A stretch of 64,000 nucleotides of DNA from NCBI RefSeq assembly GCF_900143215.1, contig NZ_FRDM01000003.1, positions 186,001-250,000 on the forward strand, written 5' to 3'. The position numbers and the translations under genes are program-made. The stretch's first letter is position 1. Each line of letters opens with the position of its first letter. Below are positions 1 through 64,000 of the stretch, one piece after another. The notes under the pieces were generated by a model, which saw nothing but the letters and a program-made list of their open reading frames with translations, was not told the DNA's origin and made no database searches. This stretch comes from Geodermatophilus obscurus. GTDB taxonomy: Bacteria; Actinomycetota; Actinomycetes; Mycobacteriales; Geodermatophilaceae.

Positions 1-8
1 GGTGCGGC

Positions 9-146
9 ATGCCAGGTCGACCGCCGTCCCGCGTCGACGGGCCCCTGCCCATCGAGCACCACGCGCTCGACGCCGACGGCACCACCTCTGCCCTCGTCGC
101 CCGGGACGGACCGCCGATGCGGTGGACCAGGGGGGCGGCCGGGTGA
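9..146 (+). pseudogene. N-terminal relic of a GH15 glucoamylase/trehalase-like protein
   Basis: A 45-codon reading frame from ATG at 9 to TGA at 144-146 contains LPIEHHALDADGTTSALVAR followed by DG. This closely resembles the conserved N-terminus of GH15 family enzymes (the P-I-E-x-Y-A-x-x-G-D-x-x-T-A-A-L-V-x-x-D-G pattern). A complete enzyme is about 600 residues, so only the first module survives, and the frame stops just where the conserved W-x-C region would begin. Its TGA overlaps the GTG start of the next gene. I infer a decayed gene. A short leader peptide coupled to DUF2254 translation is the alternative. Confidence 0.55.
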
Positions 147-1516
147 GCAGGCGGCCCAGGCCGCTGCCGGAGTTGCGGATCGCGGCGGCCTTCTACCGGT
201 TCCGGGAGAGCCTCTTCTTCCTCCCCGCGATCATCGTGCTCGTCGGCGCCGGTCTGGCGGAGGCGACCGCGGCGCTCGACCAGGCACTGAGCAGCGAGCG
301 GTCCATCCCGCTGACCCTGGACATCAACAGCAACGCAGCCACCTGGCTGCTCAGCACCGTCGCCGGCGCGACGATCACCACCGCCGGCGTCGTGTTCTCG
401 CTGACGGTGGTGAGCCTGCAGCTGGCGAGCAGCCAGTTCTCGCCCCGGGTGATGCGCTCGTTCATCCGGGACCGGCTGAGCCAGGTGGTGATCGGCCTGC
501 TCATCGCCACCTTCGTGTACAGCGTGCTGACGCTGCGGCACATCAGCGGGGAGGCGACGGCACCGGGGCCCCGGATCTCCCTGACCGTCGCCGTCGTGCT
601 GACCGTCACCACGGTCCTGCTCATCGTCGCGCACCTGGACCACCTCGCCCGCGGCCTGCAGGTCGGCGAGGTGGCACGGAGCATCGCGGGCGAGGGCGAG
701 CAGGTGATCGACGCGATGGTGCAGGGGTCGCTCGGCGAGCACCCGGGGCCCGACGTCAGGTCACCCGACCCCAGGGGCGGCCTCCTCGTACCGGCGCCAC
801 GGGACGGGTGGGTGACGCAGGCGCCCAGCGACCGGATGCTCGCGGCGGTCCCGCCGGGCACCACGGTGCGGTTCGAGACCCGCAACGGCGCCTACGTGCA
901 CGAGGGCGAGCCGCTGGTCACCCTCTGGCCGGTGCCGGCCGACGCCGAGGCGGCGCGGGACAGGCTGGCCGCCACCGTGGTGGTGGCCAACACCCGGACG
1001 ATGCAGGAGGACGTCGACTTCGTGATCCGGCAGCTCGTCGACATCGGGCTGCGGGCGCTCAGCTCGGCGATCAACGACCCGACCACCGCCGTCGAGGTCA
1101 CGCTGCGGCTGGGCAGCCTGCTGCGCAAGCTGTTCGACACCGAGCTGCCACCCCGGACCGTGGCCGGGGCGGAGGGCCGGGTGCTGCTGCGGCCGTGGGA
1201 CCTGTCGCACGACGAGTACGTCGCGCACGCCTTCGACCAGCTCCGCCAGGCGGCGCCGTCCCAGAGCCAGGTGGTCGCCACGCTGCTGCGGGTCCTGCGC
1301 ATGCTCGCGCTGCACGCCGAGGGCAGCCGGCGGCCCGAGCTGGTGCCGGTGCTGCAGAGCCACAGCGACCGCCTGCTGGATGCCGTCCGGCAGGCCGGGC
1401 TGCACCCGGAGGACCTCGCCCGGCTGGAGACCATCGCGCACGCGCCCCGGGACCCGGCCGACCACGACGCCGGCGGGCGCGGTGACGACGGGGCCGCCGG
1501 CGCGCAGGTCCGCTAG
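143..1516 (+). CDS. DUF2254 family membrane protein
   Basis: This 457-residue protein has the DUF2254 layout. A first hydrophobic helix (FFLPAIIVLVGAGLAE) is followed by a periplasmic stretch, then helices around residues 65-95 (TWLLSTVAGATITTAGVVFS), 120-140 and 150-175. A long soluble C-terminal half follows, with the family motif DVDFVIRQLVDIGLRALS and SAINDPTTA. The role of the family is unknown; it is an inner-membrane protein. GTG at 143 was chosen because the hydrophobic region follows directly; the longer upstream frame is arginine-rich and unlike protein. Its TAG overlaps the narK stop codon on the opposite strand by two bases, so the two genes converge with no terminator space. Confidence 0.85.
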   Translation: MSRRPRPLPELRIAAAFYRFRESLFFLPAIIVLVGAGLAEATAALDQALSSERSIPLTLDINSNAATWLLSTVAGATITTAGVVFSLTVVSLQLASSQFSPRVMRSFIRDRLSQVVIGLLIATFVYSVLTLRHISGEATAPGPRISLTVAVVLTVTTVLLIVAHLDHLARGLQVGEVARSIAGEGEQVIDAMVQGSLGEHPGPDVRSPDPRGGLLVPAPRDGWVTQAPSDRMLAAVPPGTTVRFETRNGAYVHEGEPLVTLWPVPADAEAARDRLAATVVVANTRTMQEDVDFVIRQLVDIGLRALSSAINDPTTAVEVTLRLGSLLRKLFDTELPPRTVAGAEGRVLLRPWDLSHDEYVAHAFDQLRQAAPSQSQVVATLLRVLRMLALHAEGSRRPELVPVLQSHSDRLLDAVRQAGLHPEDLARLETIAHAPRDPADHDAGGRGDDGAAGAQVR

Positions 1517-2742
1517 GTCGAGGAGACGGCCCGTCCCACGGTGCGCATGCCCCGGGCGGTGTAGACGGCGGCGATCAGCGCCGTCGCCGACAGCAGCCAC
1601 AGCCCGGGCCGGTAGTTCCCCGTCCAGCCGTAGACGAGGCCCATCACCAGCGGCGGGGCGAAGCCGCCCAACCCGCCGGCGGCACCCACGATGCCGGTCA
1701 CCGCGCCGACCTCGCCGGGAGGGGCGGCGAGCGCGACGAGGGCGAACACGGCCCCGGACGACGCGCCGAGCGCCGCCGCCATGGCGAGGAAGGCGAGGGT
1801 CCCGATCGGCTGCAGCGGGCGCTCGAGCGCCGACACCGCGGCGAAGACGGTCACCACCGTGAAGCAGGCCGCCAGCACCGGCACCGGGTGCAGCCGGTCG
1901 GACAGCCAGCCACCGACCGGGCGCATCACCACGGCGAGGACCACGAAGCCGGCGGTGCGCAGGGCGGCATCGCCCGCATCCAGTCCGAACGCGTCGCGCA
2001 GGTAGGTCGGGAGGTAGACGCTGAAGGCGACGAACCCGCCGAAGCCGACCGCGTAGAGGAACGACATCTGCAGGGTGACCGGCAGCCGGAACGTCTCCCA
2101 CGTCCTGCGCACCACGCCGCCACCCGGCGAGGACGGCCGGTCCGGTGCGTCCCGGAGCAGCAGCCAGGAGGCGACGGCGTAGACCGCGAGCAGGACGGCG
2201 ACCAGCGTGAACGGGAACTCCAGGCCGACGGACCGGCGCAGCTGCACGGTGCTGAAGGCCGAGATGGCGGTGCCGCCCATGCCCGCGCCGAAGACGCCCA
2301 GCGCCGTTCCGCGCTTGGCCGGCGGGAACCAGGCGTTGACCAGCGGGACGCCGATCGCGAACGTCGTGCCGCCCAGGCCGAGCACGAAGCCGCCGAGCAG
2401 CATCAGCGGGTAGGAGTCGCTGGCCACGTAGCCGATGAACAGCACCGGCACGATGGTCAGCGCGCTGACCACCGGGAACATGACGCGCGCGCCGAAGCGG
2501 TCGGTGAGGGCGCCGACCGGGATGCGGCCGAGCGACCCCACGACGACCGGGACGGCGACGAGCAACGACTTCTCCAGCGCGCTGAGCCCGAGGGCCTCGC
2601 TGTAGAAGGCGCCCAGCGGGCTGACCAGCGCCCAGGCCCAGAAGTTGATCGCGAAGCCGACGGTGGCGACGGCCAGCATCCGCCACGCCTCGCGCGGCAC
2701 GGCCGCCGTGGTCGTCGTCCGGCCGGCGCTCGCGCCGCTCAC
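1513..2742 (-). CDS. narK: Nitrate/nitrite transporter NarK
   Basis: A 409-residue MFS protein with twelve predicted helices, last gene of the nar operon. It should import nitrate and/or export nitrite for the neighbouring reductase. The N-terminal half holds FAINFWAWALVSPLG and the cytoplasmic loop GALTDRFGAR; GGTTFAIGVPLVNAWFPPAK with GTALGVFGAGMGG matches the nitrate-signature region of the NNP family. The second half has RPVGGWLSDR and GEVGAVTGIVGAAGGLGG, the second signature. GTG at 2742 overlaps the narI stop (GTGA), implying translational coupling. It is a single unit, not a NarK1-NarK2 fusion. Transport direction cannot be read from sequence. Confidence 0.92.
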   Translation of the reverse strand: MSGASAGRTTTTAAVPREAWRMLAVATVGFAINFWAWALVSPLGAFYSEALGLSALEKSLLVAVPVVVGSLGRIPVGALTDRFGARVMFPVVSALTIVPVLFIGYVASDSYPLMLLGGFVLGLGGTTFAIGVPLVNAWFPPAKRGTALGVFGAGMGGTAISAFSTVQLRRSVGLEFPFTLVAVLLAVYAVASWLLLRDAPDRPSSPGGGVVRRTWETFRLPVTLQMSFLYAVGFGGFVAFSVYLPTYLRDAFGLDAGDAALRTAGFVVLAVVMRPVGGWLSDRLHPVPVLAACFTVVTVFAAVSALERPLQPIGTLAFLAMAAALGASSGAVFALVALAAPPGEVGAVTGIVGAAGGLGGFAPPLVMGLVYGWTGNYRPGLWLLSATALIAAVYTARGMRTVGRAVSST

Positions 2743-3479
2743 CGCCGACCACCTCCCGCCCGCTCCCAGCCGCGGGCGGGCGTTCGCGCGCCCAGCTGCT
2801 GGTCGCGGCTGCGGTACACGATGTAGGGCCGGGTGAGGTACCCGAGAGGCGCGCTGAAGACGTGCACCAGCCGGGTGAAGGGCCAGATCGCGAAGAGCAC
2901 GAGCGCCGAGAGGGCGTGCAGCTGGAAGCCCAGGCCGGCCTGGCTCATCAGCTCCGGCTGCGGCTGGAAGAAGAAGATGCTCCGGAACCACGGCGAGACG
3001 GTGTCCCGGTAGTCGGCACCCTCGTGACCCAGCGCGCCCAGCACGGTGTTGCTCAGGCCGAACAGGATCGTCGCGGTGAGCACGACGTACATGAACTTGT
3101 CGTTCCTGGTCGTGGCGGAGAAAACCGGTCCCACGGTGCGGCGCCGGTAGATCAGGACGGCGAGGCCCGCGAGGGTGCAGAAGCCGGCGATGGCGCCGAT
3201 CCCGATGGCGACGGCGTGGTAGGCCTCCTCGGACAGCCCGACGGCGTTCGTCCAAGACTTCGGGATGCCGAGTCCGACGATGTGCCCGACGAGCACGAAC
3301 AGGATGCCGAAGTGGAACAGCGGGCTGCCCCAGCGCAGCAGTCGGCGCTCGTAGAGCTGGGTGGACCGCGTCGTCCAGCCGAACTTGTCGTAGCGGTAGC
3401 GCCAGTAGTGACCGACGACGAAGACGGCCAGGCTGACGTAGGGCAGGACGACCCACAGCAGGATGTCGAGGACGTTCAT
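2739..3479 (-). CDS. narI: Respiratory nitrate reductase gamma subunit (cytochrome b)
   Basis: NarI (246 residues) anchors the NarGH heterodimer to the inner face of the membrane and takes electrons from menaquinol through two b hemes. Five hydrophobic helices are visible. The expected heme-ligand histidines are H56 and H66 (in FHFGILFVLVGH) and H188 and H206 (in QLHALSALVLF and RLVHVFSA), almost at the E. coli positions 56, 66, 187 and 205. ATG at 3479 overlaps the narJ stop as ATGA, and its own stop overlaps narK as GTGA. The C-terminus is arginine- and glycine-rich and cytoplasmic. Confidence 0.96.
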   Translation of the reverse strand: MNVLDILLWVVLPYVSLAVFVVGHYWRYRYDKFGWTTRSTQLYERRLLRWGSPLFHFGILFVLVGHIVGLGIPKSWTNAVGLSEEAYHAVAIGIGAIAGFCTLAGLAVLIYRRRTVGPVFSATTRNDKFMYVVLTATILFGLSNTVLGALGHEGADYRDTVSPWFRSIFFFQPQPELMSQAGLGFQLHALSALVLFAIWPFTRLVHVFSAPLGYLTRPYIVYRSRDQQLGARTPARGWERAGGGRR

Positions 3480-4156
3480 CGAGGAGCTCCGGTCGGCGCG
3501 CCGGCGACGGGCGAGGGCATGTACTCGGGCGGGGCGAACGGCGTCGTGCCGTACGGGTCGAGGCCGACCTCCTCGGTCGGCGGACCCTGCTGGGCCAGCC
3601 GCAGGACTGCCTCCCGGTCGGCCGCGGCGACCGGCGGGAGGGTCGCCGAGACGGCCTGGAGCACCGCGGCCCAGGGCGAGCGCCGCTCCTCCAGCGCCAA
3701 CCGGATCAGCTCCAGGGCGGCCCGGTACTCGGTCAGCAGCCGCTCACCACGGGCCGCGTCCCCGGTGGCGGTGAACTCCAGGACGACGGCGAGGTGGTCG
3801 GGCAGCTCCCCGTCGGCCAGCTGCATCCCGGCCCGGCCGTACAGGTGCTTGACCTGCAGCAGCGCCATCCCGCGCCGCCGGGTGTCCCCGTGGGCGTAGT
3901 AGGTCAGGTAGAGGCTGCACCGGCGACGCAGGTCGAAGGTCGCGACGTAGTCGGCCTGCAGGTCGGCCGGCGGCGTGGTCTCCAGGTGGTCGAGGAACCG
4001 CAACAGCGGCCCGGCCAGCCCGGCCGGCAGCGGCGCGGTCACGGCCCGCAGCAGCGGCAGCCGGTCCAGCAGCTCCCCGTCCGGGTACCCCAGCAGCAGG
4101 GACGCGACCTGGCGGGCCGTGGCGAGGTGGGCCGGGGAGGCGACCTGCCGCCTCAC
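3476..4156 (-). CDS. narJ: Nitrate reductase assembly chaperone NarJ
   Basis: NarJ (226 residues) is a private chaperone that binds NarG and is needed for molybdenum cofactor insertion; it is not part of the final enzyme. The helical TorD/NarJ-type core is seen in ARQVASLLLGYPDGELLDRL, DYVATFDLRRRCSLYLTYYA with GDTRRRGMALL, and LPDHLAVVLEF, the family signature. A proline-rich C-terminal tail follows residue 195. The start is GTG at 4156, overlapping the narH stop (GTGA), and its stop overlaps narI (ATGA). Order and overlaps put it in the narGHJIK transcript. Confidence 0.94.
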   Translation of the reverse strand: MRRQVASPAHLATARQVASLLLGYPDGELLDRLPLLRAVTAPLPAGLAGPLLRFLDHLETTPPADLQADYVATFDLRRRCSLYLTYYAHGDTRRRGMALLQVKHLYGRAGMQLADGELPDHLAVVLEFTATGDAARGERLLTEYRAALELIRLALEERRSPWAAVLQAVSATLPPVAAADREAVLRLAQQGPPTEEVGLDPYGTTPFAPPEYMPSPVAGAPTGAPR

Positions 4157-5880
4157 GGCCTGGGCTCCGTCGCGCTCGGCGAGTCGGGGCCCACGCCTCC
4201 GCCGTCCGGGCCGTGCAGGCCCTCCCGCTCGTCGGGGCGGGGCGGGAACAGCCCCTCCGGCGATCCCTTGCCGTCCCAGTTGAGCAGGTTGACCCGCTGG
4301 TCCCTGTCCCCCGGAGCGGCCAGGGTGTCGGTCGTCTGCCGGCGGGCGAGCATGTGGAAGTTCTCCACCGCGATCGGCGTGACCCCGCCCGAGGTCTCGC
4401 CGAACGGTCCCCAGCCCCCCATCCCCGGGCCGCCCTCGTAGTCCAGTGAGCAGCCGGTGTCGAGCTCCTCCATCTCCGGGCCCTGCTCGGCGTGCGCGGT
4501 CGGGATGACGTAGCGCTCGTCGTACTTGGCGACGGCGAGCAGCCGGTGCAGATCCTGGATGTCACGACCGGTCATCCCGACCGCGGCGGCGATCGACTCG
4601 TCCGCCGGGCGGCCGAGGTTGAGGTCGCGCATGTAGGACCGCATCGCCCCGAGCCGGCGCAGCACGCCGGTGACCCGCTCGGTGTCGCCGGCGGTGAACA
4701 GCTCGGCGAGGTACTCGACCGGGATCCGCAGCGACTCGATGGCCCCGAAGACGTTGCCGACGTCCTCCCCGTCGTGCCCCGTCGCGGTCAGCGCGTCGAC
4801 GACCGGCGACAGCGGCGGGATGTACCAGACCATCGGCATGGTCCGGTACTCCGGGTGCAGCGGCAGGGCGACCTCGTAGCGGTTGATCAGCGCGTGGATC
4901 GGCGAGCGCTGCGCCGCGTCGATCCAGTCCCGCGGGATGCCGGCCTGCTGGGCGGCCCGGATCACCTCCGGGTCGTGCGGGTCGAGGATCAGCGACCGCT
5001 GCGCGTCGTAGAGGTCCTCCTCGTCCGGCGTCGACGCCGCCTCGAGCACCCGGTCGGCGTCGTACAGGACGATCCCGATGTAGCGCAGCCGCCCCACGCA
5101 GGTCTCCGAGCAGACCGTCGGGATGCCGACCTCGACCCGCGGGAAGCAGAAGGTGCACTTCTCCGCCTTGCCGGTGCGGTGGTTGAAGTAGACCTTCTTG
5201 TACGGGCAGCCGGTCACGCACATCCGCCAGCCGCGGCAGCGGTCCTGGTCGACCAGCACGATGCCGTCCTCGGTCCGCTTGTAGATCGCCCCCGACGGGC
5301 AGGACGCCGCGCACGACGGGTTGATGCAGTGCTCGCAGATGCGCGGCAGGTAGAACATGTACGTCTGCTCGAACTGCTGCTTGACCTGGGCCGAGATCTT
5401 CCGCAGCACCGGGTCGGCCTGGGTGAGCTCGGGGGCGCCGCCGAGGTCGTCGTCCCAGTTGGCGCTCCACTCGACCTTCATCGGCTCGTTGCTCAACAGC
5501 GAGCGCGGCCGCGCGACCGGGGTGTGCTCCTGCACCGGCGCGTTGGTCAGCGTCTCGTAGTCGTAGGTCCAGGGCTCGTAGTAGTCGTCGATCGAGGGCT
5601 GGATCGGGTTGGAGAAGATCGTCAGCAGCCGCTTGAGCCGGCTGCCGGTGCGCAGGCTCAGCCTGCCGTTGCGGCCGACCTCCCAGCCGCCCTTCCACCT
5701 GTCCTGGTCCTCGTAGGTGCGTGGGTAGCCCTGCCCGGGCCGGGTCTCGACGTTGTTGAACCAGACGTACTCGACGCCGGCGCGGTTGGTCCACGCCTGC
5801 TTGCACGTCACCGAGCAGGTGTGGCACCCGATGCACTTGTCGAGGTTCATGACCATGCCCATCTGGGCCATGACGCGCAT
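4153..5880 (-). CDS. narH: Respiratory nitrate reductase beta subunit
   Basis: NarH (575 residues) carries the iron-sulfur chain between NarI hemes and NarG. The first cluster set is C16-x2-C19-x2-C22-x3-C26 (CIGCHTCSVTC). A middle set reads CEHCINPSCAASCP, a third CRGWRMCVTGCPYKK, and a fourth CTFCFPRVEVGIPTVCSETC. The tryptophan in CRGWRMC replaces a cysteine, which in the E. coli enzyme gives the [3Fe-4S] cluster. The length is somewhat above the E. coli protein. ATG at 5880 shares one base with the narG stop (TGATG); GTGA joins it to narJ. An alternative in-frame ATG lies three codons further on. Confidence 0.95.
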   Translation of the reverse strand: MRVMAQMGMVMNLDKCIGCHTCSVTCKQAWTNRAGVEYVWFNNVETRPGQGYPRTYEDQDRWKGGWEVGRNGRLSLRTGSRLKRLLTIFSNPIQPSIDDYYEPWTYDYETLTNAPVQEHTPVARPRSLLSNEPMKVEWSANWDDDLGGAPELTQADPVLRKISAQVKQQFEQTYMFYLPRICEHCINPSCAASCPSGAIYKRTEDGIVLVDQDRCRGWRMCVTGCPYKKVYFNHRTGKAEKCTFCFPRVEVGIPTVCSETCVGRLRYIGIVLYDADRVLEAASTPDEEDLYDAQRSLILDPHDPEVIRAAQQAGIPRDWIDAAQRSPIHALINRYEVALPLHPEYRTMPMVWYIPPLSPVVDALTATGHDGEDVGNVFGAIESLRIPVEYLAELFTAGDTERVTGVLRRLGAMRSYMRDLNLGRPADESIAAAVGMTGRDIQDLHRLLAVAKYDERYVIPTAHAEQGPEMEELDTGCSLDYEGGPGMGGWGPFGETSGGVTPIAVENFHMLARRQTTDTLAAPGDRDQRVNLLNWDGKGSPEGLFPPRPDEREGLHGPDGGGVGPDSPSATEPRP

Positions 5881-8800
5881 CAGTACGTCACCTCCTGGTT
5901 GCGGCGGCGGATGACCGTGACCTCGTCGCGCTGGTTGCCGGTGGGGCCCAGGTAGTTGAAGGCGAAGGACAGCTGCGCGTAGCCGCCGATGAGGTGGGTC
6001 GGCTTGAGGAACAGCCGGGTGCCGGAGTTGTGGATCCCGCCGCGCCTGCCGGTGGTCTCCGACCGCGGGACGTCGATCAGCCGGTCCTGGGCGTGGTACA
6101 TGTACACGGTCCCCTCGGGCATCCGCGCCGAGACGATGGCCCGGGCGACGATCACCCCGTTGCGGTTGACCGCCTCGATCCAGTCGTTGTCCCGCACCCC
6201 GACCTTCGCTGCGTCCTGGGTGCTCATCCAGATCGTCGGCCCGCCGCGGGACAGCGAGAGCATGAACAGGTTGTCCTGGTACTCCGAGTGGATCGACCAC
6301 TTGTTGTGCGGGGTCAGGTACCGCACCGCGACGCCGAGGTCGCTGACCTCGCCGATCCGCGGCTCGCCGTAGAGCGCGGTCATGTCAAGCGGCGGGCGGA
6401 ACACCGGCAGGTTCTCGCCGGCCTCGGTCATCCAGTCGTGGTCGAGGAAGAAGTGCATCCGCCCGGTCAGCGTGTGCCAGGGCTTGAGCCGCTCGACGTT
6501 GATGGTGAACGGCGAGTACCGGCGCCCGCCGTGCTCGCTGCCCGACCACTCCGGCGAGGTGATGACCGGCGTCGGCCGCGACTGGGTGTCGGCGAAGGTG
6601 ATGAGCTTGCCCTCGTGCTCGGCGGCGAGGTCGGCCATCCGGGTTCCGGTGCGCTCCTCGGCGACGTGGAAACCCTGGGTGGCCAGCCGGCCGTTCGTCG
6701 TCCCGGACAGGGCCAGGATCGTCTCGCACCAGTGCACGTCGCGGGCGAGCGCCGGCCGCCCCTCCGCGACGCCGTCGCGGACGACGCCGTTGCGGTGCCG
6801 CAGGTACTCCACCTCCTCGTCCGGTTTCGTCGTCACGCCCTTGACCTGCAGGCCCAGCTCCTCGACCAGCGGCCCGAGCGCGGCCCACTTCTGCGCGACC
6901 GCGCCGTAGTCCCGCTCCTGGACGACGAACCTCGGCATCGTGCGGCCCGGCACGGGGTCGCACTCCCCCGCCTTCCAGTCCCGGACGACGCCCCGCGGGT
7001 TGGCCGTCTCGTCCGGGGTGTCGTGCAGCAGCGGCACGGCGACGAGGTCCCTGCGGACGCCCAGGTGGTGCGCGGCCAGCCGGCTGAACTGGCGGGCGAT
7101 GGTGCCGAACGCGTCGAAGTCGGTGCGGGTCTCCCACGGCGGCGCGATCGCCGGGTTGAACGAGTGCACGTACGGGTGCATGTCCGTGGTGTTGAGGTCG
7201 TGCTTCTCGTACCAGGTGGCCGCGGGCAGCGTGATGTCGGCGAAGACCGTGGTGCTGGTCATCCGGAAGTCCAGCGCCAGCAGCAGGTCCAACTTCCCGC
7301 GGGGTGCCTCGTCCCGCCAGACGACGTCCCGGGGCCGCGCCCCGGGCGAGGCCTCGGTCGCCCGCAGGTTGGAGTCGGTGCCCAGCAGGTGCTCGAGGAA
7401 GTACTCGTTGCCCTTCGCCGACGAGCCGAGCAGGTTGGCCCGCCAGACGGTGAGCACCCGCGGCCAGTTCTCGGGGGCGTCCGGGTCCTCGCAGGCGAAC
7501 CGCAGCCGGCCGGCCCTCAGCTCCCCGACCACGTACTCGCCCGGCTCCCTGCCCGCCTCGGCTGCCTGGTCGGCCAGGTCGAGGGGGTTGCGGTCGAAGG
7601 TCGGGTGGCTCGGCATCCACCCCATGCGCGCGGACTGGGCGAGGACGTCGGCGGGGGCCCGGCCGGCGAACCGGCCCTCGCCGAGCGGTGAGGCGAAGGA
7701 GTCGAGGGTGGTGCGGTCGTAACGCCACTGGTCGGTGTGCAGGTACCAGTAGGCGGTCTGGATCATCTGCCGCGGCGGCCGCGCCCAGTCCAGTGCCGAC
7801 GCCAGCGTCATCCAGCCGGTGACCGGCCGGCACTTCTCCTGCCCCACGTAGTGCGCCCAGCCGCCGCCGTTGACCCCCTGGCAGCCGGTCAGCGTGGTGA
7901 GCGTGAGGAAGGCCCGGTAGATCGTGTCGGAGTGGAACCAGTGGTTGGTCCCGGCGCCCATGATGATCATGGAGCGGCCGTTCGACTCCTCGGCGTTCCG
8001 CGCGAACTCCCGTCCGATCCGCGCCGCGGCGGCGGCCGGGACGCCGGTGAACTGCTCCTGCCAGGCCGGGGTGTAGGGCTGCGTCGGGTCGTCCGGGCCG
8101 GTCGGCCACTCCCCCGGCAGCCCGGAGCGGGCCACGCCGAACTGGGCGAGCAGCAGGTCGTGCACCGTCGTCACCAGGTGCTTGCCGATCCGCCGCACCG
8201 GCACCCCGCGCCGCAGCACCGCGCCCTCGCCGCGCGGGGTGTCGAAGCGGGCCAGGTCGACCGGGGCGACCTCGGCGCCCTCGGCGCCCTCGGCGTAGAG
8301 GCTCAGCAGCGGGTCGACGTCCCCCAGGTCGAGGTTCCACCGGCCCTTGCCGGACTCGGTGAACCGGTCGCCCAGCGTGCCGTTCGGCACGTGCGGCCGG
8401 TCGGTGCGGGAGTCGACCAGCACGGTCTTCCACTCCGCGCCCTCGTCGACGTCGCCGAGGTCGGCGGCGGTGAGGAACTTGCCGGGGGCGTACCCGGCTC
8501 CCGGGTCCTCGCCGCGCGGGGTCAGGGTGAGCAGGAACGGCAGGTCGGTGTAGCGCTTGACGTAGTCGACGAAGCGCGGCACCTGCCGGTCGACGAAGAA
8601 CTCCCTGAGGACGACGTGTCCCATCGCCATCGCGAGCGCGCCGTCGGTGCCCGGGTGCGGAGCCAGCCAGTCGTCGGCGAACTTGGTGGCGTCGGAGTAG
8701 TCGGGGCTCATCACGACGACCTTCTGGCCGCGGTAGCGGGCCTCGGTCATCCAGTGCGCGTCGGGCGTGCGGGTGACCGGCACGTTGGAGCCCCACAGGA

Positions 8801-9614
8801 CGAGGTAGGCCGCGTCCCACCAGTCACCGGACTCGGGGACGTCGGTCTGGTCGCCGAAGACCTGCGGGGAGGCGACCGGCAGGTCGGCGTACCAGTCGTA
8901 GAACGACAGCATCGGGGCGCCGATGAGCGACATGAACCGGGCGCCGGCGGCGTGGGACACCATCGACATGGCCGGGATCGGCGAGAAGCCGGCGATCCGG
9001 TCGGGGCCGTGCTCCTTGATGGTGTGCACGTGGGCGGCGGCGATCATCTCGGTCGCCTCGTCCCAGCTCGCCCGGACCAGCCCGCCCCTGCCCCGCTCGG
9101 ACTTGTAGACGCGCGCCCGGACCGGATCGGAGACCACGTCGGCCCAGGCGAGCACGGGGTCCCCGAGGCGCTGCCTGGCCTCCCGGTACATCTGCAGCAG
9201 CGAGCCGCGGACGTACGGGTAGCGGACGCGGGTGGGCGAGTACGTGTACCAGGAGAAGGCCGCGCCCCGGGGGCAGCCGCGGGGCTCGTACTCGGGCCGG
9301 TCCGGCCCGGTGGACGGGTAGTCGGTCTGCTGCGCCTCCCAGGTGATGATCCCGTCCTTGACGTAGACCTTCCACGAGCACGAGCCGGTGCAGTTCACCC
9401 CGTGCGTGGAGCGGACGACCTTGTCGTGCGCCCAGCGGTCCCGGTAGAAGCTGTCGGCGTCCCGGCCGCCGATCTGGTGCAGCGACCGCAGGTCGGCGCT
9501 CACCTCCCCCTTGCGGAAGAAGCGGGAGGTGCGGACCAGCGCCTCGGAGAGCCCGCTGTCGAAGCCGGCTGCGGAGTCGGTCGGGCCGGCCTCGGGACGG
9601 CGGGTGCTGGTCAC
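5880..9614 (-). CDS. narG: Respiratory nitrate reductase alpha subunit (Mo-bisMGD)
   Basis: NarG (1244 residues) reduces nitrate to nitrite on the cytoplasmic side during anaerobic respiration. The FS0 cluster ligands H71, C75, C79 and C114 (STHGVNCTGSCSW and PRGCPRG) sit at a constant offset of 22 from E. coli H49, C53, C57 and C92. The molybdenum-ligating aspartate is D244 in YDWYADLP, matching E. coli D222. WGSNVPVTRTPDAHW is also conserved. GTG at 9614 was chosen because GGGAGGAG precedes it at good spacing and the longer frame upstream is not NarG-like. It is the first gene of narGHJIK and is divergent from the HTH regulator at 9737, with a 122-bp shared promoter region. Confidence 0.96.
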   Translation of the reverse strand: MTSTRRPEAGPTDSAAGFDSGLSEALVRTSRFFRKGEVSADLRSLHQIGGRDADSFYRDRWAHDKVVRSTHGVNCTGSCSWKVYVKDGIITWEAQQTDYPSTGPDRPEYEPRGCPRGAAFSWYTYSPTRVRYPYVRGSLLQMYREARQRLGDPVLAWADVVSDPVRARVYKSERGRGGLVRASWDEATEMIAAAHVHTIKEHGPDRIAGFSPIPAMSMVSHAAGARFMSLIGAPMLSFYDWYADLPVASPQVFGDQTDVPESGDWWDAAYLVLWGSNVPVTRTPDAHWMTEARYRGQKVVVMSPDYSDATKFADDWLAPHPGTDGALAMAMGHVVLREFFVDRQVPRFVDYVKRYTDLPFLLTLTPRGEDPGAGYAPGKFLTAADLGDVDEGAEWKTVLVDSRTDRPHVPNGTLGDRFTESGKGRWNLDLGDVDPLLSLYAEGAEGAEVAPVDLARFDTPRGEGAVLRRGVPVRRIGKHLVTTVHDLLLAQFGVARSGLPGEWPTGPDDPTQPYTPAWQEQFTGVPAAAAARIGREFARNAEESNGRSMIIMGAGTNHWFHSDTIYRAFLTLTTLTGCQGVNGGGWAHYVGQEKCRPVTGWMTLASALDWARPPRQMIQTAYWYLHTDQWRYDRTTLDSFASPLGEGRFAGRAPADVLAQSARMGWMPSHPTFDRNPLDLADQAAEAGREPGEYVVGELRAGRLRFACEDPDAPENWPRVLTVWRANLLGSSAKGNEYFLEHLLGTDSNLRATEASPGARPRDVVWRDEAPRGKLDLLLALDFRMTSTTVFADITLPAATWYEKHDLNTTDMHPYVHSFNPAIAPPWETRTDFDAFGTIARQFSRLAAHHLGVRRDLVAVPLLHDTPDETANPRGVVRDWKAGECDPVPGRTMPRFVVQERDYGAVAQKWAALGPLVEELGLQVKGVTTKPDEEVEYLRHRNGVVRDGVAEGRPALARDVHWCETILALSGTTNGRLATQGFHVAEERTGTRMADLAAEHEGKLITFADTQSRPTPVITSPEWSGSEHGGRRYSPFTINVERLKPWHTLTGRMHFFLDHDWMTEAGENLPVFRPPLDMTALYGEPRIGEVSDLGVAVRYLTPHNKWSIHSEYQDNLFMLSLSRGGPTIWMSTQDAAKVGVRDNDWIEAVNRNGVIVARAIVSARMPEGTVYMYHAQDRLIDVPRSETTGRRGGIHNSGTRLFLKPTHLIGGYAQLSFAFNYLGPTGNQRDEVTVIRRRNQEVTY

Positions 9615-9736
9615 GCTGCTCCTCCCGGGCGGCGGGTGCCGCCAGACGTGGACGGGCGGTCGGCTCCCCGACCCCGACGAGCGAGGTGAGTGGCGGACGA
9701 CGGGATGCCGCCGCGCCGGTCTGTGAGACTCGTGGG

Positions 9737-10447
9737 ATGGCCGTGCCTCCGCAGGGGTCCGCACAGGAGTCCGTGCGGGCCGGTGTCAGCCGGCAGCGGG
9801 TCCTGGAACTGCTGCGCGCGACTCCGGAGGGGCTCGGCGTGCAGGATCTCGCCGACCGGACCGGCCTGCACACCAACACCGTGCGCTTCCACCTCGACCG
9901 CCTGGTCGCCGACGGGCTGGCCCAGCGGCACGTCGAGGAGCGGGCCGAGCCGGGCCGACCCCGGCTGTCCTTCACCGCCGCCCCGCGGCCGGACCCCGCC
10001 CGCGACAGCCGCAACTACCAGTTCCTCGCCGAGATCCTCGCCAGCTACGTCGCCGGGACGGTCGACCGGCCGGCGGCCGCCGCCGTGGAGGCGGGACACA
10101 CGTGGGGCCGCTACCTCACCGAGCGACCGGCGCCCTACCGGCGCGTCCCGGAGGAGGAGGCGGTCACCCGGCTGCTGCGCATCCTCGACGACATCGGCTT
10201 CGCCCCCGAGCTGGCCGCCGAGGACCCCCGGCAGATCCGGATCCCCCACTGTCCCTTCCGCGAGGTGGCCGAGGCCCACCGCGAGGTCGTCTGCGCCATC
10301 CACCTGGGCCTCATGCGCGGTGCGCTGGCCGAGATGGGGGCGCCGGTGACGGCCGATCGGCTGGTCCCCTTCGTCGAGCCGTCGCTGTGCGTGGCCCACC
10401 TGGCGCCGATCGACACGGCGCCGACGCCACCGCCCCCGTCGCGCTGA
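9737..10447 (+). CDS. Winged-helix regulator with C-terminal cysteines (SufR-like)
   Basis: A 236-residue regulator with an N-terminal winged HTH (about residues 17-80; GLGVQDLADRTGLHTNTVRF as recognition region) and a helical C-terminal half. The C-terminal half holds HCPFREVAEAHREVVCAIHL and FVEPSLCVAHL, giving C172, C186 and C218 with histidines beside them. This spacing resembles the iron-sulfur-binding end of SufR-type repressors. It lies back to back with narG, so control of narGHJIK in response to oxygen, NO or iron-sulfur status is a reasonable inference. ATG at 9737 was preferred; a GTG at 9686 would add 17 residues. No strong ribosome site precedes the ATG, so a leaderless mRNA is possible. 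Confidence 0.85.
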   Translation: MAVPPQGSAQESVRAGVSRQRVLELLRATPEGLGVQDLADRTGLHTNTVRFHLDRLVADGLAQRHVEERAEPGRPRLSFTAAPRPDPARDSRNYQFLAEILASYVAGTVDRPAAAAVEAGHTWGRYLTERPAPYRRVPEEEAVTRLLRILDDIGFAPELAAEDPRQIRIPHCPFREVAEAHREVVCAIHLGLMRGALAEMGAPVTADRLVPFVEPSLCVAHLAPIDTAPTPPPPSR

Positions 10448-10460
10448 CACGGGGTCAGGT

Positions 10461-10479
10461 CCCGGTCGCTCGCGACGGG
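10461..10479. terminator. Possible bidirectional hairpin between convergent genes
   Basis: CCCGgTCGC-TC-GCGA-CGGG forms a nearly perfect stem with one bulge, 14 bases after the regulator stop. It lies in the 108-bp gap between two convergent genes. There is no T-run, as is common in high-GC actinobacteria. Confidence 0.35.
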
Positions 10480-10555
10480 TGGGCAGCCGCCGGCTCAGCG
10501 CCGACGCGCCCGCAGTCCGGTGGCTTCGCGGAGCACGGGTCCCGCCGGGCGCCGG

Positions 10556-10885
10556 TCACCGCTTCACCACGGTGAGCAGCACGGTCGCGTCGGCCATCGC
10601 CTCCAGCCGGTGGCGCGCCGGGGGGACGAGCAGCAGGTCTCCGCGACGGCCCTCCCAGGAGTCCTCGCCCGCGACGAGCCGCACGCGGCCGTCGAGGACC
10701 AGCACGGTGGCCTCTCCCGGGTTCTCGTGCTCGGCCAGGACCTGACCGGCGACCAGGACGACCACCGTCTGCCGCAGCGCCTTCTCGTGGCCGCCGTGGA
10801 CGGTGTCGGCAGCGCGTCCGCTCCCGTTGCTGCCGGCCGTCTGCCGCAGCTGCCGAGCCAGCGCCTCGAGGCTGATCTTCTGCAC
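10556..10885 (-). CDS. Small single-domain cupin protein
   Basis: A 109-residue protein with a leading helix (QKISLEALARQLRQ) and one cupin barrel. VVVLVAGQVLAEHENPGEATVLVL is cupin motif 1, with the H-x3-G-E pattern reduced to one histidine, and GDLLLVPPARHRLEAMADATVLLTVV is motif 2 with a histidine. A sensor or small metal-binding role is typical of such stand-alone cupins, but the ligand is unknown. GTG at 10885 has the purine run GGGGGG upstream. A 14-bp inverted repeat about 95 bases upstream may be its operator. It converges on the nar regulator. Confidence 0.78.
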   Translation of the reverse strand: MQKISLEALARQLRQTAGSNGSGRAADTVHGGHEKALRQTVVVLVAGQVLAEHENPGEATVLVLDGRVRLVAGEDSWEGRRGDLLLVPPARHRLEAMADATVLLTVVKR

Positions 10886-10979
10886 GGGCCCCCCTGTCGT
10901 CGAACACGGGAACGACACCCCAGGACCGCCGCCCCGGTGCGGACGACAGAACTCCGGCGGTCCGTTTGTACCAGTACGA

Positions 10980-10993
10980 GTCGTAACTACGAC
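10980..10993 (-). promoter_or_regulatory. Perfect inverted repeat upstream of the cupin gene
   Basis: GTCGTA-AC-TACGAC is a perfect 6-bp inverted repeat with a 2-bp centre, 95 bases upstream of the cupin GTG. It sits in a locally AT-richer stretch (TTTGTACCAGTACGAG) of otherwise very GC-rich DNA. Position and symmetry suggest an operator; the binding protein is unknown. Confidence 0.4.
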
Positions 10994-11777
10994 AGAGGAT
11001 TGTTGCGGTCGGGGCCGCGCGGACCCGACGGCCAGGCCGTCCGCCCGGGGCCGGGGAGTTCGCGTGCTTCCCGACCGATCCCGACGCGTCGTCCGGGCCA
11101 CGCTGCCCGCCGTCGCCGAGGACGCCGGCGGGGTCGCCCGGCTCCGGCGACCGCGTCGACGTGCGGCCGGGTGGCCCGCTGTCCTTGGCGATCGTCGAGG
11201 CGGTCCTGCGGTCCCGGCCACGGCCGCCACCCGCGACACTCGTCCGGTCCGTTGCCGGTCGTCGGCAACCTCGGGCCGCCGGAGTTGGCCGACCGCTGCC
11301 GTGTCCGGGCCCGTGCTGGGCGGGCACGGTGGGCTTAGGTCCGCGGAGGGCGTGGCACACCCGCGCTCCTCCGGACCTCGGCTGCCGGCCGCGACGTGAT
11401 CGCGCACGGGAGTGCTCGGTGCACCACCGGCACACCGGTGGACCGGCTGCTGCCGGCCCACCTGCTCCAGCCGGCCGAGGGCTCCCCAGCCCGCGCCGAC
11501 CCACGACGGGAGGAAGGGGTGACCCCGGTGAACGCACAGGCCTCGCCCGGTGGCCCGGCCGTACCCGCCGGGTCACCCGCGCGCTGTCCGTTCCCGGTGA
11601 CCGGCGGCGGACTGCTGGCCACGAGCCTGCGGGGCCGGGGCCTGCGCGGCCTGGACGTGCTGCGCCGCAGTCAGGACCGCGCACCGCCGGCGAGTGCCTG
11701 ACCCCTCCGGGTCGTCCGCCCTCGTTCCGCGCGTTCCGCTCCGGTGGGACGCGCTCTCGTCATACCAGGAGAACTCC
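10994..11777. other. Gene-free stretch with orphan promoter
   Basis: Nearly 800 bases without a convincing gene. The frames present are arginine-, proline- and glycine-rich and match no family I recognise. It holds the orphan TTGCC-box promoter at 11252-11354, and an AGGAG site just before 11778 that belongs to the next gene. A 101-codon frame from GTG 11396 to 11701 (starting MIAHGSARCTTGTPVDRLL) has no recognisable domain and I do not call it. Confidence 0.5.
11252..11268 (+). promoter_or_regulatory. TTGCC-box palindrome, orphan copy
   Basis: TTGCCGGTCGTCGGCAA matches the palindrome found before the small membrane-protein genes at 20-43 kb. The downstream elements are also in register: TTGGCCG at +17 to +23, GGCACGGTG at +55 to +63, then GGAGGG and a GTG at 11352 (+84). 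That GTG opens only a 15-codon frame ending at 11399. The promoter therefore appears to have lost its gene. Confidence 0.6.
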
Positions 11778-12098
11778 ATGACCACCCTCAGCCCTGCTCC
11801 CACCCCCGCCACCCCGGACTGGGCGCCGTTCCGGGTGCTGCTCGAGGCCCAGCGGGCCGACTGCGTCGGCCAGCGCGAGCTCGCCCTGGCCGAGACGGCC
11901 ACGTCGATGCCGGACCCGGTCGCGGTCAACCGTGCGGCCAGCCTGCTGCGCACGATCGAGGAGATCGACGCGGCGCTGGAGCGCATCGCCGCCGGCACCT
12001 ACGGCACGTGCGTCCACTGCGGCAGCGCCGTCCCCACCGAGCGGCTGGAGTTCCGGCCGTTCGCGGCCGCCTGCGTCTCCTGTCAGCAGACCCGCTGA
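11778..12098 (+). CDS. TraR/DksA-type C4 zinc finger protein
   Basis: A 106-residue protein with an N-terminal coiled-coil-like helical pair (about residues 15-75, including MPDPVAVNRAASLLRTIEEI and DAALERIAAGTYG). A zinc finger of the DksA/TraR type follows: CVHCGSAVPTERLEFRPFAA and then CVSC, that is C-x2-C-x17-C-x2-C. DksA relatives enter the RNA polymerase secondary channel and tune stress and ribosomal promoters. Short actinobacterial versions like this are common and less studied. ATG at 11778 is preceded by AGGAGAACTCC. It stands alone ahead of a divergent-looking metabolic gene. Confidence 0.88.
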   Translation: MTTLSPAPTPATPDWAPFRVLLEAQRADCVGQRELALAETATSMPDPVAVNRAASLLRTIEEIDAALERIAAGTYGTCVHCGSAVPTERLEFRPFAAACVSCQQTR

Positions 12099-12256
12099 GC
12101 GGACCACGCCGCGGCCGCGCGTTCCACCCCGGCCATCCACCTCCCGGGCAGCCACCGGTCCGGCCCGCGCGTCCGACCGGTGCCGGCACGCATCCGGTGC
12201 CGGTCACTGCCCGATCGACCCGTCCCGGCGACCCGAGCGCCGGGGAAGGAGCGGGC

Positions 12257-13537
12257 ATGTCCTCGTCCCAGCAGCACGGTCCGGTGTTCGTGCCCGGCGC
12301 GCCACGGCAGGTCGCCGTGGTCGGCGCCGGCATGGTCGGCCTCTCCTGCGCCTGGTTCCTGCAGGAGGCCGGCGTGCAGGTCACCGTCTACGAGCGCGAC
12401 TCCATCGGCGCCGGCGCCTCCTGGGGCAATGCCGGCTGGCTCACCCCGGCGCTGACCGCGCCACTGCCCGAGCCTGCGGTGCTGCGCTACGGGCTGCGCG
12501 CGGTGCTCGACCCCCGCTCACCGGTGTACCTGCCGCTGCGCGCCGACCGCACGCTGCTGCGCTTCCTCACCGGGTTCGCCGCGCACAGCACCGCCCGGCG
12601 GTGGCGGCGCGGGATGGCCGCCTACGTGCCGTTGAACGAGCGGGCGCTGGAGGCCTTCGACGTGCTCGCCGCCGGCGGGGTGCCCGCGGCGACGCAGCGG
12701 GCGGAGCCGTTCCTGGCCTGCTTCCGCCGGGAGCGCGACGCCCGGGTGCTGCTGGCCGAGCTGGCGCACATCCGCGACACCGGGCAGGAGGTCGGCTTCC
12801 AGCCGGTGACCGGACAGCGGGCCCGCGCGCTGGAGCCGGCGCTGAGCGACCGCGTCGGCGCCGCGGTGCAGATCTCCGGACAGCGGTACCTGCACCCACC
12901 GGAGTACGTGCGGTCCCTGGCCTCCGCGGTGCGGCAACGCGGTGCGGAGGTGGCCGAGGACGTCGGCGTGGCCGACCTGCAGGACACCGGCGGCGGGGTC
13001 ACCGTCACCACCACCACCGGCGAGCGGGAGCGGCACGATGCGGTCGTCGTCGCCACCGGCGCCGAGCTCGGCCGGCTGGCCGGACGGTTCGGCGTGCGGC
13101 AGCCGGTGCAGGCCGGGCGCGGCTACAGCTTCAGCGTGCCGGTGCAGCAGATGCCCCGCGGCCCGCTCTACTTCCCGGCCCAGCGGGTGGCCTGCACGCC
13201 GCTGGGCGACCGGCTGCGCGTGGCCGGGATGATGGAGTTCCGCCGCCCCGGCGACCCGCTGGACCCCCGCCGGATCGCCGCGATCGTCGACGCCGTCCGC
13301 CCGTTCCTCAGCGGAGCCGACCTCGACGACCGGCGCGACGAGTGGGTCGGCTCGCGCCCGTGCACCGCCGACGGGCTCCCCCTGCTCGGCCCCACCGCCT
13401 CCCCGCGGGTCCACGTCGCCGGCGGCCACGGCATGTGGGGCATCGCGCTCGGCCCGCTGACCGGGCAGCTGGTCGCCCAGACCGTGCTCAAGGGCGAGGC
13501 CCCACCGGAACTGGCCCCGTTCGACCCGTTGCGCTGA
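12257..13537 (+). CDS. D-amino-acid dehydrogenase-like FAD oxidoreductase
   Basis: A 426-residue DAO-superfamily protein. The dinucleotide fold VAVVGAGMVGLSCAWFLQEA with E at the end of strand two (VYERD) binds FAD. GASWGNAGWLTP is typical of DadA-type enzymes, and the C-terminal RPCTADGLPLLGPT with VAGGHGMWGIALGPLTG is the family FAD-closing motif. DadA deaminates D-amino acids to 2-oxo acids and passes electrons to the respiratory chain. Without the alanine racemase neighbour typical of dadAX, the exact substrate is open; hydroxyproline or glycine-type amines are alternatives. AAGGAGCGGGC precedes ATG 12257. Confidence 0.85.
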   Translation: MSSSQQHGPVFVPGAPRQVAVVGAGMVGLSCAWFLQEAGVQVTVYERDSIGAGASWGNAGWLTPALTAPLPEPAVLRYGLRAVLDPRSPVYLPLRADRTLLRFLTGFAAHSTARRWRRGMAAYVPLNERALEAFDVLAAGGVPAATQRAEPFLACFRRERDARVLLAELAHIRDTGQEVGFQPVTGQRARALEPALSDRVGAAVQISGQRYLHPPEYVRSLASAVRQRGAEVAEDVGVADLQDTGGGVTVTTTTGERERHDAVVVATGAELGRLAGRFGVRQPVQAGRGYSFSVPVQQMPRGPLYFPAQRVACTPLGDRLRVAGMMEFRRPGDPLDPRRIAAIVDAVRPFLSGADLDDRRDEWVGSRPCTADGLPLLGPTASPRVHVAGGHGMWGIALGPLTGQLVAQTVLKGEAPPELAPFDPLR

Positions 13538-13566
13538 CCTCCTCCCCTCCCCGCTCGGAGCTCCCC

Positions 13567-14031
13567 GTGCTGCACACGCCCGCCTCCCCGGCCGCGCCCG
13601 ACGCCGGTCAGCTGTTGTCGGTCACCGCCGTGCCGGGCACCCGCCCCGGTTCGGTGTTCGTCGAGGTCACCGGCGAGGTCGATGCCCACACCGCTCCGGT
13701 GCTGGACGCCTGCCTGCACTCGCAGACCAGACGGCGAGGCGTCCACGAGGTCGTCGTCGACCTGAGCCAGGTGGCCTTCCTCGGCGCCGCCGGCATCACC
13801 GCGCTGGCCCAGGCACACCGCCGGTGCCGGATGCGCGGCGCCCGGCTGGTGGTCCACACCGGCGGGGAGCGCCGGTTGCTCCGCGCGCTGCAGCTCACCG
13901 GGTTCGCCGACCTCGTCGCGGTCGACCCGACCGAGCTGGAGCCGCAGGTCCGGGGTCCGCGGACGGCCGCGCGACCACGCCCCCGGCCGCGGCAGGCACC
14001 GATCCGGCGCCCCCGCCGGGTGTGCCGCTGA
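13567..14031 (+). CDS. STAS-domain protein lacking the phospho-acceptor serine
   Basis: A 154-residue protein with one STAS domain (about residues 15-120): SVFVEVTGEVDAHTAPVLDA, VVVDLSQVAFLGAAGITALA, RGARLVVHTGGERRLLRALQ and TGFADLV. Anti-sigma-factor antagonists carry D-S-S-G where this protein has G73-A74-A75-G76, so the serine normally phosphorylated by an RsbW-type kinase is missing. It may be a constitutively active antagonist or a sensor scaffold. The C-terminus is an arginine- and proline-rich tail. GTG at 13567 follows the dadA-like gene by 29 bases, so co-transcription is likely. Confidence 0.8.
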   Translation: MLHTPASPAAPDAGQLLSVTAVPGTRPGSVFVEVTGEVDAHTAPVLDACLHSQTRRRGVHEVVVDLSQVAFLGAAGITALAQAHRRCRMRGARLVVHTGGERRLLRALQLTGFADLVAVDPTELEPQVRGPRTAARPRPRPRQAPIRRPRRVCR

Positions 14032-14378
14032 GCGGCACGGTCCGGCCGCCGCTGCCGATGCGCGCCGGGGTGGCGGCCCACCGGTGCATGGTGGGCCTCG
14101 TCGCGTAGCCCGCGCTCCTCCCTCCCTGCAGGCGACGGTGCTCGGTGTTCGTCCGCTCGAGTGGGCGCCGGGACCGCGGGACGGCGACGATCCGGCCCCG
14201 GGTCGGCCTCCTCCCCCGGGACCGCCGCCGGTCGACCCGGCCGGTCGGGCGTCGTCCCCGCGCACCACCCGGGTGACCCGACCGGCTGGGTGGTGCCGGT
14301 CCACCCGGGTGGGACCCACCGTGATCGCGGGGGCGGACGACGACCGCCGCACTGCTCGAGATCCCTGGGAGGACAGCC
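14032..14378. other. 347-base intergenic region
   Basis: No gene is supported here; the frames are low-complexity and shadow-like. The last bases carry GGGAGGACAGCC, the ribosome-binding site for the GTG at 14379. No clear promoter boxes or repeats were seen. Confidence 0.4.
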
Positions 14379-15284
14379 GTGACCTCGACGAGCCTGATCG
14401 GCAGCCGGTCCGCAGGCGTCCGGCGTTGTGGACGCACGCTGGCCTTCGCCTGGCTGGTGACCCTGGTCCTGAGCAGCCTGCCCGCGATCGTCGCGGTCGA
14501 GCTCGCCGGAGTGCGTCCTGATGCTGCCCACTGGGGAACGGCCGCTGCCGCCGTCCCCCTGTCCGCTCTCGCCTGGGCCTGGCGGCCGGCCCGACCCGTC
14601 CGGCGGTACCTGCTGGTGATGCTCGTCGTCTTCGGCGTGGCCTACCTGCTCCCCCCGCTGCTCGGCGGCTGGACCGGGACCGGCGGATCGGCCCTGAGCC
14701 AGGCCCTCGCCAGCAAGACGGTCTTCCTCGTCGTCGCGGCGGCGGTCGCCGGCCTGCTCGTCGGAGGCCTCCGGATGACACCGAGGGAGGCGCTCCTCAC
14801 GCCCGGGCACCTGGCCGCACCGAGCGGGCTGAGACTGCCGGGGAGGTCGCGCGGGGTGAGCTGGGCGGTCCTGGGGCCCGTCGCGGCCGGCGGCCTCTTC
14901 GCTCTCCTGGCGACGTCGGTCTGGCTGGAGTCCGGCCTGGAGCCGGCGGCGTGGGAACGGCTCGTTCCCGTGCTGCCGCTCGTCATCGCTTGCGCGGCCT
15001 TCAACGCACTCAGCGAGGAGGTGGTCTACCGATCCGGCCCCCTGGCCACGCTGATCGGCGTCGTGGGCTCACGCCAGGCGGTCCTCCTGACGTCGGTCTG
15101 GTTCGGGCTCGCCCACTACTCCGGCTCGGTCCCCGAGGGGTTCGATGGAGTGCTCCAGTCCGGCGCGCTGGCACTCCTGCTGGGCGGCGCGATGGTCGCG
15201 ACCAGGGGGCTGGGCTGGCCGCTCCTGATCCACTTCGCCGTCGACCTCGTCGTCTTCGCGTCGATCGCCGTCGTCAGCAGCTGA
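14379..15284 (+). CDS. CPBP family intramembrane glutamic protease
   Basis: A 301-residue membrane protein with about eight hydrophobic segments. The CPBP/Abi signature is complete: SEEVVYR (EE-x3-R, motif 1), SVWFGLAHYSG (F-x3-H, motif 2) and LLIHFAVD (H-x3-D/N, motif 3). These residues form the active site of Rce1-like intramembrane proteases. In bacteria these proteins process peptides or act in bacteriocin self-immunity; no substrate gene is adjacent. GTG at 14379 was chosen for the GGGAGG site. It converges on a second, unrelated-looking CPBP gene 75 bases away. Confidence 0.85.
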   Translation: MTSTSLIGSRSAGVRRCGRTLAFAWLVTLVLSSLPAIVAVELAGVRPDAAHWGTAAAAVPLSALAWAWRPARPVRRYLLVMLVVFGVAYLLPPLLGGWTGTGGSALSQALASKTVFLVVAAAVAGLLVGGLRMTPREALLTPGHLAAPSGLRLPGRSRGVSWAVLGPVAAGGLFALLATSVWLESGLEPAAWERLVPVLPLVIACAAFNALSEEVVYRSGPLATLIGVVGSRQAVLLTSVWFGLAHYSGSVPEGFDGVLQSGALALLLGGAMVATRGLGWPLLIHFAVDLVVFASIAVVSS

Positions 15285-15359
15285 CCAGGAGGGCACCGGC
15301 GCGGTGCGGCGCGGATGGGCTCAGGCGCTGGTCGCCGGCGTGCCCGCCCGCGCACGTCC

Positions 15360-16211
15360 TCAGCCCGGTGTGGACCTGCTACCGCCGTCCGACCGCGGCA
15401 GCCGGAGCCCGCCGGTCGCCACCAGCACGGCCGCGACGGCGACCTGGAGTCCGACGGACAGCAGGTAGGGGCGCCAGTCGCCGTCGGTCCGGGGCAGCGA
15501 GACGGCGAACAGGCTGAGCGCGCTGTGCAGGGCGACCGCCGGGAGCACCGAGCCGCCGGTGTGCAGGAACACCCAGGTGTACCCGACGGCGCAGGCCGGC
15601 AGCTGCACCAGCAGCAGCCAGACCGGCGTGTGCTCGAGCACCGCCCCGCTGGTCCAGTACAGCGGGGCGTGCCAGACCGCCCAGACGGCGCCGAGCAGCA
15701 GGCTGGCTCCGACCGGCCCGCTGCGCCGCAGCAGCCGTGGGAGCGCGAACCCGCGCCAGCCCAGCTCCTCACCGAGTCCGTCCGTCAGGGCCAGCACGAG
15801 GAACAGCGGGACCAGTCCGGCCAGGCCGGCCTCGACCGCCCGGGGCCGGACCTCGGCCCACCCGCCACCGAGGACTCCGTGCAGCCCCGCGGTGGTCAGC
15901 CACAGCACGGCGGGCCCGGCGAGCACCACGGCCCACCAGCGGACGCCGACCCGCCACCGGGTCAGCCGGGCGCCCAGCTCCCGGAGCGCCGGACGACCGG
16001 TCCACGCCGCGGTCAGGACGGCGGCGATCGCCGGGCCGTACGTCCACCCCGCGCCCAGCCCGGACGCCCACCGGGTGTCCAGCACCCCCGTCGACTCCAG
16101 CGCACGCGGCACCCACACCGCCCAGGTGATCGCGAAGGCCAGCAGCAGGAAGCCGGTGAGCGCTCCCCCTTCGCGTGCGGACCGGGCGACCGGGGTGCGG
16201 GTCCCGGTCAC
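15360..16211 (-). CDS. CPBP family intramembrane metalloprotease
   Basis: A 283-residue membrane protein of the same superfamily as the convergent neighbour but with a different layout. It has GLGEELGWRGFALPRLL (EE-x3-R), LLGAVWAVWHAPLYW (the F/W-x3-H motif) and VALHSALSL. The W-R-G version of motif 1 groups it with the many actinobacterial Abi-like CPBP proteins. GTG at 16211 overlaps the stop of the hydrolase gene (GTGA), so the two are translationally coupled. A role in cleaving a membrane peptide is inferred; none is encoded beside it. Confidence 0.84.
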   Translation of the reverse strand: MTGTRTPVARSAREGGALTGFLLLAFAITWAVWVPRALESTGVLDTRWASGLGAGWTYGPAIAAVLTAAWTGRPALRELGARLTRWRVGVRWWAVVLAGPAVLWLTTAGLHGVLGGGWAEVRPRAVEAGLAGLVPLFLVLALTDGLGEELGWRGFALPRLLRRSGPVGASLLLGAVWAVWHAPLYWTSGAVLEHTPVWLLLVQLPACAVGYTWVFLHTGGSVLPAVALHSALSLFAVSLPRTDGDWRPYLLSVGLQVAVAAVLVATGGLRLPRSDGGSRSTPG

Positions 16212-17152
16212 CGGGAGCCCGGCCCGTCGCCGGCGAGGATCCGGTCGGCCGTCCAGGCCGGGTCCTCGAGGGCGAGCAGGTGCCCGATGCCCGGCCGCAC
16301 CTCGAACGTCCAGTCGGGCCGGGTCGCGGCGAGCGCCCTGGCCCGGCCGACCTCCGCCAGCGGGTCGTCCGCTCCGTGCAGCCACAGCGTCGGGACGGGA
16401 ACGGCGGCGACCGTCCGCCGCCAGGCACGCGGCCGGGCGAGGAGGGCCATGGTGCCCAGCAGGGCCGCCCACTGCTCGGCCCGACCGGCGGCGGCGTCGG
16501 GGCGGGCGGCCCGGTCGCGGGTCTCGGCGACGGCGGCCGCGATGCCGTCGGCAGGGATCCGGTGCAGGTGCGGCGTCGCCTGGCGCAGCTGCCGGTCGAC
16601 CACCTGCTCGGGCGGCAGCGCGGCCATCCGACGGGCGACCGCGCCGGCCACACCGGGCAGCCGGAGGAACGCCAGCTTCGCCGCGATGGCCGGGTCCAGC
16701 CGGCCGGCCGTGCCCGGCACCGGCGGGCTGAGCAGCACCAGCCGGCGGACCGTCTCCGGTGCCGCGGCCGCCTGCAGGACGGTGAGGACGCCGCCCATCG
16801 AGTGCCCGACCAGGACGACCGGACCGCCCACGACCTCGCGGACGAACCGGTCGAGGAGCCGCCGGTCCGCGGGAACCGCGTCCGGCCGGGACCCGGTGGG
16901 CACCCCGCTGCCGCCGTGGCCGAACAGGTCGACGGCGAGGACCCGGTGGGTCCGGGACAGGAAGGGGGCGAGCAGGCCCCAGTTGAGGGCCGAGCCGCCC
17001 AGGCCGTGCACGCAGAGCACGACCGGCGCGCCGGCCGGACCGCCCAGGTCGAGATGACGGACGGGACCGTCGAGGTCGGTGGTCGCTGAGACGGCGCCGG
17101 GTGGCCACGCCACCGGCGTCCCGGGGCTGGTGAGGGCGGGAGGGAGGGACAC
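16208..17152 (-). CDS. Alpha/beta-fold hydrolase
   Basis: A 314-residue alpha/beta hydrolase. VVLCVHGLGGSALNWGLLAP holds the oxyanion H-G, VLVGHSMGGVLTVLQAA the nucleophile elbow G-H-S-M-G, TLWLHGADDPLAEV the acid and GIGHLLALEDP the catalytic histidine. All triad residues are present, so an active esterase, lipase-like or C-C hydrolase is expected; substrate is unknown. The first 30 residues are proline-rich and not homologous, so a later start is possible. It overlaps the downstream CPBP gene and sits 90 bases from the stop side of the MalT-like regulator. Confidence 0.85.
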   Translation of the reverse strand: MSLPPALTSPGTPVAWPPGAVSATTDLDGPVRHLDLGGPAGAPVVLCVHGLGGSALNWGLLAPFLSRTHRVLAVDLFGHGGSGVPTGSRPDAVPADRRLLDRFVREVVGGPVVLVGHSMGGVLTVLQAAAAPETVRRLVLLSPPVPGTAGRLDPAIAAKLAFLRLPGVAGAVARRMAALPPEQVVDRQLRQATPHLHRIPADGIAAAVAETRDRAARPDAAAGRAEQWAALLGTMALLARPRAWRRTVAAVPVPTLWLHGADDPLAEVGRARALAATRPDWTFEVRPGIGHLLALEDPAWTADRILAGDGPGSR

Positions 17153-17242
17153 GGGAGGCTCCTCGGGATCGGGTGCCCGGAACGCTCCCGGTCCCCGGGG
17201 TGGTCGCGCACCACTCCGCCCGCCGGACCACCCCGGGTGGGC

Positions 17243-19543
17243 TCAGCAGAGCCCCAGTGCGCGTCCCCGCTCGACGGCCTCGCGCCGGGATCCGACGTCC
17301 AGCTTGCGGTACAGGCTCCTGGTGTAGCTCTTCACCGTGTTGATCGACAGGTGCAGCGCCGCGCCCACCTCTCGCTGGCTGAGCGGGCCGCGCAGCGCCC
17401 GGAGCACCGAGACCTCCCGCTCGGTCAGCGGTTCCAGCAGTGCCGGCCGCACCCGCGTGGCGGCGCGCCGGCCGGCCCGCGCCTCCACGGCGGCGACCTG
17501 CCGGTCCAGCACCGGGGCGGGCGGCGCGCTCAGTTGCGCCTCGCGGGCCCGGTCGAGGAAGCCCAGCGCGGCCGTCGGGTCGTCGGCTGCCAGGGCGGTC
17601 TCCGCCGCGCTGACCAGCACGAGCACGGCGACTGCGGGGTGCGCCTGGACGCCGACCAGGACGGCGGCACGGTCCGAGCGCGCGCGGGCGGACCCGAGGC
17701 GGCCGGCGCGCCGGTCGAGCACCGCGGCGGCGGCGTGCAGCAGTGCCAGCGCTGCCGCGGCGGCGTCCCCCAGGTGCGCCTCCAGGGCCGCGGCGTCCGC
17801 CCGGGTCGACCGCAGCAGCCGCTCGGCGCGCGCGTCGCGGTCCGGGTCGGGGTCGCCGTCGCCGGGCTGCACCAGGCACCAGGCGAGCAGCCCGGCCACC
17901 TCCAGGCGGGAGAAGACCGGCAGGGCGGATGCGGCGGGGGCCTGCCAGGCAGCGTCGAGTTCGGCCAGCGCCTCCGCCTGCCGTCCGGCGGTGAGCAGCG
18001 CGCCGCCCAGGGCGACCCGGGCGACGACCCAGCCGGGCAGTTCCGGATCGGTCTCGGCCGCCACCGCCTCGCGGGCGGTGTCCAGGGCGACCTCCGGGGA
18101 GGCCTCGGCCGTCGTCCCGTAGACCGCGCGCAGGGCGGCGATCGCCCCCACGGGGCCGGCGAAGCCGGGGAAGCCGGCGCCGTGGCGGCCCGCGCGGACC
18201 TGCTCGGCGGCCCGGTCGAGCAGCTCGGGCACCCGGTCCAGCCGGCCGGTGACCCCGGCAGCCCAGGCGAGCGACAGCAGCAGCGGGACCGAGTCCGCGA
18301 CCACGGCCGGGTCGAGCCGGTTGCCGAGCTCGGCGAACACGCCGACGCGCGCCGTGGCGAGGAACGTCCCGGTGCTCCGTACCAGCCAGTCGGCGGCCCC
18401 GGCGGAGTCGCCGGCGTCGAGCCGGGCGCGGATCGCCTCCTCGACCAGGCCCTGCTCCCAGAACCACAGCGCAGCCCGGTGCCGCACCCTGGCGACGCCC
18501 GCAGGGTCGTCCAGCTCACGTCGCAGCGCCGCCCGGAACAGCGGGTGCACGCGGTACCAGCGCCCGGCGCCGTCCACCGCGGTGACGAAGACGCCGTCCC
18601 GCTCCAGACCGGCCAGGATCGCGCCGGAGCCGGCACGGTCGAGCACCGCGTCGCAGAGCGGACCGCACAGCCGGTCGAGCGGGGCACTGCGCAGCAGCAG
18701 CTCGCGCCGGTCCGGCGCCTGGCCCGCGAGCACCTCGACGATCAGGTAGTCCACAGCGGAACGCAGACCGGGCGGACCGTGCGGTACCGCCCGGCCGCGG
18801 GCACGGTCGCGCAGCGTGAGGGCGCCGAGGACGAGGCCGGCGGCCCAGCCCTCGGTGCGGGCGAGCAGCCCGGCCAGCGCTGCCGGCTCGGGCCCGGGAT
18901 CGCCAGGACCGCCGTGGACCACCGAGGTCAGCAGGGCGCGGGCCTCCCTCGCGGTGAAGCGCAGGTCAGCGGCGACCAGCTCGGCCAGCCGGCCGCGGGC
19001 CCGCAGCCGGGCGAGGCCGATCGGCGGCTCCGTGCGGCTGGCGAGGACCACGCGCAGGGCGGGGGGCAGGTGGTCCAGGAGGAACTCCAGCCCCTCGGCG
19101 ACCCGGGCGTCCGTGACCTCGTGCAGGTCGTCGAGGACCAGCACGGTGGGTTCGTCGCGAGCCGCGAAGCCGTTGAGGAGCTCGGGGACGGCGACGTCGA
19201 GCGGGTCGACCGAGGGCACGGTCAGCGCGCGCAGGGCAGGACCGGCCACGTCCGGGGCGGAGCCGGCCAGGGCGGTGGCCACGTACGTCCAGAACCGCGC
19301 CGGATCGTCCTCGCTGCGCTCGAGGGTGACCCACGCGACCGGCATCCCGGCGTGCCGGGCCCAGGCGGCGAGCAGCGTCGACTTGCCGTACCCGGCACCC
19401 GCCGCGACCACGGTCACCGGTGTCGTGCGGACGGCGTCGAGCTGGTGCTGCAGGCGGGGGCGAGGAACGAGCGACGGAGGTACCGGCGGCACGGTGAGCT
19501 TCCCGGCCAGCAGTGGACCGCCTGCGCCCGTCGGCCCCGACAC
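17243..19543 (-). CDS. MalT-like LuxR-family ATP-dependent transcriptional regulator
   Basis: A 766-residue STAND-type activator. The Walker A loop GAGYGKST is at residues 49-56 and TVLVLDDLHEV is Walker B. A winged-helix region (RWYRVHPLFRAALRREL) is followed by TPR-like helical repeats rich in alanine (about residues 330-680). The C-terminus is a LuxR HTH (LTEREVSVLRALRGPLSQRE, LSINTVKSYTRSLYRKLDV). Such proteins oligomerise on binding ATP and an inducer, then activate nearby genes. GTG at 19543 is preceded by GGGGAGGAG. Possible targets are the hydrolase-CPBP pair downstream or the small gene divergent at 19836; the inducer is unknown. Confidence 0.9.
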   Translation of the reverse strand: MSGPTGAGGPLLAGKLTVPPVPPSLVPRPRLQHQLDAVRTTPVTVVAAGAGYGKSTLLAAWARHAGMPVAWVTLERSEDDPARFWTYVATALAGSAPDVAGPALRALTVPSVDPLDVAVPELLNGFAARDEPTVLVLDDLHEVTDARVAEGLEFLLDHLPPALRVVLASRTEPPIGLARLRARGRLAELVAADLRFTAREARALLTSVVHGGPGDPGPEPAALAGLLARTEGWAAGLVLGALTLRDRARGRAVPHGPPGLRSAVDYLIVEVLAGQAPDRRELLLRSAPLDRLCGPLCDAVLDRAGSGAILAGLERDGVFVTAVDGAGRWYRVHPLFRAALRRELDDPAGVARVRHRAALWFWEQGLVEEAIRARLDAGDSAGAADWLVRSTGTFLATARVGVFAELGNRLDPAVVADSVPLLLSLAWAAGVTGRLDRVPELLDRAAEQVRAGRHGAGFPGFAGPVGAIAALRAVYGTTAEASPEVALDTAREAVAAETDPELPGWVVARVALGGALLTAGRQAEALAELDAAWQAPAASALPVFSRLEVAGLLAWCLVQPGDGDPDPDRDARAERLLRSTRADAAALEAHLGDAAAAALALLHAAAAVLDRRAGRLGSARARSDRAAVLVGVQAHPAVAVLVLVSAAETALAADDPTAALGFLDRAREAQLSAPPAPVLDRQVAAVEARAGRRAATRVRPALLEPLTEREVSVLRALRGPLSQREVGAALHLSINTVKSYTRSLYRKLDVGSRREAVERGRALGLC

Positions 19544-19835
19544 GACCGCTCCTCCCCGGGCCGGCGCGTGCCGCCCTCGGCAGGAGGTGTACCGGCGCGG
19601 GCGCCGGCCGTCCATGCTGTGCACCCCGTCGTCCGGACGAGCCGCACCGCGAGCGGCCCGGTCCGCACCGGAACGGGGCCCGGCGACCGCCTCCACCCCT
19701 GCTGCACCACTGCACGCCGGGGACTGCTTCTGTCGTACCCCCCGGCCATGCTGTGCCTGACCGGATCGCACCGCCGGTGTCGCCATCGCAGACGCGGCCA
19801 CCGCACCGGCGGGTCCAGGAGGAGGCGAGGACGAG

Positions 19836-20090
19836 ATGCGGACCTACGACCCCGCGGACCACATCGTCTACGTCCACCTGGCGCAGTACCCCGCCGCGCC
19901 CGCGGCGCCGTCGCCCGCCCACGACGAGTGTCACCGGCTCCCTGCCGGCTACGCGAACACGTTCCTCGACGCCGGGCTCGGCGGACCGCGCGCGGCCGGT
20001 GCCCGTCCGGCGCTCGTCGTCCTCCCCGGAGGGTCGGCACCGCCCGACGGCCCCGTCCCGGCCGCGCCGGCGCTGCGCCTGGCCCGCTAG
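19836..20090 (+). CDS. Small hypothetical protein
   Basis: An 84-residue frame with an excellent ribosome-binding site (AGGAGGAGGCGAGGACGAG before ATG 19836) and strongly G/C-biased third positions, which supports translation. The N-terminus MRTYDPADHIVYVHLAQYP is ordered-looking; the middle DECHRLPAGYANTFLDAGLG is polar; the rest is alanine- and proline-rich. I recognise no family. It is divergent from the MalT-like regulator, separated by 292 bases, and could be its target. A frameshifted remnant of something longer is the alternative, because coding-like sequence (AWQELLDPEPSAFRWNAGTG) continues beyond the stop in another frame. Confidence 0.5.
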   Translation: MRTYDPADHIVYVHLAQYPAAPAAPSPAHDECHRLPAGYANTFLDAGLGGPRAAGARPALVVLPGGSAPPDGPVPAAPALRLAR

Positions 20091-20352
20091 CCGGTCCGCG
20101 AGTGCCGCCGCGGGCCTGGCAGGAGCTGCTCGACCCGGAGCCGTCGGCGTTCCGGTGGAACGCCGGCACCGGCGCCGCCGACCAGCGTCCCCGCTGGCCA
20201 GGTGCTGGTGCGGCTCTCCGCTACCGGGACCCGACCGGGTCCCCCGCGCCGCGCCGTCCGCTCAGGATCTCCGCTCGCCGACGACCAGTCGATCGCGGAT
20301 CGACCTGAGGCGCCCCGGACACCGGCAGGATTCCTGCGGCGTCGCGTTCCCG

Positions 20353-20721
20353 TCACGCCGTCCGCGGCGCCCGCCGGCACGACCCCGACGACGGGTGAAC
20401 CCCGCCGTCGAGGGGGACGTCCCGGGTCGCCGTCGGTGCGGACGGCCCGGCGATCCCGTCCAGCAGCGACCAGTAGCGCCACAGCAGCCACCGGGGTGCG
20501 ACGGCGACGGCGACGGCCAGGCCGGCGAGGGGGGCGCCGCAGACGACCAGCAGGACGGCGAGACAGCCGCCGGCGACGACCGTGGCGAGAAGGCTCACCG
20601 GCGCCGCGGAGGGTGGCCGCCGGTCCCTCGTGCCGAGGACCGGGCGAGCGGGCTCCTCGACCTCCTCCGCACAGCGACGCCGGATCTCGTCCCAGGCGCG
20701 TCGTTCGTCGGAACTGAGCAC
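20353..20721 (-). CDS. Small membrane protein, DUF3040-like (paralog 1)
   Basis: A 122-residue protein with a charged N-terminal helix (VLSSDERRAWDEIRRRCAEE), then two hydrophobic segments around residues 50-88 (LLATVVAGGCLAVLLVV, PLAGLAVAVAVAPRWLL) and a polar tail. The N-terminal pattern resembles DUF3040 proteins; that assignment is tentative. It is a close paralog of the gene at 35150-35518 (same length, similar along its whole DNA and promoter). GTG at 20721 is preceded by GCAGGAGGTGGACG. A 20-bp duplication just upstream adds distance to its TTGCC-box at 20826. Function unknown. Confidence 0.75.
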   Translation of the reverse strand: MLSSDERRAWDEIRRRCAEEVEEPARPVLGTRDRRPPSAAPVSLLATVVAGGCLAVLLVVCGAPLAGLAVAVAVAPRWLLWRYWSLLDGIAGPSAPTATRDVPLDGGVHPSSGSCRRAPRTA

Positions 20722-20825
20722 CGTCCACCTCCTGCGGGAGCACCGTCCACCTGCTGCCGGCCCAGCCTGCCCGCGACCGGGCAGGTGCACGAGGGTCTCC
20801 ACCGGCCAGGCTCGGCACTCCGTCG

Positions 20826-20842
20826 TTTCCGAGGGTCGGCAA
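20826..20842 (-). promoter_or_regulatory. TTGCC-box palindrome before paralog 1
   Basis: On the minus strand this reads TTGCCGACCCTCGGAAA, one mismatch from the full palindrome. CTGGCCG lies at +17 to +23 and GGCAGGCTG at +55 to +63 after it, in the same register as the other copies. The GTG start is at +105 instead of +84 to +87 because of a local duplication of about 20 bases. Confidence 0.7.
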
Positions 20843-21035
20843 CCGCGGCCGGCGGCAGGCCGGTCGTCGTCCTCATCGACGCGACGACGCCACCGACCCG
20901 GGGGATCCGCGGGCGTGCCGCTCGGAGGGGGCTGCCGGGTGGACGCCGTCCGGTGCGGGCGCGGCCGGACCCGCGGCGCCGCGCCTGCCGGGGAGCGGGA
21001 CGGCCGAACCGTGGGCGCGACCGGCGGGCAGGGGT

Positions 21036-21305
21036 CGACGGGCAGTGGCCGCGCCGGCCACTCGAGGAGCCGGGCGCCGAGCACGGCCGCGTGCAGCGGC
21101 AACCGCTGGTCGGGCCAGGGAACGCTGTACCCGGTCAGCTGGCAGACCCGGGCCGGCCGGCAGGTCACGGTGCGGACGGAGACGTGCAGGCGCCGAGCGC
21201 GGCCTCGGTCGCGGCGGACGCCGCGACCGTCGCCGGCCGGACGTCCCCCGTGCCCGGCCCGCCGGAGCTCCCATGGACCTCGGTTGCCGGTCGGACGTCG
21301 TCCCT
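21036..21305 (-). pseudogene. Truncated relic of a PucR-family regulator
   Basis: On the minus strand, bases 21168-21036 encode RPARVCQLTGYSVPWPDQR followed by LPLHAAVLGARLLEWPARPL. This matches the C-terminal HTH of the intact PucR-type protein at 40424-41653 (LARVAQLTGYSVSRPDQRFS). The next 60 bases also align at DNA level but are frameshifted, and a GGGAGGGA site resembling the intact gene's ribosome-binding site lies near 21305. About 950 bases of the middle are missing. The relic keeps the same position relative to a TTGCC-box (21336) and a divergent small membrane-protein gene (21438) as the intact gene does at 41.7 kb. Confidence 0.75.
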
Positions 21306-21335
21306 CCCTGCCTGCACGCTCACTCCGCGCAGCCG

Positions 21336-21352
21336 TTGCCGACGGTCGGCAA
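21336..21352 (+). promoter_or_regulatory. TTGCC-box palindrome before paralog 2
   Basis: TTGCCGACGGTCGGCAA is a perfect 7-bp inverted repeat with a 3-bp centre. CTGACCG lies at +17 to +23 and GGCATGGTG at +56 to +64; the GTG start of the small membrane protein is at +86. It separates that gene from the pucR relic. Confidence 0.8.
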
Positions 21353-21437
21353 GGCCGGCCGGCACCAGCTGACCGGCGCCGTCCCTGGTGGGGCGCACGC
21401 CCCGCCGGGCATGGTGAGGATCAGCAGGAGGTGGATC

Positions 21438-21812
21438 GTGCTCAGCAGGGACGAACAGCGGATCTGGGACGACATCGAGCGGTTCTACGCCGCCGAGGCC
21501 GAGGAGCCCGTCCTGCCCGTCCCGCACCCGGCGCTCCGGCACCGGCGCGACGGCCGCGGAGCGGGCGACCTGCCGGTCGCGGTGGTGGCGGGCGCGTGGA
21601 GCGCGATCCTGCTGATCCTGTTCGGCGTCCTGGTCGCCGGCTTCGCGGTCGGTGCGGCCACGGCGCTGGGCTGGTGGCTGTGGCGCCACTGGTCGCTGCT
21701 GCGCGGCGGACGGGACGTCGCCGCGGCGGGGCCGACGGGCGAGGCGGCGGTTCGTGTGCGTGCGGACGAGCCGTGGCACCGGCGGTTGCGGCGTGCGTCG
21801 GACACCGACTGA
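21438..21812 (+). CDS. Small membrane protein, DUF3040-like (paralog 2)
   Basis: A 124-residue protein of the same family as 20353-20721, 35150-35518, 41774-42145 and 43216-43593. The N-terminus VLSRDEQRIWDDIERFYAAE with EAEEP is the family signature. Hydrophobic residues 52-88 (VAVVAGAWSAILLILFGVLV, GFAVGAATALGWWLWRHW) give two membrane helices, and the tail is basic (WHRRLRR). GTG at 21438 has AGGAGG at ideal spacing. Its promoter closely matches that at 41671-41774, so the two are probably co-regulated. Function unknown. Confidence 0.78.
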   Translation: MLSRDEQRIWDDIERFYAAEAEEPVLPVPHPALRHRRDGRGAGDLPVAVVAGAWSAILLILFGVLVAGFAVGAATALGWWLWRHWSLLRGGRDVAAAGPTGEAAVRVRADEPWHRRLRRASDTD

Positions 21813-21950
21813 CCCCCTGCCGTGGGTGGTGGGGCGATCCCCGGTGCTCGGCGCCCGGTGGACCGTCGTGCGACCGCCTCGGCGGAGGTGGGTTCGGAAC
21901 CGCCCGGATGTGCCGGAGTCGATGGCACCGCGCCGCAGAGCTCGCGCCGG

Positions 21951-24575
21951 TCAGTCCGGCTGCGGGACGACGTCGGGGCTGTCGGCCACGTTCGGCGGGA
22001 TGCGATTCGGACCGGCCGCGGGCGGCCGAGGGCGGTCCTGGCGGTGCAGGCGCAGCGCGATCAGCGCGACGTCGTCGTCGGAGTGCCCGTCGAGCATGCG
22101 GGTCAGCAGTTCGTCGCACAGCTCGTCCAGGTCCCGGCCGGCGAGGTCCTCCAACGCCTCCCGCAGCCGGTCCAGTCCGTGGTCGAGATCCTGGTCCCGG
22201 CGTTCGACGAGGCCGTCGGTGTAGAGGACCAGGACGGCGTCTCGGTCCAGGGTGACCTCGTACTGGCGGCGCCGCGCGCTGTCGTCGACGCCCAGCAGCA
22301 GGTCGGCCCTCAGGCCGGTGAGGGGCAGCACCGTGCCGTCGGGGTTGACCACCATGGGTGGCGGGTGCCCGGCGTTGGACCAGTGCACCTGCGTGACGCC
22401 ACGGAGCGCCTGGTCCTCGGTCTGCTCGAGGCGGACGACGACGGCGGTGGCGGTGGTGCCCATCTGCAGCGTGGTCATCGCCTCGTCGACTCGGCGCAGG
22501 ACCTCTGCCGGCCCGGCCCCGGTGGTCACCGCGATGGCCCGCAGCATGGACCGGAGCTGGCCCATCACCGCGGCCGCCTCGGTGTTGTGCCCGAGCACGT
22601 CGCCGATGGTGACGACGGTCGCGCCGCCGGGCTGCAGGAAGGCGTCGTACCAGTCACCGCCGACCTGAGCCGCCGCAGCCGCCGGCGTGTACCGCACGAC
22701 GACCTGCAGGTGGTCCGGCTGCGCCGGGGCGGTCAGCAGCGACCGCTGCAGGTCCTCGGCGAGCTGCCGCTGCTGGCGGTACAGGCGCGCGTTGTCCAGC
22801 GCCAGGCCGGCCCGGCCGGCGATGTCGGTGGCCGTGGCGAGGTCGACCGCGCTGATCGGCCCCCGACCGGAGCCGGTGAAGAGGGTCAGCAGGCCGACGG
22901 TGCGTCCCCGCCCCCGTAGCGGCAGGACGGCGAAGCCGTCCGGCGCGAGCTGCTCGAGCAGCTCGTGGGCGGGACCCGGCGACAGCACCGCCCTGATGCG
23001 GGCGGTCGCGTCCTCCTCGACGACCACCGGCCGACCGGTGCTCAGCGCGCGAGCGACGAAGGACGTGTCCGTGAGCGCGGGGACGCGTTCCCGGGCGTAG
23101 TCGGCGACGACCGGGAGGAGGTCCGGGTCGGCGTGCCACCACCCCACGTCCCGCAGCCCGCGCCGGGGGCCGGACCGCCAGTCCTCCCCCACCAGCGTCA
23201 CCAGGCACCAGTCGGCCAGCGCCGGCACCACCAGCTGCGCCAGTCGGGCGACGGCCACCGCCGCGTCCAGGGTGCCGGACAGCTCCGCGGCGACCTGCGC
23301 CAGCAGCTCGACGCGTCGCTGCGAGCGGACCCGCTCGGTGATGTCCAGGAAGTACAGGGCCAGCCCGTGCGGTCCGGGGACCGCGCGCACCTCCACCCAG
23401 ACGTCGAGCGGCGCGGGGTAGTGGGCGTCGAAGACGACGGGCACGCCGGTGCCGGCGGCGCGGCGGTAGTTCTCCTCGAACTCCGTCCCGACCGTGGCGG
23501 GGAACACCTCCCACAGCGTGCGGCCGAGCAGCTCCGCGCGGGGCCGGCCGGCGATCCGCTCGGCCTCGGCGTTCACGTGGGTCATCACCCAGTCGCGGTC
23601 CATCGCGATGAACGCCACGGCCAGACCCTCGAGCATCTCCGCGGTGCGCTGCATCGGCTCCCGCTGGGCGGTGGTGTCGTGCGCGACGCCGACCAGGTGC
23701 GCGGCGCCGTCGTCGTCCACCACCCGGCCGCGGGCGGTGACCCACCGGTGGGACCCGCCGGCCAGCACGATGCGGTACTCGGCCTCGTAGGAGCCGGCCG
23801 TGTCGACCGCGCGTTGTACGCGGGAGATGACGTCCTCGACGTCGTCGGGGTGGACGTGGGCGTACACGTCCTCGGCCCGGCCGCCGAAGGAGGCCCGGTC
23901 GAGCCCGGACAACTCCAGCAGCCGGTCGTCCAGGAGCAGCGCACCGTTGGTGAGGTCCAGGTCGAAGGTCCCCACTCCCCCGGCCTCGGCGGCGAGGTCC
24001 CATCGCGCCCGGTCGGCGCGGTGTGCGGCACTGACCGCGGCGAACTCCAGCTCGGTGACGACCGCGCGGGCGAGCTGCTGCAGCACCGCGACGTCCGACG
24101 GCGACCACTGCCGGGGCCCGGGGTCGAACACGCACAGTGCCCCGAGGGGCCGGCCGTCGGTATCGGCCAGCGGGACCCCGAGATAGGACCCGACCGCGCC
24201 GGAGGCCACCGGCGGCAGGCCGGACACCCGCGGGTCGAGGGCCGCGTCGGGCACGACGAGCGGCCCACCGAGGTCGGCGGTCACCGTGCACAGGGAGTCC
24301 TCGAGCGGCCCCTGGCTGCCGACCGCACCGGGCGCCAGGCCGCTACCGCCGGCGACGGTCTGCACGTCGGACAGCAGGGACACCTGGGACGCCGATGACC
24401 CGACGAGACGGGCAGCCAGCGCCGCGATCTGGTTCAGCGCCGTCGTGCGCCGTGCGCCGGTGAGCCCTCGGCCGCCCCCACCGCCGGCCCCCTCGGGCGG
24501 GACGGACCGCACCGGGGAACCGGGCACCGCGGCCGGACGCGGGGGTCGGACCGGGCCGGTCGGGTCAGTCCCCAA
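21951..24575 (-). CDS. PAS/GAF-sensing PP2C-type (SpoIIE) serine phosphatase
   Basis: An 874-residue protein with, in order, a GAF domain (about 45-180; LGVPLADTDGRPLGALCVFD), two PAS domains (about 185-305 and 310-420; WVTARGRVVDDDGAAHLVGV and FLDITERV), a second GAF (about 430-600) and a SpoIIE/PP2C phosphatase (about 620-850). The metal-binding aspartates are seen in VGGDWYDAFL, TIGDVLGHN and DDVALIALRL. Such RsbU/RsbP-like enzymes dephosphorylate STAS antagonists to release sigma factors. The protein is soluble. The start is uncertain: TTG at 24575 has GGGAGG upstream, and no clear ATG lies before the GAF domain. No partner STAS gene is adjacent; the one at 13567 lacks the target serine. 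Confidence 0.88.
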   Translation of the reverse strand: MGTDPTGPVRPPRPAAVPGSPVRSVPPEGAGGGGGRGLTGARRTTALNQIAALAARLVGSSASQVSLLSDVQTVAGGSGLAPGAVGSQGPLEDSLCTVTADLGGPLVVPDAALDPRVSGLPPVASGAVGSYLGVPLADTDGRPLGALCVFDPGPRQWSPSDVAVLQQLARAVVTELEFAAVSAAHRADRARWDLAAEAGGVGTFDLDLTNGALLLDDRLLELSGLDRASFGGRAEDVYAHVHPDDVEDVISRVQRAVDTAGSYEAEYRIVLAGGSHRWVTARGRVVDDDGAAHLVGVAHDTTAQREPMQRTAEMLEGLAVAFIAMDRDWVMTHVNAEAERIAGRPRAELLGRTLWEVFPATVGTEFEENYRRAAGTGVPVVFDAHYPAPLDVWVEVRAVPGPHGLALYFLDITERVRSQRRVELLAQVAAELSGTLDAAVAVARLAQLVVPALADWCLVTLVGEDWRSGPRRGLRDVGWWHADPDLLPVVADYARERVPALTDTSFVARALSTGRPVVVEEDATARIRAVLSPGPAHELLEQLAPDGFAVLPLRGRGRTVGLLTLFTGSGRGPISAVDLATATDIAGRAGLALDNARLYRQQRQLAEDLQRSLLTAPAQPDHLQVVVRYTPAAAAAQVGGDWYDAFLQPGGATVVTIGDVLGHNTEAAAVMGQLRSMLRAIAVTTGAGPAEVLRRVDEAMTTLQMGTTATAVVVRLEQTEDQALRGVTQVHWSNAGHPPPMVVNPDGTVLPLTGLRADLLLGVDDSARRRQYEVTLDRDAVLVLYTDGLVERRDQDLDHGLDRLREALEDLAGRDLDELCDELLTRMLDGHSDDDVALIALRLHRQDRPRPPAAGPNRIPPNVADSPDVVPQPD

Positions 24576-24808
24576 CCCCTGCGCCTCCCTCGTCCAGGCC
24601 CCTGCCCGGGTCCGCCCCTGGAGTCCGCCCGCACGCGCAGGCGGCTCGCCGTCCCCGCGGCCCGCTGGGAGGACAGGCCCTCGGGGAACCGTCAGCGCAT
24701 GCTAGTGGGAGCTCGGGAGCACCTGACACGGTCGGGGTCATCGAGCAGAACGACGGAGCACCCCCGCCCTGGGACGGCGGGCCCTCGGATGACGGCGAGG
24801 CCCGGGGA

Positions 24809-24982
24809 TCACTTCCCGGGTGACGGGACCGGTTCCTCGAGGCGGTCCCAGCTGTGGTGGCTGAAGACGACCTTGTGCCCGCCGTCGTAGATCACGAGGT
24901 GGCCGGTGGCGGTGAAGCTGAACCGCGCCTCGTCGCCGTAGCGGATGACCTCTCCGTCTGCTCGGTGGAGATCGAAGCTCAT
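24809..24982 (-). CDS. Small hypothetical protein, 57 residues
   Basis: This frame reads MSFDLHRADGEVIRYGDEAR followed by FSFTATGHLVIYDGGHKVVF and SHHSWDRLEEP, ending in TGA. It is balanced in composition, with alternating hydrophobic residues like a small beta-sheet protein, and its third positions are G/C biased. I consider it a genuine short gene. ATG at 24982 overlaps the stop of the preceding 55-codon frame as ATGA, suggesting coupled translation. I recognise no family. It lies between the SpoIIE phosphatase and the diguanylate cyclase. Confidence 0.6.
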   Translation of the reverse strand: MSFDLHRADGEVIRYGDEARFSFTATGHLVIYDGGHKVVFSHHSWDRLEEPVPSPGK

Positions 24983-25146
24983 CGCGACAGCTCGTCGTCA
25001 GCGACGGCCAGGGGTTCCCGGAGGCGGGCGGCCCGCCGACGGTGGCGTGCCGCCGGGAACACCTGCCGGTACCCCGCGGCCCTCGACGGGTAGCGGCCGG
25101 CCTGCCTGTCGAGGAGCGTGGGGAACGGGGCACCTTCGGGGCGCAT
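24979..25146 (-). CDS. Putative basic small protein, 55 residues
   Basis: The frame opens with ATG at 25146 (MRPEGAPFPTLLDRQAGRYP) and ends RLREPLAVADDELSR, overlapping the next gene by ATGA. It is rich in arginine and has no recognised domain. No ribosome-binding site is evident, so it is supported mainly by the overlap with the better-looking 57-residue gene. It could instead be part of the leader of that gene. Confidence 0.35.
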   Translation of the reverse strand: MRPEGAPFPTLLDRQAGRYPSRAAGYRQVFPAARHRRRAARLREPLAVADDELSR

Positions 25147-25439
25147 GCACACAGCGTGACGGGAGTCCGGAGGTACTGCCATCCGAAGCGGCCCGGGACG
25201 GTCCCGGGACGGTTCGGTGCTGGACCCGCCGCTCGGTGCTGGACCTCGCCGCGCGCCTCCACCGCTGCCGCTGGCGCACGGAACGCACCAGGGAGACGGG
25301 TTCCGGCCCGGCGGACGCTGCTGGTCCCGTGTGCGTCCGGACTGCTCGGACGGTCTGCACCCGACCGGAGCTGCCGACGTCGTCAGCCGCACACGGGCGT
25401 GGGCGCCGTGCGGGTGGACGTCGCCCTCGTGGGCCGGGG

Positions 25440-26969
25440 TCAGCCGACGGGTGCTGCCGGGGACGCGGGGGCCTCGACGTCGTAGCTCACCACGCGTGCC
25501 TTGCCGTTGTGCTTGGCCTGGTACATGGCGGCATCGGAGCGGGCCAGGAGGGCGTCGGCGCCGACCGACGGGTCGGTCGGCTCCAGAGCGCAGACGCCGA
25601 TGCTCGCCCCGACCTGCAGCGTGCGGCCGGCGAGCACGAACGGTGCCCGCAGGGCGTCGGCGATCCGGGTCGCGGAGGTCAGGCCATCGCCGCCGTCCTC
25701 GAGCAGGACGGCGAACTCGTCGCCGCCGAGTCGTGCGATCGTGTCGCCACCGCGCAGCGCGCCGGTGATCCGCTCGGACACCCGGGTCAGCAGCTCGTCG
25801 CCGACGCCGTGGCCGAAGGTGTCGTTGACGGCCTTGAAGTCGTCGAGGTCGAGGAAGACCAGCGCCACCCCGCGGGGGTCGCGCGTGTGCAGTTCCAGGG
25901 CGTGCTCGAGCCGGTCGCGGAACAGGGCACGGTTGGCCAGGCCGGTCAGCGGGTCGTGGAAGGCCAGGTGCTCCAGCTCCACCTCGCGGGCGGCGAGGTC
26001 GGCGGCCAGTCGGGTGTTCTCCCGGACGGTGGCGTACTGGCGGGCCAGGAGCGTCCCGACCACGACCGTGACCACCAGGAGCTCACCCGAGGTCAGCGGG
26101 TGGCCCGAGAACGTCGCGCCGAGTGCGACGCCGAAGGCGGCGACCACGGGGATGTAGGGGACGACGGACACCGGGACGCTCGGCGGCCCAGCGCCGGGGC
26201 GCCGGTCCGCCGGCCGGGGGCTGTCGACCGGACACGTCCCGGCCAGGGCGATCAGGAGGAAGGCGACCACCCAGCCGACGTCGACCGAGCCGCCGTCGTA
26301 GTTGCTCGTGGCGGTGAGGTAGGCGAAGGTGCTGTCGGCGATCGCCTGGGCGAGGACACCGAGGCCGACCAGGTTGAGCGCCGTCCGGTCGCCGCGGGTG
26401 TGGGCGAGCAGCAGGACGGCGAGCACGACCATCACCACGTCGGCGACCGGGTACGCCAGCAACAGGGTCCGGGCGATGTCGTCGTACCCGTTGTCGACGG
26501 CGACGACGGCGCCGAGCACGGTCTCCCAGCTCAGCAGGCTCACCGCACCACAGGTCATCACCGAGTCGAGGACCCGCTGCCACGAGCCGGTGCGACCACC
26601 ACCGGCGGGGTGCACCACGAGTCCGGCCACGGCGAGCACGGCGAAGCCGAGGAAGCCGGCGTCGGCGAGTGAGGGGAAGGGCGCCTCACCACGGGCGGAC
26701 AGCCAGCTCCAGTACCCCTGGCCGGCGCACCAGGACGCACAGCTGAGGGCCAGCAGCAGCCAGGCGGTGCGCACCCGCCCGGGTGGGCAGCGCCGTGCAC
26801 GGGTGGCGGTCGTGGCTGCCGCGGCGCCGGCCACGAGCAGCTGCACGACGTCCGAGGTGATCGCCGACGACGTGGGGGGGAGCCGGGAGGTGGCCAGGAG
26901 GAACGCGGCGACGACGACCGCGGCCACGACGACCCCGGCACGGGGTGGGCGGGCGAACCGGTCCGTCAT
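25440..26969 (-). CDS. Membrane diguanylate cyclase (GGDEF)
   Basis: A 509-residue protein with about nine hydrophobic helices (residues 12-320, MASE-like sensor) and a C-terminal GGDEF domain. HDPLTGLANRALFRDRLEHA begins the domain and LGGDEFAVLLEDG is the intact active site. RGGD five residues before GGDEF fits the R-x-x-D product-inhibition site, so the enzyme should make c-di-GMP and be feedback inhibited. No EAL domain is present. ATG at 26969 was chosen because a structured leader precedes it; an in-frame ATG at 27041 would add 24 residues through those hairpins. What the membrane part senses is unknown. Confidence 0.88.
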   Translation of the reverse strand: MTDRFARPPRAGVVVAAVVVAAFLLATSRLPPTSSAITSDVVQLLVAGAAAATTATRARRCPPGRVRTAWLLLALSCASWCAGQGYWSWLSARGEAPFPSLADAGFLGFAVLAVAGLVVHPAGGGRTGSWQRVLDSVMTCGAVSLLSWETVLGAVVAVDNGYDDIARTLLLAYPVADVVMVVLAVLLLAHTRGDRTALNLVGLGVLAQAIADSTFAYLTATSNYDGGSVDVGWVVAFLLIALAGTCPVDSPRPADRRPGAGPPSVPVSVVPYIPVVAAFGVALGATFSGHPLTSGELLVVTVVVGTLLARQYATVRENTRLAADLAAREVELEHLAFHDPLTGLANRALFRDRLEHALELHTRDPRGVALVFLDLDDFKAVNDTFGHGVGDELLTRVSERITGALRGGDTIARLGGDEFAVLLEDGGDGLTSATRIADALRAPFVLAGRTLQVGASIGVCALEPTDPSVGADALLARSDAAMYQAKHNGKARVVSYDVEAPASPAAPVG

Positions 26970-26988
26970 GGCGAGCGCCTTCCCTCGC

Positions 26989-27064
26989 GAGAGCACCGAC
27001 GGCTCTCCTGCTTCCGCGATCGGCCCGCCACCGCCGATCATGAGTCTGCACCCCTCGGAGGGGT
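26989..27064 (-). promoter_or_regulatory. Structured 5' leader of the diguanylate cyclase gene
   Basis: Three perfect hairpins stand in a row, with 10-base linkers, just upstream of ATG 26969. They are ACCCCT-CCG-AGGGGT (27050-27064), GATCGGC-8 nt-GCCGATC (27018-27039) and GAGAGC-7 nt-GCTCTC (26989-27007), read on the minus strand. The arrangement resembles a cis-regulatory RNA. It does not match the c-di-GMP riboswitch consensus I know. If translation starts at 27041, the last two hairpins would lie in coding sequence. Confidence 0.45.
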
Positions 27065-27469
27065 GACCGACCGCGCTCGCCGTGATCGGGAGGAACGGGT
27101 CGCGGCGGTGACGGCCGGCCTGCCGCACGGTGGGCTGCCCACGCTCCGGCACCCGGCCGCCGGCCTGGTGCTCCTGCGCGGCATTCCGCTCGACGTGGCC
27201 GGGGACATCCTCGGCCACGTCGAGCGCGATTCCCGGCGACTTCGACGGCTCCGCACCCCCCGACGTCGCCCGCCAGGCCGTGGAGACGCCGGCCGGCCTC
27301 GGTGCGCCGGCCGCACGCACCGTGACGGACGGCCGCGCCCCCGGCCGACGACGCCCCCGACCCCGGCGAGGACGCGGGGCTCGACGGCCTCGCGCAGTCG
27401 GTGGTCGACGGCCACGCGGCCGAGGCCGGTCACGGCCGACCCGGTACACCTCCAGCCAGAGGGTCCTCC

Positions 27470-27831
27470 CGCTGGCCCGAGTTCTCCGGCGCCGGCGCCC
27501 GGCTCGCCTTCGGGACCGATGCGCCCACCGCGCCGCACTCCCCGCTGCGCAACCTGTACATCGCCGCGACGCGTCGGTCGGCTCTGGACCCGTCGCTGCC
27601 GCCCGACGTCCCCGCTTCGCGCTGCCACTGGCCGACGCCCTCCCTCATGCGACCTACGACGCCGCCTGGTCCTGTGCAGCCGAGCACGAGCGGGGGCTGC
27701 TCTCCGCCGGCCGTCGCGCGGACTTCACCGTCATCGACCGGAACCCGTTCACCGAAGGTGTCGACTCCCTGCTCGACGCCGCCGTGGTCCGGACCGTGGC
27801 CGGTGGGATCACGACCCACCGAGGCGCCTGA
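27470..27831 (+). pseudogene. C-terminal remnant of a YtcJ-like amidohydrolase, frameshifted
   Basis: One frame reads WPEFSGAGARLAFGTDAPTA followed by PHSPLRNLYIAATRRSALDP, the G-T-D metal site and following loop of family-3 amidohydrolases. Near 27612-27620 the homology moves to another frame: RFALPLADALPHATYDAAWS, then HERGLLSAGRRADFTVIDRN and PFTEGVDSLLDAAVVRTVAG, ending at TGA 27831. Family members are about 500-550 residues, so about three quarters are missing upstream and the remainder is frameshifted. The 27065-27470 stretch before it holds no recognisable part of the enzyme. Confidence 0.75.
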
Positions 27832-28165
27832 GCGCCGCGCCGCCCGCGGCCCGCCCCGGCGCGATGCCCGACAGGTCGCGCCCTGCCGCAGTGGGCGGTG
27901 GTCCGCCCATCGAGGACCCACCGCCCCGGACCTCCGCGGCTCGAGCCTCGAGCCGACGTGCCGGTTGCTGGGACTCGTGCGGGAGGCGCACTCGGGGCCC
28001 TCCGACGTCGGCCACCCCTCCAGGGGCGTGAGACACGATGTGCCCTGCCCTCCCCGCGGCTGCGTCCGGTCAGGAGCGCCGCGCAACGAAGTGGTCGAGA
28101 AAGTTCGGCTGTTCCCGACGCGTCCACGCGGCCACGCCGGCGGGCGACCGCGCGCCCGCTCGGCA
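27832..28165. other. Gene-free region with a perfect palindrome
   Basis: No gene is supported. At 27937-27955 CGGCTCGAG-C-CTCGAGCCG is a perfect 9-bp inverted repeat with one central base. It could be a terminator for the former amidohydrolase gene or a protein-binding site. Confidence 0.45.
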
Positions 28166-28906
28166 TCAACCAGCACTCAGGTCATGTGCGACGGCCCCGG
28201 CCGCCTCGGCCAAGCGGGCCGTCCACAGTGGTAGCCGGTCGGTGGAGTACCGCACCCTGGGCGCGGCGACGGAGAGCGCGGCGCCGTCGAACCCGCCGGC
28301 GGGCGGGACGGCGACGCCCACCGCGGTCAGCCCCGCCTCCGTCCCCTGGTCGTTGACCGCGAACCCGCGGCGCCGGACCCTGGCCAGCTCCCGCTCCAGC
28401 CTCGCCGACACGGCTCCGTCCAGGGGTGCGAGAACGGCACCGAGCCGCTCGGCGTCGAGCGTGGCCAGTACCGCCTTGCCGCCCGAGCTGAGGTGCGCCG
28501 GCAGCGTCCGGCCGGTGCGGTCGCCGACCCGCAGCACATGGGCGCTCTCCACGGTCGCCACGAACCGGACGTCCGGCCCGGTCAGCACCATGACGTTGGC
28601 CGTCTCCCCCACCGCCTCGACCAGCTCCCGCAGGTGCGGCAGGGCGGCGTCGCGCAGGGTGGCGACCGACGCCTGCTGCACCGGGCCACGGCGCAGGACC
28701 GGCCCGGGGCCGTATCGACGATCGGGCAGCTGCTCGGCGAAGTCCCGGTACACGAGCATCCCCAGCAGCCGGTGCGCCGTGGAGACCGAGACCTCCAACC
28801 GTGCGGCGGCGTCGGTCACCCGCATCGCGCCCTCCTGCTGCAGGAGGGTCGCGAGCAGCAGCGCGGAGTCGACGGACGCGATGGCGTAGGCCGGTCGGTT
28901 CTTCAC
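28166..28906 (-). CDS. IclR-family transcriptional regulator
   Basis: A 246-residue regulator with an N-terminal winged HTH (AIASVDSALLLATLLQQEGA, RVTDAAARLEVSVSTAHRLL) and an effector-binding domain (about residues 85-245; GRTLPAHLSSGGKAVLATLD, RRRGFAVNDQGTEAGLTAVG, AALSVAAPRVR). It is divergent from the FAD monooxygenase gene by 76 bases. IclR proteins beside aromatic hydroxylases commonly control them in response to the aromatic substrate, which is the likely role here. GTG at 28906 was preferred; the upstream 13 codons from 28945 do not look like protein. Confidence 0.9.
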   Translation of the reverse strand: MKNRPAYAIASVDSALLLATLLQQEGAMRVTDAAARLEVSVSTAHRLLGMLVYRDFAEQLPDRRYGPGPVLRRGPVQQASVATLRDAALPHLRELVEAVGETANVMVLTGPDVRFVATVESAHVLRVGDRTGRTLPAHLSSGGKAVLATLDAERLGAVLAPLDGAVSARLERELARVRRRGFAVNDQGTEAGLTAVGVAVPPAGGFDGAALSVAAPRVRYSTDRLPLWTARLAEAAGAVAHDLSAG

Positions 28907-28982
28907 AGCAGAAAAGGCTATCCCTGCCTCCGGGACGGCGGGCACGGTTGGAGGTGATCGCCCACCCCGAGGGAGTTGAATC

Positions 28983-30950
28983 GTGCAGTTCTACCTGGAT
29001 GGTTACCGGACCGGCGACCCGTCGATCGAACCGCCGCACCCCTCGGTCGCCGAGCGGTCGGAGGCCCTGCCGGAGGAGGCCGATGTCGTGATCGTCGGCT
29101 GCGGTCCGGCCGGCCTCGTCCTGGCCGCACAGCTCGCTGCCTTCCCCGACATCCGCACAGTCGTCGTCGACCGCCGCGACGGGCCGCTCGAGGTGGGTCA
29201 GGCCGACGGCGTCGCCTGCCGCACCGTCGAGATGTTCGAGGCGTTCGGCCTCGCCGACCGGCTGGTCGCCGAGGCCTACTGGGTCAACGAGGTCTCCTTC
29301 TGGCGCCCGGACCCGGAGGACCGCACCCGCATCACCCGGACCGGGCGCGTCCAGGACACCGAGGAGGGCCTGTCGGAGTTCCCGCACGTGATCGTCAACC
29401 AGGCGCGGATGCAGGCCTGGCTCCGCGAGCACATGGCGCGGTCCGCCGGCCGGCTGCAGCCGTTCTACGGGCTGCACGCCGCCGCCCTCCACGTCGACCC
29501 CAGCGGCGCGTCGGACTCCCCGGTGACCCTCACCCTGCAGCACCTGGACGGCGGCCGGGAGACCGGCCGGACGTCGACGATCCGGGCGCGGTACGTCGTC
29601 GGCTGCGACGGCTCGCGCAGCAGCATCCGGACGGCGATCGGCCGGGAGCTCGTCGGCGACCCGATGAACCAGTCCTGGGGCGTCATGGACGTCCTGGCGG
29701 TCACCGACTTCCCGGACATCCGGCTGAAGGCGGCGATCCACTCGGCCAACCAGGGCAACCTGCTGATCATCCCCCGCGAGGGCGGCTACCTGGTCCGGCT
29801 CTACATCGAGCTGGACCAGGTCCACGACCGCGAGATGCTCGACAACAGGAGCGTCACCCCGGAGAAGCTGGCCGCCGTGGCCAACCGGATCCTCTCCCCG
29901 TACACGATCGACGTACGGGACGTCGGTTGGTGGTCGGTGTACGAGATCGGCCAGCGGCTGTGCGACAGGTTCGACGACGTGCCGGCGGAGGAGACCGACA
30001 CCCGCCTGCCGCACGTGTTCATCGCCGGCGACGCCTGCCACACCCACAGCGCCAAGGCCGGCCAGGGCATGAACGTCTCCATGGCCGACGCCTGGAACCT
30101 CGGGTGGAAGCTGGCCGCGGTCCTGCGCGGCACCGCCCGCCCGGAACTGCTGCACACCTACTCCGAGGAGCGGCAGGTGGTCGCCCAGGAGCTCATCGAC
30201 TTCGACCTCGAGTTCGCCCGGATGTTCAGCGCCCCGCCGAAGGAGTCCTACGACGACGCCGAGGGCGACGGGGTCGACCCGGCGGAGTTCCAGCGCTACT
30301 TCGTGCGGCAGGGCCGCTTCACCGCGGGCGTCGCGACCCGGTACGCACCGTCGATGATCACCGGCCGCACCGACTCCCAGCACCTGGCGGAGGGCTTCCC
30401 GGTGGGGATGCGCTTCCACTCCGCTCCGGTGGTCCGGCTGGCCGACGCCAAGCCGGTGCAGCTCGGCCACGTCGCCCGGGCGGACGGCGCCTGGCGGCTC
30501 TACGTGTTCGCTGACCGGCACGACCCGGCGAGCCCGCAGTCGCGCGCCCGTGCGCTGTGCGAGTTCCTGGAATCGGACAAGTCGCCGCTCGCGCGGTCCA
30601 CGCCGGCCGGCGCCGACCCCGACTCGGTGATCGACGTCCGCGCCGTGTTCCAGCAGGGACACCGCGAGTTGGCTGTCGAGGAGCTGCCGCCGGCCCTGCT
30701 GCCGCGCAAGGGCCGGTTCGGACTGATCGACTACGAGAAGGCCTTCTGCCCGGACCCGAGGGCGGGCGACGTCTTCGACCTGCGCGGCATCGACCGCGAT
30801 GCGGGGTGCGTGGTCGTCGTCCGCCCGGACCAGTACGTGGCGCACGTGCTGCCTCTCGATGCGCACGAGGAACTGGCCGACTTCTTCGCCGGGGTCCTGG
30901 TCGATGCCGCAGACCGGTCCGGCGACCGAGGCGCTCGTCTCGGGGCGTGA
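28983..30950 (+). CDS. FAD-dependent aromatic hydroxylase (phenol/3-hydroxybenzoate type)
   Basis: A 655-residue class A flavoprotein monooxygenase. It has the FAD fold ADVVIVGCGPAGLVLAAQLA, the D-G motif YVVGCDGSRSSIR and the G-D motif VFIAGDACHTHSAKAGQGMN. A thioredoxin-like C-terminal domain covers about residues 460-640. The length and third domain match phenol 2-monooxygenase and 3-hydroxybenzoate 4-monooxygenase (MobA), which use NAD(P)H and oxygen to add an ortho hydroxyl. GTG at 28983 follows GAGGGAGTTGAATC. No ring-cleavage enzyme is adjacent, so the product must enter a pathway encoded elsewhere. Choice between the two substrates is not possible from sequence alone. Confidence 0.88.
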   Translation: MQFYLDGYRTGDPSIEPPHPSVAERSEALPEEADVVIVGCGPAGLVLAAQLAAFPDIRTVVVDRRDGPLEVGQADGVACRTVEMFEAFGLADRLVAEAYWVNEVSFWRPDPEDRTRITRTGRVQDTEEGLSEFPHVIVNQARMQAWLREHMARSAGRLQPFYGLHAAALHVDPSGASDSPVTLTLQHLDGGRETGRTSTIRARYVVGCDGSRSSIRTAIGRELVGDPMNQSWGVMDVLAVTDFPDIRLKAAIHSANQGNLLIIPREGGYLVRLYIELDQVHDREMLDNRSVTPEKLAAVANRILSPYTIDVRDVGWWSVYEIGQRLCDRFDDVPAEETDTRLPHVFIAGDACHTHSAKAGQGMNVSMADAWNLGWKLAAVLRGTARPELLHTYSEERQVVAQELIDFDLEFARMFSAPPKESYDDAEGDGVDPAEFQRYFVRQGRFTAGVATRYAPSMITGRTDSQHLAEGFPVGMRFHSAPVVRLADAKPVQLGHVARADGAWRLYVFADRHDPASPQSRARALCEFLESDKSPLARSTPAGADPDSVIDVRAVFQQGHRELAVEELPPALLPRKGRFGLIDYEKAFCPDPRAGDVFDLRGIDRDAGCVVVVRPDQYVAHVLPLDAHEELADFFAGVLVDAADRSGDRGARLGA

Positions 30951-31226
30951 CCTGCGCAGTCGGTCGGGCACCGGGTCGTCGTCGAAGGAGCTGAACCGCT
31001 CCGCGAGCCCCAGCGCCCGGGCGAGGACGTGCTCGACCGGGCGGCCGAGCAGCGTCGCCGCAGAAGGCCACGGCCAGCCGCCGGGCCGGTCCGACGCTGT
31101 CGGTGACCGCGGCGGCGACCGCGCCGCCCGCCCGGTCCTGGCCTTTCTGCCGTGGTCCGAGGCGCTGCTCGTGGCAACGACTGGACATGGCCGACTGTTG
31201 AGCCGGTCGGGCCGGCAGGAGTAGAG
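30951..31226. other. Region after the monooxygenase gene without a called gene
   Basis: The minus strand encodes an open stretch reading LLGRPVEHVLARALGLAERF followed by SSFDDDPVPDRL, which looks more protein-like than the usual shadow frames. It has no clear start or family. It may be a remnant and is not called as a gene. Confidence 0.3.
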
Positions 31227-31361
31227 ATGCGGCACGCCCTGCCCCGGGAGGATGCCATGAGCCGCAGGCACCGTGTGCTCCGATCCGCGATCGCCGCTGC
31301 CGCGGCCGCCGCGGCCGGCCTGCTCACGAGGTCGATGGTGCGGGGCGTCCGTCGCCCCTGA
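31227..31361 (+). CDS. Putative small alanine-rich peptide, 44 residues
   Basis: ATG at 31227 is preceded by CAGGAGTAGAG, and a second in-frame ATG at 31257 is preceded by CGGGAGGATGCC, so both starts have a fitting ribosome site. The product (MRHALPREDAMSRRHRVLRS, then AIAAAAAAAAGLLTRSMVRG, then VRRP) has a short hydrophobic core flanked by arginines. It could be a small membrane-associated peptide. No family is known to me. Confidence 0.4.
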   Translation: MRHALPREDAMSRRHRVLRSAIAAAAAAAAGLLTRSMVRGVRRP

Positions 31362-31516
31362 GACGGGCGCGCACTCGTCGCCGTCCCGGCGCGACCGGTG
31401 GCGACGCGTCCCCCTCGCGCCCGACGTGCACCGGTCCCGACCCGTGCGGCTGCTCCGCGTCACTGGGGCCGACCGCTCCCACGGGCGCAGGAGCCGGACC
31501 TGGGACGATCGGCGGC

Positions 31517-32203
31517 ATGTGCACGGTGGTCGTGCGGTGGACCCGCGGAGCGCCCGTGCGGCTGCTCGCCCTCCGGGACGAGCTGACCAGCCGGGAGTTC
31601 GACGACCCCGGGCGGTGGTGGCCGGAGCACCCCGCCCTCGTCGGGGGCCGTGACCGTCTCGCGGGCGGGACGTGGTGCGCGACCCGCGTCGACACCGGGG
31701 CCACCGCCCTGGTGCTCAACCGGCCGCAGAAGCAGGTGGCCGACCCCGGAGCACCGAGCCGGGGAGCCCTGCCGCTGCTCGGCGCCGAACACGGAGCCGC
31801 CTGGCCGTCGGCCGTCCGCCTCGACGGCATGGCCAGCTTCCTCCTCGTCCTGGCGGCTCCGGACCGCATGACCACCTGGGACTTCGACGGCGAGCGACTG
31901 GTGACCACCGAGCACCCGGAGGGCACCTGGATGGTCACCTCCGGCGGTCCGGAGGACAACAAGGCCGACCGGTTCCTGCCGCTGTTCACCGACGCCGGGC
32001 ACCCGGACGGCTGGCGCCGACTCGTGCAGGCAGCACCTCCGCGGGACGACCCCGGCGCCCTGGCGGTCCACCACGAACAGGACGGTCTGGTCTTCGCGAC
32101 GGTCTTCGGCGCGCTCATCGAGGCCCGACCGGGTCGGCTCCGCATGGAGCACAGCCGCCGGCCCTGGCTCCATCCGTGGTCACCGGTCGAGTGTTGGTCG
32201 TGA
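31517..32203 (+). CDS. NRDE (TANGO2-like) family protein
   Basis: A 228-residue protein starting MCTVVVRW, the family hallmark where Cys2 follows the initiator methionine. LLALRDELTSREFDDPGRWW corresponds to the A-N-R-D-E region, here L-R-D-E, and LAGGTWCATRVDTGATALVLN is the family W-x-G-x-N-x-x-G region in variant form. The family is linked to heme or lipid trafficking in eukaryotes; bacterial roles are unclear. It is soluble. It converges on the histidine phosphatase gene, with hairpins in the 69-bp gap. Confidence 0.82.
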   Translation: MCTVVVRWTRGAPVRLLALRDELTSREFDDPGRWWPEHPALVGGRDRLAGGTWCATRVDTGATALVLNRPQKQVADPGAPSRGALPLLGAEHGAAWPSAVRLDGMASFLLVLAAPDRMTTWDFDGERLVTTEHPEGTWMVTSGGPEDNKADRFLPLFTDAGHPDGWRRLVQAAPPRDDPGALAVHHEQDGLVFATVFGALIEARPGRLRMEHSRRPWLHPWSPVECWS

Positions 32204-32233
32204 GTCGCGCGGATGAACCGCAGGGCCGCTGAT

Positions 32234-32248
32234 CGAGCGCACCGCTCG
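32234..32248. terminator. Bidirectional hairpin between convergent genes
   Basis: CGAGCG-CAC-CGCTCG is a perfect 6-bp stem with a 3-base loop, followed by a second imperfect hairpin GCAGC-8 nt-GCTGC. Both lie in the gap between the converging NRDE and phosphatase genes. Confidence 0.4.
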
Positions 32249-32272
32249 GACTCGGCAGCAGCCGCTCGCTGC

Positions 32273-32983
32273 TCAATCGTCCGCGGCAGGCTCCTCGCCG
32301 GGAAGCGGCACGGCGTCGTGCGGTGGGGAGGCAGGCACGGCGCTGCCCCTCAGGTGGTCGGCGTCGTTGAACGAGACCAGCGTCCACTCCGGCTCGCCGG
32401 TGGGGGTGACCCGGTGCCGCCAGTGGGTGAGGCTGGTGTTCAGCGGTGCGCAGTCCACCCGGTTCCCGCTCGCGCCCAGGCCGAACGCCAGCGCGAACGA
32501 CGCCTCCACGACCCCCGCGTGGCACACCGCGACCACCGTCTCCTCCCGGTGCCGCGCGACGAGACGGGACAGCGCGCCGCCCGCGCGGGCCAGGAACGTC
32601 GCCCAGCTCTCGCCGCCCGGGGAGAACACCCGGTAGGGGTCCCGCGTCCCCGGCGGCTCCTCGCCGGCGCGGTACCTCGCCCGCCACTGCTCCACGGTCA
32701 GCCCGTCGGCCTCCCCAGGACGCAGCTCGTGCAGCCCGTCGTCCCGCAGCACCGGCAGGCCGAGCGCCCGCGCGACGTACTCGGCGGTCTGCAGCGCCCG
32801 CGGCAGAGTGCTGGCGACGAGCCGGTCGGCCTGCATCGGCCGGTCCGACAGCCGCTCCTGCAGCAGGCGGGCCTGCTCCCTCCCCCGCGGCGTCAGGCCC
32901 GCGTCCCCACGCATGCCGCCGATCACCGGCTCGACGTTGGCCACGGCCTCGCCGTGCCGCACCAGGAACAGTTCCGTCGCCAC
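32273..32983 (-). CDS. Histidine phosphatase family protein
   Basis: A 236-residue protein of the phosphoglycerate-mutase-like fold. LFLVRHGEAVAN carries the R-H-G motif with the phospho-accepting histidine. ASTLPRALQTAEYVARALG holds the second arginine, LHELRPGEADG the acid loop and VVAVCHAGVVEASFALAFGL the second catalytic histidine. All core residues are present, so it should be active on small phosphorylated substrates, identity unknown. GTG at 32983 follows GGAGGACGCG. It is monocistronic and divergent from the phosphoribosyltransferase-like gene. Confidence 0.88.
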   Translation of the reverse strand: MATELFLVRHGEAVANVEPVIGGMRGDAGLTPRGREQARLLQERLSDRPMQADRLVASTLPRALQTAEYVARALGLPVLRDDGLHELRPGEADGLTVEQWRARYRAGEEPPGTRDPYRVFSPGGESWATFLARAGGALSRLVARHREETVVAVCHAGVVEASFALAFGLGASGNRVDCAPLNTSLTHWRHRVTPTGEPEWTLVSFNDADHLRGSAVPASPPHDAVPLPGEEPAADD

Positions 32984-33249
32984 CGCGTCCTCCCCGGAGA
33001 CTCCCGCCACCCCGCCGCGACAGCGTTCCGCACAGTCCGGTGCACTGCTGTGGCGGGGAGGGCACCGGCCGGCCCGGGTGCGGAAGGCACGCGCGCCGCC
33101 GCACCAGGAGGGCCGCGGCTGAGACCTCCCACCTGGAGCGGCCAGTCGGTCGGCCGGCGCCCGCACGCGCCGGAAGCGCTCGACGGGACCGTCCGTGCCC
33201 TACGGTGCGGCCCCACGCCTGTTCACCGAGCGGCTCGTCGGAGTCTGGG

Positions 33250-33990
33250 ATGCCAGCTGACCTGGAAGAACTGGAGCCGTCTGCGGTCGGCTTCCACGCG
33301 TGCCCGGCGTGCGTGTACCGGAGGTCGGGCACACCGGCCATCTGCTTCCCGTGTGCCACCGCGGGGAGCCCGGTGGTCAGCGCACCGACGTGCGCCCTGT
33401 GCGGTCAGCCACTGGAGGGGGCCGGTCCCTGCCTGAACAGGGTGTGCACCCTCGACGATCCGTTGTTCGCCCGCATCCACACCGTCTGCGACCGACCGGA
33501 GGAGATGTGGGACGCGATCACGAGCTACAAGTACGGCGAGGACCGCTCGTGGGCCGACGTCCTCGGGCGGATCCTCGTCGGGTTCCTCGACGACCGTCGG
33601 GAGGACTTCGAGCGCTACGACCTGATCACGACCGGTGCCATCTACGTGGGGCCACGAGCACAGCGGCTGTGGGACTACCTCTCGCTGATCCTAGACGCGG
33701 CCGCGCGCGAGGGGCCGCACTGGCCCTTCGCACCCGGGCTGATCGCCAAGTCCGGGCCGACGGCGCGGTTCCTCGGCATCAGCCCGCAGGCCCGTCAGCA
33801 GATCGCCGAAGGCGAGCTGCGTGCCGCCCTGTCCGTCCCGGAGCCGGCCCGCATCGCCGGCCGGCGGGTCCTGGTCTTCGACGACGTGTACTCCGAGGGC
33901 TTCTCCCTGAGGGAGATGGCCCGCGTCCTGCTGGCGGCCGGCGCCACCGAAGTGGCGGGTCTGGTGCTGACCCGCCGCAAGGGCGGCTGA
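33250..33990 (+). CDS. Zinc-ribbon phosphoribosyltransferase-like protein
   Basis: A 246-residue protein. The N-terminal 70 residues have several C-x2-C pairs (FHACPAC, ICFPC, CALCGQPL, CLNRVC) forming zinc ribbons. The C-terminal half ends in a PRPP-loop-like motif RRVLVFDDVYSEGFSLREMA, resembling ComF and amidophosphoribosyltransferases, but the usual T-G-A-T after D-D is replaced by S-E-G-F. The middle (EMWDAITSYKYGEDRSWADV) fits the F/Y-K-Y-x-G region of ComF-like proteins. A transferase or nucleotide-sensing role is inferred. ATG at 33250 begins just after GTCTGGG; the ribosome site is weak. Confidence 0.75.
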   Translation: MPADLEELEPSAVGFHACPACVYRRSGTPAICFPCATAGSPVVSAPTCALCGQPLEGAGPCLNRVCTLDDPLFARIHTVCDRPEEMWDAITSYKYGEDRSWADVLGRILVGFLDDRREDFERYDLITTGAIYVGPRAQRLWDYLSLILDAAAREGPHWPFAPGLIAKSGPTARFLGISPQARQQIAEGELRAALSVPEPARIAGRRVLVFDDVYSEGFSLREMARVLLAAGATEVAGLVLTRRKGG

Positions 33991-34303
33991 CACAGCGTTG
34001 CGGCCGAGCGGCCCCGCACGCGTGGAGCCGGCAGCCGCGATCGAGCCCGGGCAGGCCCGACCCGTCGTGGACCTCGCCCCCGCGACGATCGAGGTGCGGG
34101 CCGCGGTTCCGCGTCGGCGGGTTCCGCGTCTTCGCCGCCACCGCAAAGGCGCGCGTGCTCGAGAGCGGGGCGATGGAGGATCCGGGCCGGCCGCTTCGTG
34201 AGCACGCCCCGGTGCCGCCGGTGCACACCGGAGCGGGGGACGCAGCCATCCTTGCCTCGAGCCTGCGTACGGACCCCGCCACACCGTCGAGGAGACCGAG
34301 CTC
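33991..34303. other. 313-base intergenic region
   Basis: No gene or repeat is supported. Frames in both directions are low-complexity. GAGGAGACCGAGCTC at the end is the ribosome site of the gene at 34304. Confidence 0.35.
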
Positions 34304-34909
34304 ATGACCCAATCCGCAGCCGCCCCGGGCGACTCCACGGATCCGCGCGGGTCTGCTGGCCGCGGCGTGCCTCTCGTGGACCTCGAGGGGCCCCTCGCCG
34401 AGCGGGTCCGGGGACTCGGCGCCAAGCAGGTCAACCTGTACCGCGCCCTGGCCCACACGCCCGAGTTGCTGACCGCGTGGATCGACGGGGCCTGGACCCT
34501 GCGCGAACGCTGCCAGACGCCACGCACTCTTCGCGAGATCATGATCCTCCGCACCGCGGTGGTCATGCGTTCGGACTACGAGTGGCACCAGCACGTCGCC
34601 ATGGCCCGGAACGCCGGCGTACCCAGGGAGAAGGTGGACGCCGTGGTGGCGTGGCAGACCTCGGAGCTGTATCAGCCGGATGAACGAGCGGCGTTGATGC
34701 TCACGGACGCCATGCTCACCGGGCACGTCCCTGATGCGGTGCACGACGAACTGGGGCGGCACTTCACCGATGCCGAGCGCGTCGAGCTCATCCTCACTGC
34801 GGGCTTCTATGCCATGGTGCCGCGGGTGCTCGATGCCTGCCGTGTCCCGGTGGAAGACGACCGAGCAGACGACACCGCTGACAGCCCTGGTGGACCGTCA
34901 CGGGATTGA
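34304..34909 (+). CDS. Carboxymuconolactone decarboxylase (AhpD-like fold) protein
   Basis: A 201-residue all-helical protein. LREIMILRTAVVMRSDYEWH followed by QHVAMARNAGV is the family signature. The C-x2-C pair that gives AhpD its disulfide reductase activity is absent here (RSDYEWHQH), so it belongs with the decarboxylase-like, non-peroxidase members. LVDLEGPLAERVRGLGAKQV precedes the fold. Substrate is unknown; aromatic-acid catabolism would fit the monooxygenase at 28983, but the two are not linked. The first 20 residues are poorly conserved, so a slightly later start is possible. Confidence 0.85.
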   Translation: MTQSAAAPGDSTDPRGSAGRGVPLVDLEGPLAERVRGLGAKQVNLYRALAHTPELLTAWIDGAWTLRERCQTPRTLREIMILRTAVVMRSDYEWHQHVAMARNAGVPREKVDAVVAWQTSELYQPDERAALMLTDAMLTGHVPDAVHDELGRHFTDAERVELILTAGFYAMVPRVLDACRVPVEDDRADDTADSPGGPSRD

Positions 34910-35034
34910 TGCTGCCTCCGTGTGAGCCCACGACGACGGCTGACCCGCCCCTGAGCGGCGGTCTCGCTGTCGGGCTGACGGGATGTGATCCCGCGGCCCT
35001 CGACGCCCAGCCGTCGGCCGCCGGTTCGCACCGA

Positions 35035-35148
35035 ATGACACCGCAGGTGCGCGCGGCGGCGCTCGACGACGTCCCGGCCGCCGCCGAGGCGCTCGCTGAC
35101 GACGCCTTCGCCGACTGCACGTGGACCCGGGATGTGACGCCGAGCACC
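35035..35148 (+). pseudogene. N-terminal fragment of a GNAT acetyltransferase
   Basis: ATG at 35035 opens MTPQVRAAALDDVPAAAEAL followed by ADDAFADCTWTRDVTPS. This matches the first 40 residues of GNAT N-acetyltransferases (V-R-x-A-x-x-D-D-V-x-A-A-A-E-A-L-A-x-A-F-A-x-x-P-x-x-R-W). Homology stops where the small membrane-protein gene ends on the opposite strand (35150), so the rest of the gene was lost, perhaps when that module inserted. The frame itself runs on antisense without GNAT features. Confidence 0.6.
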
Positions 35149-35149
35149 C

Positions 35150-35518
35150 TCACGCCGTCCGCGGGCTGCGTCGGTGCCGGGGCTCCGACGACGGGTGGTG
35201 CTCACCGTCGCGGGGGACGTCCCGGGTCGCCGTCCGTGCGGAGAGCGCGAGACCGCCGTCCAGCAGCGGCCAGTAGCGCCACAGCAGCCACTGGGGGACG
35301 GTGGCGACGGCGATGGCCAGTCCGGCGACCGGAGCTCCGAGGACGACCAGCAGAACGGCGAGGCTGCCGCCGGCGACGACCGCGGCGAGGGCGGCCGGCG
35401 TCGGGGAGCGTGGCCGCCGGACCTCCAGGTCGATGACCGGGAGAGCGGGCTCCTCGGCCTCCCTCGCATAACGACGCCGGATCTCGTCCCAGGCTCGCTG
35501 TTCGTCGTGGCTGAGCAT
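35150..35518 (-). CDS. Small membrane protein, DUF3040-like (paralog 3)
   Basis: A 122-residue paralog of 20353-20721, same length and closely similar along its whole sequence. The N-terminus is MLSHDEQRAWDEIRRRYARE with AEEPALPV; two hydrophobic segments (AALAAVVAGGSLAVLLVVLG and PVAGLAIAVATVPQWLLWRY) follow, then a polar tail. ATG at 35518 replaces GTG in the paralog; CAGCAGGAGGTGGACG precedes it. The TTGCC-box promoter is 85 bases upstream. The similarity of coding and promoter DNA shows duplication of the whole unit. Function unknown. Confidence 0.77.
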   Translation of the reverse strand: MLSHDEQRAWDEIRRRYAREAEEPALPVIDLEVRRPRSPTPAALAAVVAGGSLAVLLVVLGAPVAGLAIAVATVPQWLLWRYWPLLDGGLALSARTATRDVPRDGEHHPSSEPRHRRSPRTA

Positions 35519-35602
35519 CGTCCACCTCCTGCTGGTCCCCAGCCTGCCCGAGGCCGGACAGGTGGACGAGGGGCCTCGTCGGTCAGGTGATGCACGCGGT
35601 CG

Positions 35603-35619
35603 TTGCCGGGAGTCGGCAA
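35603..35619 (-). promoter_or_regulatory. TTGCC-box palindrome before paralog 3
   Basis: On the minus strand TTGCCGACTCCCGGCAA, then CTGACCG at +17 to +23 and GGCAGGCTG at +55 to +63, with the ATG at +85. Outer six bases of both arms are intact. Confidence 0.75.
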
Positions 35620-35845
35620 CCGCAGCGAACGACGGGACGGCCATCCCCGCGCCGCACCGGGGCAGCGACGCCACCGACCCCGGCTGGTCCGACCGCGTGC
35701 AGTGGTCGGTCCTGGACGCCTCCACCGGAGCCGGTGGGGTCCCCCGGGCACCGGGCGGCCGTTGGCCGGCCGGACGCGCTGCGTCCCCGCTGCCGGCGTG
35801 GCCGGCGAGCAACCGCCGACCCCGGGCATGACGGCCCGGGATCGG

Positions 35846-37138
35846 TCAGCGGGCGCTGACCTCGGGCAGCATGCGCGCGGTGACCACGCCGACCGCCCCG
35901 AGCAGCGCGAGGAACACCAGCGCCACCTCGGGACCGAACGAGGCCAGGACGCTGGAGACCGCCCCGGCCCCGAGGAGCAGCACGCCCATCGCCGTGTTCG
36001 CCACGGCGACGTACTCGGTGCGGCGGTCTCCCCCTGCCATGTCGACGACGTACGTCTTGCGCGCCACTCGCACCCCGGTGTGGGTCAGCGCCAGCAGCAG
36101 GTAGACCGAGAGGTGGAGCAGCATCCACCCCCGCGCCCCGGGGACGGCGAGCAGCGCGAGGAACGCGAGGATCACGGTGGAGGAGGCGGCGGCACCCGAG
36201 ATCATCACCTGCCGGCTCGAGCGGTCGGCCCAGCGGCCGAACAGGCGCCCGCCGACGAGGCTCGCCACCCCTGACGCGATGACGAACGAGCCCAGCCCGC
36301 CCAGCCCGCCGCCGTGCTCGGCGGCGAGGGCGACGACGAAGGGTGGGCTCAGGGCCGAGACCAGCAGCAGGGTCCGCACGAGGACGAAGCGCCGGAAGGC
36401 GGCGTCCGCCCGCAGGACCTCGAGGGAGCGCCGGGCCCAGCCCGGGCCGTCGTCCGCGGTCGGGCGGGCGTCCTCGGTGGGCTCACGGATCCCCGCGTAG
36501 ACGGCGAGCGCTGCGGTCCAGGCGAGCGCCGCGGCGGCGAGCAGGGCGACGAGCGGTCCGGCGTCATCGCCGCCGAGCAGGCGGATGCCGATCCCGACGG
36601 TGATCGCGACGAAGCCGGAGACGACCGTGGCGAGCCCGGTGATCTGCCCGCGCTGCCCCTTGGGGATGGTGCGGCCGAGGACGTCCTTGCTGGCCAGCGA
36701 GGTCAGGGCACGGAAGAGGGAGAAGACGGCGAGGGCTCCGAGGATCGCGACGCCGGCCGCCGCGCCGGTCGCGGTCGCCGCGGTGACGGCCATGACGGCG
36801 ATGGCCGCTGCCTGGCCGGCGGAGCCCGCCACCCACAGCCACTTGCGCACCCGTCGGCGGCGCACCCAGGGCACCATCAGCGCTTGGGGCAGCATGGAAC
36901 CGGACTCGCGGATCGGCACGAGCAGGCCCACCAGCGCAGCCGGGACACCCAGCGCGGAGAACAGCCACGGCAACACCGTCTTGGCGTTGACCACCTGGTC
37001 GCCGGTGCTCTGCAGTGCATGGGCGGCGATCTGGCGCAGACCGTTGGCGGCGACGTCGCGGGCGGTGTCGTCCGTCATGCCGGCGCGGGCGCCGTCGGGT
37101 GCACGGACCAGCCGCTCGTAGAGGCTCGCCGTCGTCAT
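35846..37138 (-). CDS. MFS transporter
   Basis: A 430-residue protein with about twelve hydrophobic segments and an unusual 45-residue soluble N-terminus (MTTASLYERLVRAPDGARAG). FSALGVPAALVGLLVPIRES and SLASKDVLGRTIPKGQRGQI fit an MFS fold related to uncharacterised actinobacterial permeases; GRLFGRWADRSSRQVM is the second-half loop-8 motif. The substrate cannot be inferred. It has no operon partner: the upstream gene is 243 bases away and the downstream neighbour is divergent. ATG at 37138 was chosen; the longer upstream frame is not protein-like. Confidence 0.82.
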   Translation of the reverse strand: MTTASLYERLVRAPDGARAGMTDDTARDVAANGLRQIAAHALQSTGDQVVNAKTVLPWLFSALGVPAALVGLLVPIRESGSMLPQALMVPWVRRRRVRKWLWVAGSAGQAAAIAVMAVTAATATGAAAGVAILGALAVFSLFRALTSLASKDVLGRTIPKGQRGQITGLATVVSGFVAITVGIGIRLLGGDDAGPLVALLAAAALAWTAALAVYAGIREPTEDARPTADDGPGWARRSLEVLRADAAFRRFVLVRTLLLVSALSPPFVVALAAEHGGGLGGLGSFVIASGVASLVGGRLFGRWADRSSRQVMISGAAASSTVILAFLALLAVPGARGWMLLHLSVYLLLALTHTGVRVARKTYVVDMAGGDRRTEYVAVANTAMGVLLLGAGAVSSVLASFGPEVALVFLALLGAVGVVTARMLPEVSAR

Positions 37139-37380
37139 CAGCCGGTCTTCCTGATCGTCATCCTCCGCTCCGCACCACACGGTCGCGGCCACCGCGAGAA
37201 GCCCTCGGCGACGGGGGCAGGGCTTCGCTCCCGTGCTGCTGGGTGCACGCACGGGTCCACGCCCACGGGGTCACCGCCGGCGCGCTGGGCGGCCGGCCGC
37301 TGCCTGTGCTCGCCGTGCGGCTGGTGGTCCGTGGGCCGCTCCCGTGCGTGAGCCCGCTGCCGGCCCCTTCCCGTCGGGCC

Positions 37381-37578
37381 TCAGGCGGGTTGGCAGACGC
37401 AGCCTCGGGTGATGGCCGCGGCCAGGGTGGCTCGGCAGAACCGGAGCGCGATCGCGTCGTGGTCGTCGACCGGGTGGGGGCACACGTCGCAACGCGGGTC
37501 GTCCACGGACGGGGGCGTGGCCGCCAGCGGCCGCTCGTGCCGGACGGTACGGGAGGCGGTCGATGCCGAGGCTGGCAT
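37381..37578 (-). CDS. Small cysteine-containing protein with RGCVC tail
   Basis: A 65-residue protein. A disordered N-terminal half is followed by CDVCPHPVDDHDAIALRFCR and ATLAAAITRGCVC, giving C-x2-C, one central and two terminal cysteines with two histidines, consistent with a small zinc-binding fold. Comparable small proteins with the R-G-C-x-C ending occur in actinobacteria. AAGGAG sits seven bases before ATG 37578, and third positions are G/C rich. Function unknown. Confidence 0.65.
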   Translation of the reverse strand: MPASASTASRTVRHERPLAATPPSVDDPRCDVCPHPVDDHDAIALRFCRATLAAAITRGCVCQPA

Positions 37579-37639
37579 GGGGCTCCTTCGCGAGGGGTGA
37601 GGGGTGGGGATCTGGTGCGTTCCCGCGCGGCGCTGCGGG

Positions 37640-38776
37640 TCAGGACCTCACGATCGCGACTGCTGGGGATGACCCGGGCATCTCGAGATCGGGGACGACG
37701 AACACCGCACCGTCGCGGCTGAGGGTGGTGACGACGGCGGACTCCAGTCGCTCCTCCACCGTCGGCGGGGAACCGAGCCGGAGAACCGGTCGACCACTGC
37801 TCGGGGATGCCCAGGTGCAGGCTGCCACGTTGACCAGCAGCGTCTCCACCCGCCCCTCGATGGCGGCTCGGAGGCTCTCCTGCAGGCCGTCCACGGTGCG
37901 GCCGGTGCCCCGGAGGTCGTGGTAGCGCTCGATCGCGGTGGACGCGTCGCGGCGCATCTCCGACTCGACCAGTGCCCACGCGCGCCGGTGCAGTTCTGCC
38001 CGGCTCCGCTGCTCCGGGTTGCCGTCGATGCCTTCGTCGAGGAGACGGGGGTGGGTGTTGACGGCGCGGTACAGAGCCTGCAGGTGCCGCACGCCGGCCA
38101 GGACCAGGGGTGCCTGCTCGCCGAGCACCTCTCGTAGGGCTCGGTCGATGCCGCGGAAGTGCTGCAGCGCCCGGGTCTTCCGCTCGTCGGAGTCGCGTCC
38201 GACACCGTGGAAGACGGCGCGGGTTCCTCGGCCACCCCGGTCGGCGAGGAAGGCGTGCACCTGTGGTGCACGGGGTCGCGGCATGGTGGTCCACGCCGCC
38301 AACTCCAGCCCCTCCACGTCCACCCGCGCCAGCGCCAGCGCCGTGCCCGTGAACAACCGGATGTCGTCCTGGGTCAGCGTCAGCAGGAAGAACTGTCCCT
38401 GCACGTTGATCGTGGGCAGCAAGGGCGCGATGGTGAACCGGTCGCCGACCACGGCGAGCTCGCGCGGGCGCAGGGGGACGTGGTAGGCGCGTACGTGATC
38501 CGTGTCGGCGAACACCGCCAGCCCCAGGTGGTTGTCGCTCAACGGTCGCGCCTGCTCCAGCGCCTGGCGGACCCGGCCCACCAGGTCGGTCACCTCGACG
38601 CTCGACAGGCCGTCGGAGAGCAGGGCGTGCCCGGCCCCGGCGAGCAGGTTCTTCGCGCGGACCCGGGTCTTCATCGATCGCGGCGAACCGGGTGACAGCG
38701 GGAGGAAGAGGGACAACCGGGGACCCCCTGTCTCCCGCTTCAGCCGCACCAGATCGCCCGACAGCACCTCGTTCAC
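37640..38776 (-). CDS. Bacterial archaeo-eukaryotic release factor (baeRF) family protein
   Basis: A 378-residue protein of the baeRF3/7-like type. The N-terminal part has VLSGDLVRLKRETGGPRLSL and FLPLSPGSPRSM. The middle contains FHGVGRDSDERKTRALQHFR followed by GIDRALREVLGEQAPLVLAG, where the eRF1-like domain places its helix and sheet. The C-terminus is DGAVFVVPDLEMPG. These proteins are predicted ribosome-associated factors that act under stress; no direct activity is proven. The start is uncertain: GTG 38776 has GGAGG four bases upstream, while ATG 38800 lacks a ribosome site. It follows the 64-residue RsbW-like gene and is probably in its operon. Confidence 0.8.
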   Translation of the reverse strand: MNEVLSGDLVRLKRETGGPRLSLFLPLSPGSPRSMKTRVRAKNLLAGAGHALLSDGLSSVEVTDLVGRVRQALEQARPLSDNHLGLAVFADTDHVRAYHVPLRPRELAVVGDRFTIAPLLPTINVQGQFFLLTLTQDDIRLFTGTALALARVDVEGLELAAWTTMPRPRAPQVHAFLADRGGRGTRAVFHGVGRDSDERKTRALQHFRGIDRALREVLGEQAPLVLAGVRHLQALYRAVNTHPRLLDEGIDGNPEQRSRAELHRRAWALVESEMRRDASTAIERYHDLRGTGRTVDGLQESLRAAIEGRVETLLVNVAACTWASPSSGRPVLRLGSPPTVEERLESAVVTTLSRDGAVFVVPDLEMPGSSPAVAIVRS

Positions 38777-38819
38777 GTCGCCTCCGTCAGCTCTCGCCAT
38801 CACCGTCCCGTGGGTGGTC

Positions 38820-39014
38820 TCACCAGTTCGCCGGCGGATCGCTGGCGGGAAAGGACTGCAATCCCCACTCCTCGACGATGTCGATCAGCCGACGGCCCTG
38901 CCCGACCCGGTCGGCCGGCCGGGGCGTGAGCACGCCGCTGGGGGCAGCCCGGAGGTCCACCACTGCGACCTGGGAGGACCCCGGTTCCAGGTCTCTGGGA
39001 AGCGCGAGGTACAT
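38820..39014 (-). CDS. 64-residue RsbW-like ATPase C-terminal fragment
   Basis: The product MYLALPRDLEPGSSQVAVVD continues as LRAAPSGVLTPRPADRVGQG and RRLIDIVEEWGLQ. The last part resembles the G2 box and C-terminal end of anti-sigma-factor kinase ATPases (G-R-G-L-x-x-V-x-x-x-A-x-x-W-G). The N-terminal ATP-binding half (N box, G1 box) is missing, so it cannot be a working kinase. It has its own start (GGAGAGACCGAC before ATG 39014) and a TTGCC-box promoter 97 bases upstream, so it may be an expressed short protein instead of debris. It is the first gene ahead of the baeRF gene. Confidence 0.55.
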   Translation of the reverse strand: MYLALPRDLEPGSSQVAVVDLRAAPSGVLTPRPADRVGQGRRLIDIVEEWGLQSFPASDPPANW

Positions 39015-39110
39015 GTCGGTCTCTCCACTTCTTCCGGGTGTGCTCCCCAGCGTGCTCCCGGCCGTCCGGATCGCCCACGGCCGCGCCCGGTCAACTCGGA
39101 CACGCCACAG

Positions 39111-39127
39111 CTGCCGATGACCGGCAG
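39111..39127 (-). promoter_or_regulatory. TTGCC-box palindrome before the RsbW-like/baeRF operon
   Basis: Read on the minus strand: CTGCCGGTCATCGGCAG, with both outermost bases changed symmetrically. TTGACCG follows at +17 to +23 and AGCACGCTG at +55 to +63, and the ATG is at +97. The register of the downstream elements supports it as a member of the family. Confidence 0.6.
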
Positions 39128-39325
39128 GATGCAGCCCTCGCTCACCCGGGTGGTATCTCGCTGAGGTGGCCGGACACCGAGCGATACCGGCGGTCTGCTG
39201 TTCGCGTTTCCGACCTCCGGCAAGCAACCTCCGGGCAGCTCGTCCGGTGGACGACGTCGAGGACCCCCTCGTCCCCACGCACACTCCGGGTGGAACGCAG
39301 CGGAGTCCGCGGAAGGGGAGGCGAG

Positions 39326-39886
39326 ATGAGCTCGTTGGTCCATCGGGGTCGAGCGGCCATCACGCGCGGGGAGCCGGAGGGCCCTGAGGAGACGGAAGCG
39401 GAGGCCGTTCACGGCACCCTGATCCCTGCAGGGACATCCCGGCGCCGGGCGAGGACCGCCGCCGATGTGATGACCCGCTTCCCCGCGACGGTGCACCAGA
39501 GCGCCTCGATGTGGACCGCCTGGGATCGGCTGCAGGGGACTCGCACCCAGCACCTGGTCGTGGTCGATGATCGCCAGCGCCCGATCGGGGTGCTCGACGA
39601 CCGCACCATCGCGCTGGAATGGCCGCCGGGACCGATGGGTGCACGCCGGGCGCCGGTGCACACGCTGCTGCGCGACCGGCTCCGGCCCCGGGTACGCGGC
39701 GCTGACGACGTGGCCGCGGTGGCTCGGACCATGCTGGGCGCCCGGGCCGACGCGGTACCCGTCGTCGACCGGGACGGACGCCTGTTCGGCCTGGTCACGC
39801 TGTGGCACTTCGCTGACCTGGCCGCGGGCGGCGGCCGGCAAGGTCCACCGGGAGGATCCGCGGCCCGACCGACGGGCGAGGGGTGA
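39326..39886 (+). CDS. CBS-domain pair protein
   Basis: A 186-residue protein with two CBS motifs. The first is about residues 46-100: ADVMTRFPATVHQSASMWTA, LVVVDDRQRPIGVLDDR. The second is about residues 110-165: AVARTMLGARADAVPVVDRD, GRLFGLVTLWHF. A 45-residue disordered N-terminus precedes them. CBS pairs bind adenine nucleotides and sense energy or redox state; stand-alone forms include the Hrp1-type dormancy proteins. A paralog lies at 42211-42729. GGGGAGGCGAG precedes ATG 39326. Its stop overlaps the GTG of the next gene (GTGA). Confidence 0.87.
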   Translation: MSSLVHRGRAAITRGEPEGPEETEAEAVHGTLIPAGTSRRRARTAADVMTRFPATVHQSASMWTAWDRLQGTRTQHLVVVDDRQRPIGVLDDRTIALEWPPGPMGARRAPVHTLLRDRLRPRVRGADDVAAVARTMLGARADAVPVVDRDGRLFGLVTLWHFADLAAGGGRQGPPGGSAARPTGEG

Positions 39887-40167
39887 CCGCGGTGGGTCAC
39901 GCCGCGATCATCGTCGCCGAGCGCAAGGCGCTGCTCGCGCGCACCGAGTCCCTCGTCCGCGAGTTCCATCCCGCCCTGCCGGCCGGGACCGTCATCCGTG
40001 CGGTGACCCGCTGCCGCGCCGAGCTGCTGCGTGCCGGGGTGCGCCGCGGACCGGCCGGCATCACCGAGGCCCGAGTGCGCGCGCACCTCGACCGGACCGC
40101 GGCGGACATCGGCGGCGTTCGCGTGGGCGGCGACTCCCCGGTGTCCAGGCCCACCGCCCCTGGCTGA
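39883..40167 (+). CDS. Small helical protein (three-helix bundle type)
   Basis: A 94-residue protein with helices AAIIVAERKALLARTESLVR, AGTVIRAVTRCRAELLRAG and AGITEARVRAHLDRTAADI. This resembles small actinobacterial three-helix-bundle dimerization proteins; the assignment is weak. GTG at 39883 overlaps the CBS gene stop (GTGA), so it is coupled to it and may act with it. The C-terminal 20 residues are disordered. An alternative GTG at 39892 would remove three residues. Confidence 0.65.
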   Translation: MTAVGHAAIIVAERKALLARTESLVREFHPALPAGTVIRAVTRCRAELLRAGVRRGPAGITEARVRAHLDRTAADIGGVRVGGDSPVSRPTAPG

Positions 40168-40423
40168 CGGAACGGGAGGACATCGTCGCCACCAGCCGAC
40201 TGCGCCGAGCCGTGCTGTTGGTCCTCACGCCCGTTGGAACCGCCCTGGCCCTCGGCGTGGGAACCGGGTGGCCTCGCGCGCCGGTGGGCCCTCCGCGGCC
40301 GCCGGTCCCGGCGACGGCACGAGGCCTCCCCCGCCTGGCCGCCACGGCGGTGGGCGTGGCGGCCGGCGGACCTCCTCTCGGTGTGGCGCGCTCCGGTCGG
40401 CCTCCCCGCACGCCGGGAGCGGG

Positions 40424-41653
40424 TCAGGGTTCGGAGGGCAGCGGCGTGGCGGGCCAGTCGAGCAGCCGGGCGCCCAGCACGGCCGCGTGCAGCGAGAACC
40501 GCTGGTCGGGCCGGGAGACGCTGTACCCGGTGAGCTGAGCGACCCGGGCCAGGCGGTAGGTGACCGTGCGGACCGAGACGTGCAGACGGCGGGCGGCCTC
40601 GGTCGCGACCTCGCCGGCGTTGAAGTACTCCCGCAGGGTCTCCAGCAGCACCTCCGCGCCGCCGCGCACCTGGTCCAGGGGGCTGAGCACGTCGCGGACC
40701 AGGTCGAGGATGGCCGCCTGGTCGCGGCCCAGCACCCGGTAGACGAGCAGGTCGCGGGCGTGGACGACGTCGGTGTCGAGGCCGAGCCGGTCGGCGAACA
40801 CGAGCGCCTCGCGGGCCTCCTCGTAGGAGCGGGGGATGCCGTAGGCCCCGGGGAAGGCGCGACCGGCCGCCACCCGCCAGCTGCCGGCGACCCGCAGTCG
40901 GCGCAGGTCCTCGTGGAGCACGATGCCCACGTCATCACCCGGTGTCCGGGCGAACGCCGGCGCCGATCGACCGGGGACGATGACGACCACGCGGCCGTCC
41001 TTGGTCGCGACGAGCACCTCCCGGTCGCCGAACCGCTCGACCACGGCCCGTTCCAGGGCGGGAGCCGCACGCTCGGCCGCGCCGTTGGGATCGCGCGAGT
41101 CCACGAGGACGACGTGGTGGTGCTTGCCGAGGTCGAGACCGAACGGCTCGGCGCGCTCCACCAGCCAGGAGACGTCGGCGTCACCGCGCAGCAGGTCGTC
41201 GACGAACTCGGCTCGCTGCGCCTCCTCGTGGCGGATCATCTCCCGCCGCTCGGCCTGGTGGCCGTCGACCAGCACGCCGACGGCGTCGTCGAGCACCCGC
41301 AGCACCGCCTCGGCGGAGCGGCGGACCTTCTCCGGATCGGACGAGCGGACGACCACGGGCAGCTGCCGCCACAGCCGCCACGCGGCGGACAGGTAGAGCT
41401 CCACCGCACGGCGGGCGCCGACTCCCTGCGCGGCCGCGCGCCGCCCGAGCTCGCGGACGGCGTCGAGCTCGAACGAGTCGGGACGGCGGCCGTTGATCGC
41501 GGCGTCGGCCAGCAGCGGCAGATACCCGCCGAGCAGCTCCACCGGCGCCTTGCAGGCGGCGGCCGCCGAGGCCCCGACCGGGGCCAGCCAGTCATCGTCG
41601 GCCGACGGCGCCGCCGGCCGGCCGGAACGCGGGTCAGGCTGACTGCGGGTCAT
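40424..41653 (-). CDS. PucR/CdaR-family transcriptional regulator
   Basis: A 409-residue regulator. The N-terminal region (about 20-150) resembles the RsbRD-like helical sensor (LLADAAINGRRPDSFELDAV). A central CdaR GGDEF-like domain (about 165-290) follows, and the C-terminal PucR HTH is AGEVATEAARRLHVSVRTVT with YRLARVAQLTGYSV. Family members answer to small metabolites and usually regulate adjacent genes. GGAGGGATC precedes ATG 41653, and the TTGCC-box at 41671 begins 18 bases upstream, in the position of an auto-regulatory operator. A frameshifted, internally deleted relic lies at 21036-21305. It is my leading candidate for the protein that binds the TTGCC-boxes. Confidence 0.88.
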   Translation of the reverse strand: MTRSQPDPRSGRPAAPSADDDWLAPVGASAAAACKAPVELLGGYLPLLADAAINGRRPDSFELDAVRELGRRAAAQGVGARRAVELYLSAAWRLWRQLPVVVRSSDPEKVRRSAEAVLRVLDDAVGVLVDGHQAERREMIRHEEAQRAEFVDDLLRGDADVSWLVERAEPFGLDLGKHHHVVLVDSRDPNGAAERAAPALERAVVERFGDREVLVATKDGRVVVIVPGRSAPAFARTPGDDVGIVLHEDLRRLRVAGSWRVAAGRAFPGAYGIPRSYEEAREALVFADRLGLDTDVVHARDLLVYRVLGRDQAAILDLVRDVLSPLDQVRGGAEVLLETLREYFNAGEVATEAARRLHVSVRTVTYRLARVAQLTGYSVSRPDQRFSLHAAVLGARLLDWPATPLPSEP

Positions 41654-41670
41654 GATCCCTCCTCACGACA

Positions 41671-41687
41671 TTGCCGACGATCGGCAA
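41671..41687 (+). promoter_or_regulatory. TTGCC-box palindrome between pucR-like gene and paralog 4
   Basis: TTGCCGACGATCGGCAA is a perfect 7-bp inverted repeat with a 3-bp centre, or an 8-1-8 palindrome counting the inner C-G pair loosely. CTGACCG lies at +17 to +23, GGCATGGTG at +56 to +64, and the GTG of the small membrane protein at +87. It is also 18 bases ahead of the divergent pucR-like ATG. Confidence 0.85.
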
Positions 41688-41773
41688 GAACAGTCTGCCT
41701 CATCTGACCGACGGGACCCGTGGTGTCCAGCCCCCGCCCGACGGCATGGTGAAGGCAGTCGAGGAGGTGCGCT

Positions 41774-42145
41774 GTGTTCAGCAGACAGGAGCTGTCGGTC
41801 CGGGACGACGTCCAGCGGTCCTGGGCCGCGGAGGTCGAGGAGCCGCCCCCGGCCGCCCTCCCCGCGCCGAGCCGCAGGACACGGGTGTCGCGCGACCCGG
41901 CGGACCTGCCGGTCGCGGTGGTCACCGCCGCCTGGATCACGATCATGCTGCTCCTCTTCGGGGCGCCGGTCGCCGGCCTGGTCCTCGCCGGCGCCACCGC
42001 ACTCGGCTGGGCACTGTGGCACCACCGGCCGCAGCCGGGCAGGCAGGACGCTCCGAAGCCCCCGCCAGACGAGAACGGGACCGCGCGGGGGCCGGCGGAC
42101 GAGCGCCGGCACCGGCGCCTCCGGCGCACAGGGGACGCCGGCTGA
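41774..42145 (+). CDS. Small membrane protein, DUF3040-like (paralog 4)
   Basis: A 123-residue member of the family. The N-terminus MFSRQELSVRDDVQRSWAAE with VEEPPP keeps the charged helix followed by E-E-P. Hydrophobic segments are LPVAVVTAAWITIMLLLFGA and PVAGLVLAGATALGWALWHH, and the tail is basic with HRRLRR, as in paralog 2. GTG at 41774 follows GAGGAGGTGCGCT. It is divergent from the pucR-like gene and 65 bases ahead of a CBS gene, which probably shares its transcript. Function unknown. Confidence 0.77.
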   Translation: MFSRQELSVRDDVQRSWAAEVEEPPPAALPAPSRRTRVSRDPADLPVAVVTAAWITIMLLLFGAPVAGLVLAGATALGWALWHHRPQPGRQDAPKPPPDENGTARGPADERRHRRLRRTGDAG

Positions 42146-42210
42146 CCGACACCCGGGTACCACGGGCGGTTCCGAATCGGTCGACCCGAGGACGGCAGGA
42201 GGACGGAGCG

Positions 42211-42729
42211 ATGGCGAGCCACCCGGCTCGGACCGGCCGGCCGGTCCCCGACGACGTCGAGGCCGGTGTCCCGGGGCGGCCCGGGGAGGGCGCGCGATCG
42301 GCGTCCGCCGCAGCCGTGGGCGCGGTGTACGGCGTGCCGACGGCAGGCGACGTGATGCACCGCCGTCCCCCGGTCGCCGACCAGGACATCTCCTTGTGGG
42401 ACGCCTGGGGGCGGCTGCGCGGCGCCGACTGCCGACACCTGGTGGTCGTCGACTCCCGGCTGCGCCCGGTGGGTGTGCTCGAGGAGCGGGACCTCGCCCT
42501 CCAGTGGCCGCCCGGCCCGTTCGAAGCGCACCGCCTCCCCCTGCGCCAGGTGGTGCGCGGACGGGCCCGGCCACAGGCGCGCAGCAGCGACGACATGGCC
42601 ACGGTCGCCCGGGCCATGCTGGCCGGCCGCACCGACGCCGTCCCGGTTGTCGACGACGACGGCCGGCTGCTCGGCCTGGTAACCGCGCGCCACTGCACCG
42701 AACTGGTGGCCCGCCACACGATCACCTAG
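42211..42729 (+). CDS. CBS-domain pair protein (paralog)
   Basis: A 172-residue protein with CBS motif 1 (about 44-98: AGDVMHRRPPVADQDISLWD, HLVVVDSRLRPVGVLEERDL) and motif 2 (about 110-165: ATVARAMLAGRTDAVPVVDD, DGRLLGLVTARH). It shares the W-P-P-G-P linker and overall pattern with the protein at 39326-39886, so the two arose by duplication. AGGAGGACGGAGCG precedes ATG 42211. Placement behind the TTGCC-box gene at 41774 suggests control by the same promoter. Binding of an adenine nucleotide is expected from the family. Confidence 0.86.
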   Translation: MASHPARTGRPVPDDVEAGVPGRPGEGARSASAAAVGAVYGVPTAGDVMHRRPPVADQDISLWDAWGRLRGADCRHLVVVDSRLRPVGVLEERDLALQWPPGPFEAHRLPLRQVVRGRARPQARSSDDMATVARAMLAGRTDAVPVVDDDGRLLGLVTARHCTELVARHTIT

Positions 42730-43215
42730 CGGACGGCCCCGACGTCGGTCGCCGCCGCTGTCGTCCGATGAGGCTCACGGTGGCCCCGAGGAGGCGTCGG
42801 TGCTGCCCACAGGGCTCGCGTCCTCGCGGGGGCACCACCGCACGCGCCCGAGCTGCGGGCTCCTGTCGCGCCCACCCAGCGAACTCCGGGCGGCCGGCCC
42901 TCGGTCCCGATGGCGTCGATCCTGGCATCCCCGTTCACTGGAGAACCGGGTGCGCAGCCCGCTACGTCGACATGGTCACGGTCGCGGGCACCGTGGCACG
43001 TCTACGACGCCCCGCGACATCGCCCGGCTCCGGATCATCGTCGGGGCGACGAATGTTCGGCGGACGGCCGGGCCTCCGCACGGACCCCGGCGACGTGCAT
43101 CGATCGGGTGGCCGAGCGGGCTCGTCCCGCCTGCCGCGGACGGCGTGTCGGCCGGCTCGGTGGACCCACCGCACGGCGAGCGGACCAGCCGGCCCCACTG
43201 CCTCCCCTGGAGCCC
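42730..43215. other. 486-base region without a recognisable gene
   Basis: Open frames cross this stretch on both strands but are low in ordered composition and match nothing I recognise. No repeat or hairpin stands out. It lies between the CBS gene and the convergent small membrane-protein gene. Confidence 0.4.
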
Positions 43216-43593
43216 TCAGCGATCCGCCGACCCGCGGCGGCGCTGCCGCGGCCGCGACCCCGACGCCGGTCGGCGTGCCGCCTGCAGACCCCGGTTGATC
43301 TCCGCCAGCACCGCCCAGGCTGGAGTCGTGTGCGCCCGGCCCCGCCGAGGCACGTAACGCCACAGGGCCCAGCCGAGGGCGGTGGCGACACCGACCGACA
43401 GGCCCGCGACGAGCGCTCCGAGGAGGATCAGCAGGAACGCGCCCACCACGCCGGCGACCACCAGGACGGGCGGATCGGCCGGGTCCGGGGGTGCCGGCCG
43501 GGTGACCGGCACCGGCCGCGGGGACTCCACGGCGTCCTCGGCCCAGAGCCGTTCGGTGTCGTTCCGCACTCGTTGCTCGGAATCGCTGTGCAT
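43216..43593 (-). CDS. Small membrane protein, DUF3040-like (paralog 5)
   Basis: A 125-residue, more diverged member of the family. The N-terminus MHSDSEQRVRNDTERLWAED with AVESPRPVPV keeps the charged helix. The hydrophobic core is PPVLVVAGVVGAFLLILLGA and LVAGLSVGVATALGWALWRY, closest to paralogs 2 and 4, and the tail is strongly basic. ATG at 43593 follows GGAGGTGGTC. A weaker TTGCC-box lies 87 bases upstream, the same distance as for paralogs 2-4. Function unknown. Confidence 0.74.
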   Translation of the reverse strand: MHSDSEQRVRNDTERLWAEDAVESPRPVPVTRPAPPDPADPPVLVVAGVVGAFLLILLGALVAGLSVGVATALGWALWRYVPRRGRAHTTPAWAVLAEINRGLQAARRPASGSRPRQRRRGSADR

Positions 43594-43679
43594 GACCACC
43601 TCCGTTGCCGATACCGAGCATGTACGCCCGCGGATGCACCCCGCTTCGGCCTCCTTCGGCCGAATTGGGCACGCTGACC

Positions 43680-43696
43680 TTGCCGGCCACAGGCAA
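43680..43696 (-). promoter_or_regulatory. TTGCC-box palindrome before paralog 5 (weak)
   Basis: On the minus strand TTGCCTGTGGCCGGCAA keeps TTGCC and GGCAA at the right spacing. TCGGCCG is at +17 to +23; the GGCA-G-TG element is not recognisable. The ATG is at +87. Confidence 0.55.
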
Positions 43697-44079
43697 CAGA
43701 GCGACCAACCCGCACGGTGACCCGAAGGCGAGGCGGGGACGGCGGCGAGGACGGTGACGACGTCCTGACAGGGCACTCGCGCGTGGCGGGGCACCGGAGG
43801 AGTGGAGGAGGCCGACCCCAGGGGGCCGGGGATGCCCCATCCGGTGCCGCACACCCGCGCACGGACGAGACCGAGAGGGCCTGACGCCCTCGCCAGGACA
43901 CGAGCCCCCTTTCGGGACCACCCCTGCTCCCGGGCGTGCTCGCGGCTCCGTCCCGGGTTGCCTGGTGTGGACGACGCTTGGGCCGACTGCCGCTCCTTGC
44001 CGGATGCCGGCAGCCATGTCCCGGCCGAGATGACCGACCGAGACCGTGGGCCGCGGCGCGGATCGGGGCCACGCTCGAT

Positions 44080-44116
44080 GCATGACCGGGCCATCAGACG
44101 CATGACCGGGCCATCA
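44080..44116 (+). repeat. Tandem direct repeat, 17 bp with 20-bp period
   Basis: GCATGACCGGGCCATCA occurs at 44080-44096 and again at 44100-44116. It lies in the 43697-44239 region, which has no supported gene. That region also holds an imperfect TTGCC palindrome at 43997-44013 lacking the downstream promoter elements. Confidence 0.6.
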
Positions 44117-44239
44117 CGAGTCCGGCCCCGGCCGGATGGGGTGGTCGGGGCGATGGATCGAGATCCTCGGCGCCGGTCGGGTGGAGCGCGCGGGGGACGG
44201 ATCGTCGGCTCGTCGGAGGACGACGCGGGAGGGTGAGGG

Positions 44240-44605
44240 ATGACAGACGTCCACGTGCAGGCGCGGCGGCTGCCGGGTGTCGGTTGGCGCTACACCATCC
44301 CGGCCGACAGAGGCCGTCAGGTCGTGGTCGTCGTCGAGGACCGCGGACCTCGGCATCTCGCACTCCTCGATCCCCGCCTGGACGAAGCGCTGACGACGGT
44401 CCGGCTCCCCCCTGATCGCGCCTCCGTGCTCGCCGCGTTGCTGACCGGTGCCCGGTTCACCCTGGACTCCTCCGACGGGCCCGCCGTCGACGATCGAACC
44501 CCCGAGTTGGTCGACCCCGAGGGCGGACGGGCCGCACAGGAGGGGGACGAGCTCGTGGTCGCGGCGCGACGCGGGCGGATGACATCCCTCCGCAGCGCTG
44601 TGTGA
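44240..44605 (+). CDS. KhtT-N domain protein without TrkA-C
   Basis: A 121-residue protein. The first 75 residues (ARRLPGVGWRYTIPADRGRQ, VVVVVEDRGPRHLALLDPRL, RASVLAALLTGA) match the N-terminal domain of KhtT-type regulatory subunits of cation/proton antiporters (pattern L-P-G-x-G and A-A-L-L-x-G). The TrkA-C ligand-binding domain that normally follows is absent; the C-terminal 45 residues are polar and unstructured. No antiporter gene is adjacent. It may regulate a distant KefB-type channel or have another role. GGGAGGGTGAGGG precedes ATG 44240. Confidence 0.72.
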   Translation: MTDVHVQARRLPGVGWRYTIPADRGRQVVVVVEDRGPRHLALLDPRLDEALTTVRLPPDRASVLAALLTGARFTLDSSDGPAVDDRTPELVDPEGGRAAQEGDELVVAARRGRMTSLRSAV

Positions 44606-44975
44606 ACGGCGCCCTGCCGCACGCCGGTACGGCGCCCGTGCATGGTCTGGATGGAGCCGGGTCCTGCTACACCTCCCCGTCGCACGGCCCGGTCGCGTCC
44701 TGGCGGGCTGCCTCGTCGGCGGTGCCGGGGACCAGCAGCCGCGGCCACCCGGCACAGCCGATCGTGCCCGACGGACCCTGCGCAGGGCCGGGGCCCTTCG
44801 GGGCCGCCACTGCATCCCCGTCGGCCGGAAACGAGCGTGGGCGTGCCGGCGGCCGCGACGAGCAGATGGTGGCGTTTCTCGTCGGTGCACCTGTGGCTGG
44901 GGCTGGCGTGTCCGGCCCGGCAGGTGTGCGATGGGAGGACACAACCCCGTCGTCGACCGTCAGGAGCATGACGTC
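44606..44975. other. 370-base intergenic region
   Basis: No gene is supported. AGGAG at 44961-44965 belongs to the universal stress protein gene. No TTGCC-box or DosR-like palindrome was found here despite the stress gene downstream. Confidence 0.4.
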
Positions 44976-45443
44976 GTGAGCACTCCGGGCACCGATCCCC
45001 AGTCCGGTTCCGGCCGCATCGTCGTCGGAGTGGACGGCTCACCCTCCTCGGAGGAAGCGTTGCGGTGGGCGATCGGCCAGGCGCGGCTCACCGGCCAACC
45101 GGTCGAGGCGGTCATCTCCTGGAGCATCCCGGTGGGTTTCGGCGATGCGGCCGGTGTTCTCGTGACCCTCGACTGGGAGGCCGAACCCACCAGCACGCTG
45201 AAGAACACGGTCGCGAAGGCGGTGGACCCGCCGGACGCGGACCGGGTGTCGCAGCGCGTGGTGCAGGGTCATCCTGCGCAGGTCCTGCTCGACGCAGCGG
45301 CGGATGCGGCCCTGCTCGTCGTCGGCAGCCGTGGCCGCAGCGGGTTCACGGGAATGCTGCTCGGCTCGGTCAGCCAGAACGTGGTCGCGCGCGCCGCCTG
45401 CCCGGTCGTCGTCGTCCGCGCCCCCGCGGACACGCCGGGGTGA
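44976..45443 (+). CDS. Universal stress protein, single domain
   Basis: A 155-residue UspA-fold protein. RIVVGVDGSPSSEEALRWAI carries the adenine-binding aspartate. VVGSRGRSGFTGMLLGSVSQ followed by NVVARAACPVVVV is the ATP-binding G-x2-G-x9-G-S motif, so it should bind ATP. Single-domain ATP-binding USPs support survival during starvation and hypoxia in actinobacteria. GTG at 44976 was chosen with AGGAG ten bases upstream. It stands alone in the stress-gene region. Confidence 0.9.
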   Translation: MSTPGTDPQSGSGRIVVGVDGSPSSEEALRWAIGQARLTGQPVEAVISWSIPVGFGDAAGVLVTLDWEAEPTSTLKNTVAKAVDPPDADRVSQRVVQGHPAQVLLDAAADAALLVVGSRGRSGFTGMLLGSVSQNVVARAACPVVVVRAPADTPG

Positions 45444-45923
45444 CCGGACGGCGCGGGCGGACGTCCGCGTCGACCCGGTGCAACGGAGTTCAGCGCCCTC
45501 GCTGATCGGCCGGTCCGTCCGACCCGGCGACGTACTCGTGGGCGTCCCGGATCTGCTGTGAGAGGCCGGTGGCTGGGAGCCGAGGCCTCGGGACTTCGCC
45601 GTTCCGGCGGTCGTCCTGTGCAGCCGCGCCGCCGCGGACCGTCTCAGGTCAACGGTTCCCCACGTCGCCGTGACGATCGCTGCCGAGCTGGGCCTCGACC
45701 TGGCCGGCCCGGCAGTCGCCCGACTGGTGGCCCGCTCCGGCGCTGACCCGACCCGTCCGGATCTCGCAGACACGTCACAGCGGTCAGCACGACCGCCCCC
45801 GGCGTCCGCCTCCGCGGAGCGCGCCACGTGCCGCCTGCAGACCCTCGCACTCACCGGCACACGGAACGACCACGTACTGCAGTGGACGTCTCCGGACGGG
45901 GAACGATGGTGGTCAGAAGGGTG
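45444..45923. other. Region without a called gene
   Basis: Fragments of protein-like sequence occur (GRSVRPGDVLVGVPDLL ending at 45561, and VPHVAVTIAAELGLDLAGPA around 45650-45710), but I recognise no family and no complete frame. It may be the remains of a decayed gene. Confidence 0.3.
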
Positions 45924-45948
45924 GTCAGCGCCCGGACGTTCCGCTGAC
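45924..45948 (-). terminator. Hairpin after the PEP synthase gene
   Basis: GTCAGCG-11 nt-CGCTGAC is a perfect 7-bp inverted repeat 27 bases after the ppsA stop codon. There is no T-run. Confidence 0.4.
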
Positions 45949-45974
45949 GCGGCTCGTCGGCGGATCGCCACTCC

Positions 45975-48407
45975 TCAGGTCGTGCGGCCGGCCTCGGCCA
46001 GGTGGAGCCAGGTGTCGACGACGGTGTCGGGGTTCAGGGACATGGACTCGATCCCCTGCTGCACGAGCCACTCGGCGAGGTCGGGGTGGTCGCTGGGACC
46101 CTGGCCGCAGATGCCGACGTACTTCCCGCGCTCCAGGCACGCTCTGATCGCCATTCCCAGCAGGGCGAGCACCGCCGGGTCCCGCTCGTCGAAACCCCCG
46201 GCGACCAGGGCCGAGTCGCGGTCGAGCCCCAGCGTCAGCTGCGTCATGTCGTTGGAGCCGATGGAGAACCCGTCGACGTGGTCGAGGAAGGCGTGAGCCA
46301 GCAGCGCGTTGGACGGCAGCTCGCACATCATCACCACCGACAGGTCGTTCTCCCCGCGGCGCAGGCCGTGCTCGCCCAGCAGGCGCACCACGCCCTCGAT
46401 CTCCGCGACGGTCCGGACGAACGGGATCATGATCTTGACGTTGGTCAGGCCCATCTCGTCGCGGACGTAGCGCAGCGCCTCGCACTCCATGGCGAAGCAG
46501 TCGGCGAAGTCGGCCGACAGGTACCGCGACGCCCCGCGGTAGCCGATCATCGGGTTCTCCTCGTGCGGCTCGTAGCGTTCGCCGCCGAGCAGGTTGGCGT
46601 ACTCGTTGGACTTGAAGTCGCTCATCCGCACGATCACCGGCTCGGGCGCGAACGCCGCAGCGATCATGGAGACGCCCTCGGCGACCCGCTGGACGAAGAA
46701 GTCCCGCGCCGAGGGGTAGGCGACGATCCGCTCCTCGATCTGCGCCCGCAGTGGTGCGTCGAGATCCTCGAGGTCCAGCAGCGCCCGCGGATGGATGCCG
46801 ATCTGCCGGTTGATGACGAACTCCAGCCGGGCCAGCCCGACGCCGGCGTGCGGCAGCCGAGAAAAGGTGAAGGCCTGCTCGGGCGTTCCCACGTTCATCA
46901 TGATCTTGGTGGGGATCTCCGGCATGGCGGCCAGCGACGTCTCCGCCACCTCGAAGCCCACCTCGCCGGCGTAGACGAGGCCGGTGTCGCCCTCGGCGCA
47001 GGAGACGGTGACCGGATCGCCGTTGCTCAGCGCCCGGGTGGCGGTTCCGGTGCCGACGACGGCGGGGATGCCCAGCTCGCGGGCGATGATGGCCGCGTGG
47101 CAGGTCCGCCCGCCGCGGTTGGTCACGATCGCCGAGGCCCGTTTCATGATCGGTTCCCAGTCCGGGTCGGTCATGTCCGCCACCAGCACATCGCCGGCGG
47201 TGAAGGAGTCCATCTCGTCGATGTCGGTGAGCACCCGGACCGCACCCGCGCCGATCTTCTGACCGATCGCCCGCCCCTCGACCACGACGTCCCCGGTGCC
47301 GGTGAGCGTGTAGCGCTCGGTGGTGTTCCCGGAGCGGGACTGCACGGTCTCCGGGCGCGCCTGCAGGATGAGGATCTGCCCGGTCAGCCCGTCCTTGCCC
47401 CACTCGATGTCCATCGGCCGGCCGTAGTGCTCCTCGATCCGGCAGGCCTGCCGGGCCAGTTCGGTGACCTCGTCGTCGGTGAGGGACAGCAGTCGGCGCT
47501 CGGCGGGGTCGACGTCGACGAACGCGGTCGTCCGGCCGACCTCGGCGTGCTCGGTGTAGACCATCTTGGTGGCCTTCTCCCCCACCCCCCGCTTGAGGAT
47601 CGCCGGGCGCCCGGCCCGCAGCGCCGGCTTGTAGACGTAGAACTCGTCGGGGTTGACCGCCCCCTGCACGACGCCCTCGCCGAGCCCGTAGGCCGACGTC
47701 ACGAACACGGCGTCCCGGAACCCGGACTCGGTGTCCATGGTGAACACCACCCCGGAGGCCCCGACGTCGGAGCGCACCATCCGCTGCACGCCCGCCGACA
47801 GCGACACCGCCTCGTGGTCGAAGCCGTGGTGCACCCGGTAGGCGATCGCCCGGTCGTTGTACAGCGAGGCGTAGACCTCCCGGACGGCCTGCAGCACCGC
47901 GTCGACGCCCCGCACGTTGAGGAACGTCTCCTGCTGTCCGGCGAACGAGGCGTCGGGCAGGTCCTCGGCCGTGGCGCTGGAGCGCACCGCGACGGAGGCC
48001 TGCGCGTCGTCCCCGGCCAGCCGGGCGTAGGCCGCCCGGATGTCGGCCTCCAAGGCCGGCGGGAAGGGCTGCTCGACGACCGCCCGGCGGATCTCCCGGC
48101 CGGCGGCCGACAGCGCCCGGACGTCGTCGGTGTCCAGCGCGCGCAGCCGCTCGGCGATGGAGGCGGCCAGGCCGGTGTCACCGAGGAAGCGCTGGTAGGC
48201 CGCCGCCGTGGTGGCGAAGCCGTCGGGAACGCTGACCCCGGCGTCGGCCAGGTTGGAGATCATCTCGCCCAGCGAGGCGTTCTTGCCGCCGACCACCTCC
48301 AGGTCGCCCAGCCCCAGCTCGGCGAACCACCGGACGTTGTCGGCGTCGCCGGCCGTGCCCCCCGCCGTGCGGCCGGCCGGTACCTCGGGTGCGGTGTCGG
48401 TGCTCAT
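45975..48407 (-). CDS. ppsA: Phosphoenolpyruvate synthase
   Basis: PpsA (810 residues) converts pyruvate, ATP and water to PEP, AMP and phosphate for gluconeogenesis. The N-terminal ATP-grasp domain shows [13 protein letters not shown] and [20 protein letters not shown]. The phosphohistidine domain has [15 protein letters not shown] with catalytic H437. The C-terminal TIM barrel ends in [12 protein letters not shown] with the acid-base cysteine near residue 768 and [16 protein letters not shown] for PEP binding. ATG at 48407 overlaps the stop of the upstream PSRP gene (ATGA). The length and W-x-x-x-L start match PEP synthase and not pyruvate phosphate dikinase. Confidence 0.95.
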
Positions 48408-49333
48408 GAGCGGATGGTCCTTCCTCGCCGGAGGTCGTGGCCGGACTGCGGGGGCGCGCCGGAGCTGCTCCGTTGCCGGGCCAGGGTCTGGATCACCACG
48501 GTGGCGATCTCCTCGACGGAGGCCGCCGAGGTGTCCACCGTGGGCAGGTGGTGCCTGTCGTAGATCGCCGTCGCCCGGCGGAGCTCGAAGCGGCACTGCT
48601 CCTCGGAGGCGTACGTCGAGTCGGGTCGTCGCTCCTGCCGGACCCGGCTGAGCCGAGCCACGGTGGTGGTCAGCCCGAAGCAGCGGTCCGCGAGGTCCCG
48701 GACCGGGCGCGGCAGGTCGGTGGTGTCCAGGTCCTCGTCGACCAGGGGGTAGTTCGCCACGAACAGGCCGTGCTGCAGGGCCAGGTACATCGCCGTCGGG
48801 GTCTTCCCGCACCGCGAGGGCGCCAGCAGGACCACGTCGGCTCGGTCCAGCCCACGGGGGCTCAGACCGTCGTCGTGCTCGATGGCGAACTCGATCGCCG
48901 CCATCCGGGCGTTGTAGCGCCGCACGTCGCCGACCCCGTGCAGCCGCCGCGCCTCACGCAGCCCGCGGACCCCCAGCTGCTCCTCCACCCGGCTCATGTG
49001 GATGCCGAAGAAGTCGATGATCGGGGCGTTGGTCTTCAGCAGCTCCTCCCGCACCTCGTCCACGGCCGCGGTGGTGAACACCAGCGGGGTCACCGGGCCC
49101 GCCATCACCGCGTCGAGCCGGGCCACCACCTCACGGGCCTGCTCCACCGTGGAGATGAACGGGATCAGCGTGCGCTCGAAGCGCACGTCGGGGAACTGGA
49201 TGAGCAGCGCGTTGCCCATCGTCTCGGCGCTGATCCCCGTGCTGTCGGACAGGAAGAAGACCGGGACCACCACGTCGGCATCGCGGTCGTGGCGAGATGC
49301 CGGGTCCGGATCGGGCGACGGCGACGACGGCAC
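48404..49333 (-). CDS. ppsR: PEP synthase regulatory kinase/pyrophosphorylase (PSRP)
   Basis: A 309-residue DUF299 protein. [15 protein letters not shown] is the family N-terminal motif (residues 27-40), and [20 protein letters not shown] is the P-loop (G-K-T at residues 176-178). Family members inactivate PEP synthase by ADP-dependent phosphorylation of a threonine beside the catalytic histidine and reverse it with phosphate. In PpsA here the residue two before H437 is T435 (G-R-T-C-H), the expected target. GTG at 49333 follows GAGGGGAG. Overlap with ppsA shows coupled synthesis of enzyme and regulator. Confidence 0.93.
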
Positions 49334-49440
49334 GGGCTGGCTCCCCTCTGTCGTGCACCCGCGCGCGCCGGTGGTGCATACGCGAGCACCGGCGAGCGGG
49401 GAGCTCCCTGGCCGCAGGCAGGCGGTGCGTGGATGTGCGC

Positions 49441-49552
49441 CCCCCGTTGACGCCGTAGGTGCACCGGTGATGTAACCGGATTCCTCACGGCAGAGGTAGA
49501 TGCCGAGCTCGGCGGCGTCGTCGACGTCGTCGTAGGGGCCACCGATCACGCC
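49441..49552 (-). pseudogene. C-terminal fragment of a short-chain dehydrogenase
   Basis: The minus strand reads GVIGGPYDDVDDAAELGIYL followed by CREESGYITGAPTASTGG. This resembles the SDR end (P-x-D-V-A-x-x-x-x-x-L-x-S-D-E-S-x-Y-I-T-G-x-x-x-x-x-D-G-G), where Y-I-T-G is diagnostic. No upstream catalytic part (Y-x3-K) or cofactor motif is present, and the frame runs directly towards the PSRP gene. It is probably a relic. Confidence 0.55.
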
Positions 49553-50108
49553 TCGCGGCGCGCAGGTGTGATGGCGACGAGCCGGCCGGTGCACCCGAGG
49601 GTCCGGCAGTTCCCGAGCGCGATGCGGCCCACGAGCGGGAGGGCGAGTCACCGCCGACCGCCAGGGACCGCGGCCGGTACCGCACGTCGGAGGACGTGGG
49701 ACGAGGATCAGTGCACCCGCGGCCGGACCGGGACGACAGCGTGTCGTGAACGGCGCGGGGCACCGGACACCTGGCGCCCCCTGGTGGCCGGGTTGACCGC
49801 GACCGGGGTCTCCTCCGTCGCCCGGACCGGCGCCTGGAGCTCACCGTCGACGACCACACCGAAGGCGCTCCCGTTCGAGGTCTCGCCGGAGGAGCGACCG
49901 GGTCGGCTCGACGTCGAGCTCCACCGGTGCGGTCCACGACATCAGCGGCGGCCGGGACGCGCCATCGGGCCATGCCCTCATCACGTTCCTGCTGCTCCGA
50001 TGGGCCAGCCGGGGCCCGACGCCGCAGTGTGAGCCAGGTCACTCTCCAGTAGGGTGGCTCCTACGGTTGCCGCCACACCCCGACGCCAACGACCGGATCG
50101 GAGGCGCG
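49553..50108. other. 556-base region ahead of the proline operon
   Basis: No gene is supported; frames are arginine- and proline-rich shadows. The right end should hold the promoter of the proline catabolic genes, and GGAGGCGCG precedes ATG 50109. I could not identify -35 or -10 boxes. Confidence 0.4.
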
Positions 50109-51020
50109 ATGGTCAACCGAGTGCTGGTGTGGGCCGCCGCGAGCCCGAGGCTCCAGCGGCAGGTCACGGAGAACCCGATCGCCCGCCGGGCCGCACACCG
50201 GTTCGTGGCCGGGGAGCGGCTCGAGGAGGCGCTCGAGGCGGCCGCGGCGCTCAACTCCCGGCGGATCGGCGGCATCCTCGACCTCCTCGGGGAGGGGGTC
50301 ACCGACCTGTCCGGCGCGACCCACGCGGTCGAGGAGTACGAGGACGCGATCCAGGCGATCGCCGACCGCGGCCTGGACTCCACCGTCTCCATCAAGCTCT
50401 CCCAGCTGGGTCAGACCGTGGACCGGGACGCGTGCGTGGCGAACCTGAACGAGATCCTCGACCGGGCCAAGGCGCTGGGCGTCCGCGTCGAGGTCGACAT
50501 GGAGGACAGCAGTCTGGTCCCGGACACGCTCTCGCTCTTCCGGGACGCCGCCGCCACGCACCCGCAGACGCGGCTGGCCATCCAGGCTGCCCTGCGTCGC
50601 ACGCCGCTGGACCTGGAAGCTCTTGCGCCGCTCAAGCCCCGGATCCGGCTGGTCAAGGGGGCCTACGCCGAACCGGTCGAGGCCGCCCAGCAAGGGAAGA
50701 AGGAGGTCCGGGCGCAGTTCATGTACCTCACCGACTGGTTGTTCCAGCACGGCTCGGATCCCGCGTTCGGCACGCACGACGACGAGTTGATCGCCTACGC
50801 GCGCCAGGCGGCGGCCCGGGCAGGCCGGGGACCGGAGGAATTCGAGTTCCAGTTCCTGTACGGGATCCGCCGCGACCTCCAGCAGCAGCTCGTGGACCAG
50901 GGACACCGGGTCCGCGTCTACATCCCGTTCGGTTCGGCCTGGTACCCCTACCTGACGCGCCGGATGGCGGAGCGCCCGGCCAACCTGCTGTTCTTCCTGC
51001 GCGCCCTCGCCGGTCGGTGA
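50109..51020 (+). CDS. Proline dehydrogenase (monofunctional)
   Basis: A 303-residue FAD-dependent PRODH that oxidises proline to pyrroline-5-carboxylate and passes electrons to the quinone pool. STVSIKLSQLG holds a barrel strand with the conserved lysine. VEVDMEDSSLVPDTLSLFRD, LVKGAYAEPVEAAQQGKKEV and FQFLYGIRRDLQQQL are family blocks, and RVYIPFGSAWYPYLTRRMAE carries the Y-x2-R-R motif that binds the substrate carboxylate. GGAGG six bases before ATG 50109 decided the start. It is 28 bases ahead of the P5C dehydrogenase gene in one transcript. Confidence 0.94.
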   Translation: MVNRVLVWAAASPRLQRQVTENPIARRAAHRFVAGERLEEALEAAAALNSRRIGGILDLLGEGVTDLSGATHAVEEYEDAIQAIADRGLDSTVSIKLSQLGQTVDRDACVANLNEILDRAKALGVRVEVDMEDSSLVPDTLSLFRDAAATHPQTRLAIQAALRRTPLDLEALAPLKPRIRLVKGAYAEPVEAAQQGKKEVRAQFMYLTDWLFQHGSDPAFGTHDDELIAYARQAAARAGRGPEEFEFQFLYGIRRDLQQQLVDQGHRVRVYIPFGSAWYPYLTRRMAERPANLLFFLRALAGR

Positions 51021-51048
51021 GGTCCACGACATCCGGAGCGTGATCGTC

Positions 51049-52677
51049 ATGTTCGACGCCGTCACCCAGGTCCCCCCGCCGGTCAACGAGCCCATCCACA
51101 CCTTCACACCGGGCAGCCCGGAACGTGCCGCGCTCGAGGCGCGGTTGAAGCAGATCGGCGCCGAGTCGGTCGAGCTGTCCATGACCATCGGCGGCGAGCA
51201 GCGAGCCGGCGGCGGCGAGGCCATCGACGTCATCCAGCCGCACCGCAGGGACGCCGTCCTCGGCACCATGCACAGCGCGACGCCCGACGACGTCCGGGAC
51301 GCCGTGGACGCAGCCCGCGCCGCCGCCCCGGCGTGGCAGCGGATGTCCTACGACGACCGGGCCGCGGTCTTCCTCAAGGCCGCGGAACTGCTGGCCGGGC
51401 CGTGGCGGCACACGCTGGCCGCGGCCACGATGCTCGGGCAGAGCAAGACCTGCTACCAGGCCGAGATCGACACCCCCTGCGAGCTGGTCGACTTCTGGCG
51501 GTTCAACGTCCACTTCGGCCGGCGGATCCTCGAGGAGCAGCCGATGAGCTCGGCGGGGGTGTGGAACCGGTTCGACCACCGGCCGCTGGAGGGTTTCGTA
51601 CTGGCGATCACACCCTTCAACTTTACGGCGATAGCCGGGAACCTGCCCACCGCGCCGGCGCTGATGGGCAACACCGTGCTGTGGAAGCCCTCACCCACCC
51701 AGCAGCTGGCCGCGCATTACACGATGCGGGTGCTGGAGGAGGCCGGCCTGCCGCCCGGGGTCATCAACATGGTCACCGGGGACGGCCGGGCGGTCAGCGA
51801 GGTCGCACTGGTGCACCCCGAGCTGGCCGGCATCCACTTCACCGGCTCGAGCGCGACCTTCGGCCACCTGTGGCGCACGGTGACGGAGAACCTGACCGGC
51901 TACCGCGCCTACCCGCGGCTGGTCGGCGAGACCGGCGGCAAGGACTTCGTGGTCGCCCACCCCTCCGCCGACGTCGACGTGCTGCGCACCGCCCTGGTAC
52001 GGGGAGCCTTCGAGTTCCAGGGACAGAAGTGCTCGGCTGCCTCCCGGGCCTACATCCCCCGCTCGGTGTGGAACCGGCTCCGGGACCCGTTCCTCGAGGA
52101 GGTCGACGGTATGCCGATGGGTGACGTCACCGACTTCTCGAAGTTCCTCGGTGCGGTCATCGACCAGCGGTCGTACGACAAGCTCACCGGCGTCCTGGAC
52201 CGCGTCCGGGGCGAGGACGGAGTGGAGATCCTGGCCGGCGGCACCGCCGACGACAGCGAGGGCTTCTTCGTCCGGCCCACGCTGGTGCAGGCGGACAACC
52301 CCGACCACGAGGTGTTCACCACCGAGTACTTCGGCCCGATCCTCGGCGTCTTCGTCTACGACGACGCCGACTACGACCGGGTCGTCCGGCAGGCCGCCGA
52401 CGCCGCACCGTACGGCCTCACCGGGTCGATCATCGCCCAGGACCGCGAAGCGATCGTCGAGGCCATGGAGGTGCTGCGCTTCTCGGCCGGCAACTTCTAC
52501 GTCAACGACAAGCCGACCGGCGCGGTCGTCGGCCAGCAACCCTTCGGCGGCGCCCGGGCCAGCGGCACCAACGACAAGGCCGGCTCGATCCTCAACCTGC
52601 TGCGCTGGGTGTCCCCGCGGTCGATCAAGGAGAGCTTCGTGCCGCCCACCGACTACCGCTACCCGCACATGGGCTGA
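51049..52677 (+). CDS. pruA: 1-pyrroline-5-carboxylate dehydrogenase
   Basis: A 542-residue aldehyde dehydrogenase that turns glutamate semialdehyde into glutamate with NAD. VLAITPFNFTAIAGNLPTAP is the cofactor loop, LVGETGGKDFVV carries the general-base glutamate and FEFQGQKCSAASRAYIP the catalytic cysteine. FGPILGVFVYDDADYDRVV and NFYVNDKPTGAVVGQQPFGG are typical of the group-2 P5C dehydrogenases. ATG at 51049 was chosen over GTG 51040 because GGAG at 51035 is then correctly spaced. It follows PRODH directly and precedes the glutamate dehydrogenase gene by 176 bases. Confidence 0.95.
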   Translation: MFDAVTQVPPPVNEPIHTFTPGSPERAALEARLKQIGAESVELSMTIGGEQRAGGGEAIDVIQPHRRDAVLGTMHSATPDDVRDAVDAARAAAPAWQRMSYDDRAAVFLKAAELLAGPWRHTLAAATMLGQSKTCYQAEIDTPCELVDFWRFNVHFGRRILEEQPMSSAGVWNRFDHRPLEGFVLAITPFNFTAIAGNLPTAPALMGNTVLWKPSPTQQLAAHYTMRVLEEAGLPPGVINMVTGDGRAVSEVALVHPELAGIHFTGSSATFGHLWRTVTENLTGYRAYPRLVGETGGKDFVVAHPSADVDVLRTALVRGAFEFQGQKCSAASRAYIPRSVWNRLRDPFLEEVDGMPMGDVTDFSKFLGAVIDQRSYDKLTGVLDRVRGEDGVEILAGGTADDSEGFFVRPTLVQADNPDHEVFTTEYFGPILGVFVYDDADYDRVVRQAADAAPYGLTGSIIAQDREAIVEAMEVLRFSAGNFYVNDKPTGAVVGQQPFGGARASGTNDKAGSILNLLRWVSPRSIKESFVPPTDYRYPHMG

Positions 52678-52853
52678 CGCCACGCGACCCCCTCAGGCCG
52701 TCACCGGCGCCGCGGGGCGCGGAGGAGGGGTACGGGGCCTCGTCGGGACAGCCCTCCTCGTCCATCCGCTGGACGACCCCGGGCTCGAGCGGCCCCTCCC
52801 CACCGCGGCGTCGACCTCCACGTCCGCGGCAGCACAGCCCCGAGGCCTCGCCG

Positions 52854-55800
52854 ATGACAGCACCGCCCCACCGTCTGGAGCCGGAGATGCCTCCGCCGCC
52901 CGTGCCCACCGAGCCCCCGCCGAGCACCGCTGCCGCTGACGCCTGGTGGCGCTCCCTGCCCGTTCCGCTGCGCTCGCCGACCGCCGCCGAGCGCCTGCGC
53001 GCGGACTACTTCGCCTCCAGCGCGCCCTCCGACCTCGCCGATCACTCGCCGGACAACCTGACCGCGGCCCTGGCCTCGCACCTCACCGCCGGGATCCGGC
53101 GGTCGCCCGGCGAGGCCGTGGTCCGCGCCGTCGACGGCCCCATCGCGGGCGCCGGAGAGGGGTCGACCACGGTCGAGGTGGTCGCCGAGGACATGCCTTT
53201 CCTCGTCGAGAGTCTGACCTCGGCGCTGACCAGACTGGGCCGAGGCATCCACACGGTCGTGCACCCGCGGTTCGCGGCGCGCCGCGACGAGTCCGGCGTG
53301 CTGCTCGACCTGCACCCGGCCGTCGACGCTGCGCCGGGCGACGCCGTCGAATCCTGGATCCGCATCGAGGTGGATCGGGACAGCGACCAGGCGGCGCAGG
53401 ACGCGCTCGTGGCTGAGCTCGCCTCGGTGCTCGCCGACGTCCGCGCCGCGGTTCGCGACTGGCAGCCGATGCGGGCCAGGGCCCTGGAGATCGCTGACGA
53501 GCTCCGCAGCGACACCCCGCGCGGTGTCCGCGACGAGGAGCTGCGCACTGCCGCCCGGTTCCTGTGCTGGCTCGCCGACGACCGCTTCACCTTCCTCGGC
53601 TACCGCGAGCACGACATGGAGGCGGCCGACGGGAACGTCCAGCCGGTTCCCAGCCCGCGAACCGGCCTAGGTGTCCTCACCGGGGAGCGGGAGCTCGGGA
53701 GCCCGCTGGCCGGCCGCCAGAACGAGCAGGTGAGGCAGCACGTGCTGCGGGTCACGAAGGCGGATGCGCGAGCGACCGTGCACCGGTCGTCGTACTACGA
53801 CTCGGTGAGCGTCAGCAGACTGGACCGCGAGGGCCGGGTCACGGGCGAACGCTGGTTCCTGGGGCTGTTCACCTCCAGCGCCTACACCGAGAGCGTGCGG
53901 CGCGTCCCCTTCGTCGCCGAGAAGGTGGCTGAGGTGCTGCGCCGAGCCGGGTTCGCTCCCGGCAGCCACTCCGCGCGCGACCTGGTCAGCGTTCTGGAGT
54001 CCTTCCCGCGTGATGAGCTGCTGCAGGCCGAGGTCGAGGAGATCCTGCCGCCGGCGCTGGCCGTCCTGCATCTGCAGGAACGCCGTCTGACGCGTCTCTT
54101 CCTGCGCCACGACGCTGCCGGGGGGTTCCTCTCCTGCCTGGTGTTCCTGCCCCGGGACCGGTACACGACCCAGGTCGGTGCCAAGGTCGAGGACCTGCTG
54201 CGGCAGGCCCTCGACGGCGGAACGGCCGAGCACACCGTGCGACTCTCGGAGTCGGCGCTCGCCCGGCTGCACGTGGTCGTGCGCCCCCGGTTCGGCGAGG
54301 AGCTGCGGGACCGCGATGGCGACGACCTGGAAGCAGCGGTCGCGCAGGCGGTCCGCTCCTGGGACGACGACGCGCTCGACGCCGCCCGGGAGCGGCTGGG
54401 CGAGGCCGATGGCGCGTCCCTGCTGCGGCGCTGGGCCCGCGGTGTACCCGAGGGATACCGCGCGGACGTCCCCCCCGGACGCGCCGTCGAGGACCTGCAA
54501 CGGGTGGAGGTCCTCCTCAGCGCGATCGACCCCGCTGCCTCGGAGGACGCGTCAGCCATCGAGCCCGCGCCCGTGCTCGCACTGCGCGAGGCCGTCGACG
54601 GTGAGCTGCGGACGTGGCGTCTCAGCCTCTACCGGCAGTCGCCGGTCACGCTGTCCGAAGTCCTGCCGGTCCTGGCCGATCTCGGCGTCGAGGTGACCGA
54701 CGAGCGCCCGCACCTCCTGGAGCGCTTCGACGGCCGGCGGGCGTGGATCTACGACATCGGGCTCCGGCTGCCCGCGGACCAGTGGCAGCGGGACGCCGAT
54801 GCCGGACCGGCCCGCGACCGGTTCTGCGAGGCGTTCGCGGCGGCGTGGTCCGGGCGCGCCGAGAGCGACGCCCTGAGCCGGCTGGTGCTCGCGGGGCAAC
54901 TGACCTGGTGGCAGGTCTCCGTGGTCCGGGCCCTGGTGCGCTACCTACGCCAGACCGGCCTGCCCTACAGCCTGGACTACGTGGCTGGGATCCTCCTCGG
55001 CGACGTCGCGGTCACGCGGCTCCTCGCCCGACTGTTCGAGGTTCGTTTCGACCCGGAGCGCCATCGGGAGCCCGGAGACCGGGAGCGCTCCCTGGACGCT
55101 GCGCTGCAGGAGATCCGGGGCGCGCTCGACGCCGTGGAGGGCCTGGACGCCGACCGGATCCTCCGAGCCCTGTTGTCCGCCGTGCAGGCGGTGCTGCGCA
55201 CCAACGCCCATCAGCGCGGCGCGGACGGGGAGGCGCCGCCGTACCTCTCGTTCAAGTTCGACCCGGCCGAGGTCGCCGGGCTGCCCGAGCCGAGACCGAC
55301 GTACGAGATCTGGGTGTACAGCCCACGGGTGGAGGGCGTGCACCTGCGCTTCGGCCACGTCGCCCGTGGCGGGCTGCGCTGGTCGGACCGGCGGGAGGAC
55401 TTCCGCACCGAGGTCCTCGGACTGGTCAAGGCGCAGATCGTCAAGAACGCCGTCATCGTGCCGACGGGGGCCAAGGGCGGCTTCGTCGCCAAGCAGCTGC
55501 CCGATCCGGCCCTCGACCGCGACGCGTGGTGGGCGGAAGGCGTCGCCTGCTACCGGACCTTCATCAGCGGTCTGCTGGACGTGACGGACGACCTGCGCAC
55601 CGACGGGGAGCGTCAGGTGGTGGTGCCGCCCGCCGACGTCGTCCGCTACGACGACGACGACCCCTACCTCGTGGTCGCCGCCGACAAGGGCACCGCCACC
55701 TTCTCCGACATCGCCAACGGGATCGCGCAGGCGCGGGGCTTCTGGCTGGGCGACGCCTTCGCCTCCGGCGGCTCGAACGGCTACGACCACAAGGCGATGG

Positions 55801-57803
55801 GGATCACCGCCCGCGGTGCGTGGGAGAGCGTGCAGCGGCACTTCCGGGAACTGGGCCTCGACCCGCAGATCGACGACATCACCGTGGTGGGCGTCGGGGA
55901 CATGAGCGGGGACGTCTTCGGCAACGGCATGCTGCTCTCGGAGCACATCCGGCTGGTGGCCGCGTTCGACCACCGCCACGTCTTCCTCGACCCCGACCCG
56001 GACCCAGCGGTGTCCTTCCGCGAGCGAGCGCGCCTCTTCGCCCTGCCCCGCTCGTCCTGGGCCGATTACGACCCCACGCTCCTCAGTCCCGGCGGCGGGG
56101 TGCACTCACGCACCGCGAAGTCGGTGCCCGTCACCCCGCAGGTCGCGGCGCGGCTCGACCTGCCGAGCGGGACCACGGCACTGAGCCCGGACGAGCTCGT
56201 CCGCGCGGTCCTGCACGCGCCCGTCGATCTGTTCTGGAACGGCGGGATCGGCACCTACGTCAAGGCGTCGACGGAGACGCACGGTCAGGTCGGGGACAAG
56301 GCCAACGACCCCGTACGGGTCGACGGCACGGATCTGCGCGTCCGCGTCGTCGGCGAGGGCGGCAATCTCGGCCTCACCCAGCGGGGTCGCGTCGAGGCGG
56401 CTCTGCGGGGAGTCAAGCTGAACACCGACGCGATCGACAACTCGGCCGGAGTCGACTGCAGCGACCACGAGGTCAACATCAAGATCATGCTCGACCGCCT
56501 CGTCGCCGACGGCATCCTCGACGGAGACGAGCGGAACAGCACCCTGCAACTGATGACGCGAGACGTCGCCCAGCTCGTCCTGCGCAACAACTACGAGCAG
56601 AACCGGGTGCTGTCGACCGAAGGGGCCTTCGCAGCCGACATGCTGCCGGCGCACCGACGCTTCCTGGAGTCCTTGGAGGCCGCTGGAGAGATCGACCGCG
56701 AACTCGAGGCCCTGCCGTCGTCGGCGGAACTCGACCGGCGCGCCAGGAACGGGTCAGGGCTCACCATGCCGGAGCAGTCCGTCCTCTTGTCCTACGCCAA
56801 GATCTCGCTGAAGCAGGCGGTGCTCGCCGGCGACCTGCCGGACGAGGACTGGGTGCAGGAGACCCTGCGGTCCTACTTCCCGGCGCAGCTGGCCGAGCGC
56901 TTCCCGGACCGGCTCGCCGAGCACCCGCTGCGGCGCGAGATCGCCACCACGGTCCTGGTCAACGAGGTCATCGGCGCGGGCGGGCTCACCTTCGCCTTCC
57001 GCGCCGCCGAGGAGACCGGCAGCGACGCTGCTGACGTCATCCGCGCCCACGCCGTCGTCACCCGGGTCTTCGAGCTCGAGGAGCGCTCCACCGCGGTCGA
57101 GGCCCTCGACGGGCGGGTGTCGGCCCAGGTGCAGGCACTCATGCGGCAACAGCACCAGCGCCTGCTCGACCGAGCCGTGCGGTGGTTGCTCCACGCCCGG
57201 CCGGAGGGCATCGACGTCGGGCACGAGGTCGACCGGTTCGCGCCGACGATCCGCGCGCTGGGCGCCCGGATACCCGACCTGCTGCTCGCTCACGATCGAA
57301 CCTACGTGCAGGACCTGGCGAGCCGCTTCAGCGCGTCCGGCGTCGGCGTTCCCGAGGCGCTGCGGACGGCGAGCCTGCTCTTCGTCTACCCGCTGCTCGA
57401 CGTCGTCGAGGTAGCCGCTGACACCGGCCGTCCGGCTGCGGAGGTGGCGACGACCTGGTTCACCTTGTCCGAGCGGTACGGCTTCGACGGTCTCCTGACC
57501 GAGGTCTCGGCTCTGAGCCGGGAGGACCGCTGGACAGCCCTGGCCCGTGCGGCGCTGCGGGACGACCTCTACGCCGTGCTGCGCGAGTTCACCACCGCGG
57601 TCCTCGGCCACGCCGGGACGTCGACGCCCCCACGACCCGATCGGGACGCCCGTTCCGCCGTGGAGGCGTGGGAGGCGAGTCATGCACCCGCCGTTCGCCG
57701 CGCTCGCCAGACCCTGACCGAACTCCACACTGCTGGCCGCGCCGATCTCGCAGTGTTGTCCGTGGCGCTGCGGACGCTGAGGACCGTCCTCCGCCGCCGT
57801 TGA
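52854..57803 (+). CDS. Large NAD-specific glutamate dehydrogenase (180-kDa class)
   Basis: A 1649-residue GDH of the long catabolic class, converting glutamate and NAD to 2-oxoglutarate and ammonium. The N-terminal half is the regulatory ACT-rich region. The catalytic part begins near residue 800: VARGGLRWSDRREDFRTEVL, VKAQIVKNAVIVPTGAKGGF with the active lysine, and VVGVGDMSGDVFGNGM with the Rossmann fold. DLFWNGGIGTYVKAS and RVVGEGGNLGLTQRGRVEAA follow. The length is that of the Streptomyces enzyme. It completes the proline-to-2-oxoglutarate route. ATG at 52854 is the only plausible start; the ribosome site is weak. Confidence 0.95.
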   Translation: MTAPPHRLEPEMPPPPVPTEPPPSTAAADAWWRSLPVPLRSPTAAERLRADYFASSAPSDLADHSPDNLTAALASHLTAGIRRSPGEAVVRAVDGPIAGAGEGSTTVEVVAEDMPFLVESLTSALTRLGRGIHTVVHPRFAARRDESGVLLDLHPAVDAAPGDAVESWIRIEVDRDSDQAAQDALVAELASVLADVRAAVRDWQPMRARALEIADELRSDTPRGVRDEELRTAARFLCWLADDRFTFLGYREHDMEAADGNVQPVPSPRTGLGVLTGERELGSPLAGRQNEQVRQHVLRVTKADARATVHRSSYYDSVSVSRLDREGRVTGERWFLGLFTSSAYTESVRRVPFVAEKVAEVLRRAGFAPGSHSARDLVSVLESFPRDELLQAEVEEILPPALAVLHLQERRLTRLFLRHDAAGGFLSCLVFLPRDRYTTQVGAKVEDLLRQALDGGTAEHTVRLSESALARLHVVVRPRFGEELRDRDGDDLEAAVAQAVRSWDDDALDAARERLGEADGASLLRRWARGVPEGYRADVPPGRAVEDLQRVEVLLSAIDPAASEDASAIEPAPVLALREAVDGELRTWRLSLYRQSPVTLSEVLPVLADLGVEVTDERPHLLERFDGRRAWIYDIGLRLPADQWQRDADAGPARDRFCEAFAAAWSGRAESDALSRLVLAGQLTWWQVSVVRALVRYLRQTGLPYSLDYVAGILLGDVAVTRLLARLFEVRFDPERHREPGDRERSLDAALQEIRGALDAVEGLDADRILRALLSAVQAVLRTNAHQRGADGEAPPYLSFKFDPAEVAGLPEPRPTYEIWVYSPRVEGVHLRFGHVARGGLRWSDRREDFRTEVLGLVKAQIVKNAVIVPTGAKGGFVAKQLPDPALDRDAWWAEGVACYRTFISGLLDVTDDLRTDGERQVVVPPADVVRYDDDDPYLVVAADKGTATFSDIANGIAQARGFWLGDAFASGGSNGYDHKAMGITARGAWESVQRHFRELGLDPQIDDITVVGVGDMSGDVFGNGMLLSEHIRLVAAFDHRHVFLDPDPDPAVSFRERARLFALPRSSWADYDPTLLSPGGGVHSRTAKSVPVTPQVAARLDLPSGTTALSPDELVRAVLHAPVDLFWNGGIGTYVKASTETHGQVGDKANDPVRVDGTDLRVRVVGEGGNLGLTQRGRVEAALRGVKLNTDAIDNSAGVDCSDHEVNIKIMLDRLVADGILDGDERNSTLQLMTRDVAQLVLRNNYEQNRVLSTEGAFAADMLPAHRRFLESLEAAGEIDRELEALPSSAELDRRARNGSGLTMPEQSVLLSYAKISLKQAVLAGDLPDEDWVQETLRSYFPAQLAERFPDRLAEHPLRREIATTVLVNEVIGAGGLTFAFRAAEETGSDAADVIRAHAVVTRVFELEERSTAVEALDGRVSAQVQALMRQQHQRLLDRAVRWLLHARPEGIDVGHEVDRFAPTIRALGARIPDLLLAHDRTYVQDLASRFSASGVGVPEALRTASLLFVYPLLDVVEVAADTGRPAAEVATTWFTLSERYGFDGLLTEVSALSREDRWTALARAALRDDLYAVLREFTTAVLGHAGTSTPPRPDRDARSAVEAWEASHAPAVRRARQTLTELHTAGRADLAVLSVALRTLRTVLRRR

Positions 57804-57980
57804 CGCGCGAACCTCTCGTTCCCGTGGTACGACGGTGGACACCGCTCCTCGCTCTCGCCGGACCGCAGAGGACTCGGGCGTGCAGCATCCCCGGCAGCCG
57901 TCGCGATCCCCTGTCGCGACCTCGTCGAACCCCTGTTGAGGTCTCCACGGCCCTCTTGGGCCCCACGATGAGGAAGTCCC

Positions 57981-59435
57981 ATGAGCGCTCCGGCGAGGCA
58001 GTCCATCTTCCGACGCATGCCGATCGATCGGATGGACGAGATCGAGAAGGACAGCGGGGCCGGTGCGCTGGCCAAGAGCCTCGGCCTGTGGCAGCTGACC
58101 GCGATCGGCGTCGGCGGCATCATCGGCGTCGGGATCTTCTCCCTCGCCGGGCTGGTGGCGGCCGGCGACGCGGACAACCCCGGCGTCGGCCCGGCGGTGC
58201 TGATCGCCTTCCTCATCGCCGGCCTGGCCTCGGCGGCCGCGGCGGTGTCCTACGCCGAGTTCGCCGGGATGATCCCGCGGGCCGGCTCGGCCTACACCTA
58301 CGGCTACGTCGCCCTCGGCGAGATCATCGGCTGGTTCATCGGCTGGGACCTGCTGCTGGAGTACATCGCCATCGTCGCGGTCGTGGCGATCGGCATCTCC
58401 GGCTACCTCGAGGCGTTCCTCGACGGCTTCGGCCTCAGCCTGCCGACGTCGATCACCGCGTCCGCCGAGGAGGGCGGGATCGTCAACATCCCGGCCATCA
58501 TCATCTGCCTGCTGGTCACCTTCATCCTCAGCCGCGGCACCAAGGCCTTCGGTCGCTTCGAGCTCGTGGCCGTGGCCATCAAGATCGTGCTGATCCTGTT
58601 CATCATCGGGCTCGGCGTCTTCTACATCGACGCGGCGAACTACGACCCGTTCATGCCCGCCGGGTTCGGCCCGGTGCTCACCGGCGCGGCCACCGTCTTC
58701 TTCGCGGTCTTCGGCTACGACGCCATGAGCACCGCCGCCGAGGAGGCCGAGGACGGCAAACAGCACATGCCCAAGGCGATCATCCTGTCGCTGGTCATCG
58801 CGATGACGCTCTACGTGGCTGCCACGCTGGTGCTCACCGGGATGCAGAACTACCAGGACATCGACCCGACGGCCGGCTTCGCCTCGGCCTTCACCAGCGT
58901 CGGCCTGCCGGTGATCGCCACGATCATCTCGGTGTTCGCCGTGCTGTCCATCCTGACCGTGATGCTGACCTTCCTGCTCGGCGTCACCCGGGTGTGGTTC
59001 TCGATGAGCCGCGACGGCCTGCTCCCACCGTGGTTCGCCAAGGTCGACCGCGGCGGCACCCCGCAGCGCGTCACCTGGATCGCCGGGGTGGCCTCCGCCC
59101 TGCTCGCCGGCGTCTTCCCGATCCGCGCCGTCGCGGACCTGACGAACATCGGCATCCTGTCCGCGTTCATCGTCGTGTGCGCCGCGGTGATCCTGTTCCG
59201 CTACACCCGGCCCGACACCCCCCGCACCTTCCGGCTGCCCTTCATGCCCGTCGTCCCCGCGTTCGGGGTGCTGGCCTCGCTGTTCCTGATCTGGCAGCTG
59301 CCCTGGGAGACCTGGGCGCGCTTCGGCGTCTGGCTGCTGATCGGCTTCGCCATCTACTTCGCCTACGGCCGCCGGCACTCGCTGCTGAACCCGGACAGCC
59401 CGCACCACCGAGCACCCCCGACCCGCACCACCTGA
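57981..59435 (+). CDS. APC-family amino acid permease
   Basis: A 484-residue protein with about twelve transmembrane helices. KSLGLWQLTAIGVGGIIGVG is the family helix-1 signature (G-V-G-x-I-I-G-x-G-I-F). SYAEFAGMIPRAGSAYTYGY follows in helix 2-3, and FFAVFGYDAMSTAAEEAEDG is the helix-6 region with the E-E-A-x-D/N motif. The pattern is that of the cationic-amino-acid-transporter branch (CAT/YfnA-like). Substrate is uncertain. Placement behind the glutamate dehydrogenase gene suggests uptake of an amino acid feeding that pathway. TGAGGAAGTCCC precedes ATG 57981. Confidence 0.9.
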   Translation: MSAPARQSIFRRMPIDRMDEIEKDSGAGALAKSLGLWQLTAIGVGGIIGVGIFSLAGLVAAGDADNPGVGPAVLIAFLIAGLASAAAAVSYAEFAGMIPRAGSAYTYGYVALGEIIGWFIGWDLLLEYIAIVAVVAIGISGYLEAFLDGFGLSLPTSITASAEEGGIVNIPAIIICLLVTFILSRGTKAFGRFELVAVAIKIVLILFIIGLGVFYIDAANYDPFMPAGFGPVLTGAATVFFAVFGYDAMSTAAEEAEDGKQHMPKAIILSLVIAMTLYVAATLVLTGMQNYQDIDPTAGFASAFTSVGLPVIATIISVFAVLSILTVMLTFLLGVTRVWFSMSRDGLLPPWFAKVDRGGTPQRVTWIAGVASALLAGVFPIRAVADLTNIGILSAFIVVCAAVILFRYTRPDTPRTFRLPFMPVVPAFGVLASLFLIWQLPWETWARFGVWLLIGFAIYFAYGRRHSLLNPDSPHHRAPPTRTT

Positions 59436-59857
59436 CGCGGTGGGCCGCCCGCACGGACGCGGAGTGATCGGCGGAGGTCACGCCAGGCCTCAGGGTCTCT
59501 GCCCGCCGCGGGATCCCGGGCGGAAGACCACGCGCTCACGGGTGGTGCAGGTGGCGGCCGTCCGGCTGCGGGCGTCGGCCGGCGCTGCGACGTGGCCCTG
59601 CACCGCACCCGACTGAGACGTTCCCGAGGATGGCGCCCACCGTCGGACGCCGTGGTCGCGGCCCGGCCCACCCGCTCGGGCAATCCGTTCCACGTCGGGG
59701 CGACCTCCTGCGGCGGGCCGGTGAGGAGGACCGGACCTGGCCGGTGCCGCACCTCCCGCGAGCCGGGCCAGTACGCCGGCGCCGTCGACACCAGCCTGGG
59801 AGGGCCGGGGGAAAACCCTACCCATGCGCCGGCATCCGCCCGACCGATGTCCCGCGG
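59436..59857. other. 422-base intergenic region
   Basis: No gene is supported. A locally AT-richer element, GGGGGAAAACCCTACCCATG, lies at about 59807-59826. It may be a promoter or protein-binding site, but I cannot assign it. Confidence 0.4.
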
Positions 59858-60127
59858 TCAGCCGGCGCCGGCGAGGGCGGTGCTGCGGTCGAGGTCGACG
59901 GTGAGCACGCTCGGCAGGCGCAGCAGCCGCGCCTCCAGCAGCTCGGCGCCGTCGGCGTCGGCCATGGTGTCGATGCTCAGGCGCCAGCGCCCGGCGCCAG
60001 CCTCCTCGGCCTCGAAGCGGGTGAGTGAGTACGCGCGGCCGGTCAGCAGGGTGAGCACCCGCTGGACGCAGGGCAGGTCCGCGGCGGTGATGTGCAGCTT
60101 GACGGGTGACAGCGGAAGGGGGGACAT
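59858..60127 (-). CDS. ACT-like small protein
   Basis: An 89-residue protein with the alternating pattern of an ACT fold: VKLHITAADLPCVQRVLTLL, YSLTRFEAEEAG, RWRLSIDTMADADGAELLEA and RLLRLPSVLTVDLDRS. It resembles the IlvN/IlvM regulatory subunits of acetolactate synthase in length and layout, but no large subunit is nearby. It may be a stand-alone amino-acid sensor. GAGGA precedes ATG 60127 at suitable spacing. A longer upstream frame to 60280 is not protein-like. Confidence 0.65.
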   Translation of the reverse strand: MSPLPLSPVKLHITAADLPCVQRVLTLLTGRAYSLTRFEAEEAGAGRWRLSIDTMADADGAELLEARLLRLPSVLTVDLDRSTALAGAG

Positions 60128-60617
60128 GGCGTCCTCGACGAGCCCAGGCGGCTCGAGGTCGGCGGGGTGCTCTCGACGGCCAAGCCTCGGACCCGCCGAC
60201 CGAAAGTCAGGAGCCGGCGGGCCCGCAGGGAATCTGCTCGACTGCCACGGACGAACCGTACGACCTGCGGTGGTCGCCACGCGAGCGTGCAGGGCGGACC
60301 GGGTGCCCGACCTCGCTGATCTGGTAGCTCTCGTCGGCCTCGAGCCGGTGCACCGGGTTGCGGTTCTGCCACGGGGACGCTGCTACCGTCCCCGCGCCCA
60401 GCTCGTAGGCGGCGCAGGAACGCCCGGACGGCGCTCTCACCACGGTCGGCGACCAGCACCTCGGCGAGCATGGCGTTCCCTCGCAGGACGTGGGATCGAG
60501 GCTGCGTTGCCGGGTCGTGGGGGACGTGTCGCCGTGCGGATGTCGGACAGCGGGGCCCGGTCCGGGCAGGGTGCGGTCTCGTCGGGCACAGCCGACGCCC
60601 GCGCAGGACTCTGAGCG
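60128..60617. other. 490-base region, possible decayed gene
   Basis: Two overlapping minus-strand frames look partly coding: MLAEVLVADRGESAVRAFLR from ATG 60471, and in another frame NPVHRLEADESYQISEVGHP down to 60207. Together they could be one small gene with a frameshift. I recognise no family, so neither is called. Confidence 0.3.
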
Positions 60618-61262
60618 TCAGGCTCGTCCGCGGGCGGCCAGGATGCGGCGGCGGAGGGCCTCCTCCTTCTGGATGACGCGGTCCACCTGGTCGGCGGCCC
60701 AGTCGGCCCGGTGGTGGGGCACGACCACGACACCGTCGGGGTCGGTGACGATCAGGTCGCCCGGAGAGACGACGACTCCGCCGACCGCGACGGGCGAGCC
60801 GATCACGCCGGGGCCGTTCTTGAACGGGCCGGCGGGTGTCGCCGCACGGGCGAAGACGACCAAGCCCTGAGCGGCCAGGGTCTCCGCGTCCCGGACAGCG
60901 CCGTCGATGACGGCGCCGACCACGCCCTTGGAGACCATGATCTCGCCGATCAGGTCACCGAGCAGGGCGCGGCTGAGGTCGCCCTGCCCGTTGATGACCA
61001 GCACGTCGCCGGGCCGGGCGTCGTCGAGGGCGCGGTGGATGGCGAGGTTGTCGCCGGCGCGGGTGAGGATCGGCAGGGCGGTGCCGACGAGCCGGGTGTT
61101 GCCGGTGAACGGCCGGATGCCGCCGTCCATGACGAGCAGCCGGTCGAAGACGTCGCCGATGTTGGCCGCGGGCGCCTTGGCGAAGCGGTCGAGCAGTTCG
61201 GGAGCGAGCCGCTCCCAGGGGTCGGCGAGGGTGAGGTTGTCGGTGGGGGCGTCGATGAACAT
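60618..61262 (-). CDS. RraA-like / HMG-type aldolase family protein
   Basis: A 214-residue RraA-fold protein. ANIGDVFDRLLVMDGGIRPF, LSRALLGDLIGEIMVSKGVV and GAVIDGAVRDAETLA contain the G-D-L-I and D-G-x-x-R-D motifs that bind pyruvate and the metal in 4-hydroxy-4-methyl-2-oxoglutarate aldolases, with the catalytic arginine present. True RraA (RNase E inhibitor) lacks part of this site, so an aldolase or oxaloacetate decarboxylase is favoured. It lies 42 bases after the hydroxyacid dehydrogenase gene and belongs to the same catabolic unit. ATG at 61262 has GAGGAA upstream. Confidence 0.85.
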   Translation of the reverse strand: MFIDAPTDNLTLADPWERLAPELLDRFAKAPAANIGDVFDRLLVMDGGIRPFTGNTRLVGTALPILTRAGDNLAIHRALDDARPGDVLVINGQGDLSRALLGDLIGEIMVSKGVVGAVIDGAVRDAETLAAQGLVVFARAATPAGPFKNGPGVIGSPVAVGGVVVSPGDLIVTDPDGVVVVPHHRADWAADQVDRVIQKEEALRRRILAARGRA

Positions 61263-61304
61263 CGGGATTCCTCGGGTCTGGGTCGGATGGGTGCCGTGCG
61301 TGGT

Positions 61305-62288
61305 TCAGGCGGCAGGCACGCGCACGGTGTTGAGGTGGTTGTCGGGGACGTCGCCGGCGAGTGCCTGGCGGATGCAGGCGAGCGCGGCGCGGCCGACCTC
61401 GCGCAGGGACTCCTCGGTCTGGCCGGCCACGTGCGGGGTGACGATGAGGTTGTCCAGGGCGTCGATCGGCACGGCGTTGTGCGGCAGCGGGTTCTTCATG
61501 TCGACGGCCTCAGCCTCGAGGACGTCGAGTGCCGCTCCCGCGAGGTGGCCGCTGCGGAGGGCGTCGACGAGCGCCGCTTCGTCGACGAGCCCGCCGCGTG
61601 ACGTGTTGACCAGCACGGCGCCCGGGCGGAGCGCGGCCAGTGCCGCGGCGCCGACGATGTGCCGGGTCGTGTCGGTCAGCGGCACGTGCAGGCTGAGCAC
61701 GTCGGATCCGGCGAGCAGGTCGTCGAGCTCGACCTTGCGGGCGCCCAGTGCGGCGACCTGCGCGCTGTCCAGGACCGGGTCGGTGACCAGGACGCGCATG
61801 CCGAACCCGCGGGCGATCTGCAGGACCAGGGATCCGATGCTGCCCAGGCCGAGCAGGCCGAGCGTGCGGCCGTGCAGCTCGAAGCCGGTCAGTTCGGCCT
61901 TGCTCTCCGACCAGCGGCCGGCGCGGGTCCGTCCGGCAGCGGTCGGGATCTTGCGGGCGAGGGCGAGGGTGAGGGCGAAGACGTGCTCCGCGACGGCGCG
62001 GCTGTTGCGGCCCGGGGTGGTGGTGACCCAGACGTCGGCGTCGGAGGCGGCGTCCAGGTCGACGTTGTCGGAGCCGACCCCGTGCCGGGCGATGATCTTC
62101 AGTCGGGGCGAGTTGGTGATCTTGCCCCGGTCGAAGACCTCGCCGCGCAGGAGCACCGCGTCGACGGTGTGCTGGACCTGCTGGTAGGTGACGGCGGCCG
62201 GGCCGTAGCCGAGGTGGATCTCACCGAGTTCGCGGAGTTCGGTGAGCACGTCGTCGTGCACGGGGTCGGAGACGTAGATGGTGGTCAT
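61305..62288 (-). CDS. D-2-hydroxyacid dehydrogenase
   Basis: A 327-residue NAD-dependent enzyme of the SerA/GyaR type. The Rossmann motif is TLGLLGLGSIGSLVLQIARG. Catalytic residues are the arginine in VLVNTSRGGLVDEAALVDAL, the glutamate near ALDVLEAEAVDMKNPLP and the histidine in NLIVTPHVAGQTEESL. It oxidises a D-2-hydroxy acid or reduces its 2-oxo form; the natural substrate is unknown. There is no ACT domain, so it is not phosphoglycerate dehydrogenase proper. It sits 12 bases after the transporter gene and 42 before the RraA-like gene, suggesting a shared pathway for an imported acid. Confidence 0.88.
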   Translation of the reverse strand: MTTIYVSDPVHDDVLTELRELGEIHLGYGPAAVTYQQVQHTVDAVLLRGEVFDRGKITNSPRLKIIARHGVGSDNVDLDAASDADVWVTTTPGRNSRAVAEHVFALTLALARKIPTAAGRTRAGRWSESKAELTGFELHGRTLGLLGLGSIGSLVLQIARGFGMRVLVTDPVLDSAQVAALGARKVELDDLLAGSDVLSLHVPLTDTTRHIVGAAALAALRPGAVLVNTSRGGLVDEAALVDALRSGHLAGAALDVLEAEAVDMKNPLPHNAVPIDALDNLIVTPHVAGQTEESLREVGRAALACIRQALAGDVPDNHLNTVRVPAA

Positions 62289-62300
62289 GGTGGGTCCTTG

Positions 62301-63626
62301 TCAGCGGTAGAGGTGGCTGGCGGCGGAGGCGGTGTTGCGGCGGACGGCCAGTGAGATCACGGCCAGGCCCAGGGCGCCGGCGAGGATGAGGATGTAGGCG
62401 GGGATGAAGGTGCTGCCGGTGGCGTCGCTCAGCCAGGTGGCCAGGTACGGTCCGCCGCCTCCGCCGACCACGGCGCCGACGCTGTGCCCGAACGCGACAC
62501 CGGTGTGCCGGACCTTGACCGGGTAGAACTCGGGGATGATCGAGTAGGTGCCGGCCTGGCACAGGGCGTAGGGGATCATGCCGAGCGCGAGGCCGAGCAT
62601 GGCCAGACCGACCGAGTGCTGGTTCATCAGCACGAACGACGGGATGGTGATGACGAGGTAGGCCAGGTAGGAGTAGGTCAGCAGTCGCTTGGCGCCGATG
62701 CGCGTGCCCAGCAGCCCGCACACCGGGATCAGCGCGGCGGCGATCAGGACGGCGACCAGCACGATCGTCGAGGCGGCGGCCTTGGAGAAGCCCAGGACGT
62801 TGGAGAAGTAGACCGCGACGAACACGGTGCCGACGTAGGTGCCGATGTTCTGCACCAGCGAGATGGAGATGACCTTCGCCAGCGGGGCCTTGTAGTGGCG
62901 GAACACCTCGGCGATGGGCTTGTCGGTGGTGCGGTGCTCGGCCTTGCTGGCGACGTACTCCGGGCTGTCCTCGACCTGCAGCCGCAGGTACAGCACCAGC
63001 GCGGCGAGGGGGATGGCGAGCAGGAACGGGATCCGCCAGCCCCAGGACTCCATGGCCGGACCCGGCAGCAGCAGCGCGACGATGGCGGCGACGCCGGCTG
63101 CGGCGCCCTTGCCCAGGTTGCCGAAGCTCGGGACGAAGGAGATGTAGAGCGACCGCCGGTCGGGAGATGCCCACTCGCGGATGTAGCTGGCCGCTCCGCC
63201 GATCTCTCCGCCGGTGGAGAAGCCCTGCATCATCCGCAGGACGATCAGCAGGATGGGCGCGAGGACGCCGATCTGGGCGTAGCCGGGCAACAGCCCGGTC
63301 AGCCCGGCCGCGGCACCCATCAGGATGATGCTGGCGATCAGGCTGGTCCGCCGCCCGTGGCGGTCACCGAGCCAGCCGAAGAACATCGCGCCCAGCGGCC
63401 GGACCAGGAACGCCGACCCGAACACCAGCAGGGTGTTGAGCAGGCCGATCGCCGGGTCGTCGCTGGGGAAGAAGACGACGGCCAGCGTCGCGGCCACGTA
63501 GCCGTAGACGCTGAAGTCGTAGTACTCGATGAACGTGCCGAAGACGGCGACACCGGTCGCCTTCTTCGCCTTCGCCCGCCGCTCCGGCGTCACAGGTGGG
63601 GCGGACGCGAGATCGGTTGTTGCCAT
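62301..63626 (-). CDS. MHS-family MFS transporter (metabolite:H+ symporter)
   Basis: A 441-residue transporter of the ShiA/ProP/KgtP branch. It has twelve helices, VFGTFIEYYDFSVYGYVAAT in helix 1, the loop FFGWLGDRHGRRTSL and RMMQGFSTGGEIGGAASYI, the family fingerprint. Members import organic acids such as 2-oxoglutarate, shikimate or citrate with protons. With the dehydrogenase and aldolase downstream, an acid catabolic operon is inferred. GAGGGAG precedes ATG 63626. The 15-bp palindrome at 63661 lies 35 bases upstream, between it and a divergent IclR gene. Confidence 0.92.
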   Translation of the reverse strand: MATTDLASAPPVTPERRAKAKKATGVAVFGTFIEYYDFSVYGYVAATLAVVFFPSDDPAIGLLNTLLVFGSAFLVRPLGAMFFGWLGDRHGRRTSLIASIILMGAAAGLTGLLPGYAQIGVLAPILLIVLRMMQGFSTGGEIGGAASYIREWASPDRRSLYISFVPSFGNLGKGAAAGVAAIVALLLPGPAMESWGWRIPFLLAIPLAALVLYLRLQVEDSPEYVASKAEHRTTDKPIAEVFRHYKAPLAKVISISLVQNIGTYVGTVFVAVYFSNVLGFSKAAASTIVLVAVLIAAALIPVCGLLGTRIGAKRLLTYSYLAYLVITIPSFVLMNQHSVGLAMLGLALGMIPYALCQAGTYSIIPEFYPVKVRHTGVAFGHSVGAVVGGGGGPYLATWLSDATGSTFIPAYILILAGALGLAVISLAVRRNTASAASHLYR

Positions 63627-63660
63627 GACGGCTCCCTCACGGTCAAGTAACCTTGGATTT

Positions 63661-63675
63661 TGGGACACTGTCCCA
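63661..63675. promoter_or_regulatory. Perfect 15-bp palindrome, candidate IclR operator
   Basis: TGGGACA-C-TGTCCCA is a perfect 7-bp inverted repeat with one central base. It sits in an AT-richer patch (CCTTGGATTTTGGGACAC) in the 211-bp region between the MHS transporter gene and the divergent IclR gene. Position and symmetry fit the operator of that regulator; binding is inferred. It differs from the DosR box, which has a four-base centre. Confidence 0.7.
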
Positions 63676-63837
63676 TCTTGTACGGTCGAGTGTGAAAGGA
63701 ATGCCACAGCGGTGTCAAGACCCGATGAAGAGCCGACCCCGTCGCGGCCGTCCCCGGTGATCACCTGGGCACCTAGGCTCGTCCGGGTCGGGCCGCGTGG
63801 TGCACGGCCGGAGCGGAGCAGGGAGGACGACGATCGG

Positions 63838-64000
63838 GTGAGCGCACAGGAGCACGCCGAGGGCGCGGTTGCCGGCAACGACCGGATCGTCGCCGTCCTG
63901 GACGCACTCGTCACACGGCCGATCGGCGACGGATGGGGCGTGCGCGAGCTGGCCGACGCCGTGGCTGCCAGCCGCAGCACCGTCAACCGGATCCTGCAGG
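63838..64000 (+). CDS. IclR-family regulator, N-terminal part (truncated by window end)
   Basis: GTG at 63838, preceded by GGGAGGACGACGATCGG, starts a frame that is still open at the window end (54 codons). It contains NDRIVAVLDALVTRPIGDGW and GVRELADAVAASRSTVNRIL. This is the winged HTH of IclR regulators: the first helix, R-E-L-A for helix 2 and S-R-S-T-V-N-R-I-L for the recognition helix. It is divergent from the MHS transporter operon and presumably controls it through the palindrome at 63661. Confidence 0.82.
   Translation, partial: MSAQEHAEGAVAGNDRIVAVLDALVTRPIGDGWGVRELADAVAASRSTVNRILQ

Follow-up and report, generated by a model that had tools for sequence, protein, structure and literature searches.

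A PucR-type regulator of Geodermatophilus obscurus and a 17-bp palindrome as its putative operator

Few PucR-type regulators have been studied, according to the report on GabR (PMC7652997). In Geodermatophilus obscurus, a gene of this type (hereafter, pucR) lies head to head with a gene for a small membrane protein, and the interval between them contains a perfect palindromic box. This arrangement raises the question of whether the PucR-type protein reads the box and, if so, how far its control extends. We analysed a stretch of 64,000 nucleotides around the locus (hereafter, the window; contig NZ_FRDM01000003.1, positions 186,001 to 250,000) and compared it with related loci in and beyond the Geodermatophilaceae. 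The likeliest reading of these sequence comparisons, to which we assign a probability of about 0.83, is that the PucR-type protein recognizes a 17-bp palindrome as a putative operator.

The original prediction placed the box 18 bases ahead of the pucR start and 87 bases ahead of the divergent gene, and the coordinates of the three elements (41653, 41671-41687 and 41774) agree with it (Table 1). The box TTGCCGACGATCGGCAA stands directly ahead of GAGGAGGG, the likely ribosome-binding site of pucR. The five related membrane-protein genes that had been announced are also present in the window, each with a box ahead of it (at 83-86 bp, and at 104 bp in one case). On the other hand, pucR had been described as the only regulator directly beside a perfect box; a DksA/TraR-type gene, whose product is possibly a transcription factor itself, follows the box at 11252 at a distance of about 510 bp. 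Two further genes may belong to the picture. The CBS gene downstream of gene A is possibly co-transcribed with it, and the baeRF gene is a candidate target through the box at 39207. In the window, the baeRF gene is preceded by a tiny ORF with the tail FPASDPPANW, relatives of which occur near a box in four other loci (L083, L084, L096 and L104). Near the box cluster, nitrate-reductase-type genes (delta subunit, large molybdopterin subunit) occupy positions 3476-9764, and no box with at most one mismatch was found around them.

Table 1. Features of the window; positions count from its first nucleotide.
Feature	Position	Strand	Details
pucR-type regulator gene	40424..41653	-	409 aa; Pfam GGDEF_2, HTH_30; AlphaFold2 models; structure matches
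Perfect palindromic box TTGCCGACGATCGGCAA	41671..41687		Between pucR and divergent small gene A
Small membrane-protein gene A	41774..42145	+	Same family as B-E; box gap 86-87 bp
CBS-domain protein gene	42211..42729	+	3' of gene A; Pfam CBS 5.5e-18
Second-pucR remnant, residues 357-409 only	21031..21189	-	tblastn 79% identity
Box TTGCCGACGGTCGGCAA of second trio	21336..21352		
Small membrane-protein gene B	21438..21812	+	Box gap 85 bp
Box with 1 mismatch TTTCCGAGGGTCGGCAA	20826..20842		
Small membrane-protein gene C	20353..20721	-	Box gap 104 bp
Box TTGCCGGGAGTCGGCAA	35603..35619		
Small membrane-protein gene D	35150..35518	-	Box gap 84 bp
Box TTGCCGGCCACAGGCAA	43680..43696		1 mismatch to 12-base core
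Small membrane-protein gene E	43216..43596	-	Box gap 83 bp
Box TTGCCGGTCGTCGGCAA	11252..11268		About 510 bp ahead of DksA-type gene
DksA/TraR-type zinc-finger gene	11778..12098	+	Pfam zf-dskA_traR 1.8e-8
FAD-dependent oxidoreductase gene, DAO fold	12257..13537	+	Pfam DAO 1e-61
Stand-alone STAS-domain protein gene	13567..14031	+	Pfam STAS 4.3e-15
Weak box TTTCCGACCTCCGGCAA	39207..39223		1 mismatch to core; ahead of small ORF and baeRF gene
baeRF-family gene	37640..38776	-	Pfam baeRF_family3 4.2e-36

The sequence TTGCC alone is not informative, as it occurs in the window at the level expected by chance (62 found versus 56.7 expected). We found that the motif is longer, TTGCCG-N5-CGGCAA, with a 17-bp consensus of yTGCCGRYnnYCGGCAA derived from 52 pucR-upstream sites in and beyond the Geodermatophilaceae. 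The spacing is strict: a spacer of 5 was found in 24 family and 28 distant loci, as compared with at most 3 and 0 for any other spacer between 0 and 12. Sites with at most one mismatch show no genome-wide excess (33 versus 46 for the motif read backwards, used as control), which leaves clustering as the non-random feature and implies that the regulon, if any, is local. In this sense, the window holds 8 of these 33 sites (binomial P 5e-9) and four of the five perfect boxes of the 5.24 Mb genome, of which it represents 1.2%. The only perfect box outside the window (L112, around 9968; G000:C48:21967) is found between two genes that we take, from reading their sequences, to be CBS-like and a short baeRF-like ORF. 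In the claim that PucR is the master of the boxes, the tie between PucR and the box is supported by the recurrence of the box beside pucR across genera and beside a paralogue, but "master" overstates a local set of about 8 sites.

The regulator is predicted to combine a globin-like N-terminal domain, a GGDEF-like domain and a C-terminal HTH. The last two are recognized by Pfam (PF17853, GGDEF_2, residues 157-284, 2.5e-20; HTH_30, PF13556, residues 336-392, 2.6e-18, the C-terminal HTH of the PucR/CdaR family), which gave no other domain at E <=0.001, and thus no match to PF07905, the classical PucR domain and named as the PucR family in PMC7652997. AlphaFold2 models reached a pLDDT of 86.6 for the full-length protein and 92.5 for the N domain alone. 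The full model matches BAD_0249 and the C-terminal fragment of MabR (9f80; Foldseek E 1.1e-11), the closest solved fragment of this part of the protein, to which the C-terminal half is also related in sequence (phmmer 9.2e-10), though at a low identity (28% over the aligned C-terminal part). When the N-domain model was aligned with VIA-align, nearly all rows were globins or phycobiliproteins, led by pXO2-61 (Z 11.0; rmsd 2.7, 116 aligned) and followed by pXO1-118 (10.7), the stressosome protein 3zta (10.2) and RsbR (2bnl; 9.1), although Z scores below 13 are indecisive for helical domains. Foldseek gave no globin match at E <=0.001, whether searched with the full-length or the N-domain model. 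The fully or almost fully conserved columns of the N domain include no histidine, which is consistent with a nonheme sensor.

Altogether, the protein resembles regulators of the MabR type, with which it appears to share a three-part architecture on the basis of Pfam and of the structure models. In the report on MabR (PMC11617747), the geometry of the dimer is said to suit a palindrome, its recognition helices being set one helical turn apart, the distance between neighbouring major grooves. The half-site centres of our box are 11 bp apart. Unlike the regulator described here, MabR controls mycolic-acid genes. Inverted-repeat operators are also documented in PMC7652997 for the PucR-family regulators GabR (Corynebacterium glutamicum), PutR and AdeR (Bacillus subtilis), with lengths of 21, 17 and 24 bp, respectively. 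According to the same source, the PucR-type regulators studied act as activators, PucR itself can repress as well as activate, and GabR is divergent from the target operon that it activates. However, GabR is a local catabolic regulator devoid of a GGDEF-like domain.

To what extent box and regulator travel together can be seen in 112 Geodermatophilaceae genomes, 29 of which carry an orthologue (identity >=70%). A perfect box is present in 26 of these 29 genomes and in 17 of the 83 without the orthologue (Fisher 4e-11). In total, the 29 genomes contain 49 perfect boxes as compared with 14 occurrences of the control pattern (control totals were summed by hand), and the remaining 83 contain 20 boxes versus 37. 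This drop below the control level in genomes lacking the orthologue argues that the PucR subfamily reads the box. At the level of single loci, a box with at most one mismatch lies within -400..+60 of pucR in 24 of the 31 family loci, two of which (L109 and L110) have a misplaced upstream interval because their matches begin inside the gene; when 89 palindromes were generated by permutation without change in composition, none was found at more than 2 loci. No box was found in the orthologue locus fetched from G012. These loci are kin by descent, and their counts therefore overstate independence.

The association is also found in other families. From the best 80 of 117 GTDB relatives, fetched as named loci, we defined a distant set of 59 (L170-L228; 54-62% identity), leaving aside L149-L169, which comprise 20 loci that duplicate the Geodermatophilaceae set and a Pseudonocardiales MAG (L167) whose one-mismatch box at -188 is counted in neither set. 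Among these best 80 of 117, 28 of the 59 distant loci have a box within -400..+60 of pucR (permuted palindromes, 2 at most) and 31 have none beside it; 44 contain a box anywhere in the locus. Adjoining boxes were found in Kribbella (8/8), Pseudonocardia (7/9), Humibacillus (2/2), Dactylosporangium (2/3) and in single loci of Nonomuraea, Phytohabitans, Plantactinospora and others; they were missing in 15 of 17 Micromonospora loci, in both loci of Lentzea and in single loci of four other groups. The operator may have changed in Micromonospora. Many Micromonospora loci (L185-L208) have other neighbours in common, in the form of a conserved small ORF just 3' of pucR, and no boxes. In the distant loci among the best 80 of 117, box density is highest, at 0.73 per kb, in the kilobase that precedes the pucR start; the first kilobase of the gene contains no box, the second, which covers the gene end and beyond, has 0.41 per kb, and values elsewhere are 0.02-0.15. 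Over 63 distant loci (819 kb), we counted 125 boxes versus 6, 4 and 2 for three control patterns. In addition, a draw of 394 genomes yielded four from other families with a pucR match at E <=1e-90: G197 and G346 each have a single perfect box in the genome, within 5 kb of pucR, G146 has its box on another contig, and G123 has none. Of 28 genomes with no such match, 8 contain a perfect box.

The box is found beside pucR in several genera with differing neighbouring genes, which further argues that this subfamily reads it. In the distant loci, a box in -300..+30 was found for 26 of 63 pucR genes as compared with 37 of the 655 genes that belong to none of the families tallied. The corresponding figures are 6/8 for GreA-type, 6/11 for CBS, 7/20 for universal-stress and 3/4 for DAO genes, 6/7 for the unnamed family h14, 3/16 for MreB-like and only 3/38 for DksA-type genes, and 0/10 and 0/8 for two further families; most of these names are our own assignments from reading the sequences. 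Within the Geodermatophilaceae, relatives of the DksA-type gene of the window stand first in a row of genes, with pucR often as the last. The recurring order, in one direction, is box, DksA/TraR-type gene, DAO-type oxidoreductase, STAS gene, box and pucR (L101 and L095), the STAS gene being absent from the row in L082; in the window, the row (box 11252; genes 11778-14031) stands apart from pucR. A box within 700 bp upstream of the DksA-type gene was detected for 23 of the 33 copies that orthologue genomes carry, one of which (G044) has just 84 bp of upstream sequence, and for 0 of 30 copies from the others. This gene is not a clean control, as those 30 copies are less closely related, and copies of comparable divergence also lack the box in genomes that have the orthologue.

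A PucR paralogue with 43-49% identity provides separate support for PucR proteins reading the palindrome, as this second clade adjoins the same sequence. The copy of this genome (G000:C41:72897-74087) is 44% identical. The paralogue gave 22 matches, 21 of which were fetched as loci (G010, a partial match, was left out). None of the 21 loci has a box upstream of the gene. Instead, 11 of 21 loci contain the palindrome in the 150 bp that follow the stop codon when one mismatch is allowed (best permuted sequence, 1), and 17 of 21 do so when two are allowed (best permuted, 3). In loci with a clear box, it starts some 6-20 bp past the stop codon. The following gene, in the same direction, is conserved family f4 in five loci (L122-L126) and STAS-like in L111, L127, L130 and L132, where the gap was about 70 bp for L111 and L130. 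This assignment as STAS-like is weak, the L111 protein (10464-10892) being under both Pfam cut-offs (E 6e-4 and 2e-3). In four loci (L113 of G000:C41, L128, L131 and L136), the paralogue is preceded by a shared-family gene and a response-regulator-like gene, presumably of the NarL type, and followed by a gene of the STAS-like family.

These data bear on the alternative that the box belongs to a different regulator with its gene elsewhere, which would control pucR together with the neighbouring genes, pucR being just one of its targets. Such a regulator would account for the many pucR orthologues that have no box, and also for sites that persist in the absence of the orthologue, a finding that the original prediction had regarded as contrary to it and that we made in part. 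Eight orthologue-less genomes have a match to the small membrane-protein gene, and three were examined for an upstream box: G087, a genome in one contig whose best PucR match has 34% identity, carries a perfect box 83 bp ahead of the small gene; G039 carries CTGCCGACCGTCGGCAG, a palindrome with two mismatches, 86 bp ahead; and G104 has no convincing box there. The other five (G007, G013, G014, G035 and G096; match E 3.6e-5 to 7.7e-4) have no perfect box in the genome. Nevertheless, an unrelated owner of the box fits poorly with its excess beside pucR amid differing neighbours, its scarcity in orthologue-less family genomes and its recurrence beside the paralogue, and we consider it improbable. 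The recognition helix is nearly invariant, in loci with and without boxes alike, so that no protein-DNA covariation could be shown.

A much less probable alternative is that the palindrome acts as an RNA hairpin, either a terminator or a leader. It is indeed a near-perfect inverted repeat, and the copies that closely follow the paralogue stop codon would suit a terminator. However, a terminator between two divergent starts would serve no purpose, and a hairpin is at odds with the strict spacer of 5. Moreover, at positions 7 and 11 of the sites at 23 small genes, unpaired A-C is as frequent as A-T (8 and 8), which indicates a purine/pyrimidine preference and not pairing. These small genes were taken from the fetched loci of orthologue genomes, leaving out tblastn matches that start past query residue 8 (the gene D row is duplicated). 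All 23 have a box with at most one mismatch, separated from the start by 80-89 bp in 18 cases, 104-105 bp in three, and 125 and 158 bp in one each. Among the small membrane-protein genes of the window, B, C and D score 23.3, 20.4 and 21.9 bits with DUF3040, all under the Pfam cut-off of 24.7 (gene B just so, with E 7.8e-5), and no match was obtained for gene E at E <=1 or for gene A at E <=0.001.

As anticipated, the trio recurs at 21.0-21.8 kb with a decayed regulator, of which 53 residues are left beside an intact box and small gene. By blastn, the two trios share the pucR 3' end (85% over 193 bp) and a second block with the box and the small gene (72% over 393 bp), which starts exactly at the box. 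These blocks and the remnant indicate that the 21-kb trio is a duplicate in which most of the regulator was deleted and the box and small gene were retained. A parallel decay is seen in G092 (L117, contig C5), where residues 11-111 of a pucR are left next to a small gene and a box with one mismatch. That the boxes are inert leftovers of this cassette duplication, as the duplicate trios and paralogous small-gene promoters might suggest, is scarcely credible given that conservation across 25 aligned upstream regions reaches 95% at the 12 bases of the core as compared with 47% for the 60 columns upstream and 66% for the 50 downstream, and that the box is retained both beside decayed regulators and beside pucR in families with unrelated neighbours.

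The same 25 regions contain conserved stretches 3' of the box (TGACCGG, CCCTGGTG and GGGCAnGGT) that we interpret as putative promoter elements. If so, the box would be located some 75-80 bp before the transcription start, a usual location for an activator. Returning to the PucR-type protein as the reader of the box, we propose that it would bind yTGCCGRYnnYCGGCAA as a dimer and that a single box would serve two divergent genes, pucR and small gene A. The position of the box just before the likely ribosome-binding site suggests that pucR limits its own expression, and its position 80-89 bp before the small gene, upstream of the promoter-like stretch, suggests activation of the latter. Diverged copies of the box within 33 kb would then constitute a small stress-like regulon, comprising the five related small membrane proteins, the DksA-type/oxidoreductase/STAS operon and perhaps the baeRF operon. 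Since the 21-kb trio lost its regulator and kept its box and small gene, the intact PucR encoded at 41 kb probably acts there in trans.

A broader reading, possible though doubtful in our view, is that yTGCCGRYnnYCGGCAA represents an old actinobacterial operator code, used by at least two clades of PucR proteins with an RsbR-like globin sensor and an HTH to control a stress circuit. Its targets would be DksA-/GreA-type RNA-polymerase modulators, universal stress, CBS and DUF3040-like membrane proteins. Under this reading, a sensor domain of the stressosome type would act directly on DNA, with stand-alone STAS-like proteins often encoded alongside. The N-domain model aligns with stressosome proteins of the nonheme globin type (RsbR, 2bnl; 3zta), and a STAS gene is often found near pucR. 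Unlike in stressosomes, the globin-like domain of this regulator is fused to an HTH and the STAS domain is encoded by a separate gene. A stressosome-like pairing of the RsbR-like N domain with the STAS protein encoded near the orthologue (window 13567-14031) or the STAS-like one near the paralogue (L111:10464-10892) is possible.

In the literature searched, mostly titles and abstracts, we found no link between this palindrome and any PucR regulator, nor the predicted operator and local regulon described here. For the MabR-like clade, our results predict a 17-bp operator, outline a candidate regulon and show conservation across families, so that binding, signal and target control become testable in harmless soil bacteria. 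They also link the DUF3040-like membrane proteins and the DksA-type operon to a named regulator.
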